Of a stretch of DNA of 63,574 nt, positions 1-63,574 are shown piece after piece; positions within the stretch are counted from its first letter, which is position 1; each line of letters begins with the position of its first letter. The translations under genes and the position numbers were made by a program. The stretch spans positions 1-63,574 of the forward strand of contig NZ_BMJM01000014.1 of assembly GCF_014643455.1 (NCBI RefSeq), read 5' to 3'. The notes below the pieces were generated by a model that searched no databases, was not told where the DNA came from, and worked only from the letters and a program-made list of their open reading frames with translations. The DNA is from Sandarakinorhabdus glacialis. Lineage in GTDB: Bacteria > Pseudomonadota > Alphaproteobacteria > Sphingomonadales > Sphingomonadaceae.

Positions 1-306
1 TGCGCTCGGCAACAGTCCCGCCTTGCCGAGCGCCCCGGACAAAAAATCGTGCGCCTTCGTCAGCTCGCCGATCTTGGCGTGCAAGGTCTTCACGTCGATC
101 GCCGGTTCCGCCGGCTCAGCGTGGCTGTCAGAGCCGAAAACCCCGGCAGCACCTTCCAGCAACTGCCCGCGCCAAGTCGTGATCTGGTTCGGGTGAACGT
201 CAAACTGCTGTGCCAACTCAGCCAGCGTCTTCTCGCCCTTCACGGCAGCCAGTGCCACCTTCGCCTTGAAAGCCGGACTATGGTTCCGGCGTGTTCGCTT
301 CGTCAT
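1..306 (-). CDS. IS3-family transposase OrfA, 3' end cut by window edge
   Basis: This is the first ORF of an IS3-type insertion sequence, which supplies the helix-turn-helix half of the transposase. The ATG is at 306 and the frame stays open to base 1 (102 codons visible). The start MTKRTRRNHSPAFKAKVALA followed by a helix-turn-helix segment (LAELAQQFDVHPNQITTW) and a later coiled region ending KAHDFLSGALGKAGLLPSA is typical of OrfA of this family. OrfB, with the DDE catalytic domain, must lie outside the window. The element boundary is somewhere in 330-395, because the next gene begins at about 427. I could not identify its terminal repeat with certainty. Confidence 0.85.
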   Translation of the reverse strand, partial: MTKRTRRNHSPAFKAKVALAAVKGEKTLAELAQQFDVHPNQITTWRGQLLEGAAGVFGSDSHAEPAEPAIDVKTLHAKIGELTKAHDFLSGALGKAGLLPSA

Positions 307-426
307 CTGGTCTCCTGTTCGGCAGCCATCCTGGCCGCCTTCAGGCAGAAACTCCACTTAGCCGAATGTGCAGATTAGCCGAGCCACCTCTAGCACGTCG
401 GTCGGGCTTTATCGCTCGCCCTTTCC

Positions 427-1210
427 GTGGCATTAGAAGTTGTGACCAACGCTTTTCTTGCGGGAACCTACTGGCGCCGCGTTGGCGCCAGTCTCGAACG
501 TATATGGGAGAATGTCCTCGATTGGGAGCATCTGCCTGTACTCCACGCAGGCAGTTTCGCCGCAGTTGAACTGATCGATGCCGGTGCCGGCGGCTGGCGT
601 ATCCGGCTGACGCCGCAGCCGGGCGATGCTCGCGCGGCGCAGGTGTTGCGCCTCGATGTCGACAAGGCGCAGCATGGCTATCGTGTGACGACCGAAGCCG
701 GCCCTCGCCTGTCGAGCGAAAATCCGCGTCGCGCTTGCACCGAACGGGCACTATGAAACCGGCGTCGTGGTCGAATACTATGTGTCCGTTGCCGATCCCG
801 GACGGCGCGCGATGATCGGGGTGGTCTACAAGACCCTATGGGACGAGGATGAGACAATGATGCGCCTCCGCGAAGCGGCGCTGGTGCCCGCCGAGCGAAC
901 TCCGATACCTGAGTGCGTCGAGGTTGGCCCGGCTGCCGCCCTGGCGTTGCCGCTCGTGTTCGCGTTCGGGCCGGGACGCTTCCGGCTGGTCGATCTCGAC
1001 GGCAGGCTCGTCGCGCACAGCGTTAGCTGCTTGCACTGGCTCGGGCCGCTTGACGAAGCGGTCGTCGAGAACGGGCGTATCCGCTGTCCGTGGCATGGCT
1101 ACTGTTTCGATGTCGCGACTGGGCGCAGCGCCGACGGGCGTGGGATTCGGCTGGCACCCGCTCCGGCGATCGGGATCGAGAACGGCATCGTCGTCGCGCG
1201 CCGCGCGTGA
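427..1210 (+). pseudogene. SRPBCC/Rieske [2Fe-2S] protein, frameshifted
   Basis: Two consecutive reading frames make one protein. Residues from GTG 427 up to about base 715 look like an SRPBCC (START-like) ligand pocket. After a shift of one base near 711-719 the frame running through 719-1210 continues it (IRVALAPNGHYETG...) and carries a Rieske domain, with CLH and, 16 residues later, CPWH as the 2Fe-2S ligands. In ordinary Rieske oxygenases the Rieske domain precedes the SRPBCC-like catalytic domain; here the order is reversed. The first frame terminates at 756. The start is uncertain because an IS3 element lies just upstream and no ribosome site is visible. The stop overlaps the GTG of the next gene, so it belongs to a plus-strand operon with the two glycosyltransferases. 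A sequencing error is the alternative to real decay. Confidence 0.6.
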
Positions 1211-1767
1211 GGGTCGTGTTGTTCACTCGCTGGCCCGAACCAGGACGCGCCAAGACACGGCTGATCCCGGCACTCGGGGCAGACGGCGCTGCAGCGCTGC
1301 ACCGCCGCTTGACCGAGCGCGCCGTCGCTGCCTGCTGTGCCTCCGGCCTAAAGGTCGAGGTCTGGGTTACCGGGGCGCCGCTGGCGGACTTCGCGGCGTG
1401 GCTCGGCGAGCATTTGCTGCTGGTCGAACAGGGCGATGGCGACCTCGGTGCCCGGCTGGCGCGCGCAGCGGCGACCGCGCCGGTGGTCCTCGTCGGTGCC
1501 GATATCCCTGACCTGACCGCCGGGCACCTGCGCCGCGCAGCCGCCGCGCTGGCTGATGCGCCGGTGGTGATCGGCCCGGCGGAGGACGGCGGCTACTGGC
1601 TGCTCGGTCTCGCCGCGCCGATGCCGCCGCTGTTCGAGGGCGTGGCTTGGGGCACTTCGACGGTGTTTGCGGACACGGTCGCGAAGCTTGCCGTGCCCCC
1701 GGTCACGCTGGAGACGCTTGCCGATCTCGACCGGCCCGACGATCTCGCGAAGTGGCCGGCGCTGTGA
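1207..1767 (+). CDS. TIGR04282-family glycosyltransferase (DUF2064)
   Basis: This is a 186-residue nucleotide-sugar-transferase-like protein of the DUF2064 family. It begins VRVVLFTRWPEPGRAKTRLI, the family's N-terminal signature, and has the later motifs VLVGADIPDL and GPAEDGGYWLLGL. The family is annotated as arsenosugar-biosynthesis or radical-SAM/selenodomain-associated transferase 1; the exact acceptor is not known. GTG 1207 overlaps the stop of the Rieske gene. The stop overlaps the GTG of the TIGR04283 gene, so the pair is translationally coupled, as usual for these two families. Confidence 0.85.
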   Translation: MRVVLFTRWPEPGRAKTRLIPALGADGAAALHRRLTERAVAACCASGLKVEVWVTGAPLADFAAWLGEHLLLVEQGDGDLGARLARAAATAPVVLVGADIPDLTAGHLRRAAAALADAPVVIGPAEDGGYWLLGLAAPMPPLFEGVAWGTSTVFADTVAKLAVPPVTLETLADLDRPDDLAKWPAL

Positions 1768-2519
1768 CGGCGGTCGCCATCGTTGTGCCGATGCTCGACG
1801 AGGCAGCCGTGTTGCCACGACTGCTGCGCTGTCTCGCTGCGCTCTATCCGGCACCGTCTGAGATCGTCGTCGTCGACGGCGGCAGCAGCGACGCCTCCGT
1901 CGCGGTCGCGCGGGCCGGCGGGTTGACCGTCATCGAGGGGCCGCGCGGGCGCGCGGCGCAGTGCAACGCGGGTATCGCGGCGACGAGCGCGCCGGTCGTA
2001 TGCGTCCTTCACGTCGACACCTGGCTGCCCGACGACGCTGTCGACGTGATCCTGCGCACGTTTGCCGACCCGCGCATCAACCTCGGTGGGTTTACCGCGA
2101 TCCTGTCGGGGCCGGACAAGGTGCGCTGGGTGACCTCGTTCCACAACTGGATCAAGACCTGGTACGCGCCGCTGATATTTCGCCCGCATTTGTTCCTGCG
2201 CGGCGGGCGGCTGCTGTTCGGCGATCACGCGATGTTCTTTCGCCGCGCCGACTTCGACGCCGTCGGCGGGTTCGACGCGCGGATGATGGTGATGGAGGAG
2301 GCCGACCTCTGCGTCCGCATGGCGCGGCTGGGTCGGGCGCGACTGGTCAACCGTATCGTCCTGACGTCCGATCGCCGTGTTGCCCGCTGGGGCGAATGGC
2401 GCGCCAACTGGGTCTATTTGAAGGTCGGCGTTATGTGGGGCCTGAACATCCCCGGTCGCTGGGGAAGCACTATCCCGATGTGCGGTGACAAAGCCGCGCG
2501 CGACGCATGCCGCGACTAA
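1764..2519 (+). CDS. TIGR04283-family GT2 glycosyltransferase, C-terminus probably frameshifted
   Basis: This is a GT-A fold glycosyltransferase family 2 protein, partner of the TIGR04282 gene with which its GTG start overlaps. It has AIVVPMLDEAAVLPRLLRCL at the N-terminus, the EIVVVDGGSSD nucleotide-binding motif near residue 35, LHVDTWLP (the DxD-equivalent) near 80 and GGFDARMMVMEEADLCVR. As read, the protein has 251 residues and ends CGDKAARDACRD. A one-base shift near 2458 would instead give LGKHYPDVR and a stop at 2488, which is the usual type of ending in this family. I therefore suspect a frameshift in or just after the run at 2451-2464. It converges on the minus-strand epimerase. Confidence 0.8.
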   Translation: MTAVAIVVPMLDEAAVLPRLLRCLAALYPAPSEIVVVDGGSSDASVAVARAGGLTVIEGPRGRAAQCNAGIAATSAPVVCVLHVDTWLPDDAVDVILRTFADPRINLGGFTAILSGPDKVRWVTSFHNWIKTWYAPLIFRPHLFLRGGRLLFGDHAMFFRRADFDAVGGFDARMMVMEEADLCVRMARLGRARLVNRIVLTSDRRVARWGEWRANWVYLKVGVMWGLNIPGRWGSTIPMCGDKAARDACRD

Positions 2520-3506
2520 CCGGCGCAACCACGCCGCATCGGTCGGGGGACAGGGCGGCACCAACAGTTCGGCGTTCGTCGTGTCGAAGCGCGGCGCGCG
2601 CAGAAGATAGGCGGTATAGAGCGCAGCCGCAGCAGCGTGCCAGCGCCGCTCCGGCAGTGCCAGCGCGCTTACATCGAACGCTTCGGGAGGCACGAAGATT
2701 GGCCGGCCGAGCCCCGGCACGGACGCGATCGCATCGCCAAGCGCTGCGAGCGGGGTCGCCGCTGCCGCGACGAGATGTACAGTGCGGCCCCGCGCACCTT
2801 CGAACCCCTGCGCCAGCGCGACGATGCCGCGGGCGACATGGTCGATCGGCACGAGGTCAAGCGCCGCGCCCGCGGCACCGGGCAGCGTCTGCAGCCGCCG
2901 CTCGGCGATCAGGCGGAACACCGCATAGATGTTGCCGAACTCGCGCAGCGCGCCGTCGCGGCTGTCGCCGACGACGATGGAGGGCCGCGCGACGACCACC
3001 GGCAGCCCGCGCCCCGCCGCCGCCGCGACTAGCGCTTCCGCGGCTGCCTTGCTTGCCTCATAGACGTTGGTGAAGGCAGTGCCGCGCTCGCCCTCGCCGA
3101 TAAACCCGTCGCGTGTCCCGCAGACGTACGCGGTGCTGATCTGAAGCAGTGGCGTGCCCCGCCGCTCCGCGAGGGCGACGATATTGGCGGTGCCATCGAC
3201 GTTAACCGCGCGATAGGTCTCGGGCGGCGCATCGAAAGCGGTAATCGCCGCGGCATGGACGATCAGGTCGGGGCGCGGATCGACCGCGAGCCCGAGGCCC
3301 ACTGCCCGCACGTCGGCGGCGAGCGTTGCGACCGCCCCCGGTGCCGGCGGCCCTTCCCAAGGGCGGCTCGGAATGACGCGGCCGTCGTTGGCGACGATGC
3401 GTTGCGTGCGATGGACCAGTGCGGTGACGGCGTGGCCGGCATCGGCCAGGCGGCGCACGACCTCGCCGCCGATCAGCCCGGCCGCCCCGGTGACGACGAC
3501 GTGCAT
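2470..3506 (-). CDS. NAD-dependent epimerase/dehydratase (extended SDR), 3' end uncertain
   Basis: The ATG at 3506 overlaps the TGA of the upstream hydroxylase gene. The N-terminus MHVVVTGAAGLIGGEVVRRL is an extended-SDR Rossmann start with the TGxxGxxG motif. It has HAAAITAF, then ISTAYVCG and the YEASKAAAE active-site YxxxK, and the late motif DLVPIDHVARG. Extended SDRs of this type oxidise or epimerise sugar-nucleotides, or act on lipid or sterol hydroxyls. The frame does not stop near the expected end (VAACVARGFVTA...) but runs on antisense through the glycosyltransferase. A TAG at 2470-2472 lies in another frame. I placed the end there as the most sensible estimate; a small indel near the end is likely. 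Confidence 0.7.
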
Positions 3507-4267
3507 CAGGCGAACGGCGCCGCGAGAGCACGCCCGAGCGCGACGTCTGCGCCGGCTGCCGCGTCGTCGACCCCGATAAGAATGCGCGCTGGCTCGACAC
3601 CGGCGACGAAAGTGCCGTGCAGGCGGTCCCACAGGCTGAGCCCGCTTGACCAGTTGCTCTCGCGCTCGGCGAGGCATTGCGAATGGTGGATGCCGTGCAT
3701 CCGCGGCGTCGTCAGCACTAGCGAGGCCCACGCATCCCAGCGTGCCGGCAGGCGTAGGTTGGAATGGTGGAACAGGATGGACAGGAGGAAGAACTGCTTC
3801 CACGCCGCCAGTGTCCGCGGGCCGATGCCGCTCAGCCGAACCTGCGCCGCCTGCCACGGCAGCGACACCGCCATGTCGACGAAGTGGAAACGCAGCGCCG
3901 TCGACATGTCGAGGTCGGGGTCGACGTGGTGGACCCGGTGCAGCCGCCACAGCAGCGGCACCCGGTGGGTTGCGACGTGCCAGCGATAGAAGCCATAGTC
4001 CATCGCCACAAAAGCCGCGACCGGCCCAAGCGCGCCCGGCAGCCAACCGGCGAGGCCGCGCCGGTCGCGCACGTTGGCGCGGGCGATGGCCTGCGTCGCC
4101 GGTGCTTCGGCCAGCAAGACGACGCCTGCGCACATCGCGCCCATGACGAGGTTGCGCGCGATGCGGGGGCGGACCGGCCGAGTGGTGCGGCGCAGTGGCC
4201 GCCGGCGCTCGCCCAGCGCGATGGCCGTGATAGCTGCGAGCAGCAGGACGGTCCCGGTTTTGCTCAT
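3506..4267 (-). CDS. Fatty-acid hydroxylase / sterol desaturase superfamily protein
   Basis: This is a 253-residue integral membrane di-iron oxygenase. The histidine clusters that bind the di-iron centre are present in order: HVATH, HRVHH, HHSNLR and HGIHH. Four hydrophobic segments surround them. The family hydroxylates or desaturates lipids at the membrane; the substrate cannot be read from sequence. It overlaps the small membrane protein upstream (4264-4267) and the epimerase downstream, so the minus-strand genes form one tightly coupled operon. Together with an SDR and a Rieske protein nearby, a lipid substrate is a reasonable inference. Confidence 0.87.
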   Translation of the reverse strand: MSKTGTVLLLAAITAIALGERRRPLRRTTRPVRPRIARNLVMGAMCAGVVLLAEAPATQAIARANVRDRRGLAGWLPGALGPVAAFVAMDYGFYRWHVATHRVPLLWRLHRVHHVDPDLDMSTALRFHFVDMAVSLPWQAAQVRLSGIGPRTLAAWKQFFLLSILFHHSNLRLPARWDAWASLVLTTPRMHGIHHSQCLAERESNWSSGLSLWDRLHGTFVAGVEPARILIGVDDAAAGADVALGRALAAPFA

Positions 4268-4593
4268 CGTCCGCCCAGCTTGCGTCGTGCCGAGCGCACC
4301 ACGTTAAATGCCCCATAACCTGCTAGCACGGCCAGAAGCACCCACACTAAGGCCGGGATGCCGCGCCCGGCGACCGCGAGATAGAGGTACGCCGAGACGA
4401 AGCACAGACCCGCCGCGACGATCCATAGTACGGCCGGCTTCGCAGCGCGCAGCCGTCTGACCGCGAGCCCAAAGAACAGCAGGAAGAAAGGAATCACTCC
4501 GATATAGATCGCCGCAAAGAACAACGGGGCCACGCCGTAACGCGCGCCGAGCGCCAGCACTTGGTCGAGACCGGCGCGCGCCGCGTACATCAT
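4264..4593 (-). CDS. Small membrane protein, three to four predicted helices
   Basis: This gene codes for about 109 residues starting at the tandem ATGATG (4593/4590) that overlaps the stop of the radical SAM gene. It is very hydrophobic: segments around LFFAAIYIGVIPFFLLFFG, AVLWIVAAGLCFVSAYLYLA and ALVWVLLAVLAGYGAF are likely transmembrane helices, and the C-terminus is basic (RSARRKLGGR). I recognise no family. Its position between radical SAM and hydroxylase genes suggests a membrane partner for the lipid-modifying enzymes. Confidence 0.7.
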   Translation of the reverse strand: MMYAARAGLDQVLALGARYGVAPLFFAAIYIGVIPFFLLFFGLAVRRLRAAKPAVLWIVAAGLCFVSAYLYLAVAGRGIPALVWVLLAVLAGYGAFNVVRSARRKLGGR

Positions 4594-5540
4594 GCCGCGC
4601 AGCTCGCGCCGCCGAGGACGCAGAAGCGCGCGCAGTGCGGATGGTTGAGTGCCACCGGAACCGCGGCCTCGGCCAGCGTCGCGCCCATGTCGAAGCGCGG
4701 GTCGCGGGGCAGAAGCGTGCACGCGGCGACGCGCGGGGCGGGTTCGCCGCGGCGCTTCACTACCATCCGGCTCGACGCGCACATGATGCTTGCCGGCGTG
4801 ACGTTCAGGATCGTCCAGCAGGCGGCGCTGATCTCCGGCACGTCGCGGCTTGCGTCCATCTCCGGGAACAGCGCCAACTCGGTGAGATCCGCAGCGTCGA
4901 TGGCGACGCCGAGACTTTTGAACAGCGCCGCATAGCCTGCACGCGCCGCGGCATCGGTCTCACCGGGCAACGAGCGTCCGGCGACCGCTATCTTGAATCC
5001 GGCTCGCGACAGCCATTGCAATCCATCCAGCGCTGGAATCCAGCTGCGCGGTCCGCGCTCGGCTTCGTGGACCTCGGCTGTGTGGTGGTCGAGGCTGACC
5101 CGAAACGTCAGGCGGTCGCGACGCGGCATCGCCAGCAGCGCCGCCTCCGACCGCCGCATGGGTCGCATTGCGTTGGTCAGGACGAGCACGTCGAAGCCGC
5201 GATCCAGGCACAGTTCGAGCATCGCGGGCAGGTCGCGGTTCACAAACGGCTCGCCACCTGTAAAGCCGATCTGCTGTGTCGGCAGCCGGCCCTGCGCGAT
5301 CTCGTCGAGATATAGGCGTACGTCCTCGAGCCCGAGAAAGACCAGTGAGTCGTTCACCGGCGAGCTCTCGATATAGCAGGTGCGGCATGCGAGATTGCAC
5401 AGCGTGCCGGTGTTGAACCACAATGTGATCAGGCCGGTCGGAGCGACAACGGCGCGCGTTTCGCCGGTCGCGGTCCGCCTCGGGTCGCGGAACTTCGCCG
5501 GGTCGAGCGCCGGCCCTGGGGAAACAAACGGCGAGATCAT
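4590..5540 (-). CDS. Radical SAM protein with C-terminal cysteine cluster
   Basis: This is a 316-residue radical S-adenosylmethionine enzyme. The 4Fe-4S/SAM motif CNLACRTCY (CxxxCxxC) lies near residues 48-55, followed by the GGEPF motif (GFTGGEPFVNRDLP). The C-terminus has HPHCARFCVLGGASCAA, which could bind an auxiliary cluster. The ATG at 5540 overlaps the stop of the FAD oxidoreductase gene. The glycosyltransferases opposite belong to families repeatedly found beside radical SAM genes, so a role in the same product is likely. Specific chemistry is unknown. Confidence 0.85.
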   Translation of the reverse strand: MISPFVSPGPALDPAKFRDPRRTATGETRAVVAPTGLITLWFNTGTLCNLACRTCYIESSPVNDSLVFLGLEDVRLYLDEIAQGRLPTQQIGFTGGEPFVNRDLPAMLELCLDRGFDVLVLTNAMRPMRRSEAALLAMPRRDRLTFRVSLDHHTAEVHEAERGPRSWIPALDGLQWLSRAGFKIAVAGRSLPGETDAAARAGYAALFKSLGVAIDAADLTELALFPEMDASRDVPEISAACWTILNVTPASIMCASSRMVVKRRGEPAPRVAACTLLPRDPRFDMGATLAEAAVPVALNHPHCARFCVLGGASCAA

Positions 5541-6934
5541 CGGCGCGATCTTGCCAGCAGCTGCGCCCAGCCGCGTGTCCAGCGGTTGAAGACCAACGCG
5601 TCTTGGCTGGCGAAGGCCGCTTTCTTCAGGTGCTCGGCGCGGTTGGGGTACGGCACGATCAGGTTGGCGACGCCGAGAAGGCTGGCTTTGCCCGCGACCA
5701 TCATTGCCGCGGGCAGGATCAGGTCGCCTGCATGGGGGCCGACAATGGTCGCGCCGACCAGTTTCCGACCGTGCTTAATCAGCTTGACGAAGCCGGTCGC
5801 GTCGCCCTCGGCGATGGCGCGGTCGTTGTCGGCGAAGTCCTCGCGCCAGACGTTGATCTTGCCGCCGTACCGTATGCGGGCCTCGGCCTCGGTCAGCCCG
5901 ACTTGAGCAACCTCGGGGTCGGTGTACGTCACCCACGGGAGGGCGCGATAGTCGGCCTTCGCCGGCAAGCCGAAGCCGATCTCGACGACGATGTTCGACC
6001 CTTCATAGCCCGAGACATGGGTAAAATGCGGCCCCGGACGACAGTCTCCGATTGCGTAGATACGCGGGTTCGATGTCCGCCGTCGCGCGTCGGTGGCGAT
6101 GCCGTGCGCGTCGTGCCGTATGCCTGCCGCCGCCAGTCCGAGTGCCGCAAAATCGACGCTGCGTCCGGCCGCCAGCAATAGGTGGCTTCCCGCAATGGAG
6201 GAGCCGTCCTTGATATGGACCGTCACGCCCGCCTCGGCGCGCACGACCTCGCCGGTGACGAACGCCACGCCCTCAGCCCGCAGCACCGCGACCGCAACCG
6301 CCGTGGCATCGGCATCGTCCTTCGGCAATGCCGATCCCGGTGCGATCACGGTGACTCGGCTGCCGAGCCGTCGGAATGCCTGCGCCAGTTCAACTCCGAC
6401 CGGGCCGTTGCCGACGATGACGAGGTGCTCGGGCCGCTCCGTCAGGCCGAAGATCGTCTCGTTAGTCAGGTAGGGGATCGCCGCGATCCCCTCAATCGGC
6501 GGCACCAGCGGTCGCGACCCGACCGCCAGCACTATCCGGGGCGCGGACAGGGCAAGCCCGCCGACGGTCACGTGCGAACGTCCGGTCAGTACTGCTTCGC
6601 CCCGGATCACTTCGCAGCCGAGTTCGGTCATATGCTCGACGCTGTCGACAGGCGCGATTCTCGCGATGGCGCGGTGAACATGGGCGTGGACCGCGGCAAA
6701 ATCGATCTCCGGGTCGGCAGCAGCGATCCCGAGCCGCGCACCGGTGCGCAGGTCGTGCGCGCGTCGTGCCGCGGCGATCAACGCCTTCGAAGGCACGCAG
6801 CCAGTGTTCAGGCAGTCGCCACCCATCGCCCCGCGCTCGATCAAAGCGACACGCAGGCCCAGCCGCGCGCAGCCGCCGCTGGCGGTTAACCCGCCCGCAC
6901 CCGCGCCGATGACGATGAGATCGTGCGTATACAG
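5537..6934 (-). CDS. FAD-dependent pyridine nucleotide-disulfide oxidoreductase, likely CTG start
   Basis: This mercuric-reductase/dihydrolipoamide-dehydrogenase-like flavoprotein has about 465 residues. The FAD-binding GAGAGG, the redox-active disulfide CLNTGCVPSK (Cys 41 and 46), the NAD(P)-binding stretch VIVGNGPVGVELAQ and the second FAD motif YAIGDC are all present. The first ATG in frame (6844) would delete the FAD-binding strand. Upstream of it the frame is open only to a TGA just past 6970 and has no ATG, GTG or TTG. A CTG at 6932-6934 sits 7 bases after a good AAGAGG Shine-Dalgarno, giving LYTHDLIVIGAGAGG. The usual dimer-interface histidine motif is replaced by YPNRAEHLKKAAF. It heads the minus-strand operon and may supply electrons to the Rieske or di-iron proteins. 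Confidence 0.8.
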   Translation of the reverse strand: MYTHDLIVIGAGAGGLTASGGCARLGLRVALIERGAMGGDCLNTGCVPSKALIAAARRAHDLRTGARLGIAAADPEIDFAAVHAHVHRAIARIAPVDSVEHMTELGCEVIRGEAVLTGRSHVTVGGLALSAPRIVLAVGSRPLVPPIEGIAAIPYLTNETIFGLTERPEHLVIVGNGPVGVELAQAFRRLGSRVTVIAPGSALPKDDADATAVAVAVLRAEGVAFVTGEVVRAEAGVTVHIKDGSSIAGSHLLLAAGRSVDFAALGLAAAGIRHDAHGIATDARRRTSNPRIYAIGDCRPGPHFTHVSGYEGSNIVVEIGFGLPAKADYRALPWVTYTDPEVAQVGLTEAEARIRYGGKINVWREDFADNDRAIAEGDATGFVKLIKHGRKLVGATIVGPHAGDLILPAAMMVAGKASLLGVANLIVPYPNRAEHLKKAAFASQDALVFNRWTRGWAQLLARSRR

Positions 6935-7067
6935 GTTATCGCCTCTTGACGCCGCGCTCGGGTGTTCAGGTCGAATGCAGTTTCAAGCTACAGTGGTTAC
7001 CGTCGCTGGTCCATGGCCGAACCGTCGGCGCTGCTTATAGTCGCGCCGGCACGCAGGAAGAAATATC

Positions 7068-7297
7068 GTGAAGACCGTATTGGGGCACCGTCGGCGGTTT
7101 GGGCTTGTAGTCCTGTCCGGCCTTTCCGGGGTCGAGTGGCCCCTGCACCCCGGTCCGACGCGGTGCTCTTCGCTGACCATGAAGGCCTGCTGGTGCGCTT
7201 CGTGCCGCGCCACGGCAGCGGCCACCGGTTGTCACCCGACCCGATCGACTACCGCGCCAATATCGATTCGTTCAAGCGTGCCGATATGATGACCTAG
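7068..7297 (+). pseudogene. mtnP: Remnant of 5'-methylthioadenosine phosphorylase (N-terminal part)
   Basis: A GTG after a weak ribosome site begins VKTVLGTVGGLGL, matching the phosphate-binding start of MTA phosphorylase, and then hits TAG. In a shifted frame the homology resumes as SDAVLFADHEGLLVRFVPRH, then GSGHRLSPDPIDYRANIDSF and KRAD, the family's RHGxGHxxxPxxxxYRAN signature. Homology ends exactly at the left end of the IS701-like element (7297). The C-terminal two thirds of the gene are not found on the other side. The gene is frameshifted and truncated, so it cannot be functional. The 130 bases before it (6935-7067) hold the divergent promoter region and no other gene. Confidence 0.75.
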
Positions 7298-8534
7298 CAT
7301 TACAGTTGCTCTACAGCTTTGAACCAACGACTTTATCATGGATGGGAAGTCATAGATGACGGGTGCATCGATCGAGACGACGCTGGAACTTTAGGCATCA
7401 TCGCTTCGGGGTGTGAAGGCGAGGATGCGTGGCCTGTTCACGCGGGACCGCGTTGCGGACACGCTGAGCGACATCGTGCGCGATTATGTGATCGAGACAC
7501 TCGGCGCCGACGACGCCGTGCTGGTCATCGACGAGACCGGGTTCCTGAAGCAGGGCAAGGCGTCGTGCGGCGTTGGTCGCCAATATACCGGCTCGGCGGG
7601 CAAGATCACGAACTGCTATCGGCGTGTTCGCGGCGTACGTGTCGCGCCATGGCCACGCCTTCGTCGACCGCGCCTTGTATCTGCTTAAGGCCTGGACGGG
7701 CAGCCCGGCTCGGATGGCGGCGAGCCATGTGCCCGTGGGCACGGTGTTTGCGACCAAGCCGGCGCTTTCGGTTCAGATGATCGGCCGCGCGATCGTTGCT
7801 GATGTCCTGTTCTCGTGGGTAGCGGCCGACAGTGTCTATGGCGTCGGTGACATCGAGCAGGCCCTTCGCCGCGCGAGCAATGGCTATGTTCTCGGCGTCA
7901 ACGCCAATCATCACTTCGGCTCCTGGGCCGGTAAACCCGCCGTCTCGGGCACCGCCGACGAGATCGCCCGCAGCCTGGATCCGGCCGCTTGGCAGCGGCT
8001 GTCGGCGGGTGAGGGAACCAAGGGCGCTTGGCTGCATGACTGGGCCTATCTCGAGCTCGCCGATCTTGATGCTGCCGAATACGACGAGGCGGGATCCGGT
8101 TTATGGACGCGCGGGCTGTTGATCCGCCGTAACATAGCCGACGGCGATTTGGCGTTCTTTACCACTTGGTGTCCGGCTGGAACGACGATCCATGCCCTCG
8201 TGTCGGTCGAAGGGCATCGCTGGGCGATCGAGGACAGCTTCGAGACCACCAAGAACGAACTCAGGCTCGACCATAACGAAACCCGATCCTGGCATGGCTG
8301 GCATCGGCACGTGTCGCTCGTCATGCTATCCTTTGCGATGATGGCCGCGATCCGTCGCCGGGCGAACCAGACACCGCACCCAAAAAGAATGCGGACACCA
8401 CCCTGTCGCCGCTGATCCTCTGGGCCCAACGCCGCATCCCGCCCGCCCACATCATAGCCTGGTCAACCTAACGACGCGCCCATCAAGCCGACGCCAAACA
8501 AGCTCATATAAACCGCAGAACGCAACTGTAATGC
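7297..8534 (+). mobile_element. IS701-like insertion sequence, degenerate, with 13-bp terminal inverted repeats
   Basis: The left end GCATTACAGTTGC (7297-7309) and the right end GCAACTGTAATGC (8522-8534) are perfect inverted repeats. They enclose about 1.24 kb with one broken transposase gene. Both ends are flanked by TA, and the wider flanks are CCTA and TATG, so the target duplication is TA or a decayed CTA. The element separates the mtnP remnant from the siderophore receptor gene. Confidence 0.8.
7413..8471 (+). pseudogene. IS701-family DDE transposase, multiply frameshifted
   Basis: The first frame (7413 to about 7615) has the catalytic-core stretch DDAVLVIDETGFLKQGKASC and VGRQYTGSAGKITNC, in which the first acidic residue lies. 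After a shift at about 7612-7618 the second frame gives FAAYVSRHGHAFVDRALYL, then WAIEDSFETTKNELRLDHNE, which contains the catalytic Glu region, and HRHVSLVMLSFAMMAA. A further shift near the A-run at 8381-8386 gives PLILWAQRRIPPAHIIAWST and a stop at 8469-8471. The protein is also short at the N-terminus compared with the roughly 400-residue family norm. It is inactive as read. Confidence 0.75.
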
Positions 8535-8633
8535 TATGGATCCGGCGAAATTTGCAGAGCATGCAGGACTAGACAATTCCTCCCCAGTCGCGCAAAGCAC
8601 TTGCGACTGATTACTATTATCAAGGATCCTTCT

Positions 8634-10847
8634 GTGCCATCGATCAGCCGCCTTATATATCTTGGAAGTGCTACAACCGCGTTGGCCTTGTCCGCCACAG
8701 CCCAGGCGCAGGAGACGCCCCGAGGCAACGCTGCCCGGGAGCCAGTGCGAATCCAGGGGGCAACCGTCTATGGCACCGCGATCGATGCCACGGCGGAGAG
8801 CCAAGGAACCTATAAGGTAACGGGAATAACGGGTGCGATGCGTACCGATACGCCGCTGGTCGATGTTCCGCAGGCGGTCAATATCGTCACCGTCAAGCAG
8901 ATCCAGGACCAAGCGGCCAACAGCATCGGCGAAGCCGTCCGCTACGTCCCCGGTGTGTTTGCCGCCCAGGGCGAGGGCAACCGCGAAACACTGGTGTTCC
9001 GCGGCAATTCGACGACCGGCGATTTTTTTGTCGATGGCGTGCGTGATGACGTCCAGACCTATCGCGATCTCTACAACATCGAGCGGCTTGAGATTTACAA
9101 GGGCCCCAATGCGATGATCTTTGGACGCGGCGGCATCGGGGGGCTTGTCAACCGGGTAACCAAGGTAGCCAATTGGAATGCGGTCCGCGAGTTTCGGCTG
9201 GAGGGTGGAAGCTTCAACAACACGCGCGCCCAATTCGACCTGGACATGCCGCTCTCTCAGAGCGCAGCGGTCCGGGTGACCGGCGTGTACCAGAACAGCG
9301 ACAACTACCGGGATGACGTGAACTTCAACCGTTGGGGCTTCAACCCGACCGCGTCGTTTCGTTTAGGCGCGAATACGACAGTGACGCTTGGCTATGAACA
9401 CTTCCAGGACGATCGCATCGCCGATCGCGGTGTCCCGGCACGGTTCGGGGGCTCCGCGACCAACGTCGTCGGGCCGCTCGATACACCGCGCGGCCAGTTC
9501 TTCGGCGATCCGGTCGGCAGCCCGACCTTCACGAACACCGATGCGGGGACACTCTATATCGAGCACCGCTTCAGCAATACCCTCACGTTGCGCAACCGCA
9601 CCCGCTACGCCGATTATGACAAATTCTACCGCAACGTCTTCCCAGGTGCAGCGAACGCTGCCGGCACCAGCGTCACGATTCTGGCTTATGAGCATGCAAC
9701 CCAGCGGCGGAACCTGATCAACCAGACCGACCTGAATGCCGAATTTTCGACCGGTCCGATCACTCACACGCTGCTTGTCGGCGCGGAACTGGGACGGCAA
9801 GAAACCGAAAACCTCCGTAACGAAGGCTTTTTCCCGATGAGCAGTGTCGACAGCGTGGGCACATCGTCGATCCTCGTGCCGATCACGGCATCGAACATCC
9901 GTCGTTCCGATCTAATCTATCGTCCCGCTGCCAACAGCGGCAACAACGCCGGCGTGCTGGAGATTGCAGCGGGGTATGTCCAGGACCAGATCGCATTGTC
10001 GTCCATGTTCCAGCTCATTCTGGGAATTCGCTACGAATATCTCAACACTAGGGTAACCGACCGGCGTTCGGCAGCGTTTGTGCCCGCAACCCAGCAGCGC
10101 GAATTCGACGTGACCGACAATCTATGGTCACCGCGCGCCGGGTTGATCTTCAAGCCGGCCGAGAATGCATCGATCTACGCAGCTTATTCGCGGACTTATC
10201 TGCCGCGCGGCGGCGATCAGTTAGCCGGTCTTTCGATTGCCAATCAGAGTCTCGACCCCGAAAAATACCAGAACTACGAAGTCGGGGTGAAGTGGGATAT
10301 CAACCCCGGCTTCAACGTCACTGCCGCCGTGTTCCGGCTCGATCGCAGCAACGTGCTGGCGTTAAGCGATCCGAACAACGCCGCCTCGCGAACCATCCCG
10401 ATCGGTCGCCAGCGTACCGAAGGTGTCGAGCTGAGCGCGCAGGGATCAATTACCGACCAGTTGAGCGTCGTGGGTGCCTATACTTATTCCGACGCCAAGT
10501 TCCGCGACACCGTATCGGGTACGGTGGTCGCCGGGAACCAGCTGGCCAATGTGCCAAAGCATAGCGGATCGCTTTGGACGCGGTTCAATTCCGGTGCAGG
10601 ATTAAGCGGCGCGATCGGCGTGATCCGCCAGGGACGCCGCTTCGCAAGCACCGACAATTTTGTTTCCATGCCGGGCTACACCCGCGTCGATGCCGCTGCG
10701 CTCTGCGACTTGAGCGAGCGCCTTACCTTGCAGGTCAATGTCGAGAACGTCCTTAACACGCATTATTTTCTGTACGCGAATAACAACAACAACATCACGC
10801 CCGGTTCACCAACCGCGTTCAAGGCCGGCTTGACGGCGCGGTTCTGA
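8634..10847 (+). CDS. TonB-dependent siderophore receptor
   Basis: This is a 737-residue outer-membrane receptor for ferric siderophores. I chose GTG 8634, with AAGGA 7 bases upstream, over the in-frame TTG at 8601. Residues 1-25 form a signal peptide ending ATAQAQ. The plug domain has TPLVDVPQAVNIVTVKQIQD and VFRGNSTTGDFFVDGVRDD, then IERLEIYKGPNAMIFGRGG. The beta-barrel contains SPRAGLIFKPAENASIYAAY, LDPEKYQNYEVGVKWD and VENVLNTHYF, and the chain ends FKAGLTARF with the terminal Phe needed for assembly. The pattern is of the catecholate/hydroxamate siderophore class; the ligand is not readable. The IS701-like element ends 100 bases upstream and may have replaced the native promoter. Confidence 0.92.
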   Translation: MPSISRLIYLGSATTALALSATAQAQETPRGNAAREPVRIQGATVYGTAIDATAESQGTYKVTGITGAMRTDTPLVDVPQAVNIVTVKQIQDQAANSIGEAVRYVPGVFAAQGEGNRETLVFRGNSTTGDFFVDGVRDDVQTYRDLYNIERLEIYKGPNAMIFGRGGIGGLVNRVTKVANWNAVREFRLEGGSFNNTRAQFDLDMPLSQSAAVRVTGVYQNSDNYRDDVNFNRWGFNPTASFRLGANTTVTLGYEHFQDDRIADRGVPARFGGSATNVVGPLDTPRGQFFGDPVGSPTFTNTDAGTLYIEHRFSNTLTLRNRTRYADYDKFYRNVFPGAANAAGTSVTILAYEHATQRRNLINQTDLNAEFSTGPITHTLLVGAELGRQETENLRNEGFFPMSSVDSVGTSSILVPITASNIRRSDLIYRPAANSGNNAGVLEIAAGYVQDQIALSSMFQLILGIRYEYLNTRVTDRRSAAFVPATQQREFDVTDNLWSPRAGLIFKPAENASIYAAYSRTYLPRGGDQLAGLSIANQSLDPEKYQNYEVGVKWDINPGFNVTAAVFRLDRSNVLALSDPNNAASRTIPIGRQRTEGVELSAQGSITDQLSVVGAYTYSDAKFRDTVSGTVVAGNQLANVPKHSGSLWTRFNSGAGLSGAIGVIRQGRRFASTDNFVSMPGYTRVDAAALCDLSERLTLQVNVENVLNTHYFLYANNNNNITPGSPTAFKAGLTARF

Positions 10848-10928
10848 ACATGATCGGGGTAAGCTTTGTTGATTGGCAGGAGCGCCTCCAATCGAGGATA
10901 GCAGTGGGCAGTCCGTCCGGTGGGAGGG

Positions 10929-11093
10929 CAGAGGTGGCTCGGTTTGTTTGAACGGGCTCGGGCGATGCTCAACAAGCTCAAGAATGCCCGCCGCCTTGCA
11001 ACGCGATACGACAACACCGCAGGTAGCCATCTTGGCTTTATCCACCTCGTCTCAATCCGGCTGTGGATGCGTGAATTTGTCAACGTCTCCTAG
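10929..11093 (+). pseudogene. C-terminal tail of an IS5-type transposase
   Basis: The frame reading LFERARAMLNKLKNARRLAT followed by RYDNTAGSHLGFIHLVSIRL and WMREFVN, ending at TAG 11091, matches the last 50-55 residues of IS5/IS4-type transposases (the RYDKTA...SIRLW signature). Nothing of the catalytic core precedes it; upstream is the end of the siderophore receptor gene. It is a dead fragment of an insertion sequence. Confidence 0.65.
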
Positions 11094-11342
11094 CGCCCTG
11101 ACCATGCGCTTCAACTCACGGAAATCGGCAACCTGATTGCCCGTCCAATATCGGGCCGAGTACTCTCACAGATGGAATATGCTGGTGACGAAGGCCTGCC
11201 GAACGACAGTCTGCGCCATCGACTTTTGCATAGCGTCCCACCGCAACTGGTGGCGAGCGCTGGAGACCAGCACTCCGTCCTCGTCGTATTCGTCGTCAAT
11301 CTCGCCGCTTTGTACGTAGCGGTCATAAACGGCTTCGACAGT
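11094..11342 (-). pseudogene. Fragment of an unrecognised gene with an in-frame stop
   Basis: The minus-strand frame from 11342 reads VEAVYDRYVQSGEIDDEYDE, then DGVLVSSARHQLRWDAMQKS and MAQTVVRQAFVTSIFHL, hits TGA at 11166-11168 and continues EYSARYWTGNQVADFRELKR. The composition (acidic and aromatic, non-random) looks like real protein, and a Trp codon TGG mutated to TGA would explain the stop. It is truncated on the left by the IS5-type tail. I do not recognise the family. Confidence 0.4.
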
Positions 11343-11404
11343 CTACAGCTCGGAGAGTCGGTCGGGGCAGGCAAGGGGAACTGAAATCATCCTATGATTA
11401 CGTT

Positions 11405-11431
11405 GCCCAGTTTTGTCACGTCCGGGGCACC
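11405..11431 (+). repeat. Direct repeat, left copy of a 27-bp sequence
   Basis: This sequence begins GCCCAGTTTTGTCACGTCCG and is identical over 27 bases to 15267-15293 in the same orientation. Similarity extends about 30 bases upstream (both have GGCAGG or GGCAAGGGG, CTGAAAT and ATGATTA at matching places). It contains a short inverted repeat (TGCCC ... GGGGCA). It looks like the end of a transposable element. Confidence 0.75.
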
Positions 11432-11840
11432 GAATGTAGCTTATTCGAAATGTTTTGTTCGGCATCTCGGAGCGAGAGTGGCGAGGCCGTGGGAATACGC
11501 TCAGACCCGCGTGACTGACACAGCGAGATCCTAGCATAGATCGCGAGATCGTTGATCTGAACGGCGCCGGGCTTGCCGAAGGGGTCCCCTTGCGGACACT
11601 GGCAGCACGGCCGCTTCCGACCCAGTTGCGGACGATCTCACGACCACGGTCGAACGGCAGCTTCCGCCCGAAGCGGCCGTTTGATTCCTTCCAAGCCGTT
11701 GGCCTGCAAGGTGCCCCAGTATCGGATATACGGCTGATTTTCTTTAAAGCCTGAAAGCGGAATTGCCGCTTACCCTTCGCTGGAACCGATTGGTAAACGA
11801 CGATCCCAGAATCGCGTCGGTTCTTTTAACTTGATCTCGA
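11432..11840. other. Gap without recognisable gene
   Basis: There are about 400 bases between the left direct repeat and the MFS gene on the minus strand. Translations on both strands give no recognisable protein. The minus frame at about 11690-11550 (RFGRKLPFDRGREIVRNWVG) looks protein-like but is short and has no start or family match. This could be eroded coding sequence. Confidence 0.4.
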
Positions 11841-13052
11841 TCATGAAGGTTTCTGTAAGCCTGATCGCATCAGCATGACCGCCAGAAATATCGAAGCGAT
11901 CGCTGCAAAGACGGCGCCAGCAAGGAACGTTGCAGCGGCCCCTTGGTTTGACCAAATTACGCCAGCCACGCTGCTCGCCGCAAGCAATGTGACGCCGCTT
12001 GCGAGGTTGAACAGACCGAAGGCCGTGCCGCGCAGGTTTGCGGGGGCCGCGTCGACCACGAGCGCAGCCAGCAGCCCCTGAGTCAGACCCATGTGCAGAC
12101 CCCACAGGCCAACGCCGAGTAGCACCCCGAAAATCTCCTGCGACCACGCCATCACAAGATCGGCGATGACCAGAACGACGAGGCCGGCAAGAAGTACGAG
12201 CCTGCGGTCAACGCGATCGGACAGGCTCCCCGCCGGCGCCGACACCAAGGCATAAACAACGTTCATTACAACGAGCACCAGAGGGATGAGGGCGGCGCGC
12301 AGGCCGACATCGCTGGCGCGCAAGACCAGAAAGGCTTCGCTGAACCGTGCCATCGTAAAGACAACACCCAGCGCAACCACTCCCCAGAATGGTTTGCCGA
12401 AAGAGCGGACATCTGACCATTGGACGGGTGGGCGAACGGCCTTGCCGGTCGCCGAAACAGGCGGCTCCTCGACACCGACGACAAGCAGCAACACGGCAAT
12501 GATTGCCGGAACGATAGCCCAGGCGAACACGCCCCGAATGTCGCCCGCCAGGATGATCATCAGCGCCACGGCGATGAGTGGCCCGGTAAAGGCACCGACC
12601 GTGTCTAGCGATTGGCGCAACCCGAAAGCCGCGCCGCGAATCGCGGGCGGCGTTATGTCGGCCACCAGCGCGTCGCGTGGAGCACCGCGGATGCCTTTGC
12701 CGACGCGATCGACAAAGCGCGCCCCAAAAACTTCGAACGGCGTCACCGCCAATGGAAACACCGGCTTGGTCAAAGCGCCAAGCCCATAACCGATGACCGC
12801 CAGCAACTTGCGCTTGCCGAGCCGGTCGCTCAGCCATCCCGAAAACACCTTGGTAATCGATGCCGTGGCTTCGGCCACCCCCTCGATCAATCCGACAAGG
12901 GCAACGCTGGTCCCAAGGTTCGCGACAAGGAACACCGGCAACAGGCTGTGAATCATCTCCGACGAGATATCCATGAACATCGAGACAAAGCCGAGCGCCC
13001 ATACACCGCGCGGAACGGCCGCCAGCCCCGATTTCAGCGGACCTTCAGGCAT
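11841..13052 (-). CDS. Major facilitator superfamily transporter
   Basis: This is a 403-residue inner-membrane transporter with twelve hydrophobic segments. The loop 2-3 signature GWLSDRLGKRK is near residues 72-82 and is repeated in the C-terminal half as GSLSDRVDRR. The second half has LWGLHMGLTQGLLAALVVDA and TAFGLFNLASGVTLL, typical of a group of proton-driven exporters. The substrate is unknown. It stands alone on the minus strand inside the segment bounded by the direct repeats, so it is probably part of acquired cargo. Confidence 0.88.
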   Translation of the reverse strand: MPEGPLKSGLAAVPRGVWALGFVSMFMDISSEMIHSLLPVFLVANLGTSVALVGLIEGVAEATASITKVFSGWLSDRLGKRKLLAVIGYGLGALTKPVFPLAVTPFEVFGARFVDRVGKGIRGAPRDALVADITPPAIRGAAFGLRQSLDTVGAFTGPLIAVALMIILAGDIRGVFAWAIVPAIIAVLLLVVGVEEPPVSATGKAVRPPVQWSDVRSFGKPFWGVVALGVVFTMARFSEAFLVLRASDVGLRAALIPLVLVVMNVVYALVSAPAGSLSDRVDRRLVLLAGLVVLVIADLVMAWSQEIFGVLLGVGLWGLHMGLTQGLLAALVVDAAPANLRGTAFGLFNLASGVTLLAASSVAGVIWSNQGAAATFLAGAVFAAIASIFLAVMLMRSGLQKPS

Positions 13053-13183
13053 AGAAAACCTTAATAGAGGCGACAGCCAGCGTCACGGTTCGACCCTTGG
13101 AAGGAAATAGTGGCGGATGATATTCTCGACGACCCAGCCTTGCCACCCGCAACGACTTCCCGGCTCCGGCCTCTGGTGGTGGC

Positions 13184-13627
13184 TCAACGCCGCGCGAGAA
13201 TCGCTTTCATCTGCGCAATTTCATCCCGCTGCGACTTGATGATACCTTCGCACAGCATGACAAGCTGAGCATCCTTCAACGACGCCTGTTCGCACATCAA
13301 GATCGCGCCGGAATGATGGGGTATCATTGATCGCAGGAACGCTGCATCGTTGATGGTTGTTTGCGTGCGAATGAGGCCGAAACAACCAACAAAAATGACC
13401 ACCGACCCGATAAGCAGGCCAGAATTCAGCAGTTTTGACGGAAACATGTCGCGCATGGCCAGGATCATCAGCACCACCATGGGTGCAACCATCATCAGGG
13501 TCATGTACAACATATTGAGGTTATTGTAGAAACTGCTGAGGCGATCGATCATGACGAACATGACCAGGTACATGATCGCGCCGCCGATAGCAGTCTGCGC
13601 TCCGAGATTCAGATAGGGGTTCTTCAT
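13184..13627 (-). CDS. DUF305-family membrane protein
   Basis: The 147-residue protein has three to four N-terminal membrane helices (residues 8-90: IGGAIMYLVMFVMI, MTLMMVAPMVVLMILAM, LLIGSVVIFVGCF). A C-terminal DUF305 segment follows, with MIPHHSGAILMCEQASLKD, LCEGIIKSQRDEIAQMKAIL and the His-His pair of the family. DUF305 proteins are common on metal-resistance islands and are often linked to copper or silver handling. Here it sits near an exported superoxide dismutase and an MFS exporter, so an oxidative or metal stress role is an inference. Confidence 0.85.
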   Translation of the reverse strand: MKNPYLNLGAQTAIGGAIMYLVMFVMIDRLSSFYNNLNMLYMTLMMVAPMVVLMILAMRDMFPSKLLNSGLLIGSVVIFVGCFGLIRTQTTINDAAFLRSMIPHHSGAILMCEQASLKDAQLVMLCEGIIKSQRDEIAQMKAILARR

Positions 13628-13698
13628 CGAATTGCCTTCCAGTTGCTGCAGCCAGGCACCGGGGTGATGGCTGCACAGGGTTCCTTCCGGTCGTGATG

Positions 13699-14097
13699 TC
13701 AGGTCGCATTGTGCGTATCCGCCCCGGTTGTCGGAACAGGACCGATGCCCGCCATTTCAATAACAGGCGCAAAGCCTCCACCGGGCGTTCGCATATTGGT
13801 GGTCTGGCCTTGGTAAAGGCGGGCGACCGCGAGCAGCGTTGCGCCGGCATAGGTGTAGATTCTGATATCGAGCTTGAACGCGGATGGTGCACCATTGTGG
13901 ACGACCATGCGGCTGCTCGGCGGCGCATAGGCTTGCGCGACATAGCCACCGCCCAGGATCTCGGCCCAGACCTTGCGGGTCAGTTTTTCGCCGCGATAAG
14001 CTGCTTTGCTGCCATGGCCATCAAGGCACAGATCAGGATGAGGACGATACGGCGCACGCAAGTTCGTTAACACAGCAACGGTGCCGGCGCAAAGCAT
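13699..14097 (-). pseudogene. C-terminal fragment of an ATP-grasp-like protein
   Basis: The frame reads GHGSKAAYRGEKLTRKVWAE, then GGGYVAQAYAPPSSR, KLDIRIYTYAGATLLAVARL and YQGQTTNMRTPGGGFAPV. This resembles the C-terminal half of circularly permuted or glutathionylspermidine-synthase-like ATP-grasp proteins (nucleotide-contacting GHGSK loop, YVAQ strand). The N-terminal half is missing, and the first 30 residues after the ATG at 14097 look out of frame. Treat it as a 5'-truncated remnant; family assignment is tentative. Confidence 0.4.
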
Positions 14098-14107
14098 CCG
14101 GCCTCGG

Positions 14108-14818
14108 TCAGCCTGCGACCTTCGCGTACACCCGGTCCGCCGCGGTCCAGTTAACTGCGCCTATGAAGGCGTCCACATAGGCGGCGGCCTTGGCACCATA
14201 GTCAATTGCATATGCATGTTCGTACATATCGAGGGCTAGGATTGGCGTTGCCCCTGCCAGCGTCATGCTGTGGTCATTCGCCCACTGGTTGACGAGGCGG
14301 TTGTCGCGGTGGCTGTACGTCAGCAACACCCACCCGGACCCGCCGCCGAGTGCCTTGCCCATTGCGCTGAACTCCGCCCGCCAGCGCGCGTCACTCCCGA
14401 AATCCCGCTCGATCGCCGCCGCCAACGGCCTGTCCGGCCGGTTGCCAGCGCCAAGCCCGGCAAAATATAGCTCATGCAGGATCATCGAGTTCCAGGCGAG
14501 AAGTTCTTCACGCTTCAATCCATTGATCATGAAGCCCGCCGCCGCTGCCGGATCGAGCCCGGCAAATTCCGCCTGGATTACGCCAAGCCGCTTCACTGCG
14601 CCTGTGTAGTTGTTAGCGTGGTGGCTGAGCAGCAGCTTCTCCGACAGTCCAACGATGGTCTTCGGGTCGAATGGTAAGGGCTGCGCCGAGAAGAGTTTCA
14701 TGGCAATGGGCGCTTGTCCACCAATTGCGGCTCCTGCTGGAGCCGCCAGCAGAGCGCTTGCCGAAGCCAGACCGCCCGCCTTGAGCACGCCACGTCGATC
14801 GATCGCTTTCTGGCTCAT
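14108..14818 (-). CDS. Fe/Mn-family superoxide dismutase with Tat signal peptide
   Basis: The start is ATG 14818, preceded by AGGAG. Residues 1-35 form a twin-arginine signal (DRRGVLKAGGLASASALLAA), so the 236-residue protein should be exported folded. The metal-site pattern is recognisable: HHANNYTGAV for the first His, MILHELYFAGL for the second, LALDMYEHAYAIDY for Asp and the last His. The Trp of the usual DxWEHAY is Met here, and the FYW after the second His is replaced. It converts superoxide to peroxide, in the periplasm if active. It lies just downstream of the right-hand direct repeat in transcription order. Confidence 0.85.
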   Translation of the reverse strand: MSQKAIDRRGVLKAGGLASASALLAAPAGAAIGGQAPIAMKLFSAQPLPFDPKTIVGLSEKLLLSHHANNYTGAVKRLGVIQAEFAGLDPAAAAGFMINGLKREELLAWNSMILHELYFAGLGAGNRPDRPLAAAIERDFGSDARWRAEFSAMGKALGGGSGWVLLTYSHRDNRLVNQWANDHSMTLAGATPILALDMYEHAYAIDYGAKAAAYVDAFIGAVNWTAADRVYAKVAG

Positions 14819-15266
14819 GGAAATAGCTCCTGATACTGATTGCGCTTGTCGGTTCTGTGCCCCCAGGTCAAATCGCGATGGCGACCATGATGGCACAGGT
14901 GACCGAGGATCAGTATCATAGTGGTCAAGTCACGCGAAGCGCAGCCTTTTGTGATTGGATTGCCAAAAGCTGATTGTTCAGAAACGGTCAGTCATATGCA
15001 TAAGCCGTCCAACGCTGGATTACCCGGAGATGGTCGCTTCTGACAAAAGCCGCCGCTTAGCCGAGGCAAGTCGAATGACGGATAAGTCCCAGTTTCCGAC
15101 ATTCCAGTCTGCGCCATAGGAGCTCGAAAAAATGACTGGTTTGATTAAATGGGGGGCGACCGGCGACAACGGTACATAAGCTGTTTGTCAGGATTGCCTG
15201 ACGGCGTGCATCGCTGACAAGCGGCGAAGTAAGGCAGGGGGACTGAAATTTCCCAATGATTAGAGT
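14819..15266. other. Gap between the superoxide dismutase gene and the right direct repeat
   Basis: These 450 bases contain the SOD promoter side and AT-richer sequence with short inverted repeats (for example around 14990-15060). No frame on either strand gives a recognisable protein. The minus-strand frame at 15057-15281 is open for 74 codons but has no ribosome site and overlaps the repeat. Confidence 0.4.
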
Positions 15267-15293
15267 GCCCAGTTTTGTCACGTCCGGGGCACC
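15267..15293 (+). repeat. Direct repeat, right copy of the 27-bp sequence
   Basis: This is identical over 27 bases to 11405-11431, same orientation, with partial similarity for a further 30 bases on the left side. The two copies bound a 3.86 kb segment carrying the MFS transporter, DUF305 protein, ATP-grasp fragment and superoxide dismutase. Downstream (15294-15501) no gene is seen. Confidence 0.75.
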
Positions 15294-15501
15294 ACTCCCG
15301 ACATGTTTACGTCACGAACGGCCTGGCGCCCGCCATCTCGGCGCTGTGCCTTGCGAGCGACACGCCCATTCCAAACCGATAATGACTTGCAATCCTGATA
15401 CCAGTGCGCATCCCCCAACTTCGCACGTCCAACCGCCGGCGGGAATCCCAAACAGGACTCCTCCGTCCCGATCAATCCACTAGCTTGCCTCACTCTGCCG
15501 T

Positions 15502-15996
15502 TTATCGGCAGGTGACATTCTTCCGATCGATCGAATTGCCAAGCACCGCCCCAAGCCCACCGCCCAGCAGCGAGCCCAGCAACTTCGACCCGTTCGGCGC
15601 GATCAGGTTGCCGAGCACGCCGCCGCCGAGGCCGCCAATGATCAGGCCGGTCGTACCGTCGCTGCGGCGGCAATAATAGCGGTTGTCCTGCCCGCGATAG
15701 ACGCGGTCGTTGGCGCCCAGCCGGCGCGGCTGGTACCGGTTGTCGGCGACATAATAGCGATCGGCCTGATAGCTGCCATAGCGAGGATCGGGACGGTTAT
15801 AATCATAGCGTCGATAATCGGCATGGTTCGATCGGCCATCGCGCCGGTAATCGTCGCGGTCGCCGCGCTTGTCGTGCTTGTCGTGCTTGCCCTGCTTCTT
15901 GCCACCGGCATTCGACCAGGGCGGCGGATCGGCACTGACGGGCAATGATGGAATGGCGACGGCAAGCGTCAGGGCAGTCAGGATTGCGATACGCAT
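15502..15996 (-). CDS. Exported glycine-zipper protein
   Basis: The 164-residue protein starts with a signal peptide (MRIAILTALTLAVAIPSL, then VSADPPPW). A charged, Arg/Asp/Tyr-rich middle (residues 30-110) follows, and then a glycine-zipper segment GLIIGGLGGGVLGNLIAP and GSLLGGGLGAVLGNSID. Glycine-zipper 2TM proteins of this type are periplasmic or outer-membrane associated (RcnB/SlyB-like surroundings). Cysteines near residues 109 and 163 could pair. It is monocistronic. Confidence 0.75.
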   Translation of the reverse strand: MRIAILTALTLAVAIPSLPVSADPPPWSNAGGKKQGKHDKHDKRGDRDDYRRDGRSNHADYRRYDYNRPDPRYGSYQADRYYVADNRYQPRRLGANDRVYRGQDNRYYCRRSDGTTGLIIGGLGGGVLGNLIAPNGSKLLGSLLGGGLGAVLGNSIDRKNVTCR

Positions 15997-16154
15997 TGGG
16001 GCTTCCCGTTGTCATTGTTGTATCTGGCAAACGGTCAACCGGCCCGAATGTTCCGCCTGCAATACATTCGCAGGGTCTTTCCGGGGGTCTCTGGCGAGCA
16101 TGGATCCCAAACTTCTCGACCCGGCCGGCGCGCTCGCCTAAGCCGCAATGCAAC

Positions 16155-17369
16155 ATGGACGCCTTATCCCCCCCGCCGCCACGTGTCCCCACTCGCGGCG
16201 AGATCCTCCTGCTTGGCACGCTGACCGCGTTCGGCGCGCTGACCATCGATCTCTATTTGCCGACATTGCCCAGCATCGCCCGCGAATTCTCGGTTTCCGC
16301 CGCCACCGTCCAGCTGACCTTCACCGCCTTTTTCATCGGCATGGCGCTCGGGCAGCTGGTCTATGGCCCGGTCAGCGACCGCGTCGGCCGCCGCCCCGCT
16401 ATCCTCACCGGCTGCGCCGTCTATGTCGTCGCCAGCATCGCCTGCGCCTTCGCGCCCAGCATCGAATGGCTTATCGCCGGGCGCTTTGCCCAGGCGCTCG
16501 GCTGCTGCGCCGGCGTCGTCGTCGTCCGCGCCGTCGTCCGCGACCGCTACGAGCACCGCGACTCGGCGCGCATCTTCTCGCTGCTTGTCCTCGTCCTCGC
16601 CGTCGCGCCATTGATTGCGCCCACGGTCGGCGCGTGGCTCGCGATGCTGTTCTCGTGGCGCGCCGTATTCATCGCGCTGACGCTGTTCGGTGCCGTCGTC
16701 GGCACCATCGTCTGGTTCCGCCTCGATGAAAGCCGCTCCCCGGAAACCGCTGCCAAGGCGCACGGCGAATCGGTGCTCGGCGCCTATCTGGACCTGCTCG
16801 GCCACCGCCGCCTCATCGGCTACACGCTGGTCTCGGCCTTCAACGGTGCGACGCTGTTCAGCTATATCGCCACCGCGCCCGATCTTGTCATCGACATCTG
16901 GGGCTTCACCCAAGGCCAGTTCGGCATCATCTTCGCCGGCATCGCCGTCGGCGTCATCGGCTCGAGCCAGGTCAATCGCTACCTGCTGCTGCGCTTTTCA
17001 CCCGATCGCATCCTCGCCATCGCCTGCCTCGTCGCCGTCGTCTGCGGCGCCGCCCTCCTTGCCGCCGCGCTGGCCGGTGCCTCGAAATGGGTCATCATGG
17101 CCGGGCTGTTCGCCGTCCTCACCTCCAACGGCTTCATCGCCGCCAACGCCCTCGCCGGCGCCCTCAACGTCGATCCGCTCCGCGCCGGCACCACGGCGGG
17201 CGTCTTCGGTGCCGCCAACTTCGCCTTCGGCGCCGTCGCCTCGGCCTTCGCCGCCGTCCTCCACGACGGTACCGCGGTCCCCGTCGCGATGACGATCTGC
17301 TTTAGCCTCATCGCCGGTTGCGCCGCCTATTTCACCCTCGCTCGCCCGCGCGGCCATACCGCCCAATGA
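16155..17369 (+). CDS. Bcr/CflA-type MFS multidrug efflux transporter
   Basis: This 404-residue, twelve-helix transporter has the drug:H+ antiporter hallmark IDLYLPTLPSIAREF in helix 1, GQLVYGPVSDRVGRRPAIL in loop 2-3, and AVVRDRYEHRDSARIFSLL. The frame is open upstream to 15945, but homology begins at MDALSPPPPRVPTRGE, so ATG 16155 is preferred. Its stop overlaps the ATG of the EamA gene (ATGA), so the two are co-translated. Confidence 0.88.
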   Translation: MDALSPPPPRVPTRGEILLLGTLTAFGALTIDLYLPTLPSIAREFSVSAATVQLTFTAFFIGMALGQLVYGPVSDRVGRRPAILTGCAVYVVASIACAFAPSIEWLIAGRFAQALGCCAGVVVVRAVVRDRYEHRDSARIFSLLVLVLAVAPLIAPTVGAWLAMLFSWRAVFIALTLFGAVVGTIVWFRLDESRSPETAAKAHGESVLGAYLDLLGHRRLIGYTLVSAFNGATLFSYIATAPDLVIDIWGFTQGQFGIIFAGIAVGVIGSSQVNRYLLLRFSPDRILAIACLVAVVCGAALLAAALAGASKWVIMAGLFAVLTSNGFIAANALAGALNVDPLRAGTTAGVFGAANFAFGAVASAFAAVLHDGTAVPVAMTICFSLIAGCAAYFTLARPRGHTAQ

Positions 17370-18271
17370 CCGAAAGCGCCTTCGGCCTGCGCGCCTTCCT
17401 GCTCGCACTCGCAGTCGTCGCTGTCTGGGGCACCAATTTCGTCGTCATCCGCATCGGCCTCGACAGCCTGCCGCCGCTGCTGTTTGCGGCCTTGCGCTTC
17501 ACCCTCGTCATCGTCCCCGCGCTCTTGTTCATCAAGCGCCCCGCCGTGCCATGGAAGGACCTCGCCGCCTTCGGCATCTTCATCGGCGTCGGCCAGTTCG
17601 GCTTGTTGTTCATCGCCATCGATGGCTTCATCGCCCCCGGCCTCGCCAGCCTCGTCGTCCAGACCCAGGTCGTCTTCACCATTGCCTTCGTCATGCGCGG
17701 CACGGGTGAACGGCTCGTCCCCGCCCAATATGTCGCGCTCGCCCTCGCCGTCGCCGGAATCGCCATCATCTTCACCCATGTAGGGGGCACGAACACCCCC
17801 CTCGGCGTCGCCCTCGTCCTTGGCGCCTCGCTATCCTGGTCGCTCGGCAACATGGTCCAACGCCGCGTCGGCCGCATCGACATGCTCGCCTTCGTCATCT
17901 GGTCGTCGGCCTTCGCCGTGCCGCCGCTGTTCGCGCTCGCGCTGCTGTTCGAAGGCCCCGATCGCATCGTCACCGCCGTCGCCGGCGCCACCCCCATCGT
18001 CTGGGCCGCCGTCGCCTGGCAGGCGGTCGGCAACACCATGTTCGGCTACGGCGCCTGGGGCTGGCTCCTCGCCCGCTACCCCGCCGCCTCGGTCGCCCCG
18101 ATGGCGCTGCTCGTGCCCGTCTTCGGCATGGGCAGCGCCGCCCTCTGGCTCGGCGAGCCGCTCCCCGCCTGGAAGCTCCTCGCCGCCGCCCTCATCATCG
18201 GCGGCCTCGCGGTCAACCTCTTCGGCCCCCGCCTCCTCGCCCGCCGCGTCCCCCCTGTCGCCGGCGCCTAA
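17366..18271 (+). CDS. EamA-family (DMT) permease
   Basis: The 301-residue membrane protein consists of two EamA repeats, about ten helices: residues 8-135 (VVAVWGTNFVVIRIGLDSLP, FGLLFIAIDGFIAPGLASLV) and 145-290 (GASLSWSLGNMVQRRVG, VPVFGMGSAALWLGEPLPAW). Such transporters export metabolites or amino acids. Its ATG overlaps the Bcr/CflA stop. Its stop overlaps the stop of the glutathione S-transferase on the other strand by 4 bases. Confidence 0.87.
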   Translation: MTESAFGLRAFLLALAVVAVWGTNFVVIRIGLDSLPPLLFAALRFTLVIVPALLFIKRPAVPWKDLAAFGIFIGVGQFGLLFIAIDGFIAPGLASLVVQTQVVFTIAFVMRGTGERLVPAQYVALALAVAGIAIIFTHVGGTNTPLGVALVLGASLSWSLGNMVQRRVGRIDMLAFVIWSSAFAVPPLFALALLFEGPDRIVTAVAGATPIVWAAVAWQAVGNTMFGYGAWGWLLARYPAASVAPMALLVPVFGMGSAALWLGEPLPAWKLLAAALIIGGLAVNLFGPRLLARRVPPVAGA

Positions 18272-18897
18272 CGCTTGTCGAACGAATAAGCCTCGGTCTT
18301 CCCCGCTGCCGTCACCCACGCCGGCCGCGCCTGCAACCGCTGCACATACGCCGCCAGATTGGGGAAATGCGTCCCCAGTCCCTGCGCCACCGCAATCTCG
18401 GCAATAAAGCTCATCATGATATCCGCCCCTGACAGTTCATTCCCGACCAGCCAGTCATTCTCCCCCAGCGCGCCCGCAAAATACGCCACATGCGCGCCGA
18501 TCTGCTCCTGGATCCGCGGCGTCAACGGCGCCGCCGCCTCGCCCAGCCGCGCCGTATAAAGCGCCAGCAAAAACGGCGTCATCGCCGACCCCTCGGCAAA
18601 ATGCAGCCACTGCAGATATTCCTCATGCGCATCCGAACCCGGGGCAGGGGCCAACCGCCCGCCGCCATGCTTGCGAATGATATAATCGGTAATCGCGCCC
18701 GACTCCGAAATCACCTTTTCGCCATCGCTTATCACCGGCGACTTGCCCAGCGGATGCACCGTCTTCAGCTCCGGCGGCGCCAGATTGGTCACCGCATCGC
18801 GCGAATACGCCTTGATCTCATACGGCAGCCCCAGTTCCTCGAGCAGCCACAGGATGCGCTGCGACCGGCTGTTATTGAGGTGATGAACGACGATCAT
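18268..18897 (-). CDS. Glutathione S-transferase
   Basis: This is a 209-residue cytosolic GST. The N-terminal thioredoxin-like domain has HHLNNSRSQRILWLLEELGL, with Ser in the position that activates glutathione, and GKSPVISDGEKVISESGAI, which contains the cis-Pro and the ES glutathione-binding pair. The C-terminal all-alpha domain has NELSGADIMMSFIAEIAVAQ, the capping D motif. It conjugates or reduces electrophiles with glutathione. Confidence 0.9.
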   Translation of the reverse strand: MIVVHHLNNSRSQRILWLLEELGLPYEIKAYSRDAVTNLAPPELKTVHPLGKSPVISDGEKVISESGAITDYIIRKHGGGRLAPAPGSDAHEEYLQWLHFAEGSAMTPFLLALYTARLGEAAAPLTPRIQEQIGAHVAYFAGALGENDWLVGNELSGADIMMSFIAEIAVAQGLGTHFPNLAAYVQRLQARPAWVTAAGKTEAYSFDKR

Positions 18898-18970
18898 GGC
18901 ATTCTCCTAAAGGCACACCCCTCCTAGCCGCATTCCCCGGCGCCGATAAACCACCTAAAGCAGCAGCGTC

Positions 18971-19378
18971 ATGGCCATCACCATCCCCGAAACCGAGCTC
19001 ATCGAGAGCTTCATCCGCGCCTCGGGTCCCGGCGGCCAGAACGTCAACAAGGTCTCCACCGCGGTCCAGCTCCGCTTCGACGTCCGCGCCTCGCCCAGCC
19101 TGCCCGACGACGTCGCCGTGCGCCTGATACGGCTCGCCGGCAGCCGCATGACGCGGGACGGCGTGCTCATCATCACCGCCGACAGCTTCCGCAGCCAGGA
19201 CCGCAACCGCAGCGACGCCCGCGAGCGCCTCCACGCGATGATCGCCCAGGCCGAGGTCCGCCCCGTAAAACGCCGCCCCACCCGCCCCAGCACCGGCGCC
19301 CGCGAACGCCGCCTCACCGGCAAGGCGGTCCGCTCGGGCGTCAAGCAGGGCCGCACAAAAGTCCGCGGCGACGATTGA
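18971..19378 (+). CDS. arfB: Alternative ribosome-rescue peptidyl-tRNA hydrolase ArfB
   Basis: The 135-residue protein has the GGQ catalytic motif (RASGPGGQNVNKVSTAVQLR, Gln near residue 23) and the basic, disordered C-terminal tail (RPVKRRPTRPSTGARERRL) that enters the mRNA channel of stalled ribosomes. Its length matches ArfB/YaeJ rather than the full release factors. It hydrolyses peptidyl-tRNA on non-stop complexes. Confidence 0.92.
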   Translation: MAITIPETELIESFIRASGPGGQNVNKVSTAVQLRFDVRASPSLPDDVAVRLIRLAGSRMTRDGVLIITADSFRSQDRNRSDARERLHAMIAQAEVRPVKRRPTRPSTGARERRLTGKAVRSGVKQGRTKVRGDD

Positions 19379-19488
19379 ACCGAATGATTGAACCGCTGCC
19401 GCACCAAAGCGTTCTATCGGTTCCTCTTCCAAAACGTCGCAGGTCCCACTATCTCTGCGATGTCGTTCAGCCCCCGAAAGGAAACATC

Positions 19489-19860
19489 ATGGCCATCAAT
19501 CAGGATAATTTCGAAGGCACGGTAAACGAGTTCGGCGGCAAGGTCGAAGGCGCGGTCGGCAGTGCATTCGGTGATTCCAAGACGCAGGCCGAAGGCAAGA
19601 TCACCGAGCTGAAGGGCAAGGCCGAACAGGTTTTGGGCAAGGCCAAGGACACTTACGCCAAGGCCAGCGAAAAGGCCCGCGAATGGGCCGACAACGCGCC
19701 CGAAGCTGCCCGCGAGGCCCGCGAAAAGGCAAGCCGTCTCGCCGAGGAATCGACCGCAAAGGTCCGCCAGACCGTCCAGGAGCAGCCCGTCACCGTCCTC
19801 GCCGGCGGCATCGCGCTCGGTTTCGTCATCGGCTGGCTGCTCAGCGGCCGGAAGAACTAG
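19489..19860 (+). CDS. CsbD-family stress protein with C-terminal membrane anchor
   Basis: ATG 19489 follows the good ribosome site GAAAGGA. The 123-residue protein has a CsbD domain (residues 1-65: NQDNFEGTVNEFGGKVEGAV, TQAEGKITELKGKAEQVLGK). A charged amphipathic stretch like ElaB follows, then one transmembrane helix VLAGGIALGFVIGWLLSG near the end. CsbD proteins are general-stress proteins; the ElaB-like anchor suggests a ribosome or membrane-tethered form. Confidence 0.85.
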   Translation: MAINQDNFEGTVNEFGGKVEGAVGSAFGDSKTQAEGKITELKGKAEQVLGKAKDTYAKASEKAREWADNAPEAAREAREKASRLAEESTAKVRQTVQEQPVTVLAGGIALGFVIGWLLSGRKN

Positions 19861-19919
19861 GTCGAAGTGCGGCCGCGCGCAGCGATTGCTGCGTGCGGGT
19901 TCGCGCTAGACCGGATGGC

Positions 19920-19957
19920 GGGGCGGCAGGGACTCCTGCCGCCCCGTTACCTTTTTT
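19920..19957 (+). terminator. Rho-independent terminator of the csbD gene
   Basis: An 11-bp GC stem (GGGGCGGCAGG / CCTGCCGCCCC with loop GACT) at 19920-19946 is followed by GTTAC and six T. It lies between the convergent csbD and mce genes. Confidence 0.85.
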
Positions 19958-19958
19958 G

Positions 19959-20408
19959 CTAATGCTGCCCCTCCGGCTCTTCCATCAACTCGATCAGCAC
20001 CCCGCCCGCATCCCGCGGATGCACAAAGATCACCGGCACGCCGTGCGCCCCGATCCGCGGCTCCCCGGTCCCCAGCACCGTCGCTCCGCGCGCGCGCATC
20101 GCATCACGCGCCGCAATGATATCCTTCACTTCGAAGCAGACATGGTGCTGCCCCCCCGCCGGGTTCTTCTTCAAAAACCCGTGGATCGGCGAATCCGCCC
20201 CCAACGGCTCGATCAGTTCGAGCTGGCTGTTCGCCACGTCGATAAAAGCCACCCGCACGCCCTGGGCCGGCAGGTCGAACGCCGGCACACTCACCGTCGC
20301 GCCGAACAACCGCGCGTACATGGCCACGGTCGCATCGATCGACACACAGGCAATGCCGACATGGTTGAGGCGGCCCAGCAACAGCGGCGGCAGTTCGGAT
20401 ACAGTCAT
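19959..20408 (-). CDS. mce: Methylmalonyl-CoA epimerase
   Basis: The 149-residue glyoxalase-fold (VOC) protein has NHVGIACVSID at the N-terminus, NSQLELIEPLG in the middle, HHVCFEVKDI, and GVLIELMEEP at the end. These supply the His, Glu, His and Glu metal ligands. It interconverts (R)- and (S)-methylmalonyl-CoA in propionate or branched-chain amino acid breakdown. The gene for the mutase is not in this window. Confidence 0.88.
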   Translation of the reverse strand: MTVSELPPLLLGRLNHVGIACVSIDATVAMYARLFGATVSVPAFDLPAQGVRVAFIDVANSQLELIEPLGADSPIHGFLKKNPAGGQHHVCFEVKDIIAARDAMRARGATVLGTGEPRIGAHGVPVIFVHPRDAGGVLIELMEEPEGQH

Positions 20409-20481
20409 CGGCGCGGCGTCCTCAATGGCGAAACTTGCCCCTGATTAGCGCCGCCTGCCCAAAAACCAACCCGGGCAATGA

Positions 20482-20832
20482 TCAGTTCAGGCTCAGTGTC
20501 AGCAGTCCGGCGATACCCGCCACCACGGTCCCGTTCGCGCCGCCTTCGAAGCCCGCCACAGCGACCGTCGGCCCGCCATTCCGCGACCAGCGCGCGATAG
20601 CCGCCACCGTTCCGGGCGCCGTCCCGGAATCCACCACGACAGTCTTGACCCGCGGATCGACCGCCAGCATCCACATCGCGTCCTCGGTATTTCCGGCAGT
20701 CACCGTCGACTCGGGGTGCATCTGCGCCAGGTCGATATAAGTTCTCCAGCCGTCTCTGGGCGTTCCCACCAGCAACGTCCGGTCCCGAATCAAGAGTGTC
20801 ACGCCTGTAGGCAAAGTTCTGGACCGGACCAT
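20482..20832 (-). CDS. Hypothetical protein
   Basis: The 116-residue open frame is uniform in composition with its neighbours and has strand-like segments (GVTLLIRDRTLLVGTPRDG, VDPRVKTVVVDSG, GPTVAVAGFEGGANGTVVAG). No family is recognised. It might be a small alpha/beta protein. No convincing ribosome site is visible, so existence is only moderately supported. Confidence 0.4.
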   Translation of the reverse strand: MVRSRTLPTGVTLLIRDRTLLVGTPRDGWRTYIDLAQMHPESTVTAGNTEDAMWMLAVDPRVKTVVVDSGTAPGTVAAIARWSRNGGPTVAVAGFEGGANGTVVAGIAGLLTLSLN

Positions 20833-21087
20833 ACAAGCACTCCCACATGATCACTATTCTCGCAAAAAACCCGTTCGTCTGTTCGCAAGCGTACCGTTAT
20901 GACGAGGTGCCGCGATGTCACGCCAGTGTCACAGTGTCACGATCATCCAGAATTGGTGCGTTTTCATATTGAACCGTTTCTGGCTTGTATTCAGAAACTA
21001 TTTGATCACATCATAGGCAGCGGCTTCAGGCATGTGGGTGAAGGCGCAGGGAAATCGTTCTTCTCTGGCCCTGATACGAGTGGCATC

Positions 21088-21819
21088 ATGACGGACATTT
21101 CTCGACGGAAAATCCAGAACATCCTGCTGAGATCATTATCGGCAGAAAGTTTTGCGTTGGTCAGCGGCGATTTCAAAACGCGCAACTTCGCCCTGCGCAC
21201 GTTGTTGCTGTCCCCCGGCGAGTCGATCGAAGTCGTCACCTATCCCGAAACCTGCGTCGTTTCGGTCGTCGCGACTACGGCCGAAGGTCGCCAGGCCGAA
21301 GTCGGCCTCGTCGGCGTGGAGGGCCTGGTCGGCATCGCCGCGGTCTTTGGCGAAAATCATTCGCCGATCGACTGTTTTACCCAGGTCCCCGGCGACGCGC
21401 TGCAACTGCCGGTCCGCAGCTTTACCGCAGCCATGGAATCAAATGCCGATTTCCGCGCCGTCCATTTGCGCTACGCCCACAGCTTCCTCATCCAGGTCTC
21501 GCATTCGGCGCTCGCCTATTCGGCCTATAACGTCGTCGAGCGCCTCGCCCGCTGGCTGCTGATGACCCACGACCGCTCGCGCACCGACGACATCGTCATC
21601 ACGCATGAATTTCTTTCGCTCATGCTCGGCGTCCGCCGCGCCGGCGTCACCACCGCGCTGCAATCGATCGTCCGCCTCGGCTATATCAGCACCCACCGCG
21701 GCCGCGTCGGCATCCTCGACCGAACCGGCCTCGAGGAACTCGCCGGCGACAGCTACGGCACCCCCGAAGCCGCCTACCGCCGCGCCTTCACCCTTAGTCC
21801 CGGCGACGCGACCAACTGA
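21088..21819 (+). CDS. Crp/Fnr-family transcriptional regulator
   Basis: The 243-residue protein has an N-terminal cyclic-nucleotide-binding-like beta barrel (residues 30-130) and a C-terminal winged helix with ITHEFLSLMLGVRRAGVTTA as the recognition region. No Fnr cysteines are seen and the cAMP phosphate loop is not conserved, so the ligand is unknown. ATG 21088 is chosen by homology, although the frame is open from 20899. Upstream lie three TGTCAC repeats (20916-20940), a possible self-binding region. It is monocistronic. Confidence 0.85.
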   Translation: MTDISRRKIQNILLRSLSAESFALVSGDFKTRNFALRTLLLSPGESIEVVTYPETCVVSVVATTAEGRQAEVGLVGVEGLVGIAAVFGENHSPIDCFTQVPGDALQLPVRSFTAAMESNADFRAVHLRYAHSFLIQVSHSALAYSAYNVVERLARWLLMTHDRSRTDDIVITHEFLSLMLGVRRAGVTTALQSIVRLGYISTHRGRVGILDRTGLEELAGDSYGTPEAAYRRAFTLSPGDATN

Positions 21820-21870
21820 CCTGCCGCCTTGAATTTCTTTTGAGGGCTGCAGGCCACCGCTTCCCAAAAA

Positions 21871-21907
21871 TTGTCATCCCGGGCTTGGCCCGGGACCCAG
21901 TTTTTAC
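21871..21907. repeat. REP-like hairpin
   Basis: GTCATCCCGGGCTTGGCCCG continuing to GGACCCAG forms a hairpin (CCCGGGC/GCCCGGG) of the common proteobacterial repetitive extragenic type. It is followed by five T, so it may also terminate the Crp-type gene transcript. Confidence 0.6.
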
Positions 21908-21956
21908 CGCGGTCGACCAGAACACTGCAGACACCCCAGCTCTCTACCACCACAGT

Positions 21957-23480
21957 TCAATCTGCCAGATGGACCACCGGCCCCGCCACCCTCGGTTTCC
22001 GCAACAGCAGCAGCAACGGCATCATCGCCAGCGTGATCCAGAGCATCATCATGAATACATCGAGATAGGCGATCATCGCCGCCTGCTTGTTGACCGCCCC
22101 GTCGAGCATGGCAATCACCGCATCCGCCCCAAGCGCCTGGCCGATGGCGCCATCCGCCCAGGGCATCGACGACGCGCTCAGATTACCGGCGATATCGGCA
22201 TGGGCGACCTGCGATTGCCGCGCCAGCACCCCGACCGTCAGGCTGATCCCGATCGACCCGCCCAAATTGCGCAGCAGCATATAGAACCCCGCCGCATCGG
22301 TGCGCAGGTCGGGCGGCAAGGTCGCAAAGGCCAAGGTATTAAGCGGCACGAACACCAGCCCGAGCCCGGCGCCCTGCAGGAACCCAGACAGCGCGAACGG
22401 CGACGAATCCATGATCGGCGAAAACTGCGTCATCATCCACATCGAGAGAGACGATAACATCAGCCCGGCGCCGATCATGAGGCGTGCATCGACCTTGCCG
22501 ATGATCTGCCCGGCGCCCATCATCGCCATCATCATGCCGATGCCGCGCGGCATCTGCAGCACGCCCGCCCCGATCACCGGGTATCCGAACAGCGATTGCA
22601 GCATTGTCGGCAGCAACGCCGTGGTGCCGACCATCAGCAGGCCGACCAGCGTGATGAAGGCGAACCCGGTCATCACGTTGCGATCCCTCAGCATCCGCCG
22701 GTCGATCAGCGCCTCGTCGCTGGTCATGACATGGACGCCGAAGGCCCATAAGGCGCCGATCGCGACCCCGGCCTCGAGGCAGACTTCCCAGCTGGCGAAC
22801 CAGTCGAGCTGCTGGCCGCGATCGAGGCACATCTGCATCGCCCCGACACCAACCGCGAGCAGTCCAAAGCCGAGCAGGTCGAAGCGCCGCGCGCTGGTCT
22901 CGGCCTGCGGCAGCACCGCGGCGGCGAAGAACAGCGTCATGATGCCGACCGGCAGGTTGATGAAGAACACCCAGCGCCAGTTGAAGCTCTCGGTCAGGTA
23001 ACCGCCGATCACCGGCCCCAGGATCGGCCCGACCATGATGCCGACCCCCCACCACGCCATCGCCTTGCCGTGTTTCGATTGCGGCCAGACATCGAGCACA
23101 TAGGATTGCCCAAGCGGCGCCAGGAACGCCCCTGCCGCCCCCTGGATCATGCGAAACACGACCATCTGCTCGAGCGACTGCGCCAGCCCGCACGCCATCG
23201 ACGCGACGGTGAATCCCGCCACCGAATAGAGGAACAACTGCCGTCGCCCGAGCTTGCTCGCCAGCCACCCGGTCAACGGCGTCGCGATCGCCGTGGCGAC
23301 GATATAGCTCGTCAGCACCCACGCAATCGTATCGCTCGCCGCCCCCAGCGACGGCTGCATATGCGGCAACGCCACATTGGCGATCGTCGAATCGAGAATC
23401 GTCATGAACGTGCCAAGCATGACGACAACAGTAATGACGAGCGGCGAAGCCGGCGCGCGGTCAGGCAGGACAGGGGCCAT
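21957..23480 (-). CDS. emrB: DHA2-family multidrug efflux permease
   Basis: The 507-residue, fourteen-helix inner-membrane transporter has LDSTIANVALPHMQPSLGA in helix 1, GWLASKLGRRQLFLYSV in loop 2-3, GPILGPVIGGYLTESFNWRW (motif C, antiporter) and FFINLPVGIM. An in-frame TTG at 23492 precedes the better ATG at 23480. It works with the EmrA-type adaptor encoded upstream to form a tripartite pump with a TolC-like channel, which is not in this window. Confidence 0.92.
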   Translation of the reverse strand: MAPVLPDRAPASPLVITVVVMLGTFMTILDSTIANVALPHMQPSLGAASDTIAWVLTSYIVATAIATPLTGWLASKLGRRQLFLYSVAGFTVASMACGLAQSLEQMVVFRMIQGAAGAFLAPLGQSYVLDVWPQSKHGKAMAWWGVGIMVGPILGPVIGGYLTESFNWRWVFFINLPVGIMTLFFAAAVLPQAETSARRFDLLGFGLLAVGVGAMQMCLDRGQQLDWFASWEVCLEAGVAIGALWAFGVHVMTSDEALIDRRMLRDRNVMTGFAFITLVGLLMVGTTALLPTMLQSLFGYPVIGAGVLQMPRGIGMMMAMMGAGQIIGKVDARLMIGAGLMLSSLSMWMMTQFSPIMDSSPFALSGFLQGAGLGLVFVPLNTLAFATLPPDLRTDAAGFYMLLRNLGGSIGISLTVGVLARQSQVAHADIAGNLSASSMPWADGAIGQALGADAVIAMLDGAVNKQAAMIAYLDVFMMMLWITLAMMPLLLLLRKPRVAGPVVHLAD

Positions 23481-23499
23481 ACTAGCCACCAAAGCCCCC

Positions 23500-23712
23500 C
23501 TCTCCCGCCCGCGGGAGAGGCGAGAGACGCGCCACTTGGCGCGGCCCGGGTGAGGGTGTCTTCACTTACCTCCCCCTAGAGGGGAGAGACGCGCCGCTTC
23601 GCGCGGCCCGGGTGAGGGTGCTCTTCTTCTGCCCCTCTCCCTTCAAGGGAGAGGCGACTCTCGCCTCTTGCGCGGGAGGTGAGGGTAGCCCGCACCCCCC
23701 GAAAAAGCCCAT
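23500..23712. repeat. Cluster of three REP-like palindromic units
   Basis: Units of the form CTCTCCC...GGGAGAGGCGAGAGACGCG, GAGGGGAGAGACGCGCCGCT and CTCTCCCTTCAAGGGAGAG occur in a row, each followed by the shared CGGCCCGGGTGAGGGTG or GGTGAGGGTA. They separate emrA from emrB and probably form hairpins in the mRNA, lowering emrB relative to emrA or protecting the upstream message. Confidence 0.75.
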
Positions 23713-23720
23713 CTCAAACC

Positions 23721-24758
23721 TCACGGCGTCGGCGTCTCGACCTCGACCGTCGCCGACAACCCCGCGATCAACGGCACATCGGTCGCCGCCGGCAGCGCAA
23801 TCCGCACCGGCACCCGCTGCACGACCTTGACCCAGTTGCCCGTCGCATTCTGCGCCGGCAGCACCGAAAATTCCGATCCCGTCCCCGCACCGATACTGGC
23901 GACGCTGCCGACAATCTCTTGCCCCGGAAACGCATCGAGCGTCACCACGGCGCGCTGCCCGACGCGCATATGCTCGAGATCGGTTTCCTTGAAATTGGCC
24001 TCGACCCAGCGCCGCCCGCTCATCAGTAGCGACATCGTCGGCACGCCCGACACGATGACCTGTCCCGGCAACACCTTGTCGGTCTGGCTGGCAATGCCAT
24101 CGGCCGGCGCCCGTATGATGGTGCGCGACAGTTCGAACGCCGCCTTGTCGCGCGCCGCCATCGCCGCCAGCACCAGCGGGTGCATACCTCGCCCGGCGCT
24201 GTTCGCCGCCGATTGCGCCATCGCCGCATCGGCCATCGCCGACGACATCTCGCTCTGCGCGGTCGCGATCATGAACTCGGCCGCCTGCACCCGCGCCCGC
24301 GTCGTGAAGCCGTCCTCGAACAATTTCTGCTGCCGCTCGAGTTCGATCCGCGCGAACGCCACAGCCTCGCGCTTGCCCGCCACGTCGGCAGCCTTGCCGG
24401 ACGTCTCCGATCGCAGCCCCGAAACCTGCAGCCGCGCCGATGCCAAATTGGCCTCGGCTTCGGCCAGCGCGATCTCGAACGGCCGCTGCGCGATCTCGAC
24501 AAGAATATCGCCGCGCTTGACGACATCGCTCTCGCCTGGCCCGACCTTGACGACCCGGCCGGTCACGTCGCTGCTGATCGACACCTTGTCCTGCTGGACA
24601 TAGGCATTGTCAGTGCGCACCGATTGCCCGCCGGTCAGCCAGACATAACCGCCGACTGCCAGCAATATAACCGGCACCAGCAGCATCAGCACCAGCCGCC
24701 TCCAGCGCCGCCTGGGCCGGGTTTCGGCCAATGTCTCGCGATCGACGACAGCGTGCAT
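23721..24758 (-). CDS. emrA: HlyD/EmrA-type membrane fusion protein
   Basis: The 345-residue periplasmic adaptor has a basic cytoplasmic start, one membrane helix (residues 23-43: LVLMLLVPVILLAVGGYVWL), a biotinyl-lipoyl barrel half (VRTDNAYVQQDKVSISSDVT), a coiled-coil hairpin (about 95-190) and a second half with RTIIRAPADGIASQTDKVLP. It joins EmrB to an outer-membrane channel. The ATG at 24758 overlaps the marR stop (TGATG). Confidence 0.9.
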   Translation of the reverse strand: MHAVVDRETLAETRPRRRWRRLVLMLLVPVILLAVGGYVWLTGGQSVRTDNAYVQQDKVSISSDVTGRVVKVGPGESDVVKRGDILVEIAQRPFEIALAEAEANLASARLQVSGLRSETSGKAADVAGKREAVAFARIELERQQKLFEDGFTTRARVQAAEFMIATAQSEMSSAMADAAMAQSAANSAGRGMHPLVLAAMAARDKAAFELSRTIIRAPADGIASQTDKVLPGQVIVSGVPTMSLLMSGRRWVEANFKETDLEHMRVGQRAVVTLDAFPGQEIVGSVASIGAGTGSEFSVLPAQNATGNWVKVVQRVPVRIALPAATDVPLIAGLSATVEVETPTP

Positions 24759-25240
24759 CACAATGCTCCCGCGACAGGAACGGCGATGGCCGATTTTGTT
24801 TCCGTGCCCTTTGGCGCCTGCGGCGGTTTCTGCAGATTGCCCCGCACCTTGCTGAGCAGGTCGTGAAGGACCTGCTTTTCGTTGAACCCCAGCCCATCGA
24901 AGGTTTCCGCCATCACCGCCTCGGCAACTTCGCGCAGCGCTTCGAGGATCGGATGCGCGCGCGGCATCAGGTGCAGCCGCCATGCCCGCCGGTCGGCCGG
25001 GTCGGCGCGGCGCTCGACCAGCCCGGCGTCGGCGAGCCGGTCGACCATGCGGCCAACGGTGATCGTCTCGACATCGAGCGCTTCGGCCAGCCCGGCCTGG
25101 TTGACACCCTCGTTGCGCGACAGCGCGAACAGCACCTGCCACTGCGCGCGGCTGACCCCCAAGCTGCGCGCGCGGCAATCGAAGCGGCGACGCAAAAGCC
25201 GCGCCGAATCACTGATCAGGATACCAAGGCTGTCCGACAT
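24758..25240 (-). CDS. MarR-family repressor of the emrAB operon
   Basis: The 160-residue winged-helix dimer has VSRAQWQVLFALSRNEGVNQ, then AGLAEALDVETITVGRMVDR as the recognition helix and ERRADPADRRAWRLHLMPRA as the wing. It is the first gene of marR-emrA-emrB and lies right behind a 20-bp palindrome, so it most likely represses its own operon and is released by a toxic ligand. Confidence 0.9.
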   Translation of the reverse strand: MSDSLGILISDSARLLRRRFDCRARSLGVSRAQWQVLFALSRNEGVNQAGLAEALDVETITVGRMVDRLADAGLVERRADPADRRAWRLHLMPRAHPILEALREVAEAVMAETFDGLGFNEKQVLHDLLSKVRGNLQKPPQAPKGTETKSAIAVPVAGAL

Positions 25241-25249
25241 CCAATCAAT

Positions 25250-25269
25250 ATAACAAGCATGCTTATTAT
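25250..25269. promoter_or_regulatory. MarR operator palindrome
   Basis: ATAACAAGCATGCTTATTAT is a 20-bp inverted repeat with one mismatched pair, centred about 20 bases upstream of the marR ATG (25240). AT-rich sequence next to it could provide the -10 region of the minus-strand promoter. Position and symmetry fit autorepression. Confidence 0.7.
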
Positions 25270-25505
25270 ATACAACGTACGCCAAGACGACGTTTTCAGA
25301 ATGTCTGTGTCCGCCCGCGTACCCGGCAAGTCCCGATCCCAGCCCCAAACAGGCCGGCAGACTACTGCCAAACGTCCGGCCTCAGGCCCGAACCTGACCG
25401 CCACATACCCCCAAACCCCGCAAATATCCGTCCTTCGACGCTAGCGCCCGCACCGCGGTATCGTTACGATGCCGCCAACGAAAAACACGGGGCGCCAAGT
25501 TTATC

Positions 25506-27626
25506 ATGCAGTTGACCGATGTCGGCCTGCTCAGTCACCTGCTCGCCGCCGCCGGCTTCGCAGCACTCGCCGTCGCAGCACTCTGGCGCCAACAAAAGAC
25601 GACATCATTACTTTGCCTGACCGTCGCGTCGGCGACAACTGCCGCATGGGCACTTGTTTTCGTCATGGTCATCCGTGACCCCTACACCTGGAGTTTCTGG
25701 CTTTCTCCAGCAGAAACAATACGTTCAGCCGCCTGGATAGCGTTTCTGGTCGCTGTCCTGCGCCCGACCTGGCAGCTCGACGATCGCCTGCGTTCGTCCT
25801 TCGTGATCGCCGGTGGCATGGGTTTCGTCATCGCCCTGCAACTCGCTCTCGACCTCCTCGGCGCCAGCGCCGGCGTCCTAGCCGGCGACCGCTCGATGAC
25901 CGGCCAACTGTTTCTGATCATGCGACTTTCCGTCGCCGTTTCGGGGCTAGTCCTCGTCCATAATCTCTACCAGAATACCGACGTCCAGAGCCGCGGCGGC
26001 GTCCGCCTGCTTGCCATCGGCCTCGGCGGACTATTCGTCTATGACCTGAACTTCTACACCTTGGCATTTCTGTTGCCGCCGCCATCATCCGACCTCTTCA
26101 ACATCCGCGGCGCTGTCAACACGATTACTGTTCCATTACTGCTTTTTTCAGCACGTGAAGCCTGGGTCGCTCGCATCCAGGTCTCCCGCCAGGTCGTCTT
26201 CCACACCCTGTCGTTTTCGATGATCGGCTTCTACCTTATCGCCATGGCAATGCTGGCTTATGGCCTGCGACTGGTGAGCGGCGACTGGGGCCGCCTGCTG
26301 CAGATCACCTTCCTTTTCGGCACTGCGACGATGGGCACCATCGTCGCCGTCTCGCCGCGCTTCCGTGCCGCGCTCCGGGTGCAGATCGCCAAAAACTTCT
26401 TCACTTACAAATATGATTACCGCCTGGAATGGTTACGCTTTATTTCCACGGTATCGCGCACCGGCAGCAACGAACGCGCTGGCGCCCTCCACGAACGCGT
26501 CATCCAGGCGGTCTGCATGGTGCTCGATTCCCCCGGCGGCGTTCTATTTATTCCAGAAGACGATAATCTTGCCCCGATTGCCGAATGGAATGTTAATGGC
26601 ACGAAGGCGGAATCGATCCCGCGCAAGTCGAATCTTGTACAGTTTATCGAAGCACGCCAACGTATTATTGATTTCGATGAACTCCGAGCCGGTCAAGGAG
26701 ACTATCAAACTATAATCGCGCCCGATTGGGCCCAGCTAAACCCCCGCGTCTGGCTCGGCGTCCCATTATTCCACCTTGATAGCCTCGCCGGCTTCATCAT
26801 CCTCGAACGCACCGTGGCGCGGCGCGTTCTCAACTGGGAAGACTATGACTTGTTGCGCACGCTCGGGCGCCAGGCTGCAAGCTATATTGCTGAATCATCG
26901 ACACAAATGGCGCTCGACGAAGCTGCTAAGTTCGACGAATTCAACCGCCGTTTCGCCTTCATCATGCACGACATCAAGAATCTAGTCAGTCAGTTGTCCC
27001 TGGTGGCACGCAATGCCCAACGCCACGCCGACAACCCGGCCTATCGCGCCGACATGGTCAAGACCCTGCAAAATTCAGTGGGCAAAATGAACGACTTGCT
27101 CGCAAGACTGTCGCAACACCAGGGTGGTCGCCCCGATCCCAAATGGCACCTTGTCGACATACCGCTGCTGCTGGCACAAGTCATTGCCGTCAAGCAGCAG
27201 GCGCATCAACCGTTGACACTCGACACCACCGCGGTTGAAAGCGAACCGGCACAATGTGTTGCAGGTGACGGCGGACAGATCGAACAATTGTTTTTGCACC
27301 TCGTCCAGAACGCCATCGACGCATCGGCATCGGACGCCCCGATCGCCGTAGTGGCGACGACGGAAGCCGGCGACATAGTCGTCCGGATCGAGGACCGAGG
27401 GAGAGGCATGTCATCGCGTTTCATCCGGCAGGAACTGTTTCAGCCCTTCCGATCGACAAAGCCGGGGGGCTTCGGCATCGGCGCATATGAAGTCCGGGAG
27501 ATTGCCCGCGCCCACGGCGGGCGCCTCGACGTGGTAAGCCGCGAGGGAGAAGGCACCATATTTACCATAGCCTTACCGGCAGCCGGCGAACCCGGCCGAA
27601 CGATTATGCAGGTCGCTGCACAATGA
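25506..27626 (+). CDS. prsK: PEP-CTERM system sensor histidine kinase PrsK
   Basis: The 706-residue membrane kinase has an N-terminal membrane domain of about eight to nine helices (residues 1-290), then a GAF-like domain (about 330-480). The dimerisation/phosphoacceptor motif is FIMHDIKNLVSQLSLVARNA with His 488. The ATPase has QNAIDAS (N box), RIEDRGRGMSSRF (G1) and KPGGFGIGAYEVREIARAHG (G2). This architecture is that of PrsK, the kinase that travels with exosortase/PEP-CTERM systems. Its stop overlaps the ATG of prsR (ATGA). Confidence 0.9.
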   Translation: MQLTDVGLLSHLLAAAGFAALAVAALWRQQKTTSLLCLTVASATTAAWALVFVMVIRDPYTWSFWLSPAETIRSAAWIAFLVAVLRPTWQLDDRLRSSFVIAGGMGFVIALQLALDLLGASAGVLAGDRSMTGQLFLIMRLSVAVSGLVLVHNLYQNTDVQSRGGVRLLAIGLGGLFVYDLNFYTLAFLLPPPSSDLFNIRGAVNTITVPLLLFSAREAWVARIQVSRQVVFHTLSFSMIGFYLIAMAMLAYGLRLVSGDWGRLLQITFLFGTATMGTIVAVSPRFRAALRVQIAKNFFTYKYDYRLEWLRFISTVSRTGSNERAGALHERVIQAVCMVLDSPGGVLFIPEDDNLAPIAEWNVNGTKAESIPRKSNLVQFIEARQRIIDFDELRAGQGDYQTIIAPDWAQLNPRVWLGVPLFHLDSLAGFIILERTVARRVLNWEDYDLLRTLGRQAASYIAESSTQMALDEAAKFDEFNRRFAFIMHDIKNLVSQLSLVARNAQRHADNPAYRADMVKTLQNSVGKMNDLLARLSQHQGGRPDPKWHLVDIPLLLAQVIAVKQQAHQPLTLDTTAVESEPAQCVAGDGGQIEQLFLHLVQNAIDASASDAPIAVVATTEAGDIVVRIEDRGRGMSSRFIRQELFQPFRSTKPGGFGIGAYEVREIARAHGGRLDVVSREGEGTIFTIALPAAGEPGRTIMQVAAQ

Positions 27627-28987
27627 CCGTCGCACAGCGAAAACTGTTGGTCGTCGAAGATGACGAAGGGCTGCAGCGTCAACTGCGATGGTCGTACGAA
27701 GACTATGAGGTCATCATCGCCGGCGACCGCGACGCCGCTGTGGCCGCGTTGCGGCAGCACGAACCCGATGTGGTGACGCTCGACCTGGGGCTGCCGCCGG
27801 ATCCGGACGGAGTCACCGAAGGCTTTGCAACGCTTGACGAAATTTTGCGAATTCGACCTTCGACCAAGGTGATCGTGGCGTCCGGGCACGGTGCCCGGGA
27901 AAGCGCGCGGCGGGCGATTGCCTCGGGAGCTTTCGATTTTTACCAGAAGCCGATCGATATCGACGAACTCGGGATGATCGTTCGGCGGGCGTATCACGTA
28001 GCCGACCTGGAAACTGAAAATCGTCGGCTGGCGGATTCGGCCCGGTCGTCGGGCGGTGATGTGCTCGGCGGGATTGTAACCGGCGCGCCAGAAATGTTGA
28101 AGGTTGCCAGGATGATAGAGCGGGTGGCGACCGCACAGGTATCGGTGATGTTGCTTGGGGCAAGCGGTACCGGCAAGGAGTTGCTGGCGCGCGGGCTGCA
28201 TAATGCGTCGCTGCGGGCTGGGAAATCGTTCATCGCGATCAACTGTGCGGCCATCCCAGAGAATCTGCTGGAATCCGAGCTGTTTGGCTATGAAAAAGGC
28301 GCCTTTACCGGCGCTGTAAAGACCCAGGAGGGCAAGATCGAACTGGCCGAGGGAGGGACGCTGTTCCTCGACGAGGTGGGTGATATTCCGTTGCCGTTGC
28401 AGGTCAAGTTGTTGCGATTCCTGCAGGAAAGGGTAATCGAGCGGATTGGGGGACGCAAGGCAATCCCGGTCGATGTGCGGATTGTCTGTGCGACCCACCA
28501 GAATCTCGAGGCGATGATTGCGGCGGGGCGGTTCCGCGAGGATCTTTATTATCGGCTGGCGGAAATCGTTGTCAGGATCCCGTCGCTGGCGGAGCGGCAT
28601 GGCGATGCGGTGTTGCTGGCGCATCATTTTCTAGGCCGGTTTGCACGGGAAAATGGTCGCACTTTCAAGGGGTTCATGCCGGATGCGATTGCGGCGATCA
28701 GCGATTGGCCGTGGCCGGGTAACGTTCGGGAACTCGAAAATCGGTTGAAGCGGGCGGTGATCATGGCAGAGTCGTCGCGGTTGACGGCGGTGGACCTCGA
28801 CCTGGGCGGGATGGCCGATGATTCGACGCTGTCGCTGAAGGCGGCGCGGGAGGCGGCGGATCGGATCGCTATCCGTAAGGTATTGGCAAGAACCGAGAAT
28901 AACATGTCGAGCGCGGCAAAGATTCTGGGCGTCAGTCGACCGACGCTGTATGATCTGATCAAGCAATATGGGCTGGAAACGGCCTGA
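27623..28987 (+). CDS. prsR: PEP-CTERM system sigma-54 response regulator PrsR
   Basis: The 454-residue NtrC-type activator has a receiver domain with phospho-accepting Asp 54 (VVTLDLGLPPDPDG). The AAA+ domain has Walker A GASGTGKE near residue 178, the sigma-54 contact loop GAFTGA near 227 and FLDEVGD as Walker B. The Fis-type helix-turn-helix (SAAKILGVSRPTLYDLIKQY) is at the C-terminus. It needs sigma-54 RNA polymerase. Two PEP-CTERM genes in this window carry matching -24/-12 promoters, so they are likely targets. Confidence 0.92.
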   Translation: MTVAQRKLLVVEDDEGLQRQLRWSYEDYEVIIAGDRDAAVAALRQHEPDVVTLDLGLPPDPDGVTEGFATLDEILRIRPSTKVIVASGHGARESARRAIASGAFDFYQKPIDIDELGMIVRRAYHVADLETENRRLADSARSSGGDVLGGIVTGAPEMLKVARMIERVATAQVSVMLLGASGTGKELLARGLHNASLRAGKSFIAINCAAIPENLLESELFGYEKGAFTGAVKTQEGKIELAEGGTLFLDEVGDIPLPLQVKLLRFLQERVIERIGGRKAIPVDVRIVCATHQNLEAMIAAGRFREDLYYRLAEIVVRIPSLAERHGDAVLLAHHFLGRFARENGRTFKGFMPDAIAAISDWPWPGNVRELENRLKRAVIMAESSRLTAVDLDLGGMADDSTLSLKAAREAADRIAIRKVLARTENNMSSAAKILGVSRPTLYDLIKQYGLETA

Positions 28988-29041
28988 ATTCGGAAGCTTG
29001 CTTGCATCGCCGGCTTGACTGTCCTACGTGCGCGCTTCGGT

Positions 29042-29118
<77 letters not shown>

Positions 29119-29270
29119 GCCTTCCCCCTGATACGGATATTCGCGGTGTTTTCGGGTGCTTCTGCAGCCGGTGGACGGCTGTTGCCGGGTCTGTTCCAAG
29201 CCTGTCGGCGGGTGGTTTGCGCCCTTGGACCGGACTTGGCCGGTATGTTCCGGGCATCTGGTTCGTCAGA

Positions 29271-29300
29271 TTGACAAAACGAACCAAATAGGCTAGTAAT
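29271..29300 (+). promoter_or_regulatory. Possible sigma-70 promoter of the lysis cassette
   Basis: TTGACA at 29271-29276 and AGTAAT at 29295-29300 are 18 bases apart, 27 bases before the endolysin ATG. The -35 is consensus and the -10 is weak (4 of 6). The rest of 29119-29270, after the tRNA, holds no gene. Confidence 0.35.
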
Positions 29301-29326
29301 TCGGCATCACCGTGAAAGGGATGCTG

Positions 29327-29872
29327 ATGACCGAGATCGCCGGCTTGCTGCTCGATGCGTTGCTGGAGAAGGAAGGCGGGTTCGTCGATCATCCCGATGA
29401 CCGGGGCGGGGCGACGCATTTCGGCATCACGATTGCGGTGGCGCGGGCCGCCGGCTGGGCCGGCACGATGCGCGAGCTGCCGCGCGAATTTGCGGTGGCC
29501 ATTTACCGCCGGCGCTATTGGTCGGGGCCGGGGTTCGATGCGGTATCCGTTATGGCCCCGAAGGTGGCGGCGGAGCTGTTCGATACCGGGGTGAACATGG
29601 GGCCGGGGACGGCGACCGGGTTCCTCCAGCGCAGCCTCAATGCGCTCAATCGTCAGCAGCGCGACTGGCCCGACATCGTCGTCGATCGCGGGATCGGCGC
29701 GGCAACGCTGGCGGCGCTGCGGCGCTTGCTGGCGGTGCGCGGCGGTGAGGGCGAGGCGGTGCTGGTCAAGGCGCTCGATGCGTTGCAGGGCGCGCGTTAC
29801 ATCGAGCTCGCTGAAAGCCGGGCGGCCAACGAGAGCTTCCTGTTCGGCTGGCTCGCGAACCGGACGGCTTGA
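29327..29872 (+). CDS. Phage-type endolysin, GH108 N-acetylmuramidase
   Basis: The 181-residue peptidoglycan hydrolase has the catalytic signature LLEKEGGFVDHPDDRGGATH followed by FGIT, with the general acid Glu near residue 15. The C-terminal region has DTGVNMGPGTATGFLQRSLN, the peptidoglycan-binding PG_binding_3 type. No signal peptide is seen, so a holin or pinholin would be needed. ATG 29327, 6 bases after AAAGGG, is preferred over GTG 29312. Its TGA overlaps the ATG of the next gene. Confidence 0.88.
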   Translation: MTEIAGLLLDALLEKEGGFVDHPDDRGGATHFGITIAVARAAGWAGTMRELPREFAVAIYRRRYWSGPGFDAVSVMAPKVAAELFDTGVNMGPGTATGFLQRSLNALNRQQRDWPDIVVDRGIGAATLAALRRLLAVRGGEGEAVLVKALDALQGARYIELAESRAANESFLFGWLANRTA

Positions 29873-30177
29873 TGCGTCGTTCGCAGGGCTGGCTGGCGCC
29901 CGATTGGCGGCGCACCGTGTTGGCACTCGTGTTCGCCGGCGCCGGGATCGCGCTGACCCTGATGTCGGTGTGGCTGGCGTGGAACGTGCTCAATGCGCCA
30001 TGGCCGGCGGCGCTGGCCGCCGCGCGGCTCAATATCGTCGGCGGGGCGCTGTATGCGGTGCTCGGCCTGATCGGCGTGGTGCTGACCGGGCTGAGCATGA
30101 CGGTTGCGCTGCGGCAGGTGTCGGCGCGCTTCATGGGGGCTGATTTCAGCGCTTCAGGCGGGGATGACCCGCAATGA
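29872..30177 (+). CDS. Holin-like two-helix membrane protein
   Basis: The 101-residue protein has two clear membrane helices (residues 15-40: VLALVFAGAGIALTLMSVWL; 55-80: NIVGGALYAVLGLIGVVLTG) and short charged ends. The ATG overlaps the endolysin stop (TGATG), and its stop overlaps the start of the Rz-like gene. Position between endolysin and spanin genes, size and topology fit a holin, although I see no named holin family signature. Confidence 0.65.
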   Translation: MRRSQGWLAPDWRRTVLALVFAGAGIALTLMSVWLAWNVLNAPWPAALAAARLNIVGGALYAVLGLIGVVLTGLSMTVALRQVSARFMGADFSASGGDDPQ

Positions 30178-30707
30178 TGCCGCTGGGGGCTTTGGTAGGG
30201 CTGGTGCGCGGGCTGCCGCGGCCGTTGCTTTACCTGCTCGGCGGGGTGCTGGCGGCTGCGCTGGTCTGGCGCTGGCATGGCAGCCAAATCAGCGCGGCCT
30301 TTGCGGCGGGAGGGCGGGCGCAACTTGCTGCCGATACGCAGCGGTTCGCCGCGGCAGGTGCGGCAGCGGCCAGTGCACAGGCGGCAGTGGCGGCGAAGCT
30401 GGCGGTCCGGCAATCGGAAATTTCGAAAGGGGCAGGGGATGCGCTTGCGCAACGGAGCGATGATCTGGATCGCGGCTATGACGATCTGCGGCTGCGCTGG
30501 GCCGCGTATCGGCGTGATGCCGGCACGCGTGGAGCAACTGCCGTTTCCGGTGCCGCCGGCGGCGTTGACGACAAGGCTTGCACGGCCGGCGGGTGGGTAT
30601 CTTTCGACATTGCCGCGGCCGCCGCAGAGGCCGCCGACCTAGCGATTGCGAAGGATGATGCGTGGATTGCCTGGGTGGGGGCGCAGGAGCGGGAATGGGT
30701 CGAGTGA
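30174..30707 (+). CDS. Rz-like inner-membrane spanin subunit
   Basis: The 177-residue protein has one N-terminal membrane helix (PRPLLYLLGGVLAAALVWRW) followed by a long Ala/Gln/Arg-rich alpha-helical periplasmic stretch (residues 40-120), as in phage i-spanins. The C-terminal part has two Cys-Trp-type residues (KACTAGGWVSFD) not typical of small Rz proteins. A second, lipoprotein-encoding frame is nested inside it. Confidence 0.6.
   Translation: MMPLGALVGLVRGLPRPLLYLLGGVLAAALVWRWHGSQISAAFAAGGRAQLAADTQRFAAAGAAAASAQAAVAAKLAVRQSEISKGAGDALAQRSDDLDRGYDDLRLRWAAYRRDAGTRGATAVSGAAGGVDDKACTAGGWVSFDIAAAAAEAADLAIAKDDAWIAWVGAQEREWVE
30439..30642 (+). CDS. Rz1-like outer-membrane spanin lipoprotein, nested in +1 frame
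   Basis: An ATG at 30439 preceded by GGCAGGGG opens a 67-residue frame inside the Rz-like gene, shifted by one. The product starts MRLRNGAMIWIAAMTICGCA: a short basic n-region, a hydrophobic core and a lipobox ICGC, then a Pro-rich mature part ending STLPRPPQRPPT. This is the classic form of an o-spanin (Rz1) embedded in Rz. Confidence 0.65.
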   Translation: MRLRNGAMIWIAAMTICGCAGPRIGVMPARVEQLPFPVPPAALTTRLARPAGGYLSTLPRPPQRPPT

Positions 30708-30719
30708 GGGGGGTGGGGT

Positions 30720-30830
30720 TGGGGTTGGGAGGGTAGGTCCCCCGACTCCTTCTTGGAAGTAGGGAGGGAATTGAGAGTCACCCACCCCCAGCCCCTCCCT
30801 TGAAGAAGGGAGGGGCGTTAGAGGACGCGC
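30720..30830. repeat. REP-like inverted repeats between convergent genes
   Basis: Several GC-rich inverted units (for example CCCTCCCTTGAAGAAGGGAG and TCCCCCGACTCCTTCTTGGA) lie between the spanin gene and the SDR gene. They may act as bidirectional terminator hairpins. Confidence 0.55.
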
Positions 30831-30832
30831 TG

Positions 30833-31618
30833 TCAGGCGATTGTGGGGAGGATGCCGCCTTCGGCGCGGAGGGCGGCGCCGTTGGTGGCGGCCGACAAGG
30901 GGCTGGCGAGGTAGGTTACCATGGTGGCGATCTCGTCGGCGTCGATGAGGCGGCGGATGAGCGACAGCGGGCGGAGTTTTGCGAAGAATTCGGCTTCGCG
31001 CTCGGCTTCGCCGGCGTCCTTGTTTTCGACCACCGAGCGGATGAAATCGGCGATGCCTTCGGAGCGGGTTGGGCCGGGGAGGACCGAATTGACGGTGACG
31101 CCGGTGCCGCGGGTCTGTTCGGCGAGGCCGCGCGAGATCGCCAGCTGGGCGGTCTTGGTCATGCCGTAGTGAACCATCTCGGCGGGGATGACGAGGGCGC
31201 TTTCGCTGGCGATGAAGATGATGCGGCCCCAGTTGTTCTCCAGCATCCTGGGGAAATAATGGCGGGCGAGGCGCGCGCCGCTGACGACGTTGATTTCGAA
31301 AAAGCGGTGCCAGTCGGCGTCGGTGATGTCGGAGAAGGCCTTGGCTTCGTAGATGCCGAGGTTGTTGACGAGGATATCGGTGGCCGGGACGGCGCCGATG
31401 AGCGTGGCGGCGCCCTCGGCGGTGCCGGGGTCGGCGAGGACGGCGGTGACCTTACCCGATTTGGCGACCTGGGCGGCGGCTTCGTCGAGCTTGGCCTGCG
31501 AGCGGCCGGTGATGACGACCTCGACGCCTTCGGCGGCGAGGCGTTCGGCGATGGCGAGGCCGATGCCGGCGGTCGAGCCGGTGACGAGGGCGGTCTTGCC
31601 GCTGAGCTTGAGGTCCAT
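30833..31618 (-). CDS. SDR-family NAD(P)-dependent oxidoreductase
   Basis: The 261-residue classical SDR has the cofactor motif TGSTAGIG (residues 14-21), NNLGIYE where NNAG is usual, the active site Ser in SESALVIPAEM and YGMTK for Tyr-xxx-Lys. The late LPGPTRSEG motif follows. The frame is open upstream to 31969, but homology starts at MDLKLSGKTALVTGS, so ATG 31618 is used. The substrate is unknown. Confidence 0.88.
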   Translation of the reverse strand: MDLKLSGKTALVTGSTAGIGLAIAERLAAEGVEVVITGRSQAKLDEAAAQVAKSGKVTAVLADPGTAEGAATLIGAVPATDILVNNLGIYEAKAFSDITDADWHRFFEINVVSGARLARHYFPRMLENNWGRIIFIASESALVIPAEMVHYGMTKTAQLAISRGLAEQTRGTGVTVNSVLPGPTRSEGIADFIRSVVENKDAGEAEREAEFFAKLRPLSLIRRLIDADEIATMVTYLASPLSAATNGAALRAEGGILPTIA

Positions 31619-31723
31619 GGGGGTGCCTTGTTGGGGAGCGGGGTTTCGCTTGGGAGCGAGGTTTGTGTCCCGGGGCGGGATAACAAGGGCGTAGCGGCGG
31701 GGTTTTGCTTGGGGGCGAGGAAG

Positions 31724-31768
31724 AAACCCTCCCCCGACCCCTCCCTCGAAGGAGGGAGGGGGGAAGTT
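31724..31768. repeat. REP-like hairpin
   Basis: CCTCCCTCGAAGGAGGGAGG forms a strong hairpin just after the carbonic anhydrase gene and before the SDR gene on the minus strand, in the same style as the other extragenic units here. Confidence 0.55.
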
Positions 31769-32285
31769 ATGCCAGGCTGGCGCGGTGCAGCTTGGCGAGG
31801 GCGACGTAGCCGGCGGCGGCGCTGCGGTTGCGGGCGACGTCCTCGTCCGACAGCATGCGCAGGAGCTTGGCGGGGCGGCCGGCCCAGAGTTCGCGGCTGC
31901 CGATGCGTTTGCCGGGGGTGAGCAAGGCGCCGGCGGCGAGCATGGCGTCGGTTTCGACGACGCAATCATCCATGACGATAGCGCCGAGGCCGATGAAGGC
32001 GTGGTTTTCGAGGACGCAGCCGTGGATCATGGCGAGGTGGCCGATGAGGACGTCGTCGCCGATCAGCGTGGCGTAGCGGTTTGTGGTGACGTGGACGACG
32101 CTGCCGTCCTGGATGTTGGTGCGGACACCGATGGTAATGCGCTCGACGTCGCCGCGCAGGACGACATTGTACCAGATCGAGGCTTCGTCGCCGATGGTGA
32201 CGTCGCCGATGACGCGGGCGCCGGGTGCGATGAAGGCGGTTGGGGCGATGAGGGGGTGCTTGTCGCCGAAGGGATGGATGCTCAT
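31767..32285 (-). CDS. Gamma-carbonic anhydrase family protein
   Basis: The 172-residue left-handed beta-helix protein has hexapeptide repeats (ARVIGDVTIGDEASIWYNVV and others). The metal-binding histidines are in GSVVHVTTNRY and GHLAMIHGC. Family members bind zinc or iron; not all are active carbonic anhydrases. The start overlaps the GNAT gene stop by 4 bases. Confidence 0.9.
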   Translation of the reverse strand: MSIHPFGDKHPLIAPTAFIAPGARVIGDVTIGDEASIWYNVVLRGDVERITIGVRTNIQDGSVVHVTTNRYATLIGDDVLIGHLAMIHGCVLENHAFIGLGAIVMDDCVVETDAMLAAGALLTPGKRIGSRELWAGRPAKLLRMLSDEDVARNRSAAAGYVALAKLHRASLA

Positions 32286-32815
32286 ACGCGGCGGATCTCG
32301 AAGGTGACATGCGGGCGGAGCGGATCGCCGGGGACGAGCGCCGGGTGGTCGAAATCGAGGTCGTGGCGGCGGACCATGCCGAGGCGCAGCATGAGGGCCT
32401 GGCTGCGGATGTTGGCGGGGATAGTGATGGCGATGATGCGGTCGGCGGCGAGGTTGGCCCAGCCCCAGTCGAGGCTGGCGCGGGCGGCTTCGCCGGCATA
32501 GCCCTTGCCCCAGGCGTCGGCGCGCAGGCGCCAGCCGATCTCGATGGCGCCCTCGATGTCGGGGATGTTTTCGGGTGCGATCTTGAGGCCGCAGAAGCCG
32601 AGGAACTGCTGGTCATCGCGGCGCTCGATGGCCCAGAAAGTGTGGCCGTGTTCGGCAGCGATGGCGGACAGGCGGGCGATGCCGGCGTCGGTATCGGCCT
32701 GGCTTTGGAGCGGGCCGAGATGCTCCATGACGGCGGGGTCGCGGCCCATGGCGTTGAAGGGAATGCGGTCGCTGTCGTGCCAGTTGCGCAGAGTGAGGCG
32801 GTCGGATTTTATCAC
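32282..32815 (-). CDS. GNAT-family N-acetyltransferase (RimJ/RimL type)
   Basis: The 177-residue acetyltransferase starts SDRLTLRNWHDSD, has EIGWRLRADAWGKGYAGEAA as the acetyl-CoA pyrophosphate-binding motif and later NIRSQALMLRLGMVRRHDLD. RimJ/RimL-like members acetylate N-termini or small molecules. It is coupled by 4-base overlaps to argC upstream and to the carbonic anhydrase gene downstream. Confidence 0.88.
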   Translation of the reverse strand: MIKSDRLTLRNWHDSDRIPFNAMGRDPAVMEHLGPLQSQADTDAGIARLSAIAAEHGHTFWAIERRDDQQFLGFCGLKIAPENIPDIEGAIEIGWRLRADAWGKGYAGEAARASLDWGWANLAADRIIAITIPANIRSQALMLRLGMVRRHDLDFDHPALVPGDPLRPHVTFEIRRV

Positions 32816-33849
32816 GGAAACAGCGGCGCGGCCTGGAGGCCGGTGGTTTCGGGCAGGCCGAACATCAGGTTGAAGTTCTGGATGGCCTGGCCCGAGCTGC
32901 CTTTGACGAGATTGTCGATGGCGGCGATGACGATGGCGCGGCCGGGGACGCGATCGGCGAACACGTTGAGGACAGCGTGGTTCGAGCCGCGGACCATGCG
33001 GGTGGCCGGCGGGGTGCCTTCGGGGAGGAGGTGGACGAAGGGCTCGGCGGCGTAGCGGGCCTGGAGGATGGCGCGCAGATCGGCGACCGGCCGGGTGGTT
33101 TCGACGATGCAGGTGACGAGCTCGCCGCGATTCATCGGGACGAGATGGGGCGTGAAGCTGAGGATCACCGGCTGGTTGGCGGCGGCGGAAAGCTCCTGCT
33201 CCATTTCGGGCATGTGGCGGTGGCGACCGACGGCATAGGGGGCGACGGCCTCGGCGATTTCGGGGAAGAGATTGGCTTCCTTGAGGCTGCGGCCCGAGCC
33301 GGAGACGCCGGAGATGGCGTTGATGGTAATGCGGTCGGGGCCGATGGCGTTTGCTGCCATGAGAGGGAGGAGGGCGAGGAGGACGGCGGTGGGGTAGCAG
33401 CCGGGGCAGGCGACCAATGCGGCGCCGGGGAGGCTGTCGCGGGCGTATTCAGTGAGGCCGTAGATGGCGCCGGGGAGGAGCGCCGGGGCGGGGTGGGCGC
33501 CGCCGTACCAGTCGGCGTAGGTGGCGGAGTCCTTGAGGCGGAAATCGGCGGAGAGGTCGATGATTTTGGGGCCAGCTAGCGTGCTGAGCAGGCTGGCGGA
33601 GGCGGCGTGGGGGAGGCAGCCGAAGACGGCGTCGATGCTGGCGTAGTCGACGGCCTCCGACGTGATCAGGCGCGGGAGGCCGGGGTAGGGGGCGAAGTGG
33701 GGCCAGATCTCGGCCATGGTGAGGCCGGCCTTGGAGTTGGCGGAGAGGGCGGCGATCTCGATGTTGGGGTGGGTGAGCGCCAGACGCACGAGGTCGGCGC
33801 CGGTGTAGCCGGAGGCGCCGAGGACTGCGATGCGGATGGGCTTGGTCAT
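32812..33849 (-). CDS. argC: N-acetyl-gamma-glutamyl-phosphate reductase
   Basis: The 345-residue enzyme reduces N-acetylglutamyl phosphate to the semialdehyde in arginine synthesis. It has the Rossmann start AVLGASGYTGADLVRLALTH, the catalytic Cys in VACPGCYPTAVLLAL, and HRHMPEMEQELS. An upstream in-frame ATG (33885) adds 12 residues without homology; the start at 33849 (MTKPIRIAVL) is preferred. It leads a three-gene minus-strand run with the GNAT and carbonic anhydrase genes. Confidence 0.93.
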   Translation of the reverse strand: MTKPIRIAVLGASGYTGADLVRLALTHPNIEIAALSANSKAGLTMAEIWPHFAPYPGLPRLITSEAVDYASIDAVFGCLPHAASASLLSTLAGPKIIDLSADFRLKDSATYADWYGGAHPAPALLPGAIYGLTEYARDSLPGAALVACPGCYPTAVLLALLPLMAANAIGPDRITINAISGVSGSGRSLKEANLFPEIAEAVAPYAVGRHRHMPEMEQELSAAANQPVILSFTPHLVPMNRGELVTCIVETTRPVADLRAILQARYAAEPFVHLLPEGTPPATRMVRGSNHAVLNVFADRVPGRAIVIAAIDNLVKGSSGQAIQNFNLMFGLPETTGLQAAPLFP

Positions 33850-33888
33850 GCCGGGTTGGGTATCGAAAACGATGGGGTGGGGCAAGGT

Positions 33889-35169
33889 TTAGCGGGCGAC
33901 GATCGCTTTGCTGGGCGGGAGCAAGGATTTGTCGAATTTGGCGGCAACGCCGACGCTGCGGCCGGCGAGGTTGGCGATGCTGTACTTGACCGCGCTGCCG
34001 AGGATCTGGGCGGATTGGGATTGGTCGAGATCGTAGTCCTTTTGCAGCCATGCGACGAGGCCGGCGGTGGCGGCTTTCGTGGCATCGTCGAGGGAGCCGG
34101 CCTGGCCGAGGACCATGATTTGGGTGGGGGACTCGACGCGGGGGGTGCGGATGGCTTGAGCCTTGATGAGGTCGACGGTGAAGGTGACGTCCATCGAGGT
34201 TTCGAGGGCGTATTGCGATGTTTCGCCGTCGCCCTGGAGGGCGTGGGCGTCGCCGAGATAGAGCAAGGCGCCGGGCTGCTGGACGGGGAGGTAGATTGTG
34301 TTGCCCTCGATGACCTCGTTGAAGTCCATGTTGCCGCCGAAGCGGCCGGTGTCGCCGGTGGAAATGGGGGGCATGCCGAAGCCGGGGGCGACGGCGAGGC
34401 CGCCGAGCATGGGGCGGACGGGGACGGAGAAGTTGGCGAGGGCTCCGGTGGCGCCTTCGGGGCGAGCGCGATTGGTGGTGCGGTCGAGGTGCCAGCGGAT
34501 GGGTTTGGCGGGGGTCGGGGTGGTGGGGGTGAGGGCGCGATCGACGATCTGGTCGAGGCTGTCGGCGTAGTCGCGGTTGAGGGCGACGCGCTTGAGGTGG
34601 ACGACCAGCGTGTCGCCGGGGGCGGCGCCGGCGATGAAGAAGGGGCCGGTTTGCGGGTTGCCGAAGAGCGCGCGGGTGACGCCGTTTTCGTCGACGCCGC
34701 CGGAATCGAGGGTGGTGGTGTGGATTGTGTCGCCGGGCCAGAGGATGAGGACCGGGGGGCGGTCGGCGTTGAAGCTGTTGGAATAGCCGGTGGGGCGGAA
34801 GTCGAGGGTGCGGGGGCCGCCGGCGGGTTTTTCGGGGAGGCGGACGGCGGTGAATGTATGGGCGGCGCGGGCCTTGGGATTGTTGGTGTCGGGAGCGTCG
34901 ACGGTGCTGGCGGCGCGGTTGGCGGTGAGGGTCGCTGTGTAGTGCGAGGTGCGGGCGTCGCTGTCGGTGGCGGTGAGGGTCATGCGCTTGTCGGTGAGGG
35001 TGCCGGTGACGCTGTCGCCATCGAGGTTGCCGATCAAGCGGCTTTGCTGGCGGTCGAGGGTGAGAGTGGAGAAGGCGGGGTTGCCCCAGAGGTCGGTGCG
35101 GACGATCCAGGTTTCGCTGGCCAGCGCGGGGCTGGCGAAGAGCAGGGCGATGAGGACGGTGGATTTCAT
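33889..35169 (-). CDS. Exported acetamidase/formamidase family protein
   Basis: The 426-residue protein begins with a signal peptide (MKSTVLIALLFASPALASE), so it acts outside the cytoplasm. The FmdA/AmdA-type amidase domain spans about residues 115-425, with GYSNSFNADRPPVLILWPGD, FFIAGAAPGDTLVVHLKRV, GGNMDFNEVIEGNTIYLPVQ and YLGDAHALQGDGE. The N-terminal 100 residues are an extra beta-rich region. It hydrolyses small amides. The ATG directly abuts a perfect 14-bp inverted repeat and has no Shine-Dalgarno. Confidence 0.85.
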   Translation of the reverse strand: MKSTVLIALLFASPALASETWIVRTDLWGNPAFSTLTLDRQQSRLIGNLDGDSVTGTLTDKRMTLTATDSDARTSHYTATLTANRAASTVDAPDTNNPKARAAHTFTAVRLPEKPAGGPRTLDFRPTGYSNSFNADRPPVLILWPGDTIHTTTLDSGGVDENGVTRALFGNPQTGPFFIAGAAPGDTLVVHLKRVALNRDYADSLDQIVDRALTPTTPTPAKPIRWHLDRTTNRARPEGATGALANFSVPVRPMLGGLAVAPGFGMPPISTGDTGRFGGNMDFNEVIEGNTIYLPVQQPGALLYLGDAHALQGDGETSQYALETSMDVTFTVDLIKAQAIRTPRVESPTQIMVLGQAGSLDDATKAATAGLVAWLQKDYDLDQSQSAQILGSAVKYSIANLAGRSVGVAAKFDKSLLPPSKAIVAR

Positions 35170-35201
35170 TCACGACTGATTACATGCGTAATCAGTCGTG
35201 A
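35170..35201. promoter_or_regulatory. Perfect 14-bp inverted repeat abutting the amidase start codon
   Basis: TCACGACTGATTAC and GTAATCAGTCGTGA are separated by ATGC. On the minus strand the hairpin ends at the base before the amidase ATG. It lies between hemB and the amidase gene, 8 bases after the hemB stop. It could be a regulator-binding dyad, a translation-blocking hairpin, or the hemB terminator. A T-run exists only on the plus-strand side. Confidence 0.6.
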
Positions 35202-35208
35202 CAAGTTT

Positions 35209-36201
35209 TTACCGGGTCAGGAGTTTCGCTGCCAGCGGGGCGTAGTAGGTGAGGACGCCCGCGCAGCCGGCGCGCTTGAAGCCGAGGAGGGTTTCGAGGA
35301 CGGCACGGTCGCGATCGAGTACGCCGGCGGCGATGGCGGCTTCCATCATCGCGTATTCGCCGGAGACTTGATAGGCGAAGACGGGGATATCGAAGCGGTC
35401 GCGGACGAGGCGGACGATGTCGAGATAGGGCATGCCGGGCTTTACCATGACCGAGTCCGCGCCTTCAGCGATGTCCATGGCGACTTCGCGGATCGCCTCG
35501 CGGCTGTTGGCGGGGTCCATCTGGTAGGTTTTCTTGTCGCCCTTGAGATAGCCGCCGCTGCCGACGGCGTCGCGGAACGGGCCGTAGAAGGCCGAGGCGT
35601 ATTTGGCGGCATAGGCCATGATCTGGACTTCGTGGAAGCCTTCACCCTCAAGGCCGGCGCGGATGGCGGCGACGCGGCCGTCCATCATGTCGGACGGGGC
35701 GATGACGTCGGCGCCGGCGCGGGCATGGTTGAGCGCCTGGCCGACGAGGACGTCGACAGTGGCGTCGTTGAGGATGCGGCCGTCGTCGTGCATCAGGCCG
35801 TCGTGGCCGTGGCTGGTGTAGGGATCGAGCGCGACGTCGACGAGCACGCCGAGGCCGGGTTCGGCGTCCTTCAAGGCCATGATGGCCTGGCAGACGAGGT
35901 TGTCGGGGTTGAGGGCTTCCTTGCCGTCCTCGGTGCGCAAATGGCCTTGGGTGAAGGGGAACAGCGCGACGCAGGGGATGCCGAGGGCGACGGCTTCATG
36001 GGCCGTGGCGGCGAGGCGATCGACCGAGAGGCGGTCGACGCCGGGCATGGTGCCGACGGGATCGGTGACGCCGCGGCCTTCGGTGACGAACATCGGCCAG
36101 ATCAGGTCGGCGGGCGACAGCGTGTTTTCTGCGTGGAGCGCGCGGCTCCAGGGGGCGACACGGGTGCGGCGGAGGCGGGTGGCGGGGAAGGTCGGGGTCA
36201 T
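35209..36201 (-). CDS. hemB: Porphobilinogen synthase (delta-aminolevulinic acid dehydratase)
   Basis: The 330-residue enzyme condenses two aminolevulinate molecules to porphobilinogen in haem synthesis. It has MPGVDRLSVDRL, DVALDPYTSHGHDGLMHDDG (metal-binding region without the zinc Cys triad, so of the magnesium type), APSDMMDGRVAAIR, and YAAKYASAFYGPFRDA and VMVKPGMPYLDIVR with the two Schiff-base lysines. Confidence 0.95.
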   Translation of the reverse strand: MTPTFPATRLRRTRVAPWSRALHAENTLSPADLIWPMFVTEGRGVTDPVGTMPGVDRLSVDRLAATAHEAVALGIPCVALFPFTQGHLRTEDGKEALNPDNLVCQAIMALKDAEPGLGVLVDVALDPYTSHGHDGLMHDDGRILNDATVDVLVGQALNHARAGADVIAPSDMMDGRVAAIRAGLEGEGFHEVQIMAYAAKYASAFYGPFRDAVGSGGYLKGDKKTYQMDPANSREAIREVAMDIAEGADSVMVKPGMPYLDIVRLVRDRFDIPVFAYQVSGEYAMMEAAIAAGVLDRDRAVLETLLGFKRAGCAGVLTYYAPLAAKLLTR

Positions 36202-36327
36202 GCGAGGGCGTTAGCGCGGCAGGACGCCGGAGTCACTTGTCGTCACGCGAGGCCATCGCTGTCGACCGCCGGTTGGTGTGGGCGCCACCGAGGGGGAGGG
36301 GGCCTCCGGTAGCGCCCTGGCTCGATC

Positions 36328-37164
36328 CTACGCAGCCAACAGCATTGTGGTGCGGCGGCGACGCACGACGAGACCTGTGAGCCCGAAGCCGGCGATCATC
36401 TGCAACCAGACGGCCGGTTCGGGAATGGGACCAAGGGTGTCGATGAAGACTTCGGCATGCGACTGGCCGACCGTCACGCTACCGGTCAGCAGCTTGGCAC
36501 CGACGGCATAGTTGCTGAGTTGCAGGCGAAGGGCGTTGGTGGTCAGGCCGAGGGTGTTGCCCGACCGGGTCGCGATCTGCTCGTTGAGGATCAATTTCAC
36601 GCCGAGAAAATCGTAGGCGACGAAGTTGGGGGCGACCTCGGCATTAGCGCCCAGGGTGAAGATCGGCACGGGGCCGAGCAGGCTGAGGGCAAGATTGCTG
36701 AGCACCGACTTGCCGGTGAGCGTCGCAATGTTGTTGATGAGCTTGATCGACGTGACCGACGTGACGGTGGTCGCGTTGAGGCCGATGAGCGGCAGCACCG
36801 TGCCCAGGTTGATTCCCAGGTCGTTGACGGTCGAGCTGCCCATATTGAGTGTGTCGACACCGAGCGACGCATTATCGGCCTTGGCACCGGTCGTGATGAT
36901 GCCGGTGCCGAGACGGAGGCTCAACAGGTCGCCGAGGTCGACCGAGGTTTTCAGACTGACCAGGCCGCCGTTGACGTTCATGGCCGGGGTTCCGGTGGCG
37001 CTGACGGCGGCCTTCGGCGTCACGGTGACGCCGACGGTACCCACCACTTTGACGTCGCTGGTAATCCCGTAGGCACTGGTGGAGATCGTGCTGGCGGCCG
37101 AGGCAACGACCGGCTGGCAAAGCAGCGCGGCCGACAACAGGACGCTCGAAAGGCTGATATTCAT
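36328..37164 (-). CDS. PEP-CTERM sorting-domain protein (secreted, 278 aa)
   Basis: The signal peptide MNISLSSVLLSAALLCQPVV is followed by a Thr/Ser/Asn-rich, beta-type body with low Lys content. The C-terminal sorting signal starts at residue 248: PEPAVW, then the hydrophobic stretch LQMIAGFGLTGLVV and RRRR. An exosortase would cleave at PEP; no exosortase gene is in this window. The body is not similar to the other PEP-CTERM protein here. A full-consensus sigma-54 promoter lies about 60 bases upstream. Confidence 0.85.
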   Translation of the reverse strand: MNISLSSVLLSAALLCQPVVASAASTISTSAYGITSDVKVVGTVGVTVTPKAAVSATGTPAMNVNGGLVSLKTSVDLGDLLSLRLGTGIITTGAKADNASLGVDTLNMGSSTVNDLGINLGTVLPLIGLNATTVTSVTSIKLINNIATLTGKSVLSNLALSLLGPVPIFTLGANAEVAPNFVAYDFLGVKLILNEQIATRSGNTLGLTTNALRLQLSNYAVGAKLLTGSVTVGQSHAEVFIDTLGPIPEPAVWLQMIAGFGLTGLVVRRRRTTMLLAA

Positions 37165-37222
37165 AAAAGTTCTTTGATTTCAACGAGTGACAGGGAAAGG
37201 CGCTCCAAATTGAGATATTGGG

Positions 37223-37239
37223 AGCAAGGTCCGTGCCAA
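37223..37239 (-). promoter_or_regulatory. Sigma-54 promoter of the 278-aa PEP-CTERM gene
   Basis: Read on the minus strand, TTGGCACGGACCTTGCT matches YTGGCACG-N4-TTGCW at every defined position, with the GG and GC correctly spaced. Transcription would start about 12 bases after the GC, leaving a leader of roughly 45 bases. A dyad TGTAGC-GGA-GCTTACA (37312-37327) sits about 73 bases upstream. The 37240-37458 intergenic stretch holds no other gene. Confidence 0.85.
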
Positions 37240-37458
37240 AACTTTTACATGTGACAATTTGGCCCGTTTCGGGGCACTACCAGTCGACCATGTTGAAGGC
37301 TAGCGAAAATTTGTAGCGGAGCTTACATTTTCGTCAGCATAGATGGATAAAAAGTCTTTATCTTTCTATCATATACGGGAAATGGTGGGGAAATCGCAAC
37401 AGGCGCGTTCAGGAGCAGAAAGACTGACGGATCGCTGTTGGCAGGGTAAGGGCTGGCG

Positions 37459-38274
37459 ATGAATATTGCCGCCCCGCCCGTGTTGATTTTCGATTCCGGG
37501 GTTGGAGGTTTGTCCGTGCTGGGACCGATCCGAGCACTGATGCCGGGGGTGAGCATTGTCTACGCCGCCGACAACGCCGGCTTTCCTTATGGGATTCGCA
37601 GCGAGGCGGAGATTGCAGCGCGGGTGCCGGCGCTGCTCGGGCGGCTGGTGGAACGCTATCGGCCACAGCTCGCGGTAATTGCCTGCAACACGGCGTCGAC
37701 GATCGCGCTGGCGCATGTGCGCGCGGCGCTCGATGTGCCGGTGGTGGGCACGGTGCCGGCGATCAAGCCGGCGGCGGAAGGATCGAGAAGCCGGGTGATC
37801 GGGGTGCTGGGAACCATGGCCACTGTGCGGCAAGCCTATGTCGACCGGTTGGCAGGCGAGTTTGCGGTGGATTGCACGGTGCTGCGCCACGGCTCGGCGC
37901 GACTGGTGATTCTGGCGGAGGCCAAGCTGGCGGGCGAGACGGTGACGGCGGCGGACGTGGCGCCCGAATTGGTCGGGCTGACCGGCCAGCCGGGCGGCGA
38001 GCGGATGGACATGATGGTGCTGGCGTGCACGCATTTTCCGTTACTGGCGGCGGAACTGGTGGAGGCACGGACGCTGTCGGGCCTAGGTCCGCTCGGCATG
38101 GTCGATGGCGGTGCGGGGATCGCGCGGCGGGTGGCGCACCTGTTGGGAGGGGCGGGTGCGGGGGCAGGGCAGCCGGGATCGGGGCGAGCGGTATTCACCC
38201 GTGCCGACGCGCATGTTGACGCGCTGGCCGGGGCGCTCCAGAGCTTTGGGTTGATGACCACGGAGATATTGTAA
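37459..38274 (+). CDS. murI: Glutamate racemase
   Basis: The 271-residue enzyme supplies D-glutamate for peptidoglycan. It starts VLIFDSGVGGLSVLGPIRAL, with the two catalytic cysteines in VIACNTASTIALAHV and MMVLACTHFPLLAAEL. The length and motif order are normal. The stop is directly followed by the thioesterase start. Confidence 0.94.
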   Translation: MNIAAPPVLIFDSGVGGLSVLGPIRALMPGVSIVYAADNAGFPYGIRSEAEIAARVPALLGRLVERYRPQLAVIACNTASTIALAHVRAALDVPVVGTVPAIKPAAEGSRSRVIGVLGTMATVRQAYVDRLAGEFAVDCTVLRHGSARLVILAEAKLAGETVTAADVAPELVGLTGQPGGERMDMMVLACTHFPLLAAELVEARTLSGLGPLGMVDGGAGIARRVAHLLGGAGAGAGQPGSGRAVFTRADAHVDALAGALQSFGLMTTEIL

Positions 38275-38727
38275 GTGGCGATGACCGATAGCGAACTGCT
38301 TGAGCGGATGAACAGGTTCGTGCCGCCGACGGCCGAATTGCTGGGGCAGGAGATCCTCGAGATCGACAGCGCCGCGGGACGGGTAAAGATGCGGTTTCAA
38401 CCGGTCGCGGCGTGCTGCAACCCGATGGGCAATGTCCAGGGCGGCATCGTCGTCGCCATGCTCGACGATGCGGCGGCGTTCGCCGCGATCGTCAAGTCGG
38501 GCGAGCGGATCGGCATCCCGACGATCGAGTTGAAGGCCAGCTTTTTTGCGCCGACACCCGCAGGCGTACCGCTGTATGCCGAGGGACGGTGCATCAAGCT
38601 GGGCAAGCGCATCGCCTTCATGGAGGCCGACCTGACCGACGCGGCCGGAAATCTGCTGGCGCGACTGACGACGAGCGCGGTGCCGATCGCGCTGAACCCC
38701 AACGCCAATCTGGTGGAACGCAAATGA
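38275..38727 (+). CDS. PaaI-type hotdog thioesterase
   Basis: The 150-residue hotdog-fold protein has NPMGNVQGGIVVAMLDDAAA (the active-site helix region with the HGG-like NVQGG), then IELKASFFAPTPAGVPLYAE and GKRIAFMEADLTDAAGNLLA. It hydrolyses acyl-CoA thioesters. The start is GTG 38275 or ATG 38281, six bases later. The stop overlaps the ATG of the enoyl-CoA hydratase-type gene. Confidence 0.85.
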   Translation: MAMTDSELLERMNRFVPPTAELLGQEILEIDSAAGRVKMRFQPVAACCNPMGNVQGGIVVAMLDDAAAFAAIVKSGERIGIPTIELKASFFAPTPAGVPLYAEGRCIKLGKRIAFMEADLTDAAGNLLARLTTSAVPIALNPNANLVERK

Positions 38728-39785
38728 CCGAAATCCTGACCGATCCCGAAATGGTCCCGGAGGTTCTCGTCGAACGCCGCGGGCGGGCGCTGTGGCTGAC
38801 GCTTAACCGTCCTTCGGCGCTCAACGCGCTGAACCGGCCGATGGTGTTGGCCATTCACCGGGCGCTGTTCGACGCTGCCGCCGACCCCGATGTCGAGCGG
38901 ATCGTCATCGAAGGCGCCGGCGAGCGGGCCTTCTGCGCGGGCGGCGACGTGGCACTGCTGGCGCGGCGCGGGCGTGAGGACAAGGTGCTGTTCGAAGGAT
39001 TTTTCCACGACGAGTACCGGATGAACCAGGCCATCGCGCGGCTGGTGACGCCGTATGTGGCGATCCTGGATGGCGTCACGATGGGCGGCGGTGTCGGGCT
39101 GTCTATCCATGGGCCGTACCGCGTGGCGACCGAGCGGACGTTGTTCGCGATGCCGGAAACGGGGATCGGGCTGATCCCCGACGTCGGCGGTACCCATGCG
39201 CTGTCGCGTTTGCCCGGCGAGATCGGCACCTGGCTGGCACTGACGGGGGCGCGCTTGCAGGCAGCCGACTGCGTCCATGCCGGAATCGCGACGCATTTCG
39301 TGCCGGCGGAGCGCCTGGCGGTGCTGCGCGACCTGCTGGCGACCGGCGAGGAAGATGTCGGCGAAATTCTTTCGACGCTCGATGCGCCGGCGGGGGAAAG
39401 TTCGCTTGAAGCACTGCAGGATGGCATCGATTTTCATTTTGCCCATGACAGCGTCGAGGAGATACTGGCGAGCCTCGACGACGGCGATGATTGGGCCCAG
39501 GCGCAGGCGGCGGCGATCCGGACGATGTCGCCGACATCGTGCAAGCTGACCTTGCTCGGGCTGCGCATGGGTGCCGATGCAGCGATCGAGGACGCACTGG
39601 TCACCGAATATCGGATGGTCTGCGAGATCCGTAACGGCCATGATTTTTTCGAAGGCGTGCGGGCGCAGTTGATCGACAAGGACCGCAAGCCATTGTGGTC
39701 GCCGGCAAGCCTCGCCGGGGTGTCCGAAGAAGACATGACCCGGTATTTGCAGGAGCCCGAAAGCGGCGATCTGACATTCGAATAG
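38724..39785 (+). CDS. 3-hydroxyisobutyryl-CoA hydrolase-like (crotonase superfamily)
   Basis: The 353-residue crotonase-fold protein has the length and C-terminal extension of 3-hydroxyisobutyryl-CoA hydrolases. It starts RRGRALWLTLNRPSALNAL, has FCAGGDVALLARRG, MGGGVGLSIHGPYRVATERT (oxyanion hole), FAMPETGIGLIPDVGGTHAL and, near the end, NGHDFFEGVRAQLIDKDRKP. It acts in valine breakdown. It overlaps the PaaI gene by 4 bases. Confidence 0.88.
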   Translation: MTEILTDPEMVPEVLVERRGRALWLTLNRPSALNALNRPMVLAIHRALFDAAADPDVERIVIEGAGERAFCAGGDVALLARRGREDKVLFEGFFHDEYRMNQAIARLVTPYVAILDGVTMGGGVGLSIHGPYRVATERTLFAMPETGIGLIPDVGGTHALSRLPGEIGTWLALTGARLQAADCVHAGIATHFVPAERLAVLRDLLATGEEDVGEILSTLDAPAGESSLEALQDGIDFHFAHDSVEEILASLDDGDDWAQAQAAAIRTMSPTSCKLTLLGLRMGADAAIEDALVTEYRMVCEIRNGHDFFEGVRAQLIDKDRKPLWSPASLAGVSEEDMTRYLQEPESGDLTFE

Positions 39786-39998
39786 AATTGCCGATCTTGG
39801 TCATTGTTCGTTCGTAAAATCAGGCGAGAAACGATGTCTGATTTTTTTTGGATGGTAATATATTGGTAAGACTGGTGGATGATATCTGACAGCAGTAATG
39901 ATCAGATCTGCCGCCACGGTCTGGCTGGGAAGTGTTTGTTTCGCTCTGGCCCCAAAGTATCAGCTTAACTGACTGCTAACTACAAGTGTCGGGTTATT

Positions 39999-40014
39999 TT
40001 ACAATTTTGTGTAA
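39999..40014. promoter_or_regulatory. Dyad upstream of the second PEP-CTERM gene
   Basis: TTACA-ATTTTG-TGTAA is a perfect 5-bp dyad 41 bases before the -24 element, a normal place for a bacterial enhancer-binding protein. The rest of 39786-40135 is AT-rich and holds no gene. Confidence 0.5.
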
Positions 40015-40054
40015 TTGTATCGATCGTGTGACAGCAATTTCAGCTTGTTAAGAT

Positions 40055-40071
40055 CTGGCATGAAGTTTGCA
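40055..40071 (+). promoter_or_regulatory. Sigma-54 promoter of the 185-aa PEP-CTERM gene
   Basis: CTGGCATGAAGTTTGCA matches YTGGCACG-N4-TTGCW with a single change (C to T inside the -24 block). The GG and GC are spaced as required, and the expected transcription start is about 52 bases before the ATG at 40136. Confidence 0.8.
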
Positions 40072-40135
40072 CCGTCAAGATTGGCGATCCATGCCGGAAG
40101 TCCGCGGAGGGGCGGCCAAGAAAGGGTGACTGTCC

Positions 40136-40693
40136 ATGTTGCGTATGTTTGCACCAGCCTTGTTTGCGGCCACGATGCTTTCGACTGCGGCTTCGGCCGG
40201 CGTTTTGGTCATCAACGGTGATACGACCGGAGGTCCGACCTGGAACCGAACGCTCTCGGGAGCGCCGCCCGTGGGCCTGTCGGGCGTGGGAACCGACGTG
40301 CCGTATGAAGTCTCGGCCTTCACGGTTTCGGTTTCGGGTTCGTATGATTTCCTGGCGAAGGCCGAATACGACAATTTCCTCCATCTTTACCAAGGCACAT
40401 TCAACCCGCTCGACCAGTTTTCGGGCGTCTTGATTGCCAGCGATGATTTTCCAACGATCGGTCTTTCAGGTTTCGACTATGGCCTGACGACGGGTACCAG
40501 TTATTTCGTGGTCGCCAGCGGCTTCGCCAACACCGATTTCGGCGCCTATGAACTGACGATCAGCGGCCCGGGCGACATCACGCTCGGATCGGTCGGGACA
40601 GTTCCCGAACCGCAAAGCTGGGTCATGCTGATCGCCGGGTTCGGCCTGGTCGGCGCGGCCGCGCGTCGCCGCCGGACGGCTGCGACCGCCTGA
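40136..40693 (+). CDS. PEP-CTERM sorting-domain protein (secreted, 185 aa)
   Basis: A signal peptide (MLRMFAPALFAATMLSTAAS) is followed by a beta-rich body (YEVSAFTVSVSGSYDFLAKA, YDNFLHLYQGTFNPLDQFSG, TGTSYFVVASGFANTDFGAY) resembling the small DVUA0089/pre-peptidase-like domains of PEP-CTERM proteins. It ends with the sorting signal from residue 157: PEPQSW, VMLIAGFGLVGAAA, RRRR. It is monocistronic, with its own sigma-54 promoter and terminator. Confidence 0.88.
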   Translation: MLRMFAPALFAATMLSTAASAGVLVINGDTTGGPTWNRTLSGAPPVGLSGVGTDVPYEVSAFTVSVSGSYDFLAKAEYDNFLHLYQGTFNPLDQFSGVLIASDDFPTIGLSGFDYGLTTGTSYFVVASGFANTDFGAYELTISGPGDITLGSVGTVPEPQSWVMLIAGFGLVGAAARRRRTAATA

Positions 40694-40718
40694 AGCATGA
40701 TTGTCGCCGACGCCGAAG

Positions 40719-40767
40719 GGCGCCGTGCACCAGAAGGCCTCGTTTCCGCGAGGAGACGGCGCCTTTT
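40719..40767 (+). terminator. Terminator after the second PEP-CTERM gene
   Basis: GGCGCCGT (40719-40726) pairs with ACGGCGCC (40756-40763), followed by TTTT. A second hairpin lies in the loop. It separates the PEP-CTERM gene from rpiB. Confidence 0.65.
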
Positions 40768-40847
40768 CTGTGGCCATTTATTCCCGATCCGGTTGCCCTG
40801 ACCGGTCGCCGCAGCTAGATACGGGGTCCGGAACATCGAAAGCCCCC

Positions 40848-41306
40848 ATGACATTCACCATTGCGTTCGCCTCGGACCATGCCGGCGTTGCCATGAAGGC
40901 GATGCTGATCGACGAGGTGCGCGGCCTTGGCCACGCGGTTGTCGACCTGGGACCGAGCAGCGAGGCGTCGGTCGACTATCCCGATTATGGCGAAAAGCTC
41001 GGGCAGGCGATCGCCGACGGGCGGGCGCGGCTGGGCGTCGCGATCTGCGGGTCGGGCATCGGCATCTCGATCGCTGCCAACCGCAATCCGGCGGTGCGCG
41101 CGGCGCTGTGCACGTCGGGGTTGATGGCGCGGCTCGCACGGCAGCATAACGACGCCAATGTGCTGGCGCTGGGCAGCCGGATCGTTGGCCCCGACACAGC
41201 GCGCGATTGTTTGACACAGTTTCTGGCCGCCAGCTTTGCCGGTGGCCGCCATGCCGGGCGGGTCGCCAAGCTGACACCCGGATACCAAGAGGATGTCGTA
41301 GAATGA
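40848..41306 (+). CDS. rpiB: Ribose 5-phosphate isomerase B
   Basis: The 152-residue enzyme interconverts ribulose and ribose 5-phosphate. It has [56 protein letters not shown] (catalytic Cys and anion-binding loop) and [20 protein letters not shown] 40848 fits the homology start. The stop overlaps the glyA ATG. Confidence 0.93.
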
Positions 41307-42616
41307 GCAGCCAGCCCAGCGCCGTGACCGAGACCCTGCCGACCGGGTTTTTCGAGGCGCATCTGCAGGTCGGTGATGCTGCCGTCGCGGCGGCAGTGGC
41401 GTCGGAACTCGATCGCCAGCAGAACCAGATCGAGCTGATCGCATCGGAGAATATCGTCTCGCGGGCGGTGCTCGAGGCGCAGGGGTCGGTGTTCACCAAC
41501 AAATATGCCGAAGGTTATCCGGGCAAGCGCTATTACCAGGGCTGTGCACCGTCCGACGCTGTCGAGACGCTGGCGATCGAGCGGGCGAAGCAGCTGTTCG
41601 GCTGCGCCTATGCCAATGTGCAGCCGCATTCGGGAGCGCAGGCCAATGGTGCGGTGATGCTGGCGCTGGTCAAGCCGGGCGAGACGATCCTGGGGATGAG
41701 CCTCGATGCGGGTGGGCACCTGACGCACGGCGCGGCGCCGTCGATGTCGGGTAAATGGTTCAACGCGGTCCAGTACGGGGTGCGGCGCGAGGATCATCTG
41801 ATCGACTATGACGAGGTCGAGCGGCTGGCGCGCGAGCACAAGCCGGTGCTGATCATCGCTGGTGGGTCGGCGTATCCGCGGATCATCGATTTTGCGCGGT
41901 TTCGGGCGATTGCCGATGCTGTCGGCGCGAAGTTCATGGTCGACATGGCGCATTTTTCCGGGCTGGTCGCGGCCGGGATCCATCCGTCGCCGCTGCCGCA
42001 TGCCGATGTGGTGACGACGACGACGCACAAGACACTGCGCGGGCCGCGCGGCGGGATGATCCTCTCGAACGACGAAGCGCTGGGCAAGAAGTTCAACTCG
42101 GCGGTGTTTCCGGGCATGCAGGGCGGGCCGTTGATGCACGTCATCGCAGCCAAGGCGGTGGCGTTCGGCGAGGCCCTGCAGCCGGAATTCAAGGATTATT
42201 CGGTGCGGGTGGTAGCCAACGCCCAGACGCTGGCGGCCAGGCTGGTGGCGCGGGGTTGTGCCGTGGTGGCCGGCGGCACCGACACGCACCTGGCACTGAT
42301 CGACCTGACGCCCAAGGGCTTGACGGGCAAGGATGCCGACGAGGCGCTGGAGCGGGCCGGCATCACCTGCAACAAGAATGGCGTGCCGTTCGACCCGTTG
42401 CCGCCGACCAAGACCAGTGGCATTCGCGTGGGCTCGCCGGCGGGAACGACGCGCGGTTTCGGGCAAAGCGAGTTTGCGGCGATCGGCGACATGATCGCCG
42501 ATGTGCTCGACGGGCTGGCGGCAAATGGCGAGCACGGCAATGCGGCGGTCGAGGCTGCCGTCAATGTGCGGGTGCGGGCACTGTGCGCGCGCTTCCCGAT
42601 CTATCCGAACGGCTGA
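41303..42616 (+). CDS. glyA: Serine hydroxymethyltransferase
   Basis: The 437-residue PLP enzyme makes glycine and methylene-THF from serine. It has [36 protein letters not shown], and [19 protein letters not shown] with the PLP lysine. The C-terminus RFPIYP is also typical. It is translationally coupled to rpiB; this rpiB-glyA-nrdR order is common in Sphingomonadales. Confidence 0.96.
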
Positions 42617-42636
42617 GCGACCGAGGGGAAACTGTT

Positions 42637-43065
42637 ATGAAGTGCCATGCCTGTGCCGCCGATATTTCCGGCGATGCGCGTATCTGCCCGGTATGCGGTG
42701 CCGACGTGACTGCGGCGCCGATCGTGGCCGACCCGTTGGCCGAATTCCTCGGCAAGGCCAAGGCAGTCGGCAAGGAAGCGATGGAAACCGACATCGCCAA
42801 GGACGCGCGCCAGCTTGCCGAGGAAGCGATTGCCGCCAGCCGGCGCGCGCTGGCCAGCGAGACCGGCAAGAGCGCGGTGAAATTCGCGGGCGATGCGGTG
42901 GACGCCGGCAAGGGTGCCATCACGACGAAGATGGGCAAGGAAATGGCGGTCGGCGCGGCGATCGGAGCGGTTATTGCCATACCGCTGCCGCTGATCGGCC
43001 CGATACTGGGCGCGGTGGCGGGCGCCGGGATCGCCTGGTATCGTGCCAAGAAGCGGGACAGCTGA
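42637..43065 (+). CDS. Zinc-ribbon membrane-associated protein
   Basis: The 142-residue protein follows the ribosome site GAGGGGAA. The N-terminus has a zinc ribbon CxxC...CxxC (MKCHACAADISGDARICPVC), the middle is an amphipathic helix-rich segment with Lys/Ala/Glu, and the C-terminus is a hydrophobic hairpin (GAAIGAVIAIPLPLIGPILG). Function is unknown. It lies between glyA and nrdR, whose GTG directly follows its TGA, so it is co-expressed with them. Confidence 0.8.
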   Translation: MKCHACAADISGDARICPVCGADVTAAPIVADPLAEFLGKAKAVGKEAMETDIAKDARQLAEEAIAASRRALASETGKSAVKFAGDAVDAGKGAITTKMGKEMAVGAAIGAVIAIPLPLIGPILGAVAGAGIAWYRAKKRDS

Positions 43066-43566
43066 GTGCGGTGTCCGTTCTGCAGCAATGAAGACAGCCA
43101 GGTAAAGGATTCGCGGCCGACCGAGGATGGCAGTGCTATCCGCCGACGGCGGCAGTGTCCGGCGTGTGGTGGCCGCTTCACGACGTTCGAGCGGATCCAG
43201 CTGCGCGAGCTGACCATTGTCAAGAAATCGGGCAAGCGCGAGGTGTTCGATCGCGACAAACTGGCCAAGTCGATCGAGATCGCCTGCCGGAAGCGGCCGA
43301 TCGAGCCCGAGCGGATCGATCGCATGGTAAACGGGGTCGTGCGGCGTCTGGAATCGGCGGGAGAGGCCGAGATCGACGTCGGCAAGGTCGGCGAGATGGT
43401 GATGGAGGGGCTGCAGGCGCTCGATCCGGTGGCGTATATCCGGTTCGCCAGTGTCTATCGCGATTTTCGCGAAGCGCGCGATTTCGAGATGTTCGTTGGT
43501 GGGCTGTCGGAGGCTGGGCTGGCAGCGGTCGGCAAGGATAGCGACCCTGGTGGCGTGAAGGAGTGA
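43066..43566 (+). CDS. nrdR: Transcriptional repressor NrdR
   Basis: The 166-residue repressor of ribonucleotide reductase genes has a zinc ribbon with Cys 3, 6, 31 and 34 (MRCPFC..., CPAC), then an ATP-cone ([20 protein letters not shown] and onward). The start is GTG immediately after the previous stop. The stop overlaps the next gene. Confidence 0.95.
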
Positions 43567-44297
43567 CGCGGCCGATCGGTCCCGCGCCGGCGGTCATCCT
43601 GGTCAGGCCGCAGCTGGGGGTGAATATCGGGGCGTGTGCGCGAGCGATGCTCAATTTCGGGCTGACCGATCTGCGGCTGGTCAGTCCGCGCGACGGCTGG
43701 CCGAATGCCGATGCGGGGCCGGCGGCGAGCGGCGCCGACATAGTGCTCCAACACGCGCAGGTATTCGACACCGTGGCGCAGGCTTGTGCGGGGCTCGGGC
43801 TGGTGTTTGCGACGACGATCCGCGGGCGTGAGCTGGTGCGGAGGGTGGTCACGCCGGCGCAGGCGGCGGCCGAGTTTCACGGCCTGCCGGGTGCGGGCGG
43901 CCTGATATTCGGGCCGGAGCGGACGGGGCTGGAGACTGAGGATCTGGCGGTGGCGCATGCGATCGTGACGATACCGGTCAATCCGGATTTCGGGTCGCTG
44001 AATTTGGCGCAGGCCGTGCTGGTGACGGCTTATGAATGGTTCCGGCAGGGCAGCGATGCGGCGGAGGCGGTGCTGGTCAATCACGAGGGGCCGGCGCCGC
44101 ACGAGGAACTCGAGGGGCTGATCACCGCAGTCGACGCGCAACTTGTCGGGAACGGCTATTATAATCCGGTGGCGGGACGCGCTGCGGCGGCCCGGCTGGT
44201 CATGCGGAACTTGTTCACGCGGCCGCAGTATTCGGCGGGCGAGGTGCGGACGTTGCGGGGAATCGTGCGGGGGTTGGCGAAACCGCGGCGGGGGTAG
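43563..44297 (+). CDS. TrmH-family RNA 2'-O-methyltransferase (TrmJ type)
   Basis: The 244-residue SPOUT-fold methyltransferase has [56 protein letters not shown] and [20 protein letters not shown], the TrmJ signature for tRNA position 32 modification. The C-terminal helix bundle has [19 protein letters not shown]. It is coupled to nrdR. Confidence 0.9.
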
Positions 44298-44335
44298 CGG
44301 CTGGCTGGAGCGTGCCATCCCCGAAGGCGTGACTG

Positions 44336-44362
44336 TCCTCCCCCGAGGGGGGAGGAGGGAAC
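44336..44362. repeat. REP-like hairpin between convergent genes
   Basis: TCCTCCCCCGAGGGGGGAGG is a near-perfect hairpin between the methyltransferase gene and ctrA. It may serve as a bidirectional terminator. Confidence 0.5.
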
Positions 44363-45067
44363 TCAGGCGACTTCTACGACGCGCTCCGGTTGCGGGTCGC
44401 GGAGTGAGTAGCCACGGCCCCAGACGGTTTCAATGCAGCCGCTGGCTGGCGCGCCGGCGAGGTGAAGCTTTTTGCGGAGCTTGCAGATGAAGACGTCGAT
44501 GATCTTCAGTTCGGGCTCGTCGCGGCCGCCATACAAATGGGTAAGAAACATTTCCTTGGTCAGGGTCATGCCCTTGCGGAGCGAAAGCATTTCCAGAATG
44601 GCATATTCCTTGCCAGTCAGGCCGACGCGGCGACCTTCGACTTCGACGGTGCGCGCGGCGAGGTCGATCGAGACAGGACCAGTAACGATCAGCGACTGGG
44701 CATGGCCCTGGCTGCGCCGGACGAGCGCATGGATGCGTGCCATCAATTCGGATTTGTCGAAGGGCTTGGTGACGTAATCGTCGGCACCGGCGCCAAAACC
44801 CGTCACCTTGGTGCCGGTCTCGCTGTCGCCCGAGAGGATCAGGACCGGCGTATTGATGCGAAGCATCCGCAATCTTTTCAAGACTTCGTGGCCATGTAGA
44901 TCGGGGAGCGTCAAGTCGAGCATGACGACATCGAATTCATATGTACGCGCATATTCCAGCGCCGTTTCACCCGTGGCGGCGGTTTCATGCTCGAAACCCG
45001 CTTCATCGAGCATCAACTCGACGGAACGGGCCATGGCCCTGTCATCCTCGATCAGCAAAACACGCAT
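44363..45067 (-). CDS. ctrA: Cell-cycle response regulator CtrA
   Basis: The 234-residue OmpR-type regulator starts [20 protein letters not shown], with phospho-accepting Asp 51 ([17 protein letters not shown]) and [20 protein letters not shown]. The winged helix has [20 protein letters not shown] and [14 protein letters not shown]. These are CtrA-specific motifs. CtrA controls division, motility and DNA methylation genes in alphaproteobacteria. It is preceded on the same strand by a SciP-like gene. Confidence 0.95.
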
Positions 45068-45228
45068 CGCACCAGTCTCCGGGGATCCCGTACTGAAGTC
45101 GATCGCACAACCGACCTCGCCAGTCCCGAAATCATTCAACCCCTTTTGTTCGTAAAGGTAAAGCGGCCTGCGACGGAAACTTTCGATTGTATGTTGAAAT
45201 GAGTATGACCCGGTTGGAAAGGGTGCGT

Positions 45229-45519
45229 TCATCGTTCGCGGCCTTCGAACACCGAACGGTAGATCTGCACCCGGGTGACGCGAAGGCCCGGCACGCCAGC
45301 GCATTCGACAGCGCGTTCCCATAGCCGGAGTTCGGCCTCGCTGATGCGATAACGCGCACAGGCATGGGCCCGGGAAATTCGCCCATCGTTGATCGCAGCA
45401 AGGATTTGGGCTTTGCGGCTGGCGACCCAGCGCGTGGTATTCGGAGAGGGCAGGTCGTCGAACAACGCAGCCGGCATGATCTCGGCGAATTCAGCCGGTG
45501 TTCCTGGCCTGCTTGCCAT
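45229..45519 (-). CDS. sciP: SciP-like DUF1153 helix-turn-helix protein
   Basis: The 96-residue protein has the DUF1153 core [20 protein letters not shown], then [20 protein letters not shown] as the helix-turn-helix, and [20 protein letters not shown]. In Caulobacter, SciP is a DUF1153 protein that inhibits CtrA-dependent transcription. Here it lies directly upstream of ctrA on the same strand, 160 bases apart. An N-terminal extension ([16 protein letters not shown]) precedes the core. It is divergent from mnmA. Confidence 0.8.
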
Positions 45520-45687
45520 GTCTGGTCCCTCTCGTTCAACACTGCCGAAGTTTCGGCGTCCCTGCAGATGTTGACGGCGTTCGGCCCGCGTCACTAAGCC
45601 TTGGGATTGGTTAACGGCTGCAGAGGCCGACCTTAGATATGGGCGAGGACTTGACCGCGATGCCTTTGAGGTGGCAGCGCCTGCGGT

Positions 45688-46788
45688 GTGAACGATGCAG
45701 CCACCTTCGACTTTACGGCATTGGCCGGCCGACGTGTTGCCGTGGCGATGTCGGGCGGCGTCGATTCTTCGGTGGTCGCGGCGCTCGCGGCTGAGGCCGG
45801 CTGCGATGTCGTCGGCGTTACGCTCCAGTTGTACGACAGTGGCGCTACGGCAGCGCGGCCGGGAGCCTGTTGTGCAGGCGCCGATATTCGCGATGCCAGG
45901 GCGGTCGCGGCGCGGCTGGGGATCGCGCATTATGTCGTCGACATGGAGGCGCGGTTTCGCAAGGCAGTGATCGAGGCTTTTGCCGACAGTTATGCGCGGG
46001 GGCAGACGCCGGTGCCGTGTGTCGAATGCAACAAGACAGTGAAGTTCACTGACCTGCTCGAACTGGCGCAAGGGCTGGGTGCCGAGGCGTTGCTGACCGG
46101 CCATTATGTGCAGCGGATCATGGGGCCTGGCGGTGCCGAACTGCACCGGGGCCTCGATCCGGCGAAGGACCAGAGCTATTTCCTGTGGACGACGACGCGC
46201 GCGCAGCTCGATTACCTGCGATTCCCACTAGGCGGGCTGGCGAAGGCGGCAGTGCGGCGCGAGGCCGAGCGCTTCGGGCTGTCGGTGGCAGCCAAGCCCG
46301 ACAGCCAGGATATCTGTTTTGTGGGCGGCGGCGATTATGCGGCGATCGTCGAGAAATTGCGCCCCGAGCTGGCGATGCCGGGCGATATCGTCGACCAGGC
46401 CGGGCGGCGGCTGGGCGGGCACAACGGTGTTCACCGGTTTACGGTCGGGCAGCGGCGCGGGCTCGATATCGGCGGGCATGCCGAGCCGCTATATGTGATC
46501 GGGCTTGATGCCGCGGCGAACCGGGTGATTGCCGGGCCGCGGAGCGCCTTGGCCGTGGCGGCGGCGCGGCTCGAGGGCGCCAATCCGCTCGGATCGCTGG
46601 ACGGCGAGGTGATGGTCAAGGTGCGGTCGCTGGCGGCTCCGGCGGCGGCGCGCTGGGAGGGAGACATGCTGACCTTTGCAATGCCATTGCTGGGCGTTGC
46701 GCCGGGGCAGGCGGCAGTGGCGTACCGCGGCAGCCGGGTCATCGGCGGTGCGACGATTGGCAAGACGATTCCTGTTTCAATGCTGTAG
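45688..46788 (+). CDS. mnmA: tRNA-specific 2-thiouridylase
   Basis: The 366-residue enzyme thiolates U34 of tRNA for Lys, Glu and Gln. It has the PP-loop [31 protein letters not shown] with the first catalytic Cys, [33 protein letters not shown] with the second, and [12 protein letters not shown]. The start is GTG 45688. The next operon starts 145 bases downstream. Confidence 0.95.
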
Positions 46789-46793
46789 CTTGC

Positions 46794-46852
46794 GTCAATT
46801 TCTTGACACGGGTTCGTCAGAATTTTGACGGACGGGGTGTCGGTTTATTGAC
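46794..46852 (+). promoter_or_regulatory. Three evenly spaced GTC-N8-GAC dyads, probable enhancer sites
   Basis: GTCAATTTCTTGAC (46794-46807), GTCAGAATTTTGAC (46816-46829) and GTCGGTTTATTGAC (46839-46852) share GTCRR-N4-YTGAC or close. Their starts are 22 and 23 bases apart, two helical turns, so all face the same side. They lie 54-112 bases before the -24 element, the usual place for a bacterial enhancer-binding protein. The first begins 5 bases after the mnmA stop. Confidence 0.75.
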
Positions 46853-46905
46853 ACCTGGTTGGGCCGGTCAAGCGTTTCTCCTGCGCGTATCGGGGTAACG
46901 GCCGG

Positions 46906-46922
46906 TTGGCACGCACCTTGCT
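46906..46922 (+). promoter_or_regulatory. Sigma-54 promoter of the flagellar operon
   Basis: TTGGCACGCACCTTGCT matches YTGGCACG-N4-TTGCW at every defined base. It ends 11 bases before the ATG of the activator gene at 46934, so the transcript would have a nearly absent leader or translation could start from a leaderless message. Confidence 0.88.
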
Positions 46923-46933
46923 AGGCAGGGGGT

Positions 46934-48157
46934 ATGAACAACTCATCCGCCGCCAAGATTATTCCGAAGCCGACAGGCCGGAGTGCCAGCGTCGATTGGC
47001 TTCCGGGACTCTCGGCGATCGATCTTGGGGATACGCTGCTGGTTTGCGACGGGTCGCAGCCGGGGTGGCGACATGTCGCCCTGGCGCCAGCGGCGCGGTC
47101 GCGGGCTGTCGTCCAGCATAACCGGCTCGACCTCCGGGTGGCCCCGGGCGACCATGAATTTGCGCTGGCGTTGATCGCCGCGTTTATCGCCCGCGGCGAG
47201 GCACCGACGGCAGCGGCGCAGTCGAGCCGCGACCTGCTGGCGCTGGCGGCGCGCGTCGCACCCCGCGACATCTCGATCCTGATCGAAGGTGCCACCGGCA
47301 CCGGCAAGGAGGGGTTGTCCCGCCTTGTCCATGACTTGTCCCCTCGCCGCGACTCACCCTTTGTCGCGGTCAACTGCGCCGCGCTCCCCGAAGCGATGTT
47401 GGAAGCAGCATTGTTCGGACACGAGCGCGGCGCCTTTACCGGTGCTGTCGGCGGTGGTCGCGGCCTGTTCCGCGCTGCTGACGGCGGGACGTTGCTGCTC
47501 GATGAAGTCAGCGAGATCCCGTTGGCATTGCAGGCGAAGTTGTTGAGGGCGTTGCAGGAACGTGAAGTGCTGCCGATCGGCGCGGTCAAGCCCGAGAAGG
47601 TCGATGTGCGGATCATCGCGTGTGCGAACCGCGATTTGGCCGGCGAAGTCGCGGCCGGGCGGTTCCGCGCAGATCTTTTTTATCGGCTGGCGGTGTTTCC
47701 GCTGCGGACGCAGACGCTCGCCGAGCGGCCTCAGGATGTCGTCGCGATTGCCGCGCATTGGTTGCTGAAGGCCGCTGCCGATACGGTGTGCTGGCCAACT
47801 GCAGCTGCGTTGGCGCGCCTGTCGGCGCACCCCTGGCCGGGGAATGTTCGCGAGCTCGGGAATGTGCTCGACCGGGCATTGGTGCTGTGCGACGGCGACC
47901 GGATCGAGGTCTCGCACCTGATCTTCGATCGGCTTGCGCTGCCCGATGAAGATTCTGCGGCGTTGCCGGGGCTGGTGCGGCATCATGAGGCGCGGGTGAT
48001 CCGCGACGTGCTGGCGGAGACGCGGAGCCGGCGTGCGGCGGCGGAGCGGCTGGGGATCAGCGAGCGGACCCTGCGGTATAAGATTGCGGCGATGGGGGCA
48101 GGGCGGCCGATCGTCCAGCACGCCGGTCAATCGGGCGCGCAGAACACGGTCCAGTAA
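46934..48157 (+). CDS. FlbD-like sigma-54 activator heading the flagellar operon, without receiver domain
   Basis: The 407-residue activator has an N-terminal region (1-100) that is not a normal receiver: it lacks the acidic pocket and phospho-Asp. The AAA+ domain has GATGTGKE (119-126), GAFTGA (166-171, sigma-54 contact), LLLDEVSE and a Fis-type helix-turn-helix (RRAAAERLGISERTLRYKI). It is probably always active or controlled by a partner (a FliX-like protein is not seen here). The stop is immediately followed by the fliE ATG. A sigma-54 promoter and three dyads precede it, which suggests autoregulation. Confidence 0.85.
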   Translation: MNNSSAAKIIPKPTGRSASVDWLPGLSAIDLGDTLLVCDGSQPGWRHVALAPAARSRAVVQHNRLDLRVAPGDHEFALALIAAFIARGEAPTAAAQSSRDLLALAARVAPRDISILIEGATGTGKEGLSRLVHDLSPRRDSPFVAVNCAALPEAMLEAALFGHERGAFTGAVGGGRGLFRAADGGTLLLDEVSEIPLALQAKLLRALQEREVLPIGAVKPEKVDVRIIACANRDLAGEVAAGRFRADLFYRLAVFPLRTQTLAERPQDVVAIAAHWLLKAAADTVCWPTAAALARLSAHPWPGNVRELGNVLDRALVLCDGDRIEVSHLIFDRLALPDEDSAALPGLVRHHEARVIRDVLAETRSRRAAAERLGISERTLRYKIAAMGAGRPIVQHAGQSGAQNTVQ

Positions 48158-48487
48158 ATGTTGCCGCCGGTCGATACGCGGTCGGTGCTGGCGCTACGCG
48201 CGCAGATACTCGAGCGTAGCAGCACCCTGTCGCAAGTCGCTGGAAACGCCGCGCGCGTCGATGCGCCGGCGCGGTTCGATACGGCGATGGGCGATGCCCT
48301 GAAGGCGGTCAGCAATATCCAGGAGAAGGCGGGTGGCGCGGCGACGGCATATGAACGCGGCGACAGCCATGACCTGGCCAGCGTGATGATCGCGCGGCAA
48401 AAGGCGTCGATCGCGTTCGAGGCGACGCTGCAGGTCCGCAATCGGCTGCTAGGCGCCTACAAGGACGTGATGAGCATGCCGCTGTGA
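48158..48487 (+). CDS. fliE: Flagellar MS-ring/rod adapter FliE
   Basis: The 109-residue protein is hydrophilic and alpha-helical, with SNIQEKAGGAATAYERGDSH and DLASVMIARQKASIAFEATL, then QVRNRLLGAYKDVMSMPL, the FliE C-terminal signature. It joins the MS ring to the rod. It starts right at the stop of the activator gene and precedes fliF by 13 bases. Confidence 0.9.
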   Translation: MLPPVDTRSVLALRAQILERSSTLSQVAGNAARVDAPARFDTAMGDALKAVSNIQEKAGGAATAYERGDSHDLASVMIARQKASIAFEATLQVRNRLLGAYKDVMSMPL

Positions 48488-48500
48488 TCGGCGGCGTATC

Positions 48501-50063
48501 ATGAACGAGCAGATTGCGCTCTTGCCGGCGCTGGTGCGCGATGCCGGCGCGTCGTGGCCGGATCGGGCGCGAGCGTTGGTTGCAAGCCCGGCGGTGGTGC
48601 GGGCGCGGCCGGCGATCCTGGTGGCGGCGGCGATCATCGCGGTGCTGGCGGTGGGCATGATGCTGCGGTCGCCCGACTGGCGGCCACTGTATGGCGAAAT
48701 GTCGGACGGCGATAAATCTGCGGTGCTGGCGGCGCTCCAGGGGGGCAATTATGCGGCTCGCATCGACCCCGATACCGGTAGCGTCGAGGTTGCGGCAGGC
48801 GATGTCGCGGCGGCACGGATCCTGCTTGCCGGGCAGGGATTGCCCAAGTCCGCCATGGCGATAGACCCGGTTGGTGACATGCCATTGGGCCTGAGCCGAG
48901 CGGTCGAGGCGGCGCGTTTGAAGAATGCCGCGTCGAGCGAACTGGCGGCGTCGATCGAGGCGATCGACGGCGTCAAGCGGGCGACCGTGCACATCGCGTT
49001 GCCCGAGCCGAGCGTGTTCGTGCGGGACAAGGCGCCGGCGAGTGCGTCGGTGTTCGTGACGCTGGCGCCGGGGCGGGTGCTGGGCGAGGCGCAGGTGCGA
49101 GCAATTGTGTGGCTGGTGAGTTCGTCGGTGGCGGGACTGGCGGCGGACAAGGTCAGCGTCGTCGACCAGTCTGGAGCGCTGCTGTCGGCGGGGACCAGCG
49201 CCGGTGAGGCGCAGCAGCTGGGGTATCAGGTAAAGCTGGAATCGATGGTGCGCGAGCGGCTGTTCAAGCTGCTGACGCCGCTCATTGGTGGTGGCAAGTT
49301 TACCGCAGAAGTTGCTGCGGACGTTGATTATAGCCAGAGCGAGGCGTCGTCGGAGCGCTATGCGCGCGATGGCGCGGTGCTGCGTAGCGAGGCCGCCAGT
49401 CGGGCACTGGATTCGAGCCCGGCGCCGGCGCGGGGAATTCCCGGAGCGCTGTCCAACACGGCACCGGCGGCGGCGCAGTTGACGGCGACGCCGCCTGTTG
49501 CGCAGACGGCGGCAGTGGCTGCGTCGGCGCCGGTCGTGACCAGCGAGACGACGAACCGCGCCTGGGAGATCGGCAAGGACGTGTCGGTGACGCGGGGGAC
49601 GGTACCGCGGTTGCGGCGGCTGTCGGTGGCCGTGGTGATCGACAAAGGGGCCCTGGGCGGGGCGCAGGACTTGGCGGCATTGACACGGATCGTGCGCGGG
49701 GCGGTGGGATATGATGCGGCGCGGGGCGATGTCGTCGAGGTGCAGACCCGGCGCTTTGCGGTCCCGGCGGCCGAGCCGGCGCCGGCCTGGTATGAGGCTC
49801 CGGCAGTGCGGGACTATGCGCCCTGGGGTGTGGTGGCGATCGTCGTGCTGGTTGGCGGTATCGCGGCATTTGTCGTGATGCGGCGGCGCAGGTTGGCTGC
49901 GGCGGCGATCGTGCCCGCGATCGTCGACGGCGGCGATCTCGCGCCGGTGGCGGACCAGGCAATCGATTATTCGGTCAAGCTGGGCACCACGCGCGGACTG
50001 GTTCACGACGATGCCGACCGGGCGACGGCGGTGGCGCGGCAGATGCTGGCGGCGGCGACGTGA
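48501..50063 (+). CDS. fliF: Flagellar MS-ring protein FliF
   Basis: The 520-residue protein forms the MS ring in the inner membrane. Membrane helices lie at about 34-54 (PAILVAAAIIAVLAVGMMLR) and about 435-457 (WGVVAIVVLVGGIAAFVVM). The periplasmic domain has WRPLYGEMSDGDKSAVLAAL and SVFVRDKAPASASVFVTLAP. The C-terminal cytoplasmic tail for FliG binding is present (AVARQMLAAAT). Its stop overlaps the fliG GTG. Confidence 0.93.
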   Translation: MNEQIALLPALVRDAGASWPDRARALVASPAVVRARPAILVAAAIIAVLAVGMMLRSPDWRPLYGEMSDGDKSAVLAALQGGNYAARIDPDTGSVEVAAGDVAAARILLAGQGLPKSAMAIDPVGDMPLGLSRAVEAARLKNAASSELAASIEAIDGVKRATVHIALPEPSVFVRDKAPASASVFVTLAPGRVLGEAQVRAIVWLVSSSVAGLAADKVSVVDQSGALLSAGTSAGEAQQLGYQVKLESMVRERLFKLLTPLIGGGKFTAEVAADVDYSQSEASSERYARDGAVLRSEAASRALDSSPAPARGIPGALSNTAPAAAQLTATPPVAQTAAVAASAPVVTSETTNRAWEIGKDVSVTRGTVPRLRRLSVAVVIDKGALGGAQDLAALTRIVRGAVGYDAARGDVVEVQTRRFAVPAAEPAPAWYEAPAVRDYAPWGVVAIVVLVGGIAAFVVMRRRRLAAAAIVPAIVDGGDLAPVADQAIDYSVKLGTTRGLVHDDADRATAVARQMLAAAT

Positions 50064-51052
50064 CGGGGGTTCTTTCGGGCGCACAGAAATGTGCGATCCT
50101 GGTTCTGTTGCTCGAGGAGCCGCAAGCGGCGGACATGCTGCGGCGGATGGATGCTGCCGAGGTACGGGCGGTCGGCGAGGCGATGCTGTCGGTGGCTGAG
50201 ATCGAGCCGGCGGCAATCGATGCGGTCCTGGGCGAGTTCATCGAGCGGACGCGCGGCGTCTCGGCACTCGACAGCCAGGGGCGGCAGGTGCGGGCAGTGT
50301 TGTCGCGTGCGCTGGGAACACCGCGGGCGGAGCGCGTGATCGACCATATCGGTCCGCCAGCTGCGGCGCGGCGGTTTGCGGGGCTCGACTGGCTCGACGC
50401 GGGGACGATCGCGGCGTTGCTGGCGGACGAGCATCCGCAGGCGGTGGCGGTGGTGCTGGCGCATCTGCCCGAGACCGTCGCGGCCGCGGTACTGGATGGG
50501 TTGCCCGAGGCGATGCAGGGCGACCTGGTGTTGCGGCTGGCGACGTTGAAGCCGGTGGCGCCGGCGGTGATCGCCGGGCTTGAGGCTGACCTGGACGCCA
50601 AGCTTTTGGCGCAGGACCAGCCTGTCAACAACGCGTCGTTGGCGGGGCCCGGCTTTACGGCCCGGATGGTAAAACTATCAGCTAATAAGAAGGGTTTGCT
50701 AGCAGCGCTTGCAGAAATGGATGAGACGCTGGCGGGTGAGATCGCGGCGCAGCAATTCGTCTTTGGCGACATGATATTGCTATCGCTCAAGGATGTTCAA
50801 CTCGTGTTGCGCGAGGCCGATCCGCAGGGTTTGGCGGCGGCATTGAAGGGTGCCGATGCCGAACTGCGGGCGTTGATATTCTCGGCGATGTCGAGCCGGG
50901 CGGCGACGCAGTTGCAGGATGACCTGGCCGAGCGTGGGCCGATGAAGCGCGCCGAGGTTGAGGCGGCACAAGCCGAGATCTGCGGGCTGGTGCGGCGGCT
51001 GGGCGATAGCGGGGCGCTGATGCTGCCGGGGGCGGTGGGCGCGTATGTCTGA
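50060..51052 (+). CDS. fliG: Flagellar motor switch protein FliG
   Basis: The 330-residue rotor protein has GAQKCAILVLLLEEPQAADM at the N-terminus, EHPQAVAVVLAHLPETVAAA (the EHPQ motif) and a C-terminal charged domain (DMILLSLKDVQLVLREADPQ, AQLQ-like ATQLQDDLAERGPMKRAEVE). The torque helix is recognisable but less charged than in E. coli. It overlaps fliF and the fliH-like gene. Confidence 0.92.
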   Translation: MTGVLSGAQKCAILVLLLEEPQAADMLRRMDAAEVRAVGEAMLSVAEIEPAAIDAVLGEFIERTRGVSALDSQGRQVRAVLSRALGTPRAERVIDHIGPPAAARRFAGLDWLDAGTIAALLADEHPQAVAVVLAHLPETVAAAVLDGLPEAMQGDLVLRLATLKPVAPAVIAGLEADLDAKLLAQDQPVNNASLAGPGFTARMVKLSANKKGLLAALAEMDETLAGEIAAQQFVFGDMILLSLKDVQLVLREADPQGLAAALKGADAELRALIFSAMSSRAATQLQDDLAERGPMKRAEVEAAQAEICGLVRRLGDSGALMLPGAVGAYV

Positions 51053-51554
51053 GGGATTGGCTGGACTTTTGAGTGCCTTGCAACCGGTGGCAGAGATGCC
51101 GGTGGATCTTGAGGCCATTCGGGCCGGGGGCTGGGCGGACGGTTTTGCGGCTGGGGAGGCGCGGGCCGAGGCTGGGTTGGCGCCGGTGCGAGAGCGGATG
51201 GCGGCGGCGGTGGAGGGGCTGGAGGCGGCGTGCCGGGTCGATGTCGATCGGGTGCGGCCGGTGGTCTTGGGGCTGGTCCGACGCTTGGTCGAGGCTGTTC
51301 TGCAGCGAGAATTATCGTTGAATGATAGCGTGATGGATCGACTGGTTGACTCTGCGCTTGAAGCTGTGCGGCCGGGGGAAGGGGCGGTTTTGCGGGTGCA
51401 TCCGGTGACTTTGGCGGGGTTGGGGGTGCTGGCGATCGCGACCGAGGCAGATGCGGGGATGGCGCTCGATGCTGTGGTGGTGACGGGGACGGACTTCGTG
51501 ATCGAGGTTGGGCTTTCGGCGCGACTGGCTGAAATCATGGAGGAAATGTCATGA
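51045..51554 (+). CDS. fliH: FliH-like export ATPase regulator
   Basis: The 169-residue protein has a helical N-terminal part rich in Gly-X-X-X-Gly or Ala patterns (GWADGFAAGEARAEAGLAPV) and the C-terminal FliH/HrpE domain (VRPVVLGLVRRLVEAVLQRE, LRVHPVTLAGLGVLAIAT). It holds FliI at the base. It is shorter than the E. coli protein (about 230). Position between fliG and fliI supports the call. Confidence 0.8.
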   Translation: MSEGLAGLLSALQPVAEMPVDLEAIRAGGWADGFAAGEARAEAGLAPVRERMAAAVEGLEAACRVDVDRVRPVVLGLVRRLVEAVLQRELSLNDSVMDRLVDSALEAVRPGEGAVLRVHPVTLAGLGVLAIATEADAGMALDAVVVTGTDFVIEVGLSARLAEIMEEMS

Positions 51555-52873
51555 GCGTGTCGGCGGCTATGGCTTCGGTGCTGGATAGCCTGGTGGTGCC
51601 CGACCTGCCGGTTCGGCGTGGAGGGCGGGTTGTCGCGTTCGACGGGACGACAATCGAGGCGGTCGGGATCGAGGCGCTCGTCGGGGGGCGCGCGATTGTC
51701 GGCCAGGATCGCCAAGCCGCCGAGATTATTGGGTTTCGTGATGGGCGGGCGTTGTTGATGGGGCTTTCGCCATTGGCCGGCATCGTGCCGGGGGCGATCG
51801 TCCTAACCGATAGCCGACTGGATGAAGTGGCGGTTGGTTCGGCGCTGCTGGGGCGGGTGATCGACGGGCTTGGGCGGCCTTTGGATGGGTTGGGGCCGGT
51901 CGGTTCGGGGGCGGTTCCGGGTATGCGGCGGGGTGTTTCGCGCCCGCAGATGGGACCTGGGGAGCGTTCCAGGGTCAGTGAGGTTCTGGCGACCGGGGTT
52001 CGTGCCATCGATGGCCTGCTGACGCTGGGTCGCGGGCAACGGGTCGGCATCATGGCGGGGACAGGTGTGGGCAAATCAGTGCTGCTCGGCCAGGTCGCGC
52101 GCTGGGCCGCGGCCGATGTCGTGGTGATGGCGCTGATTGGCGAGCGCGGCCGCGAGATCACCGATTTCATCGAGACCGAACTGTCGGGTCCGGCACGGGC
52201 GCGGACGGTGACGGTGGCGGTGCCGGCGGCGGATGCGCCGCTGCTGCGGGTGCGCGGCGCCGAGCGGGCGTTCGCCATTGCCGAAGGGTTTCGCGACGAG
52301 GGCAAGCATGTGCTGCTGATCCTCGACAGCTTGAGCCGGGTCGTTCACGGCGCGCGCGAGGTGGCGCTGGCGCGCGGCGAGAATGGCGGGGCGCGCGGCT
52401 ATCCGCCGTCGGCGCTGGCGTTGATCGCGGCGCTTGCGGAGCGTGCCGGGGGTGACCGGCGCAGCGGCGGGGCCATTACCGCGATCGTGACGGTTTTGTC
52501 GGAGGATGGCGGCAATGACCCGGTCGTCGACGCGGCGCGCGGGGTTCTCGACGGGCATATATTGCTCAGCCGGCGGCTGGCGGGGCGGGGGCAGTTTCCG
52601 GCGATCGACCTGGGGGCCTCGGCGAGCCGGGTGATGGCCGACGTCTGTACGCCCGAGCATCTGGCGGCGGCGGCGCGGTTTCGGCGGCTGGCTTCGCTTG
52701 TCGAGGACAATCGCGACCTGGTTCTGATGGGGGCCTATTCGCCCGGCGCCGATGCCGAGCTCGATGCGGCGCTGGCGTTGGCTGGCCCCCTTGAGCGCTA
52801 CCTCGTGCAGCCGCGTGCCGATCGGATCGGCTTTGAGGCGGCGCGGGATGCGCTGGTGCAGCTCGTCGCATGA
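51551..52873 (+). CDS. fliI: Flagellum-specific ATPase FliI
   Basis: The 440-residue F1-beta-like ATPase has Walker A GTGVGKS (residues 170-176), IGERGREITDFIETELSG, LLILDSLSRVVHGAREVALA (Walker B and onward) and GSITAIVTVL-type GAITAIVTVLSEDGGNDPVV. It powers unfolding of export substrates. It is coupled to its neighbours by 4-base overlaps. Confidence 0.95.
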   Translation: MSVSAAMASVLDSLVVPDLPVRRGGRVVAFDGTTIEAVGIEALVGGRAIVGQDRQAAEIIGFRDGRALLMGLSPLAGIVPGAIVLTDSRLDEVAVGSALLGRVIDGLGRPLDGLGPVGSGAVPGMRRGVSRPQMGPGERSRVSEVLATGVRAIDGLLTLGRGQRVGIMAGTGVGKSVLLGQVARWAAADVVVMALIGERGREITDFIETELSGPARARTVTVAVPAADAPLLRVRGAERAFAIAEGFRDEGKHVLLILDSLSRVVHGAREVALARGENGGARGYPPSALALIAALAERAGGDRRSGGAITAIVTVLSEDGGNDPVVDAARGVLDGHILLSRRLAGRGQFPAIDLGASASRVMADVCTPEHLAAAARFRRLASLVEDNRDLVLMGAYSPGADAELDAALALAGPLERYLVQPRADRIGFEAARDALVQLVA

Positions 52874-53220
52874 GCAGGCGCGAGGAGATGATGGACCGGG
52901 TGATCCGGGTGCGGCGGGTACGGGAGCGGTTGGCGCTGGCGGCGCTGGGGCGGGTCCAGTCGCGGCAGGTCGCGGAGGCGGCGTTGCTGGCACGGGTCGG
53001 GTCGTTGCTCGGCGGCGTGGCAGCAGGATTGATGGCGGCCGATGCGGCTTCGGCGCGGGCGCGGGCCGATGCGGTGCTGGGGAGGTTGGCGGACGATGTC
53101 GGGCAGCGGCTGGCGGTGACGCGGGAGGACCAGCAGCGACTGGCGCAGGGGTTGGCGCGGGCGCGGGCGGCGGTCGATGCGGCGGTGGCGCGGCGGTCTG
53201 GTTCGGGAGATGAATTGTGA
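52870..53220 (+). CDS. fliJ: FliJ-like export chaperone
   Basis: The 116-residue, entirely helical Ala/Arg-rich protein has long coiled-coil potential (residues 10-110). It lacks a strict signature, but size, coiled-coil and position between fliI and fliK fit FliJ, which couples FliI to FlhA. It overlaps both neighbours by 4 bases. Confidence 0.65.
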   Translation: MSRREEMMDRVIRVRRVRERLALAALGRVQSRQVAEAALLARVGSLLGGVAAGLMAADAASARARADAVLGRLADDVGQRLAVTREDQQRLAQGLARARAAVDAAVARRSGSGDEL

Positions 53221-55088
53221 GCGATATGCTGGGGTTGCCGGGCGGGGGGGTGGCGGTGGCGGTTGCCGTGCCGGCGGCGGTGCGCGCGCCGGGCGGTGCC
53301 GGGAGCGGTGCGGGATTTTCCCTAGCGATGGCGACGGCGCGGGAGGAGCCCGCCGAGGGGCGGGCAGTGGCAGCGGCGATGCTGTGGCGGGTGATTGATG
53401 GGCCGTCTTTGGCGGGTGCGGGAGACGATGACGAGGACGTGATTGGTTCGGGTGTGTCGGGGGAGGGTGTCGGCGTGGGTGCGAGCGGGATGGAGTTCGT
53501 GGCGGGGTCGATTCCGGGGGGTGGCGCTTTATTGGTCGGGCGGGAGATGGGCCCCGGCCTTCGCCGGGGTGACGGGGAAAGTGGGGCGGCGGCGGTTGGG
53601 GTGGGTGACCTGGCAGGCGCGGGCGGCTTGAGGGAGGTAGGTTTGTCGGCGGAGCCGGCTTTGTTGGCGAGGATGGGTTTGTCGGCAAGGACGCCTTTGT
53701 TGGTGAAGACGGCGTTGTCGGCGAAGACGCCGTTGTTGGCGCAGAAGGGCGGCAGTGATCCCGGGGCGGGTATTGTCGGGGAGACTGGCGGTTCGCGCCC
53801 GGTTTTGAGTGAATGGGCGATTGAGGATCGTGCGGATCTGAGCCTGACTTTGGCGCGGGGGCGTGACGGGCGCGGGGGCGTCGTATCGGGTGCAAAGATC
53901 GTTGTCGGGGCGGGGGCGCTTTCGGCGGGTGCCGGGGTGCAGGGGCGAGACGGGACCGGTTCTGCCGATGCGGGTGGGGGGCTTGGGTTTGGGCTCGGTG
54001 GGTCGGGGTTTCTGGGTGGGATTCCGGTTGGGGGTGAGGGTCGTGGCGTTGCCGGCTCTGGGCCGATTAGTGCGGGGATTTCGGGCGGCGGTGCGGCACG
54101 CGGTGGCACGCTTGAGAGCGTTCGCGAAGCGCCGCGGACCGGCGCTGACAGTGGAATGCCTGGGAGTGCGGCGGCTGCGCCGACCGGGTTTGCAGCGCCG
54201 ACTGGATTTGCAGCGCCGACTGGATTTGCAGCGCCGACTGGGGCTGGGATTGGACGCATTTCGGTTTCTTATGAGGAAGGTGGCGAGATCGCCGCGAAGC
54301 CGGCTGTGGGGGTGGCTTCCGGCGATGGCGCGGCCAGCAGTGGGGGCACGGTCGTTGGCGGGGTTGCGGGCCGGATCGAGGTCGCCGGCGGTGGTGGCGC
54401 GAGTGGCGGTGCGGGGGCCGGCGGCCGTGGCTTTGCCGGACCGGGGGCGCAAGCTGCGGACGGCGCGGCGCCTGGTCTGGAACTGGAATTGGCCGGGCTG
54501 AGCGGTTTTGGCGATGCGGCACCAGGATCGGTGGATGCGGGGCCACGGGGATTGCCAGTGTTCGGGTCGGCGGCGGTTTTGGCGGCGGGTGCCGCAGGCA
54601 ATTTTTCGGCTGGGGTAAGCCTCGGCGCGAGCGGGGCCGAGAGCGCGCCGGTACTGGTGGCGACCGAGGCTTTGGGCGACGTGGCGATCGGGTTGGAAGG
54701 CGGGCCGCGGGACTTGCGGGTTTCGGTGTCGGCTTCGGCAGCGGCGGCGGGTTTGCTGGCGGGGGAGGCGCCGCGGCTGGCGGCCGAACTGGCGGCGGCG
54801 GGACTGCGGTTGCAGTCGCTCGATATCGGCGGGGTGCGGGCTGATTTTCGCGATGGGTCGGCTGGCGGTTCGGGCGCTGCGTCTGGCGGCGGGGGCGGAG
54901 CCGGGTTTGGCGGCGGGGTGGCGAGCGGCCAGACAGGCGGGGGTGCGGGCGGGGGTGCAGGCGGGGGGGCGGCCGGTGGATCGATGCGGGATGGTGGGCA
55001 GCGCGTGTCGGCCAGCGCACCTGCTGTCGATGCGATCGCTTCGATGCCGGCTGTGCTGCGGGCGCGGGGGGCGGATCGTTATGCTTGA
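53217..55088 (+). CDS. fliK: FliK-like hook-length control protein with internal repeats
   Basis: The 623-residue Gly/Ala/Ser-rich protein lies in the fliK position. Only the last part (about residues 485-570, DLRVSVSASAAAAGLLAGEA to LRLQSLDIGGVRAD) resembles the folded FliK C-terminal domain (Flg_hook). The rest is low complexity. It contains a REP-derived peptide (MGPGLRRGD, 53542-53573), an 18-base imperfect repeat (AKTPLL type, 53641-53745) and an 18-base repeat PTGFAA (54180-54241). The N-terminal two thirds appear free to vary. Confidence 0.65.
   Translation: MSDMLGLPGGGVAVAVAVPAAVRAPGGAGSGAGFSLAMATAREEPAEGRAVAAAMLWRVIDGPSLAGAGDDDEDVIGSGVSGEGVGVGASGMEFVAGSIPGGGALLVGREMGPGLRRGDGESGAAAVGVGDLAGAGGLREVGLSAEPALLARMGLSARTPLLVKTALSAKTPLLAQKGGSDPGAGIVGETGGSRPVLSEWAIEDRADLSLTLARGRDGRGGVVSGAKIVVGAGALSAGAGVQGRDGTGSADAGGGLGFGLGGSGFLGGIPVGGEGRGVAGSGPISAGISGGGAARGGTLESVREAPRTGADSGMPGSAAAAPTGFAAPTGFAAPTGFAAPTGAGIGRISVSYEEGGEIAAKPAVGVASGDGAASSGGTVVGGVAGRIEVAGGGGASGGAGAGGRGFAGPGAQAADGAAPGLELELAGLSGFGDAAPGSVDAGPRGLPVFGSAAVLAAGAAGNFSAGVSLGASGAESAPVLVATEALGDVAIGLEGGPRDLRVSVSASAAAAGLLAGEAPRLAAELAAAGLRLQSLDIGGVRADFRDGSAGGSGAASGGGGGAGFGGGVASGQTGGGAGGGAGGGAAGGSMRDGGQRVSASAPAVDAIASMPAVLRARGADRYA
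53542..53573. repeat. REP element inside fliK, in frame
   Basis: GGGAGATGGGCCCCGGCCTT continues to CGCCGGGGTGAC. The 32 bases are identical to 55138-55169 in the fliK-fliL gap, and the core also occurs at 55204-55229. It encodes REMGPGLRRGD within fliK. Confidence 0.8.
54180..54241 (+). repeat. 18-bp tandem repeat inside fliK
   Basis: The unit CCGACTGGATTTGCAGCG occurs three and a half times (first copy CCGACCGGGTTTGCAGCG), coding PTGFAA repeats. The copies are nearly identical, so the array is young and may vary in number between strains without a frameshift. Confidence 0.8.
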
Positions 55089-55137
55089 GCGGGGGAATGC
55101 TTGGCAGATCGGGCCTGGTGCTGATTTCTGGGAGAGC

Positions 55138-55265
55138 GGGAGATGGGCCCCGGCCTTCGCCGGGGTGACGAAATTGAACATCACCCGCCTCTGTCCGGGA
55201 AATCGGCCCCGGCCTTCGCCGGGGTGACGAAATTGGGCGTCTCTCGCCTCTCCCCGAACGGGAGA
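55138..55265. repeat. REP cluster between fliK and fliL
   Basis: Two copies of a GGCCCCGGCCTTCGCCGGGG hairpin unit, each followed by TGACGAAATTG, then CTCTCGCCTCTCCCCGAACG forming another hairpin. This fills most of the only long gap (217 bases) inside the flagellar operon. It may attenuate transcription of fliL onward or stabilise the upstream message. Confidence 0.75.
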
Positions 55266-55305
55266 GGGGATTTGTCGATCTTGTTTGGAATTGTGAGGGC
55301 GGATC

Positions 55306-55809
55306 ATGAACAGTGCGGTTGTCGAGGGCGGCAAGACGGGGAAATCTAAGGGTGGCGGCGGGCTTGGCCGTGCGCTGGTGATCGGGGCGGCGTTCGTCGC
55401 CGGGGCGGCGGCGGGGGGGGTTGGCGGGGCGATCGGGGCCAGCCGGCTGCTGCCTGCCGCAGGGGGGCATGCGGTGGCGGAGGCCGCCGCGGCGCCGGTC
55501 GAATATGTCGAGATCGATAATGCCTTTACGTCGAACCTGGTCGACACCGGGCGGTATCTGCAGGTGCGGCTTTCGGTGGCGACGACCGGGGGGGGGCCGG
55601 TGGTGGCGGCGATCGGCAAGCACAAGCCGGCGCTCATCTCGGCGGTCCTGTCGGTGCTGGGCGAGCTTTCGGAGATCGATGTCGCCGACCGGCCGGCGAA
55701 GGACAAGCTGCGGACGCGGTTGAAGGATGCCGTCAACGAGACGCTGCGGTCGCGCGGCCAGGTGCCGGGCATCGACGAAGTGTTCTTTACCAGCCTGGTG
55801 GTCCAGTGA
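55306..55809 (+). CDS. fliL: Flagellar basal body-associated protein FliL
   Basis: The 167-residue protein has a Lys-rich start, one membrane helix (LVIGAAFVAGAAAGGVGGAI, about residues 25-45) and the periplasmic FliL domain (NAFTSNLVDTGRYLQVRLSV, KPALISAVLSVLGELSEIDV, GIDEVFFTSLVVQ). It supports stator function. The stop overlaps the GTG of fliM. Confidence 0.88.
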   Translation: MNSAVVEGGKTGKSKGGGGLGRALVIGAAFVAGAAAGGVGGAIGASRLLPAAGGHAVAEAAAAPVEYVEIDNAFTSNLVDTGRYLQVRLSVATTGGGPVVAAIGKHKPALISAVLSVLGELSEIDVADRPAKDKLRTRLKDAVNETLRSRGQVPGIDEVFFTSLVVQ

Positions 55810-56555
55810 ACGACCTTCGCATTCGATCGGAAGCGGGGCCCGACCCGGTGTGGCCGCAGGCGTTTCGGCCGGCACCGGCGGGGGCAGCGGCGCGGGATGA
55901 GGACGATAGCGACTTCGGGCCTTTGATGATTGCTGTCGGGCGGGCGCTGGGGGTGATGTTCGGGGCGGTGGTCGAGGTCTTGCCGGGGCGGCCGCCGCGG
56001 GCGGTGGGTAACGAGGTGGTGCCGGAGGTGGCGCCGGTGCTCGCCGGGTTGCTGGCGACGGTGCAGTTCGGCGGGGATGTGGCGCGGGTGTCGGCGTCAT
56101 CTGCCGGCGGGGTTGCCGTGGCGCGACAGGCGCGGGCGATTGCCGATGCGGTGGCGGCGGTGGCGGCGCGGGTTTGGCCGATGGGGTCGACGCGGGCAGG
56201 GTTCGACCTCGATGTCGCAGTCGGCGGAGTGGCGGGGCATGTGCGGGTGACGGCGCCGGTGGTGGCCGAGGCCGAGCCTGTACCGGTGGCGGCGGCGTCG
56301 ACGCGGTTGTTCGATTTGCCGATGCGGGTGCGGGTCGAATTGTCGGGCGCGATGGTGATGGCGGGGTCGTTGCTGCCGCTGCGCGCCGGGGCGGTGCTGC
56401 CGATCGAGCCGTGCGCCGAGATGCCGTTGCTGCTCGGTAACCATCATATCGGGCGGGCGACGGTGCTGCCGCTGACCGATGGGCGTCAGCAGGCGAGCAT
56501 CACGGCGCTGGGGGTCATGGTTGTGCCGGGAATCGGTGGGGGAGGACGGCGATGA
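55806..56555 (+). CDS. fliM: Short, divergent FliM-like motor switch protein
   Basis: The 249-residue protein lies in the fliM position, but FliM usually has about 320-360 residues. The C-terminal SpoA domain is clear (RLFDLPMRVRVELSGAMVMA, LLGNHHIGRATVLPLTDGRQ). The N-terminal CheY-binding motif and the GGxG-type signature of the middle domain are not visible. The middle part is Ala/Val-rich. CheY control or the FliG contact may differ. It overlaps fliL and fliN. Confidence 0.65.
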   Translation: MNDLRIRSEAGPDPVWPQAFRPAPAGAAARDEDDSDFGPLMIAVGRALGVMFGAVVEVLPGRPPRAVGNEVVPEVAPVLAGLLATVQFGGDVARVSASSAGGVAVARQARAIADAVAAVAARVWPMGSTRAGFDLDVAVGGVAGHVRVTAPVVAEAEPVPVAAASTRLFDLPMRVRVELSGAMVMAGSLLPLRAGAVLPIEPCAEMPLLLGNHHIGRATVLPLTDGRQQASITALGVMVVPGIGGGGRR

Positions 56556-56833
56556 ACGCGGAAACGCCTGGCGGGCTGATGGCGGCGGTAGACGAACTGG
56601 GGCTGTTTGGCGGGATTTCGGTGCGGCTTTCGGTCGAGGTCGGGGCGGTGCGGATGAGCCTGCGCGAGGTGCTGGCCTTGCAGGTCGGGGGGATCCACGC
56701 GCTCGACCGGCGGGTCGACCAGCCGGTCGATGTGCTGATCAACGAGCGGCTGATTGCGCGGGGTGAGATCGTGTCGATCGGCGATCGGTTCGGAGTGAAG
56801 CTGACCGAGATCCTGCCGGGCGGGGTGGGGTGA
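56552..56833 (+). CDS. fliN: Flagellar motor switch protein FliN
   Basis: The 93-residue SpoA-domain protein has FGGISVRLSVEVGAVRMSLR, EVLALQVGGIHALDRRVDQP and LIARGEIVSIGDRFGVKLTE, as in FliN. It builds the lower C-ring. Overlaps of 4 bases link it to both neighbours. Confidence 0.9.
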   Translation: MNAETPGGLMAAVDELGLFGGISVRLSVEVGAVRMSLREVLALQVGGIHALDRRVDQPVDVLINERLIARGEIVSIGDRFGVKLTEILPGGVG

Positions 56834-57045
56834 TGGGCAATTGGGTGGAGAAGTTGCGGGCGAAGCTGCCGCGCGGGTTGGGCGACGCACCGCGGTTTGC
56901 CAAGGTGGTGCAGGCACTGCCGCTGGGGCCGGGGAGCCGGTTGCTGGTGGTCGAGTTCGGCGGGCGGCGATTGCTGATCGGGCAGGCGCGGACGGGGTTG
57001 GTGCGGCTGGGAGAGGCCCAAGGCGCGGATCTCGGCGGTGAATGA
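56830..57045 (+). CDS. fliO: Short FliO-like protein without membrane helix
   Basis: The 71-residue protein lies between fliN and fliP, the normal fliO place. It has VKVVQALPLGPGSRLLVVEF-type core (KVVQALPLGPGSRLLVVEFG) and GRRLLIGQARTGLVRLGE, like the cytoplasmic domain of FliO. The usual N-terminal membrane helix is missing. Its stop overlaps the fliP start. Confidence 0.6.
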   Translation: MMGNWVEKLRAKLPRGLGDAPRFAKVVQALPLGPGSRLLVVEFGGRRLLIGQARTGLVRLGEAQGADLGGE

Positions 57046-57709
57046 GGTGCCCTCGCTGACGGCTTCGTTGCCGACACTGTCGTCGTCGATCCAGATCCTG
57101 ATGCTGATGTCGGCGCTGACGCTGTTGCCGGCGGCGCTGTTGATGATGACGTGTTTTACGCGGATCGTCATCGTGCTGGCGATCCTGCGCCAGGCTTTGG
57201 GGCTGGGGCAGAGCCCGCCGAACCAGCTGCTGGTCGGCATGGCGCTGTTGATGACGCTGTTCGTGATGAAACCCAATTTCGACCGGATTTACGATGGAGC
57301 CTATGCGCCGATGGTGGCCGGCGCGGTGGGGGCGGATGTCGCCTTGGCGCGCGCGGGGGCGGAGTTGAAGGACTTCATGCTGGCGCAGACGCGCGAGGCA
57401 GATCTGCGCAAATTTGCCGAGATCTCGGGGACGGGGCCGTTTGCGGCGCCGCGCGATGTGCCGTTGACCGTGGTGCTACCGGCGTTCGTGGCGAGCGAGT
57501 TGAAGACGGCGATGCAGATCGGCTTCGTGGTCTATCTGCCGTTCCTGGTGATCGACCTGATCGTGTCGAGCATCCTGATGTCGCTGGGCATGATGATGGT
57601 GTCGCCGGCGACGGTGAGCCTCCCGGTGAAGCTGGCGCTGTTCGTTTCGATCGACGGCTGGACGCTGGTGCTGGGGTCGCTGGCGAAGAGTTTCGGGGGT
57701 GGCGGGTGA
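57038..57709 (+). CDS. fliP: Flagellar export gate protein FliP
   Basis: The 223-residue membrane protein has SSIQILMLMSALTLLPAALL, MTCFTRIVIVLAILRQALGL, QSPPNQLLVGMALLMTLFVM and PAFVASELKTAMQIGFVVYL, the FliP signatures. No cleavable signal peptide is obvious beyond the first helix. It starts at GTG 57038 within the end of fliO. Confidence 0.94.
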   Translation: MNEVPSLTASLPTLSSSIQILMLMSALTLLPAALLMMTCFTRIVIVLAILRQALGLGQSPPNQLLVGMALLMTLFVMKPNFDRIYDGAYAPMVAGAVGADVALARAGAELKDFMLAQTREADLRKFAEISGTGPFAAPRDVPLTVVLPAFVASELKTAMQIGFVVYLPFLVIDLIVSSILMSLGMMMVSPATVSLPVKLALFVSIDGWTLVLGSLAKSFGGGG

Positions 57710-58011
57710 TTTATGCCGTGGCGGGCGTGGTGGGCGACATGCCCGATGACCGGATGCTGGTGGCGATTACACGGGCGGCGGTGATCCTGTTCGCCGAGAG
57801 TACGGCGGTGTTCCTGGTGCCGATTTTGGTGGTCGCGGTGGTGGTGGGGCTGGTGCAGACCATCTTGTCGGTGTCGGAGACGAGCCTGTCGTTCTTGCCC
57901 AAGCTGCTGACATTGGTGGCGGTGATGGCGATTGCCGGCGACAGCGTGATGCGGGCGCTGGGGGATTTCATGGAGAGCGGCCTGCTCGACATGGTCGGGG
58001 CGATCCGGTGA
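57706..58011 (+). CDS. fliQ: Flagellar export gate protein FliQ
   Basis: This is a two-helix export gate protein: MLVAITRAAVILFAESTAVF, LVPILVVAVVVGLVQTILSV, SETSLSFLPKLLTLVAVMAI. GTG 57706 overlaps the fliP stop and would give 101 residues. ATG 57739 (MPDDRMLVAI) gives the usual 90 and is a good alternative. It overlaps fliR. Confidence 0.92.
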   Translation: MIYAVAGVVGDMPDDRMLVAITRAAVILFAESTAVFLVPILVVAVVVGLVQTILSVSETSLSFLPKLLTLVAVMAIAGDSVMRALGDFMESGLLDMVGAIR

Positions 58012-58730
58012 ATATCGAGGTGCCGGCCTTTGACGGGTTGGCGATGATGACGCGGTTCACGCTGGCCGGCGTGCGGCCGATGGTGATGCTGGCGCTGTTG
58101 CCGGGATTGGCGGGGGCGATGCTGCCGTGGCGGGCGCGGTTGGCGGTGGCGGCTTCGCTGTCGGTGTTTACGGCGTTCGGGCCGGGAGCGGTGGAGCTGA
58201 TGTTTGCGATGCTGCCGGGGGAGGTTGTGGCGGGGCTGCTGGCGGGGATGGCGGTGGCGCTGGCGTTTGCGGCGGCGCAGATGGCGGGCGAGGTTTGCGC
58301 CAATATCATGGGGTTGGGGTTTGCCAGCCTGGCGGGGGCGGGGGGGAGCGTGTCGGTGGTCGGCGGGCTGTTCGGGGCGCTGATGTGGTGTGCGTTCCTC
58401 GGGAGCGACGGGTTCTTGTGGCTGTTCGCCGCGATCGTGGAGGGGCAACGGGTTTTGCCGCCGGGCGGGGTCAGTCTGGAACTGCTGGCGAGTTATGGCG
58501 CAGTGATGTTTGCCGGGGGGTTGCGGATGGCTTTGCCGGTGGTGGCGCTGTTGTTGCTGGGGAATTTGCTGGTGGCGGTGGCTTCGCGGTCGGCGCCGCA
58601 GCTCGGGGCGATGTCGGTGGGGCCGGCGGCATTGCTGCTGGCGTTCGTGTGGGCGCTGCCGTTGCTGTTCGAAGGGTTGCTGGGGCGAGCGGTGGTGACG
58701 CTTAACGCGGCGCAGGGGCTGTTGTTGTGA
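58008..58730 (+). CDS. fliR: Flagellar export gate protein FliR
   Basis: The 240-residue protein has six hydrophobic segments, with VRPMVMLALLPGLAGAMLPW, MAGEVCANIMGLGFASLAG (conserved GxxxG-type region) and GALMWCAFLGSDGFLWLFAA. It forms part of the export gate with FliP and FliQ. It starts at GTG 58008 and overlaps flhB by 4 bases. Confidence 0.9.
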   Translation: MNIEVPAFDGLAMMTRFTLAGVRPMVMLALLPGLAGAMLPWRARLAVAASLSVFTAFGPGAVELMFAMLPGEVVAGLLAGMAVALAFAAAQMAGEVCANIMGLGFASLAGAGGSVSVVGGLFGALMWCAFLGSDGFLWLFAAIVEGQRVLPPGGVSLELLASYGAVMFAGGLRMALPVVALLLLGNLLVAVASRSAPQLGAMSVGPAALLLAFVWALPLLFEGLLGRAVVTLNAAQGLLL

Positions 58731-59824
58731 GTGACGCCGAAAAGACGCTGCCGGCGACGCCGCGGCGGCGGGAGGAAGCGCGTAAACAGGGGAATGTGTG
58801 GCAGCCGCGCGAGCTGGGGCCGGCGGTGGCGGTGGGGGTGGCGGCGCTGGCGGCGATGATGATGGGGCCGGGGTTGTGGGGGGCGCTTGGCGGGTATTTG
58901 TCGGCGGCGCTGGCGGTGCCGATGGAGGGACTGCCGGTGACCGAGATGGCGGGGATGGTGCCGGCGCGGTGGCCGTTGGGGCTGGCGGCGGCGGTGATGC
59001 TGGCGAGCGGTGGGCTGTCGGTGGCGGCGGTGCGGCATGTGACGATGGATAGCCTGGCGCCGAAATGGTCGCGGGTCAGCCCGGTGAAGGGGCTGCAGCG
59101 GATATTTTCGATGAGTGGGCTGATGGGGGGTGGGACGGCATTAATGAAGCTGGCGGCGGTGGCGGGGGTTGCGATGGTGGTGGTGGTGCCGATGGTGCGT
59201 GAGCTGGCGCATGTCGAGGACGTCGGCGGGATCGGTGGGGCGGTGGTGCGGGTCCTGGCGGCCTCGGCGTTGATGTTGCTGCTGGTGGCGGTGGTCGATG
59301 GGGCGATCTCGTGGATGTTGCGCGAGAAGAAGCTGATGATGTCATTGGATGAGGTGAAGCGCGAAAGCCGGCAGAATGATGGGGCGCCCGAGGTGAAGGC
59401 GGCCATTCGCCGGGCACAGTTTGCGGCGTCGAAGCGGCGGTTGCAGACGTCGCTGGCGGAGGCTTCGGTGGTGGTGGTCAATCCGGTGCATTTTGCGGTG
59501 GCGCTGCGGTATCGGCCGGGGATCGATGCGGCGCCGGTGGTTATCGAGAAGGGGCGGCTGGAGACGGCACTGGCGATCATCGCGGTGGCGGGGGAGATGG
59601 CGATCCCGGTGGTGCGGACGCCCAGGTTGGCGCGGGCGTTGTTCTTTACAGCCAAGATCGGCCAGCCGGTACGCGAGGAATTGTTCAATGCGGTGGCGAC
59701 GATCCTGGCGTTCGTGATGCGGGTCGATGCGGAGACGGTCGCCAGGGCGGCGCCGGGCGTATTCGTGCCGCCGGCGTTCGATTTCGACGAGCATGGTGAG
59801 CGGCGCAAGGCGGGGGCGGCTTAG
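58727..59824 (+). CDS. flhB: Flagellar export switch protein FlhB with NPVH cleavage site
   Basis: The 365-residue protein starts EKTLPATPRRREEARKQGNV, has four membrane helices (about 35-210) and the cytoplasmic domain LREKKLMMSLDEVKRESRQN. The self-cleavage site is NPVH at residues 252-255 (VVNPVHFAVALRYRPG), whereas NPTH is the rule. The Asn and Pro needed for the cut and the His remain. Confidence 0.93.
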   Translation: MSDAEKTLPATPRRREEARKQGNVWQPRELGPAVAVGVAALAAMMMGPGLWGALGGYLSAALAVPMEGLPVTEMAGMVPARWPLGLAAAVMLASGGLSVAAVRHVTMDSLAPKWSRVSPVKGLQRIFSMSGLMGGGTALMKLAAVAGVAMVVVVPMVRELAHVEDVGGIGGAVVRVLAASALMLLLVAVVDGAISWMLREKKLMMSLDEVKRESRQNDGAPEVKAAIRRAQFAASKRRLQTSLAEASVVVVNPVHFAVALRYRPGIDAAPVVIEKGRLETALAIIAVAGEMAIPVVRTPRLARALFFTAKIGQPVREELFNAVATILAFVMRVDAETVARAAPGVFVPPAFDFDEHGERRKAGAA

Positions 59825-59837
59825 CCGTAATCAGCAT

Positions 59838-61244
59838 ATGGCTTCGATAGTTTCCTCGTTGGGCGCCGGGTCGGGGATCGATACCAAGGCGCTGATCGAC
59901 GAGCTGGTGGCGGCGGAAAAGGCGGCGCGGACGACGCCTTTGACGACGCGAACTGTCGTGCTCGATGCGCAGATCTCGGCGTTGGGGCAATTGCGATCGG
60001 CGATGCAGACGATTGCCGGGTCGCTCGATGCGCGGGTCAAGGACGGCACGCTGGGGTTGGTGCCCGTGAGCAACAGCGCGGCGGTGGCGATCGAGCGGGT
60101 TGGCACCGGGCCGGCGACGGCGTTCGTGTCGAGCATCAGCGTCAACCGGCTGGCGAGTGCGCAGGTGCTGACGGCGCCGGCGCTGACCGCGGGTGATGCG
60201 CCGGTCGGGCTGGGGACGCTGACGATCCAGATGGGGACGCGGACCGACCTGGGCGGCGGGGATTTCAGCTTTGCCGGGGCGGGGGCGGCGTTCGACGTGG
60301 TCATCGGTGCGAGCAACAACAGCCTGGTTGGTTTGCGCGATGCGATCAATCGCTGCGGCGCGGGGGTGAGTGCGGCGATCGTCAGCAACAATGGCACGGC
60401 GACGCTGTCGCTGCGCGGGGCGGACGGGACGGCGGGGGCCTTCATCGTCAGCGCGGCCGAGGATGCGGGGGCGCCGGGGTTGGCGCGCTTTGCCTATACG
60501 CCGGGGGCTCGGCCAATGACGCTGGCGGGGGCGGCGGGCAATGCGGAGTTGAGCCTCGACGGGATTGCGGTCAGCCGGGCGAGCAATGTCATCGATGATT
60601 TGGTGACGGGGGTACGGTTGCGTCTGGCGAAGGCCGATCCGGCGGTGGTTGTGACGGTCAGCGCGTCGCGCGATGGGGCGGCATTGGCGGCGACGATCAG
60701 CGATTTCGCGGTGACGCTCGGCGCGATGCGCGGGCTGATCGGGGATTTTCGCAAAGGCGCGGTCGGGACCGATGCGCCGGGGGCGCTGGCCAATGACCCG
60801 ACGGCGCGGGCGATGGACCAGCGGATTGCCGGGCTGGCGGCGGCGGCGATCCCCGAGGCGAATGGCTTGCGGCTGCGCGACCTGGGGGTAAATATCAATC
60901 GCGATGGCAGCATTACCTTCGATGCGGCGCGCTTCGCCGCGCTGTCGCCAACGCGGTATGCCGACGCCGAGGCGCTGTTGAAGACACTGGCGGCGCCGTC
61001 CCTGTCGACCCAGCCGAACCGGCTGCAGTCGATTGCGGCGATGGCGACGCCGGCGACGGCGGGGTTGACGCGGCGGCGGGGTGGGCTGGCGACGGATCTG
61101 GCCAAGGTCGATGTGCGGCTGGCGACGTACCGGGCGACATTGGTGCGGCAATATTCGGCGATGGAGCGGATGGTGGCGGCGTCCAAGGCTGTGCAGGCGC
61201 AGTTGGAGCAGCAGATTGCGGCGTGGAATAACCAGGGGAATTAG
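59838..61244 (+). CDS. fliD: Flagellar filament cap protein FliD
   Basis: The 468-residue protein starts MASIVSSLGAGSGIDTKALI, the FliD N-terminal signature, then DELVAAEKAARTTPLTTRT. The middle has SVNRLASAQVLTAP, and the C-terminal FliD_C part has LRLRDLGVNINRDGSITFDA and ALVRQYSAMERM-like VRQYSAMERMVAASKAVQAQ. ATG 59838 lies 13 bases after the flhB stop. It is the last gene of the flagellar operon here. Confidence 0.92.
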   Translation: MASIVSSLGAGSGIDTKALIDELVAAEKAARTTPLTTRTVVLDAQISALGQLRSAMQTIAGSLDARVKDGTLGLVPVSNSAAVAIERVGTGPATAFVSSISVNRLASAQVLTAPALTAGDAPVGLGTLTIQMGTRTDLGGGDFSFAGAGAAFDVVIGASNNSLVGLRDAINRCGAGVSAAIVSNNGTATLSLRGADGTAGAFIVSAAEDAGAPGLARFAYTPGARPMTLAGAAGNAELSLDGIAVSRASNVIDDLVTGVRLRLAKADPAVVVTVSASRDGAALAATISDFAVTLGAMRGLIGDFRKGAVGTDAPGALANDPTARAMDQRIAGLAAAAIPEANGLRLRDLGVNINRDGSITFDAARFAALSPTRYADAEALLKTLAAPSLSTQPNRLQSIAAMATPATAGLTRRRGGLATDLAKVDVRLATYRATLVRQYSAMERMVAASKAVQAQLEQQIAAWNNQGN

Positions 61245-61364
61245 GGGGATATCGGGCAAGGTTGGGCGTCACTCGACTTCGCTCGGGATGAGCAAAGCCG
61301 GGGGGGGGGTTGCGAGGCGCTTGGCGGCATTTGCGGTGTCAGGGCGGGTCTATTGTGCTTTGCG

Positions 61365-61405
61365 CGGCGGTGGATGCTGAAACGAGTTCAGCATGACGAA
61401 TTGCT
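61365..61405. repeat. REP-like hairpin after the flagellar operon
   Basis: GATGCTGAAACGAGTTCAGC followed by ATGACG forms a stem TGCTGAA/TTCAGCA. A second unit (TCACTCGACTTCGCTCGGGA) is at 61268-61287. They lie between convergent fliD and the second activator gene and may terminate both. Confidence 0.6.
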
Positions 61406-61413
61406 TGTCTGGT

Positions 61414-62412
61414 TCAGGCGACGCCGATGTGGAGGCGGCGCATTTTTTCGATCAGGGTGGTGCGTTGCAGGCCGAGGCGCTTGGCGGTGGCGGCGACGGC
61501 GCCGCCGGTGGCGGCAAGGGCCTCGGTTATATAGGCGGTTTCGAGGTCGGTGAGGATGCGCTTGAGGTCGATGAAGCCTTCGCCGAGGGTGACGGGCGGC
61601 TTGGCGATTGGCCTGGGGGCGATGGCGATGCGGAGGAGCTTGGAGAGGTCGCCCTGATCGATGACGGCGCCGGGGAAATGAGCTTGGGCGCGTTCGACGA
61701 AATTCTTGAGTTCGCGGACGTTGCCGAGCCAGGGTTGTGCCATCAGCACGGCGAGGGCAGCGTCGGTGAAGCGGATCGGCGGTGTGCCGCGGTCGCGCGG
61801 TTGGCGGCTGGTGAAATGCTGGATCAGGATTGGCAGGTCGTCGATGCGATCGGCGAGGCTGGGCATTTCGATGCGGATGACATCGAGGCGGTAAAGCAGG
61901 TCGGAGCGGAAGACGCCGCGATCGATGGCGGCGAACAGGTCGACGCTGGTGGCGGCGCAAATCCGGACGTCGACGGCGATAGGCAACATCCCACCGACGC
62001 GCTCGACGACGCGGGTTTCGAGGACGCGGAGCAGCTTGGCTTGCATCGCGGTGGCCATGTCGCCGACTTCATCGAGGAAAAGCGTGCCGCCATGTGCTGC
62101 TTCGAAACGGCCGGGGCGGGCGCGGATGGCACCGGTAAAGGCGCCGGCTTCGTGGCCGAACATCTCGCTTTCGAGAAGGTCGGGGGCTACTGCGGCGCAA
62201 TTCAGGGCGATAAAGGGCTTGGCAGCGCGGCGGCTGCGCTGATGCAGCAATTGTGCGACTACATCCTTGCCCGAGCCCGATGGACCAGTGATCAGCACCG
62301 ACGCGTTTGTATCGGCGATCTTTTCGATTTCAGATCTGATGGCTGCCATAATGGCAGTATTGCCAACGAGATGCGCGAGTGTGGAACTATCAAGGTCGCG
62401 GATTAACGTCAT
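61414..62412 (-). CDS. Second sigma-54 activator, receiver-less (FleQ/FlbD-like)
   Basis: The 332-residue protein is almost only an AAA+ domain and DNA-binding end: GPSGSGKD (residues 43-50), GAFTGA (90-95), LFLDEVGDMATAMQAKLLRV, WLGNVRELKNFVERAQAH and the Fis-type helix-turn-helix (AVAATAKRLGLQRTTLIEKM). No receiver or sensing domain precedes it. It converges on the flagellar operon and is divergent from the winged-helix regulator at 62536, so it is probably a flagellar class regulator. Confidence 0.88.
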   Translation of the reverse strand: MTLIRDLDSSTLAHLVGNTAIMAAIRSEIEKIADTNASVLITGPSGSGKDVVAQLLHQRSRRAAKPFIALNCAAVAPDLLESEMFGHEAGAFTGAIRARPGRFEAAHGGTLFLDEVGDMATAMQAKLLRVLETRVVERVGGMLPIAVDVRICAATSVDLFAAIDRGVFRSDLLYRLDVIRIEMPSLADRIDDLPILIQHFTSRQPRDRGTPPIRFTDAALAVLMAQPWLGNVRELKNFVERAQAHFPGAVIDQGDLSKLLRIAIAPRPIAKPPVTLGEGFIDLKRILTDLETAYITEALAATGGAVAATAKRLGLQRTTLIEKMRRLHIGVA

Positions 62413-62535
62413 TATAAGGTCCGGTAAAGGTTAAACCATGTGTTAACACTTCGCTTACTATCGGTGATTTCTTCCGGTAGCTTGCGATTCACTTTAGAGG
62501 GAGTAAGTATAAAGTAGAAGGAAACCGTTGCCGAA

Positions 62536-63381
62536 ATGACTGCTGAACCCCGCATTAATGCTGCCAATTGGAACCAATCTGGAGGTGACACACCTTCAAT
62601 ACGTATTGGCGCCGATCAAGCCAATAGTCCCGAAGCCGGTCCTGGCTGGAAAATAACCCGGCAATCCTTTGATAATATGCGGGATGCCGGAACCGTCGCC
62701 AACGAGTGCCTGCTGTTGGATAGCGGCGAACTGGCTGCGCTTTCTGTGGATGAACAGGCGCGATTGGGAGTGCCGATTGTACTCTCGTTGATAGATGGCG
62801 ATGATGTCGATCCGGTACTCGCCGATGCCGCCGACGGCTTTGTCTTTGCCGGGGACGACGCAGCGACAATGACTGCAGTATTCGCTGGCGTTACTGCTCA
62901 GACAGGCTTTCAGGTTCGCGAATTCTCCGACGGTACAGCGCGGACCATCAACGCGCTGTCGGTCGAAGCTAGCCGCATCGCCGAGGCTCTCGCGCACCTC
63001 GCCGAAACCCAGCGGCGCATACCTGAAGCCGACCAACACGTCGACGCCATACTCGTGCGGCGGCTGCTAAAGGTTCGACGCGATCGCAATCGGTTTTTTC
63101 CTGCGGAGATCTTCGCCGACCCCGCTTGGGACATGCTGCTCGACCTGACGGCGGCACGACTGGAAAGCAAGACGGTGCCGGTTTCCTCGCTGTGCATTGC
63201 GGCTGCTGTGCCGACGACGACGGCGCTGCGGTGGATACGATCATTGACCGAAGCCGGGCTGTTCGAACGGCAGACCGACCCTGCGGACGCGCGGCGGACG
63301 TGGATCAGCCTGTCGGGCGAGGCTGCCGGGGGGATGCTGGCGTATCTGCGGATGTTCGGGGCGGTGTTTTCGTTGCGGTAG
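62536..63381 (+). CDS. MarR-like winged-helix regulator with N-terminal alpha/beta domain
   Basis: The 281-residue protein has an N-terminal region (50-125: ANECLLLDSGELAALSVDEQ, PIVLSLIDGDDVDPVLADAA, DGFVFAGDDAATMTAV) that resembles a degenerate receiver-like fold without the phospho-Asp. A helical linker and a C-terminal winged helix (SLCIAAAVPTTTALRWIRSL, FERQTDPADARRTWISLSGE) follow. It is divergent from the sigma-54 activator gene. The function is unknown; location suggests motility or surface control. Confidence 0.7.
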   Translation: MTAEPRINAANWNQSGGDTPSIRIGADQANSPEAGPGWKITRQSFDNMRDAGTVANECLLLDSGELAALSVDEQARLGVPIVLSLIDGDDVDPVLADAADGFVFAGDDAATMTAVFAGVTAQTGFQVREFSDGTARTINALSVEASRIAEALAHLAETQRRIPEADQHVDAILVRRLLKVRRDRNRFFPAEIFADPAWDMLLDLTAARLESKTVPVSSLCIAAAVPTTTALRWIRSLTEAGLFERQTDPADARRTWISLSGEAAGGMLAYLRMFGAVFSLR

Positions 63382-63521
63382 GGGGTAGGGCCTCCGGCGG
63401 CTGGGGCCTTGGCCCCAGACCCCATTTTGTTGTTTTGGCGGCTCGTGAATGGAGTTCGGGCCCTGTGGCCGTAATTACTCACCCCCTTGCCAAACCGGGC
63501 TGTCCGTGATTCATCCTTTCC

Positions 63522-63574
63522 ATGAATCGCGAGGATCTTGAGGGGCTTACGAAACCTGAGTTGATTGATCTGGT
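63522..63574 (+). CDS. IS66-type transposase, 5' end only
   Basis: The ATG at 63522 opens MNREDLEGLTKPELIDL, the usual N-terminus of IS66-type transposases, and runs off the window. The left end of the element is probably near 63466, where GTAATTACTCACCCCCTTGC begins. The stretch 63382-63465 after the winged-helix gene has no gene. Confidence 0.75.
   Translation, partial: MNREDLEGLTKPELIDL

Follow-up and report, generated by a model that had tools for sequence, protein, structure and literature searches.

A probable FleQ-type box array before the fli operon of Sandarakinorhabdus glacialis, and a proposed FleQ-FleR cascade in the Sphingomonadaceae

Introduction

The contig NZ_BMJM01000014.1 of Sandarakinorhabdus glacialis (Sphingomonadaceae; assembly GCF_014643455.1), analysed here over 63,574 nucleotides (the window), carries a flagellar cluster in which three short dyads stand ahead of a sigma-54 promoter. 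The question raised by this locus is which protein the dyads serve: the sigma-54 activator encoded by the first gene of the operon, as proposed in an earlier note on this DNA, or a second activator encoded at the opposite end of the cluster, at 61414-62412 on the reverse strand.

A two-tier order of flagellar regulators is known from the FleQ/FleSR and FlrA/FlrBC systems (PMC3930126, PMC7064773; here and below, statements from the literature refer to passages of the papers cited). In Vibrio, FlrA switches on flrBC and the early genes, and FlrC the middle genes, in a sigma-54 cascade (PMC3930126, PMC7064773), while in Pseudomonas aeruginosa fleS and fleR, a second-tier pair, are among the early genes dependent on FleQ and sigma-54 (PMC10723142, PMC3930126). 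The core of the FleQ box, as published, measures 14 bp and is formed by the inverted repeats GTCAAT and ATTGAC with a two-base gap (PMC10723142). In Rhodobacter (Cereibacter) sphaeroides, FleQ and sigma-54 drive fleT-fliEFGHIJ (PMC7277832, PMC11999139), and in Caulobacter FlbD is the activator of the rod and hook genes (PMC7064773). A Caulobacter-like CtrA/FlbD flagellar hierarchy has been assigned in a Sphingomonas paper (PMC8921679), a putative fleQ is mentioned in passing in a Sphingopyxis paper (PMC7083833) and the word fleQ occurs in another paper (PMC7713065). FleQ boxes or a FleQ/FleR cascade in sphingomonads were not found in the titles and abstract openings of the top literature matches, a search with subscription journals mostly outside its scope.

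The Box Array and Its Promoter

Three GTC-N8-GAC dyads, to which no strand is assigned, start at 46794, 46816 and 46839, with start-to-start distances of 22 and 23. Compared with the FleQ consensus GTCAAT-N2-ATTGAC, box 1 (46794-46807, GTCAATTTCTTGAC) matches 11 of the 12 fixed bases, box 2 (46816-46829, GTCAGAATTTTGAC) 9 and box 3 (46839-46852, GTCGGTTTATTGAC) 10; their scores are 19.7, 18.7 and 17.3 bits, respectively, on a matrix trained on relatives only (35 sites from 15 loci, window excluded), and the best other 14-mer in the window reaches 14.1 bits. The promoter at 46907-46921 on the forward strand (TGGCACGCACCTTGC) is an exact match to TGGCAC-N5-TTGC; box 3 starts 68 bp before it and ends 54 bases ahead, and box 1 starts 113 bases ahead. 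The dyads, their spacing and the perfect promoter thus stand as the earlier note had described them. The dyads are probably FleQ boxes, and as such putative docking sites for the FleQ-type protein whose gene lies at 61414-62412 (-).

Taken singly, GTC-N8-GAC sites barely exceed their chance count in the window (27 against 19.1 expected, a number equalled in 6 of 100 shuffles). Three of them within 60 bp, however, appeared in none of 1000 first-order Markov simulations, so that the array exceeds chance. In the genome as a whole, the pair pattern TTGAC-N5-15-GTC-N8-GAC was counted, with 22 occurrences in total, three of which involve the array.

At this promoter (46907-46934) and at another one of the same genome (C1:577999-578026) the C of the -12 element is followed 13 bases later by the A of the start codon ATG. 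In both cases the expected transcription start would adjoin the start codon, possibly reflecting leaderless mRNAs or wrong start codons.

Two Activators Without Receiver Domains

The promoter lies before the gene for P0001 (46934-48157, +; 407 aa), which is followed on the same strand by the rest of the driven operon, namely fliE, fliF, fliG, a gene with no family, fliI, another gene with no family, a fliK-like gene below the Pfam cut-off and fliL (48158-55809), and further on by fliP, fliQ, fliR, flhB and fliD (57038-61244, +). As the earlier note had recognized, the first product is a sigma-54 activator devoid of a receiver: the Pfam search finds in P0001 an AAA+ domain and a Fis-type HTH (HTH_8 at 352-385), with the recognition helix region LGISERTLRYK, and no receiver. 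Among solved structures a PDB search places Vibrio FlrC first, with 249 bits against 199 for FleQ, and in a tree of 48 activators, from which L085 and L087, two of the seven strong activators of the own genome, were left out, P0001 falls in the FleR/FlrC clade with support 100/99, adjoining the FlbD clade. The same clade holds a FleT-like Marivivens protein without HTH; P0001 keeps its HTH, whereas FleT is marked by having no DNA-binding domain, and against the NCBIfam FlbD model NF050807 P0001 scores 284 bits with a cut-off of 750. Two tree rows labelled fleT (L139, L143) group with FleQ instead; the label is wrong, and most likely they represent the FleQ-type proteins of their loci. A FliE match was found just downstream in 104 of 110 related loci (30 from the family and 80 named), including Pseudomonas, Shewanella, Alteromonas and Marinobacter, and this position just before fliE we take to be the place of fleR/flrC. 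The receiver domain is missing in P0001 and in two sphingomonad relatives, and present in all three gammaproteobacterial relatives tested. By domains, nearest structure, tree and synteny P0001 is a FleR/FlrC-type protein and a probable second-tier regulator.

The second activator, P0002 (61414-62412, -; 332 aa), has FleQ as its nearest solved structure (278 bits), with FlrC at 210 bits and FlrA as the second-best molecule after FleQ. Its HTH reads QRTTLIEKMRR, where FleQ has RRTTLVEKMRK, so that the FleQ recognition helix (RTTLVEKMR) is recognizable, and in the tree it groups with five gammaproteobacterial FleQ rows with support 99/96. No match to the N-terminal receiver-like domain of FleQ was obtained with PF06490 or PF00072, the AAA+ domain beginning at residue 15, and for this reason P0002 is called FleQ-type, of the FleQ lineage, rather than a full FleQ. 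At the c-di-GMP contacts of FleQ the pairwise alignment gives R144A, R151A, R185Q and E330H, with R334 kept; since three of nine sphingomonad rows retain R at the R185 position, a loss of c-di-GMP control in P0002 is only a guess. As both P0001 and P0002 are without receivers, control of either by phosphorylation would be unlikely. Both helix types, FleQ and FleR, are carried in one locus in many gammaproteobacterial loci. From structure search, HTH, tree and the co-occurrence described below, P0002 is the probable binder of the boxes.

Co-occurrence of Boxes and Promoter With FleQ

A FleQ-type HTH profile built from 19 HTHs splits 199 family genomes cleanly, with 59 at 54 bits or more and the rest at no more than 45.7 bits or without a match at 1e-9. 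A fleR-type gene (match of at least 280 bits) is present in 104 genomes, 102 of which were scored, G022 and G097 having the gene at a contig end. Before this gene, promoter and box occur together in 33 of 35 FleQ-positive and in 2 of 67 FleQ-negative genomes (Fisher value 5e-22, kinship ignored), and the sigma-54 promoter alone (at least 12 of 13 positions) in all 35 of the former and 2 of the 67 latter; the two criteria are not independent, because the FleQ-negative genomes also have no promoter. The first 81 genomes alone had given 25/26 against 1/55, before 21 more, including G159, were added. The matrix sites had been donated by eleven FleQ-positive genomes plus G106 and G159; among the FleQ-positive genomes that gave none, 22 of 24 have promoter and box. 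A tree was made of the fleR-type proteins of the first 81 genomes, with 78 included and three missing. It requires 7-8 changes of the FleQ label, at least four of them forced by well-supported branches and G106 accounting for one, and the idea that the co-occurrence was inherited from a single evolutionary event is therefore rejected.

The exceptions are few. The FleQ-negative G106 (L221, of the same genus as S. glacialis) has its array beside truncated fleR-type and fleQ-type genes placed tail to tail. The other one, G159, carries both promoter and boxes; a FleQ-type HTH was looked for without success in this genome, which is 84% complete in 720 contigs and whose genus includes G003 and G097, both with FleQ. 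Among the FleQ-positive genomes, G051 and G109 have the promoter and no box above 11 bits, and G024 and G170, from the genus of G109, owe their positive score solely to boxes lying 311 and 326 bp away, the one at 326 bp being weak.

Two side observations concern these loci. In G106 the array is intact though no FliE or FlhB match lies nearby and no flgB match was found. In five of seven FleQ-negative genomes examined (L214, L220, L264, L270 and L274), the fleR-type gene has a divergent neighbour that appears flagellin-like, judging by eye from the first letters of that gene; before fleR these five have no sigma-54 promoter with a score of 12.

The flgB Promoter

From 116 flgB-positive genomes, 50 were taken (the 30 best matches and 20 chosen by FleQ/FleR status); L330 (short contig, no promoter scored), L331 (FleQ status unclear) and L349 (short contig) were left out. 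FleR status was taken from the fleR-type matches listed, which score either at least 280 bits or no more than about 232. A sigma-54 promoter was found in all 47 scored flgB upstream regions. FleQ boxes accompany it in 12 of the 15 genomes that have FleQ and lack FleR, in 2 of 22 with both and in none of the 10 with FleR only (p=1.8e-5 for the first two groups, kinship ignored). The 12 box-bearing regions span seven genera and their sites lie outside the matrix training; three of the 15 flgB promoters are without a box, and the two genomes with both activators and a box, G024 (186 bp) and G170 (165 bp), belong to one genus. Boxes can therefore exist without a P0001-type protein, and they follow FleQ. 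A count of such arrays at other sigma-54 promoters had been suggested in the earlier note. FleQ boxes recur at flgB in these relatives; in the own genome a GTC-N8-GAC site lies within 220 bp upstream of only one of 21 exact TGGCAC-N5-TTGC promoters, the one at 46907-46921 itself. As to FleQ boxes at the own flgB promoter, a candidate that was rejected, the search gave only two weak matches (10.6 and 9.2 bits), downstream inside flgB.

The FleR-type protein goes with a different site. All tetranucleotide dyads with gaps of 0-12 were counted in the 160 bp before the flgB promoters, with 20 letter-shuffled sets as control. CGGC-N8-GCCG and GGCA-N6-TGCC are each found in 31 of 32 FleR-positive and 0 of 15 FleR-negative regions, the best count in the shuffles being 5. 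The consensus is CGGCAA-N4-TTGCCG. At least two such dyads occur in 22 of the 31 flgB regions, 18-23 bp apart in 21 of those 22, and the own flgB promoter has the dyad CGGCCAGAACTTGCCG 92 bp ahead, at C1:578103-578118. This type of dyad, which we take to resemble the ftr element of Caulobacter, is most likely the site of the FleR-type protein, as judged from the co-occurrence. None was found before the fleR-type gene in the window; since it is present there in 8 of 55 FleQ-negative and 2 of 26 FleQ-positive relatives, autoregulation by the FleR-type protein may occur elsewhere.

Geometry of the Sites

The distances between the proximal FleQ box and the promoter of the fleR-type gene concentrate at a single phase of the 10.5-bp helix, with R=0.74 for n=27, a value that none of 20000 random sets reached; when each genus or locus contributes a single distance, p=1.5e-4 (n=20). 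These distances, like all those of the phase tests, were transcribed by hand; weak proximal boxes were included, and the boxes at 311 and 326 bp and the sub-threshold site of G053 were excluded. The flgB boxes, which had no part in the training, agree with the phase fixed beforehand (p=9e-4 for n=9, each distance unique within its genus). A common phase is likewise seen for the FleR-type dyads (R=0.78 for 31 distances, without a random control; a third G129 dyad at 28 bp and G021 were excluded), and the two kinds of site have centres that coincide to about 1 bp. The helical phasing claimed in the earlier note stands for the proximal site relative to the promoter across relatives; between sites it is only approximate, 22.5 bp being 2.1 turns, and spacings of 16-18 and 30-34 bp also occur between boxes in relatives. 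In five gammaproteobacterial loci with a FleQ-type HTH, box-promoter offsets of 48, 58, 68, 69 and 72 were found, counted whichever gene follows the promoter. At the cut-off used, the box/promoter pair was found in no Pseudomonas locus and in few other gammaproteobacterial loci, and the matrix is therefore sphingomonad-biased.

Other Regulators in the Neighborhood

With regard to CtrA control of fleR, TTAA-N7-TTAA is absent from 81 fleR upstream regions, and TTAA-N8-TTAA, a candidate CtrA site, is found near the fleQ start in 3 of 14 cluster copies, including that of the window. A CtrA-like response regulator is encoded at 44363-45322 (-), 1.5 kb before the array; its best NCBIfam match is CtrA, with 339 bits and a cut-off of 350. 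The window also contains, at 25506-28987, prsK and prsR, a PEP-CTERM two-component pair above the NCBIfam cut-off. In the own genome a dyad TGT-N11-ACA (often TGTCGG-N5-TTTACA or alike) lies 68-120 bp before 7 of the 21 exact sigma-54 promoters (L008, L009, L012, L015, L019, L023 and L024), with 0.74 expected from letter shuffles, and it may be a candidate site of PrsR. Contig C16 was considered as a second flagellar cluster and rejected, as no flagellar family was found among its 10 proteins tested.

Discussion

The sites, the promoters, the lineage of both activators and the co-occurrence of each type of site with its activator were computed; binding, ATPase action and the order of expression would, as far as these sequences indicate, be as follows. 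P0002 would bind the three boxes as dimers, assemble an AAA+ ring and, by looping, remodel the sigma-54 RNA polymerase at 46907-46921. By this action the operon of the FleR-type activator and fliE-fliF-fliG would be switched on, and the FleR-type protein would then act at the CGGCAA-N4-TTGCCG-type dyad upstream of the flgB (rod/hook) operon and its sigma-54 promoter. With the box following FleQ and the dyad following FleR, most likely the array serves as a FleQ enhancer rather than for autoregulation by the first gene, and the whole reading, in which P0002 drives the operon of the FleR-type activator and the latter acts at flgB, is held here with considerable confidence.

The alternative that survives best, and that is compatible with this explanation, is a mixed site, at which FleQ-type and FleR-type proteins would both act, for instance as a hetero-oligomer. 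In C. sphaeroides a hetero-oligomer of FleQ and FleT changes promoter choice (PMC7277832, PMC11999139), and the clade of P0001 includes a FleT-like protein without HTH; P0001, however, retains an HTH and is associated with a separate dyad at flgB, and the boxes need no P0001 in FleR-negative genomes. This arrangement appears rather unlikely. More improbable still is autoregulation of the operon through binding of P0001 to the array, as the earlier note had supposed; its idea of an enhancer array for the sigma-54 promoter of the fli operon stands, but the part given to the first gene does not, the boxes in relatives tracking the second, FleQ-type activator. Although the P0001 gene adjoins the array and encodes a sigma-54 activator with an HTH, 65 of the 67 family genomes that have the first gene and in which the FleQ-type HTH was not found show neither the promoter nor the promoter with box there, 12 of 15 genomes without a P0001-type protein have boxes at flgB, and the P0001-type goes with the different dyad, of which the window shows none ahead of the P0001 gene. 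That the array is a chance or non-functional repeat can practically be dismissed, since, even if single sites are near their chance count, the triple is absent from the 1000 simulations and is conserved, and lost together with FleQ, in relatives.

The FleQ enhancer proposed here can be set beside the known systems. With P. aeruginosa it shares the 14-bp GTCAAT/ATTGAC palindrome and early genes, under FleQ and sigma-54, that include a second-tier regulator. Unlike here, where three boxes stand in a row, flagellar operons typically have one FleQ box (PMC10723142); moreover, P0002 is without the N-terminal receiver-like domain, four of the five c-di-GMP contacts checked are changed, and no sensor kinase gene lies between the promoter and the FleR-type gene. 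The fleT-fliEFGHIJ operon of Rhodobacter, FleQ-driven there, likewise joins a second sigma-54 activator to fli genes, but FleT has no DNA-binding domain (PMC7277832, PMC11999139), whereas P0001 keeps one and has its own putative dyad. The likeness to Vibrio lies in the two-tier sigma-54 cascade and in the structures, FlrC being nearest to P0001 and FlrA second-best for P0002; yet FlrC is a phosphorylated response regulator whose partner is the kinase FlrB (PMC3930126, PMC7064773) and P0001 has no receiver. As for the rod and hook activator FlbD of Caulobacter, it belongs to the clade next to P0001, which nevertheless remains far below the NCBIfam FlbD cut-off and is without a receiver domain.

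For the Sphingomonadaceae as a whole, a FleQ-to-FleR cascade of two receiver-less activators seems likely, in which the boxes would lie at fleR if FleR is present and at flgB if it is absent, box and promoter would vanish together with FleQ, and both dyads would occupy about the same helical face and distance. It offers a testable two-tier sigma-54 flagellar cascade for a large alphaproteobacterial family, against the CtrA/FlbD scheme proposed there (PMC8921679), together with a helical-phase rule for sigma-54 enhancers that is readable from sequence, and it raises the question of what controls activators without receiver domains. The repeated loss of either activator would provide ready-made replicates of the movement of enhancer sites between promoters and, if true, the cascade of the Sphingomonadaceae would be a natural experiment in the rewiring of a bacterial enhancer network.
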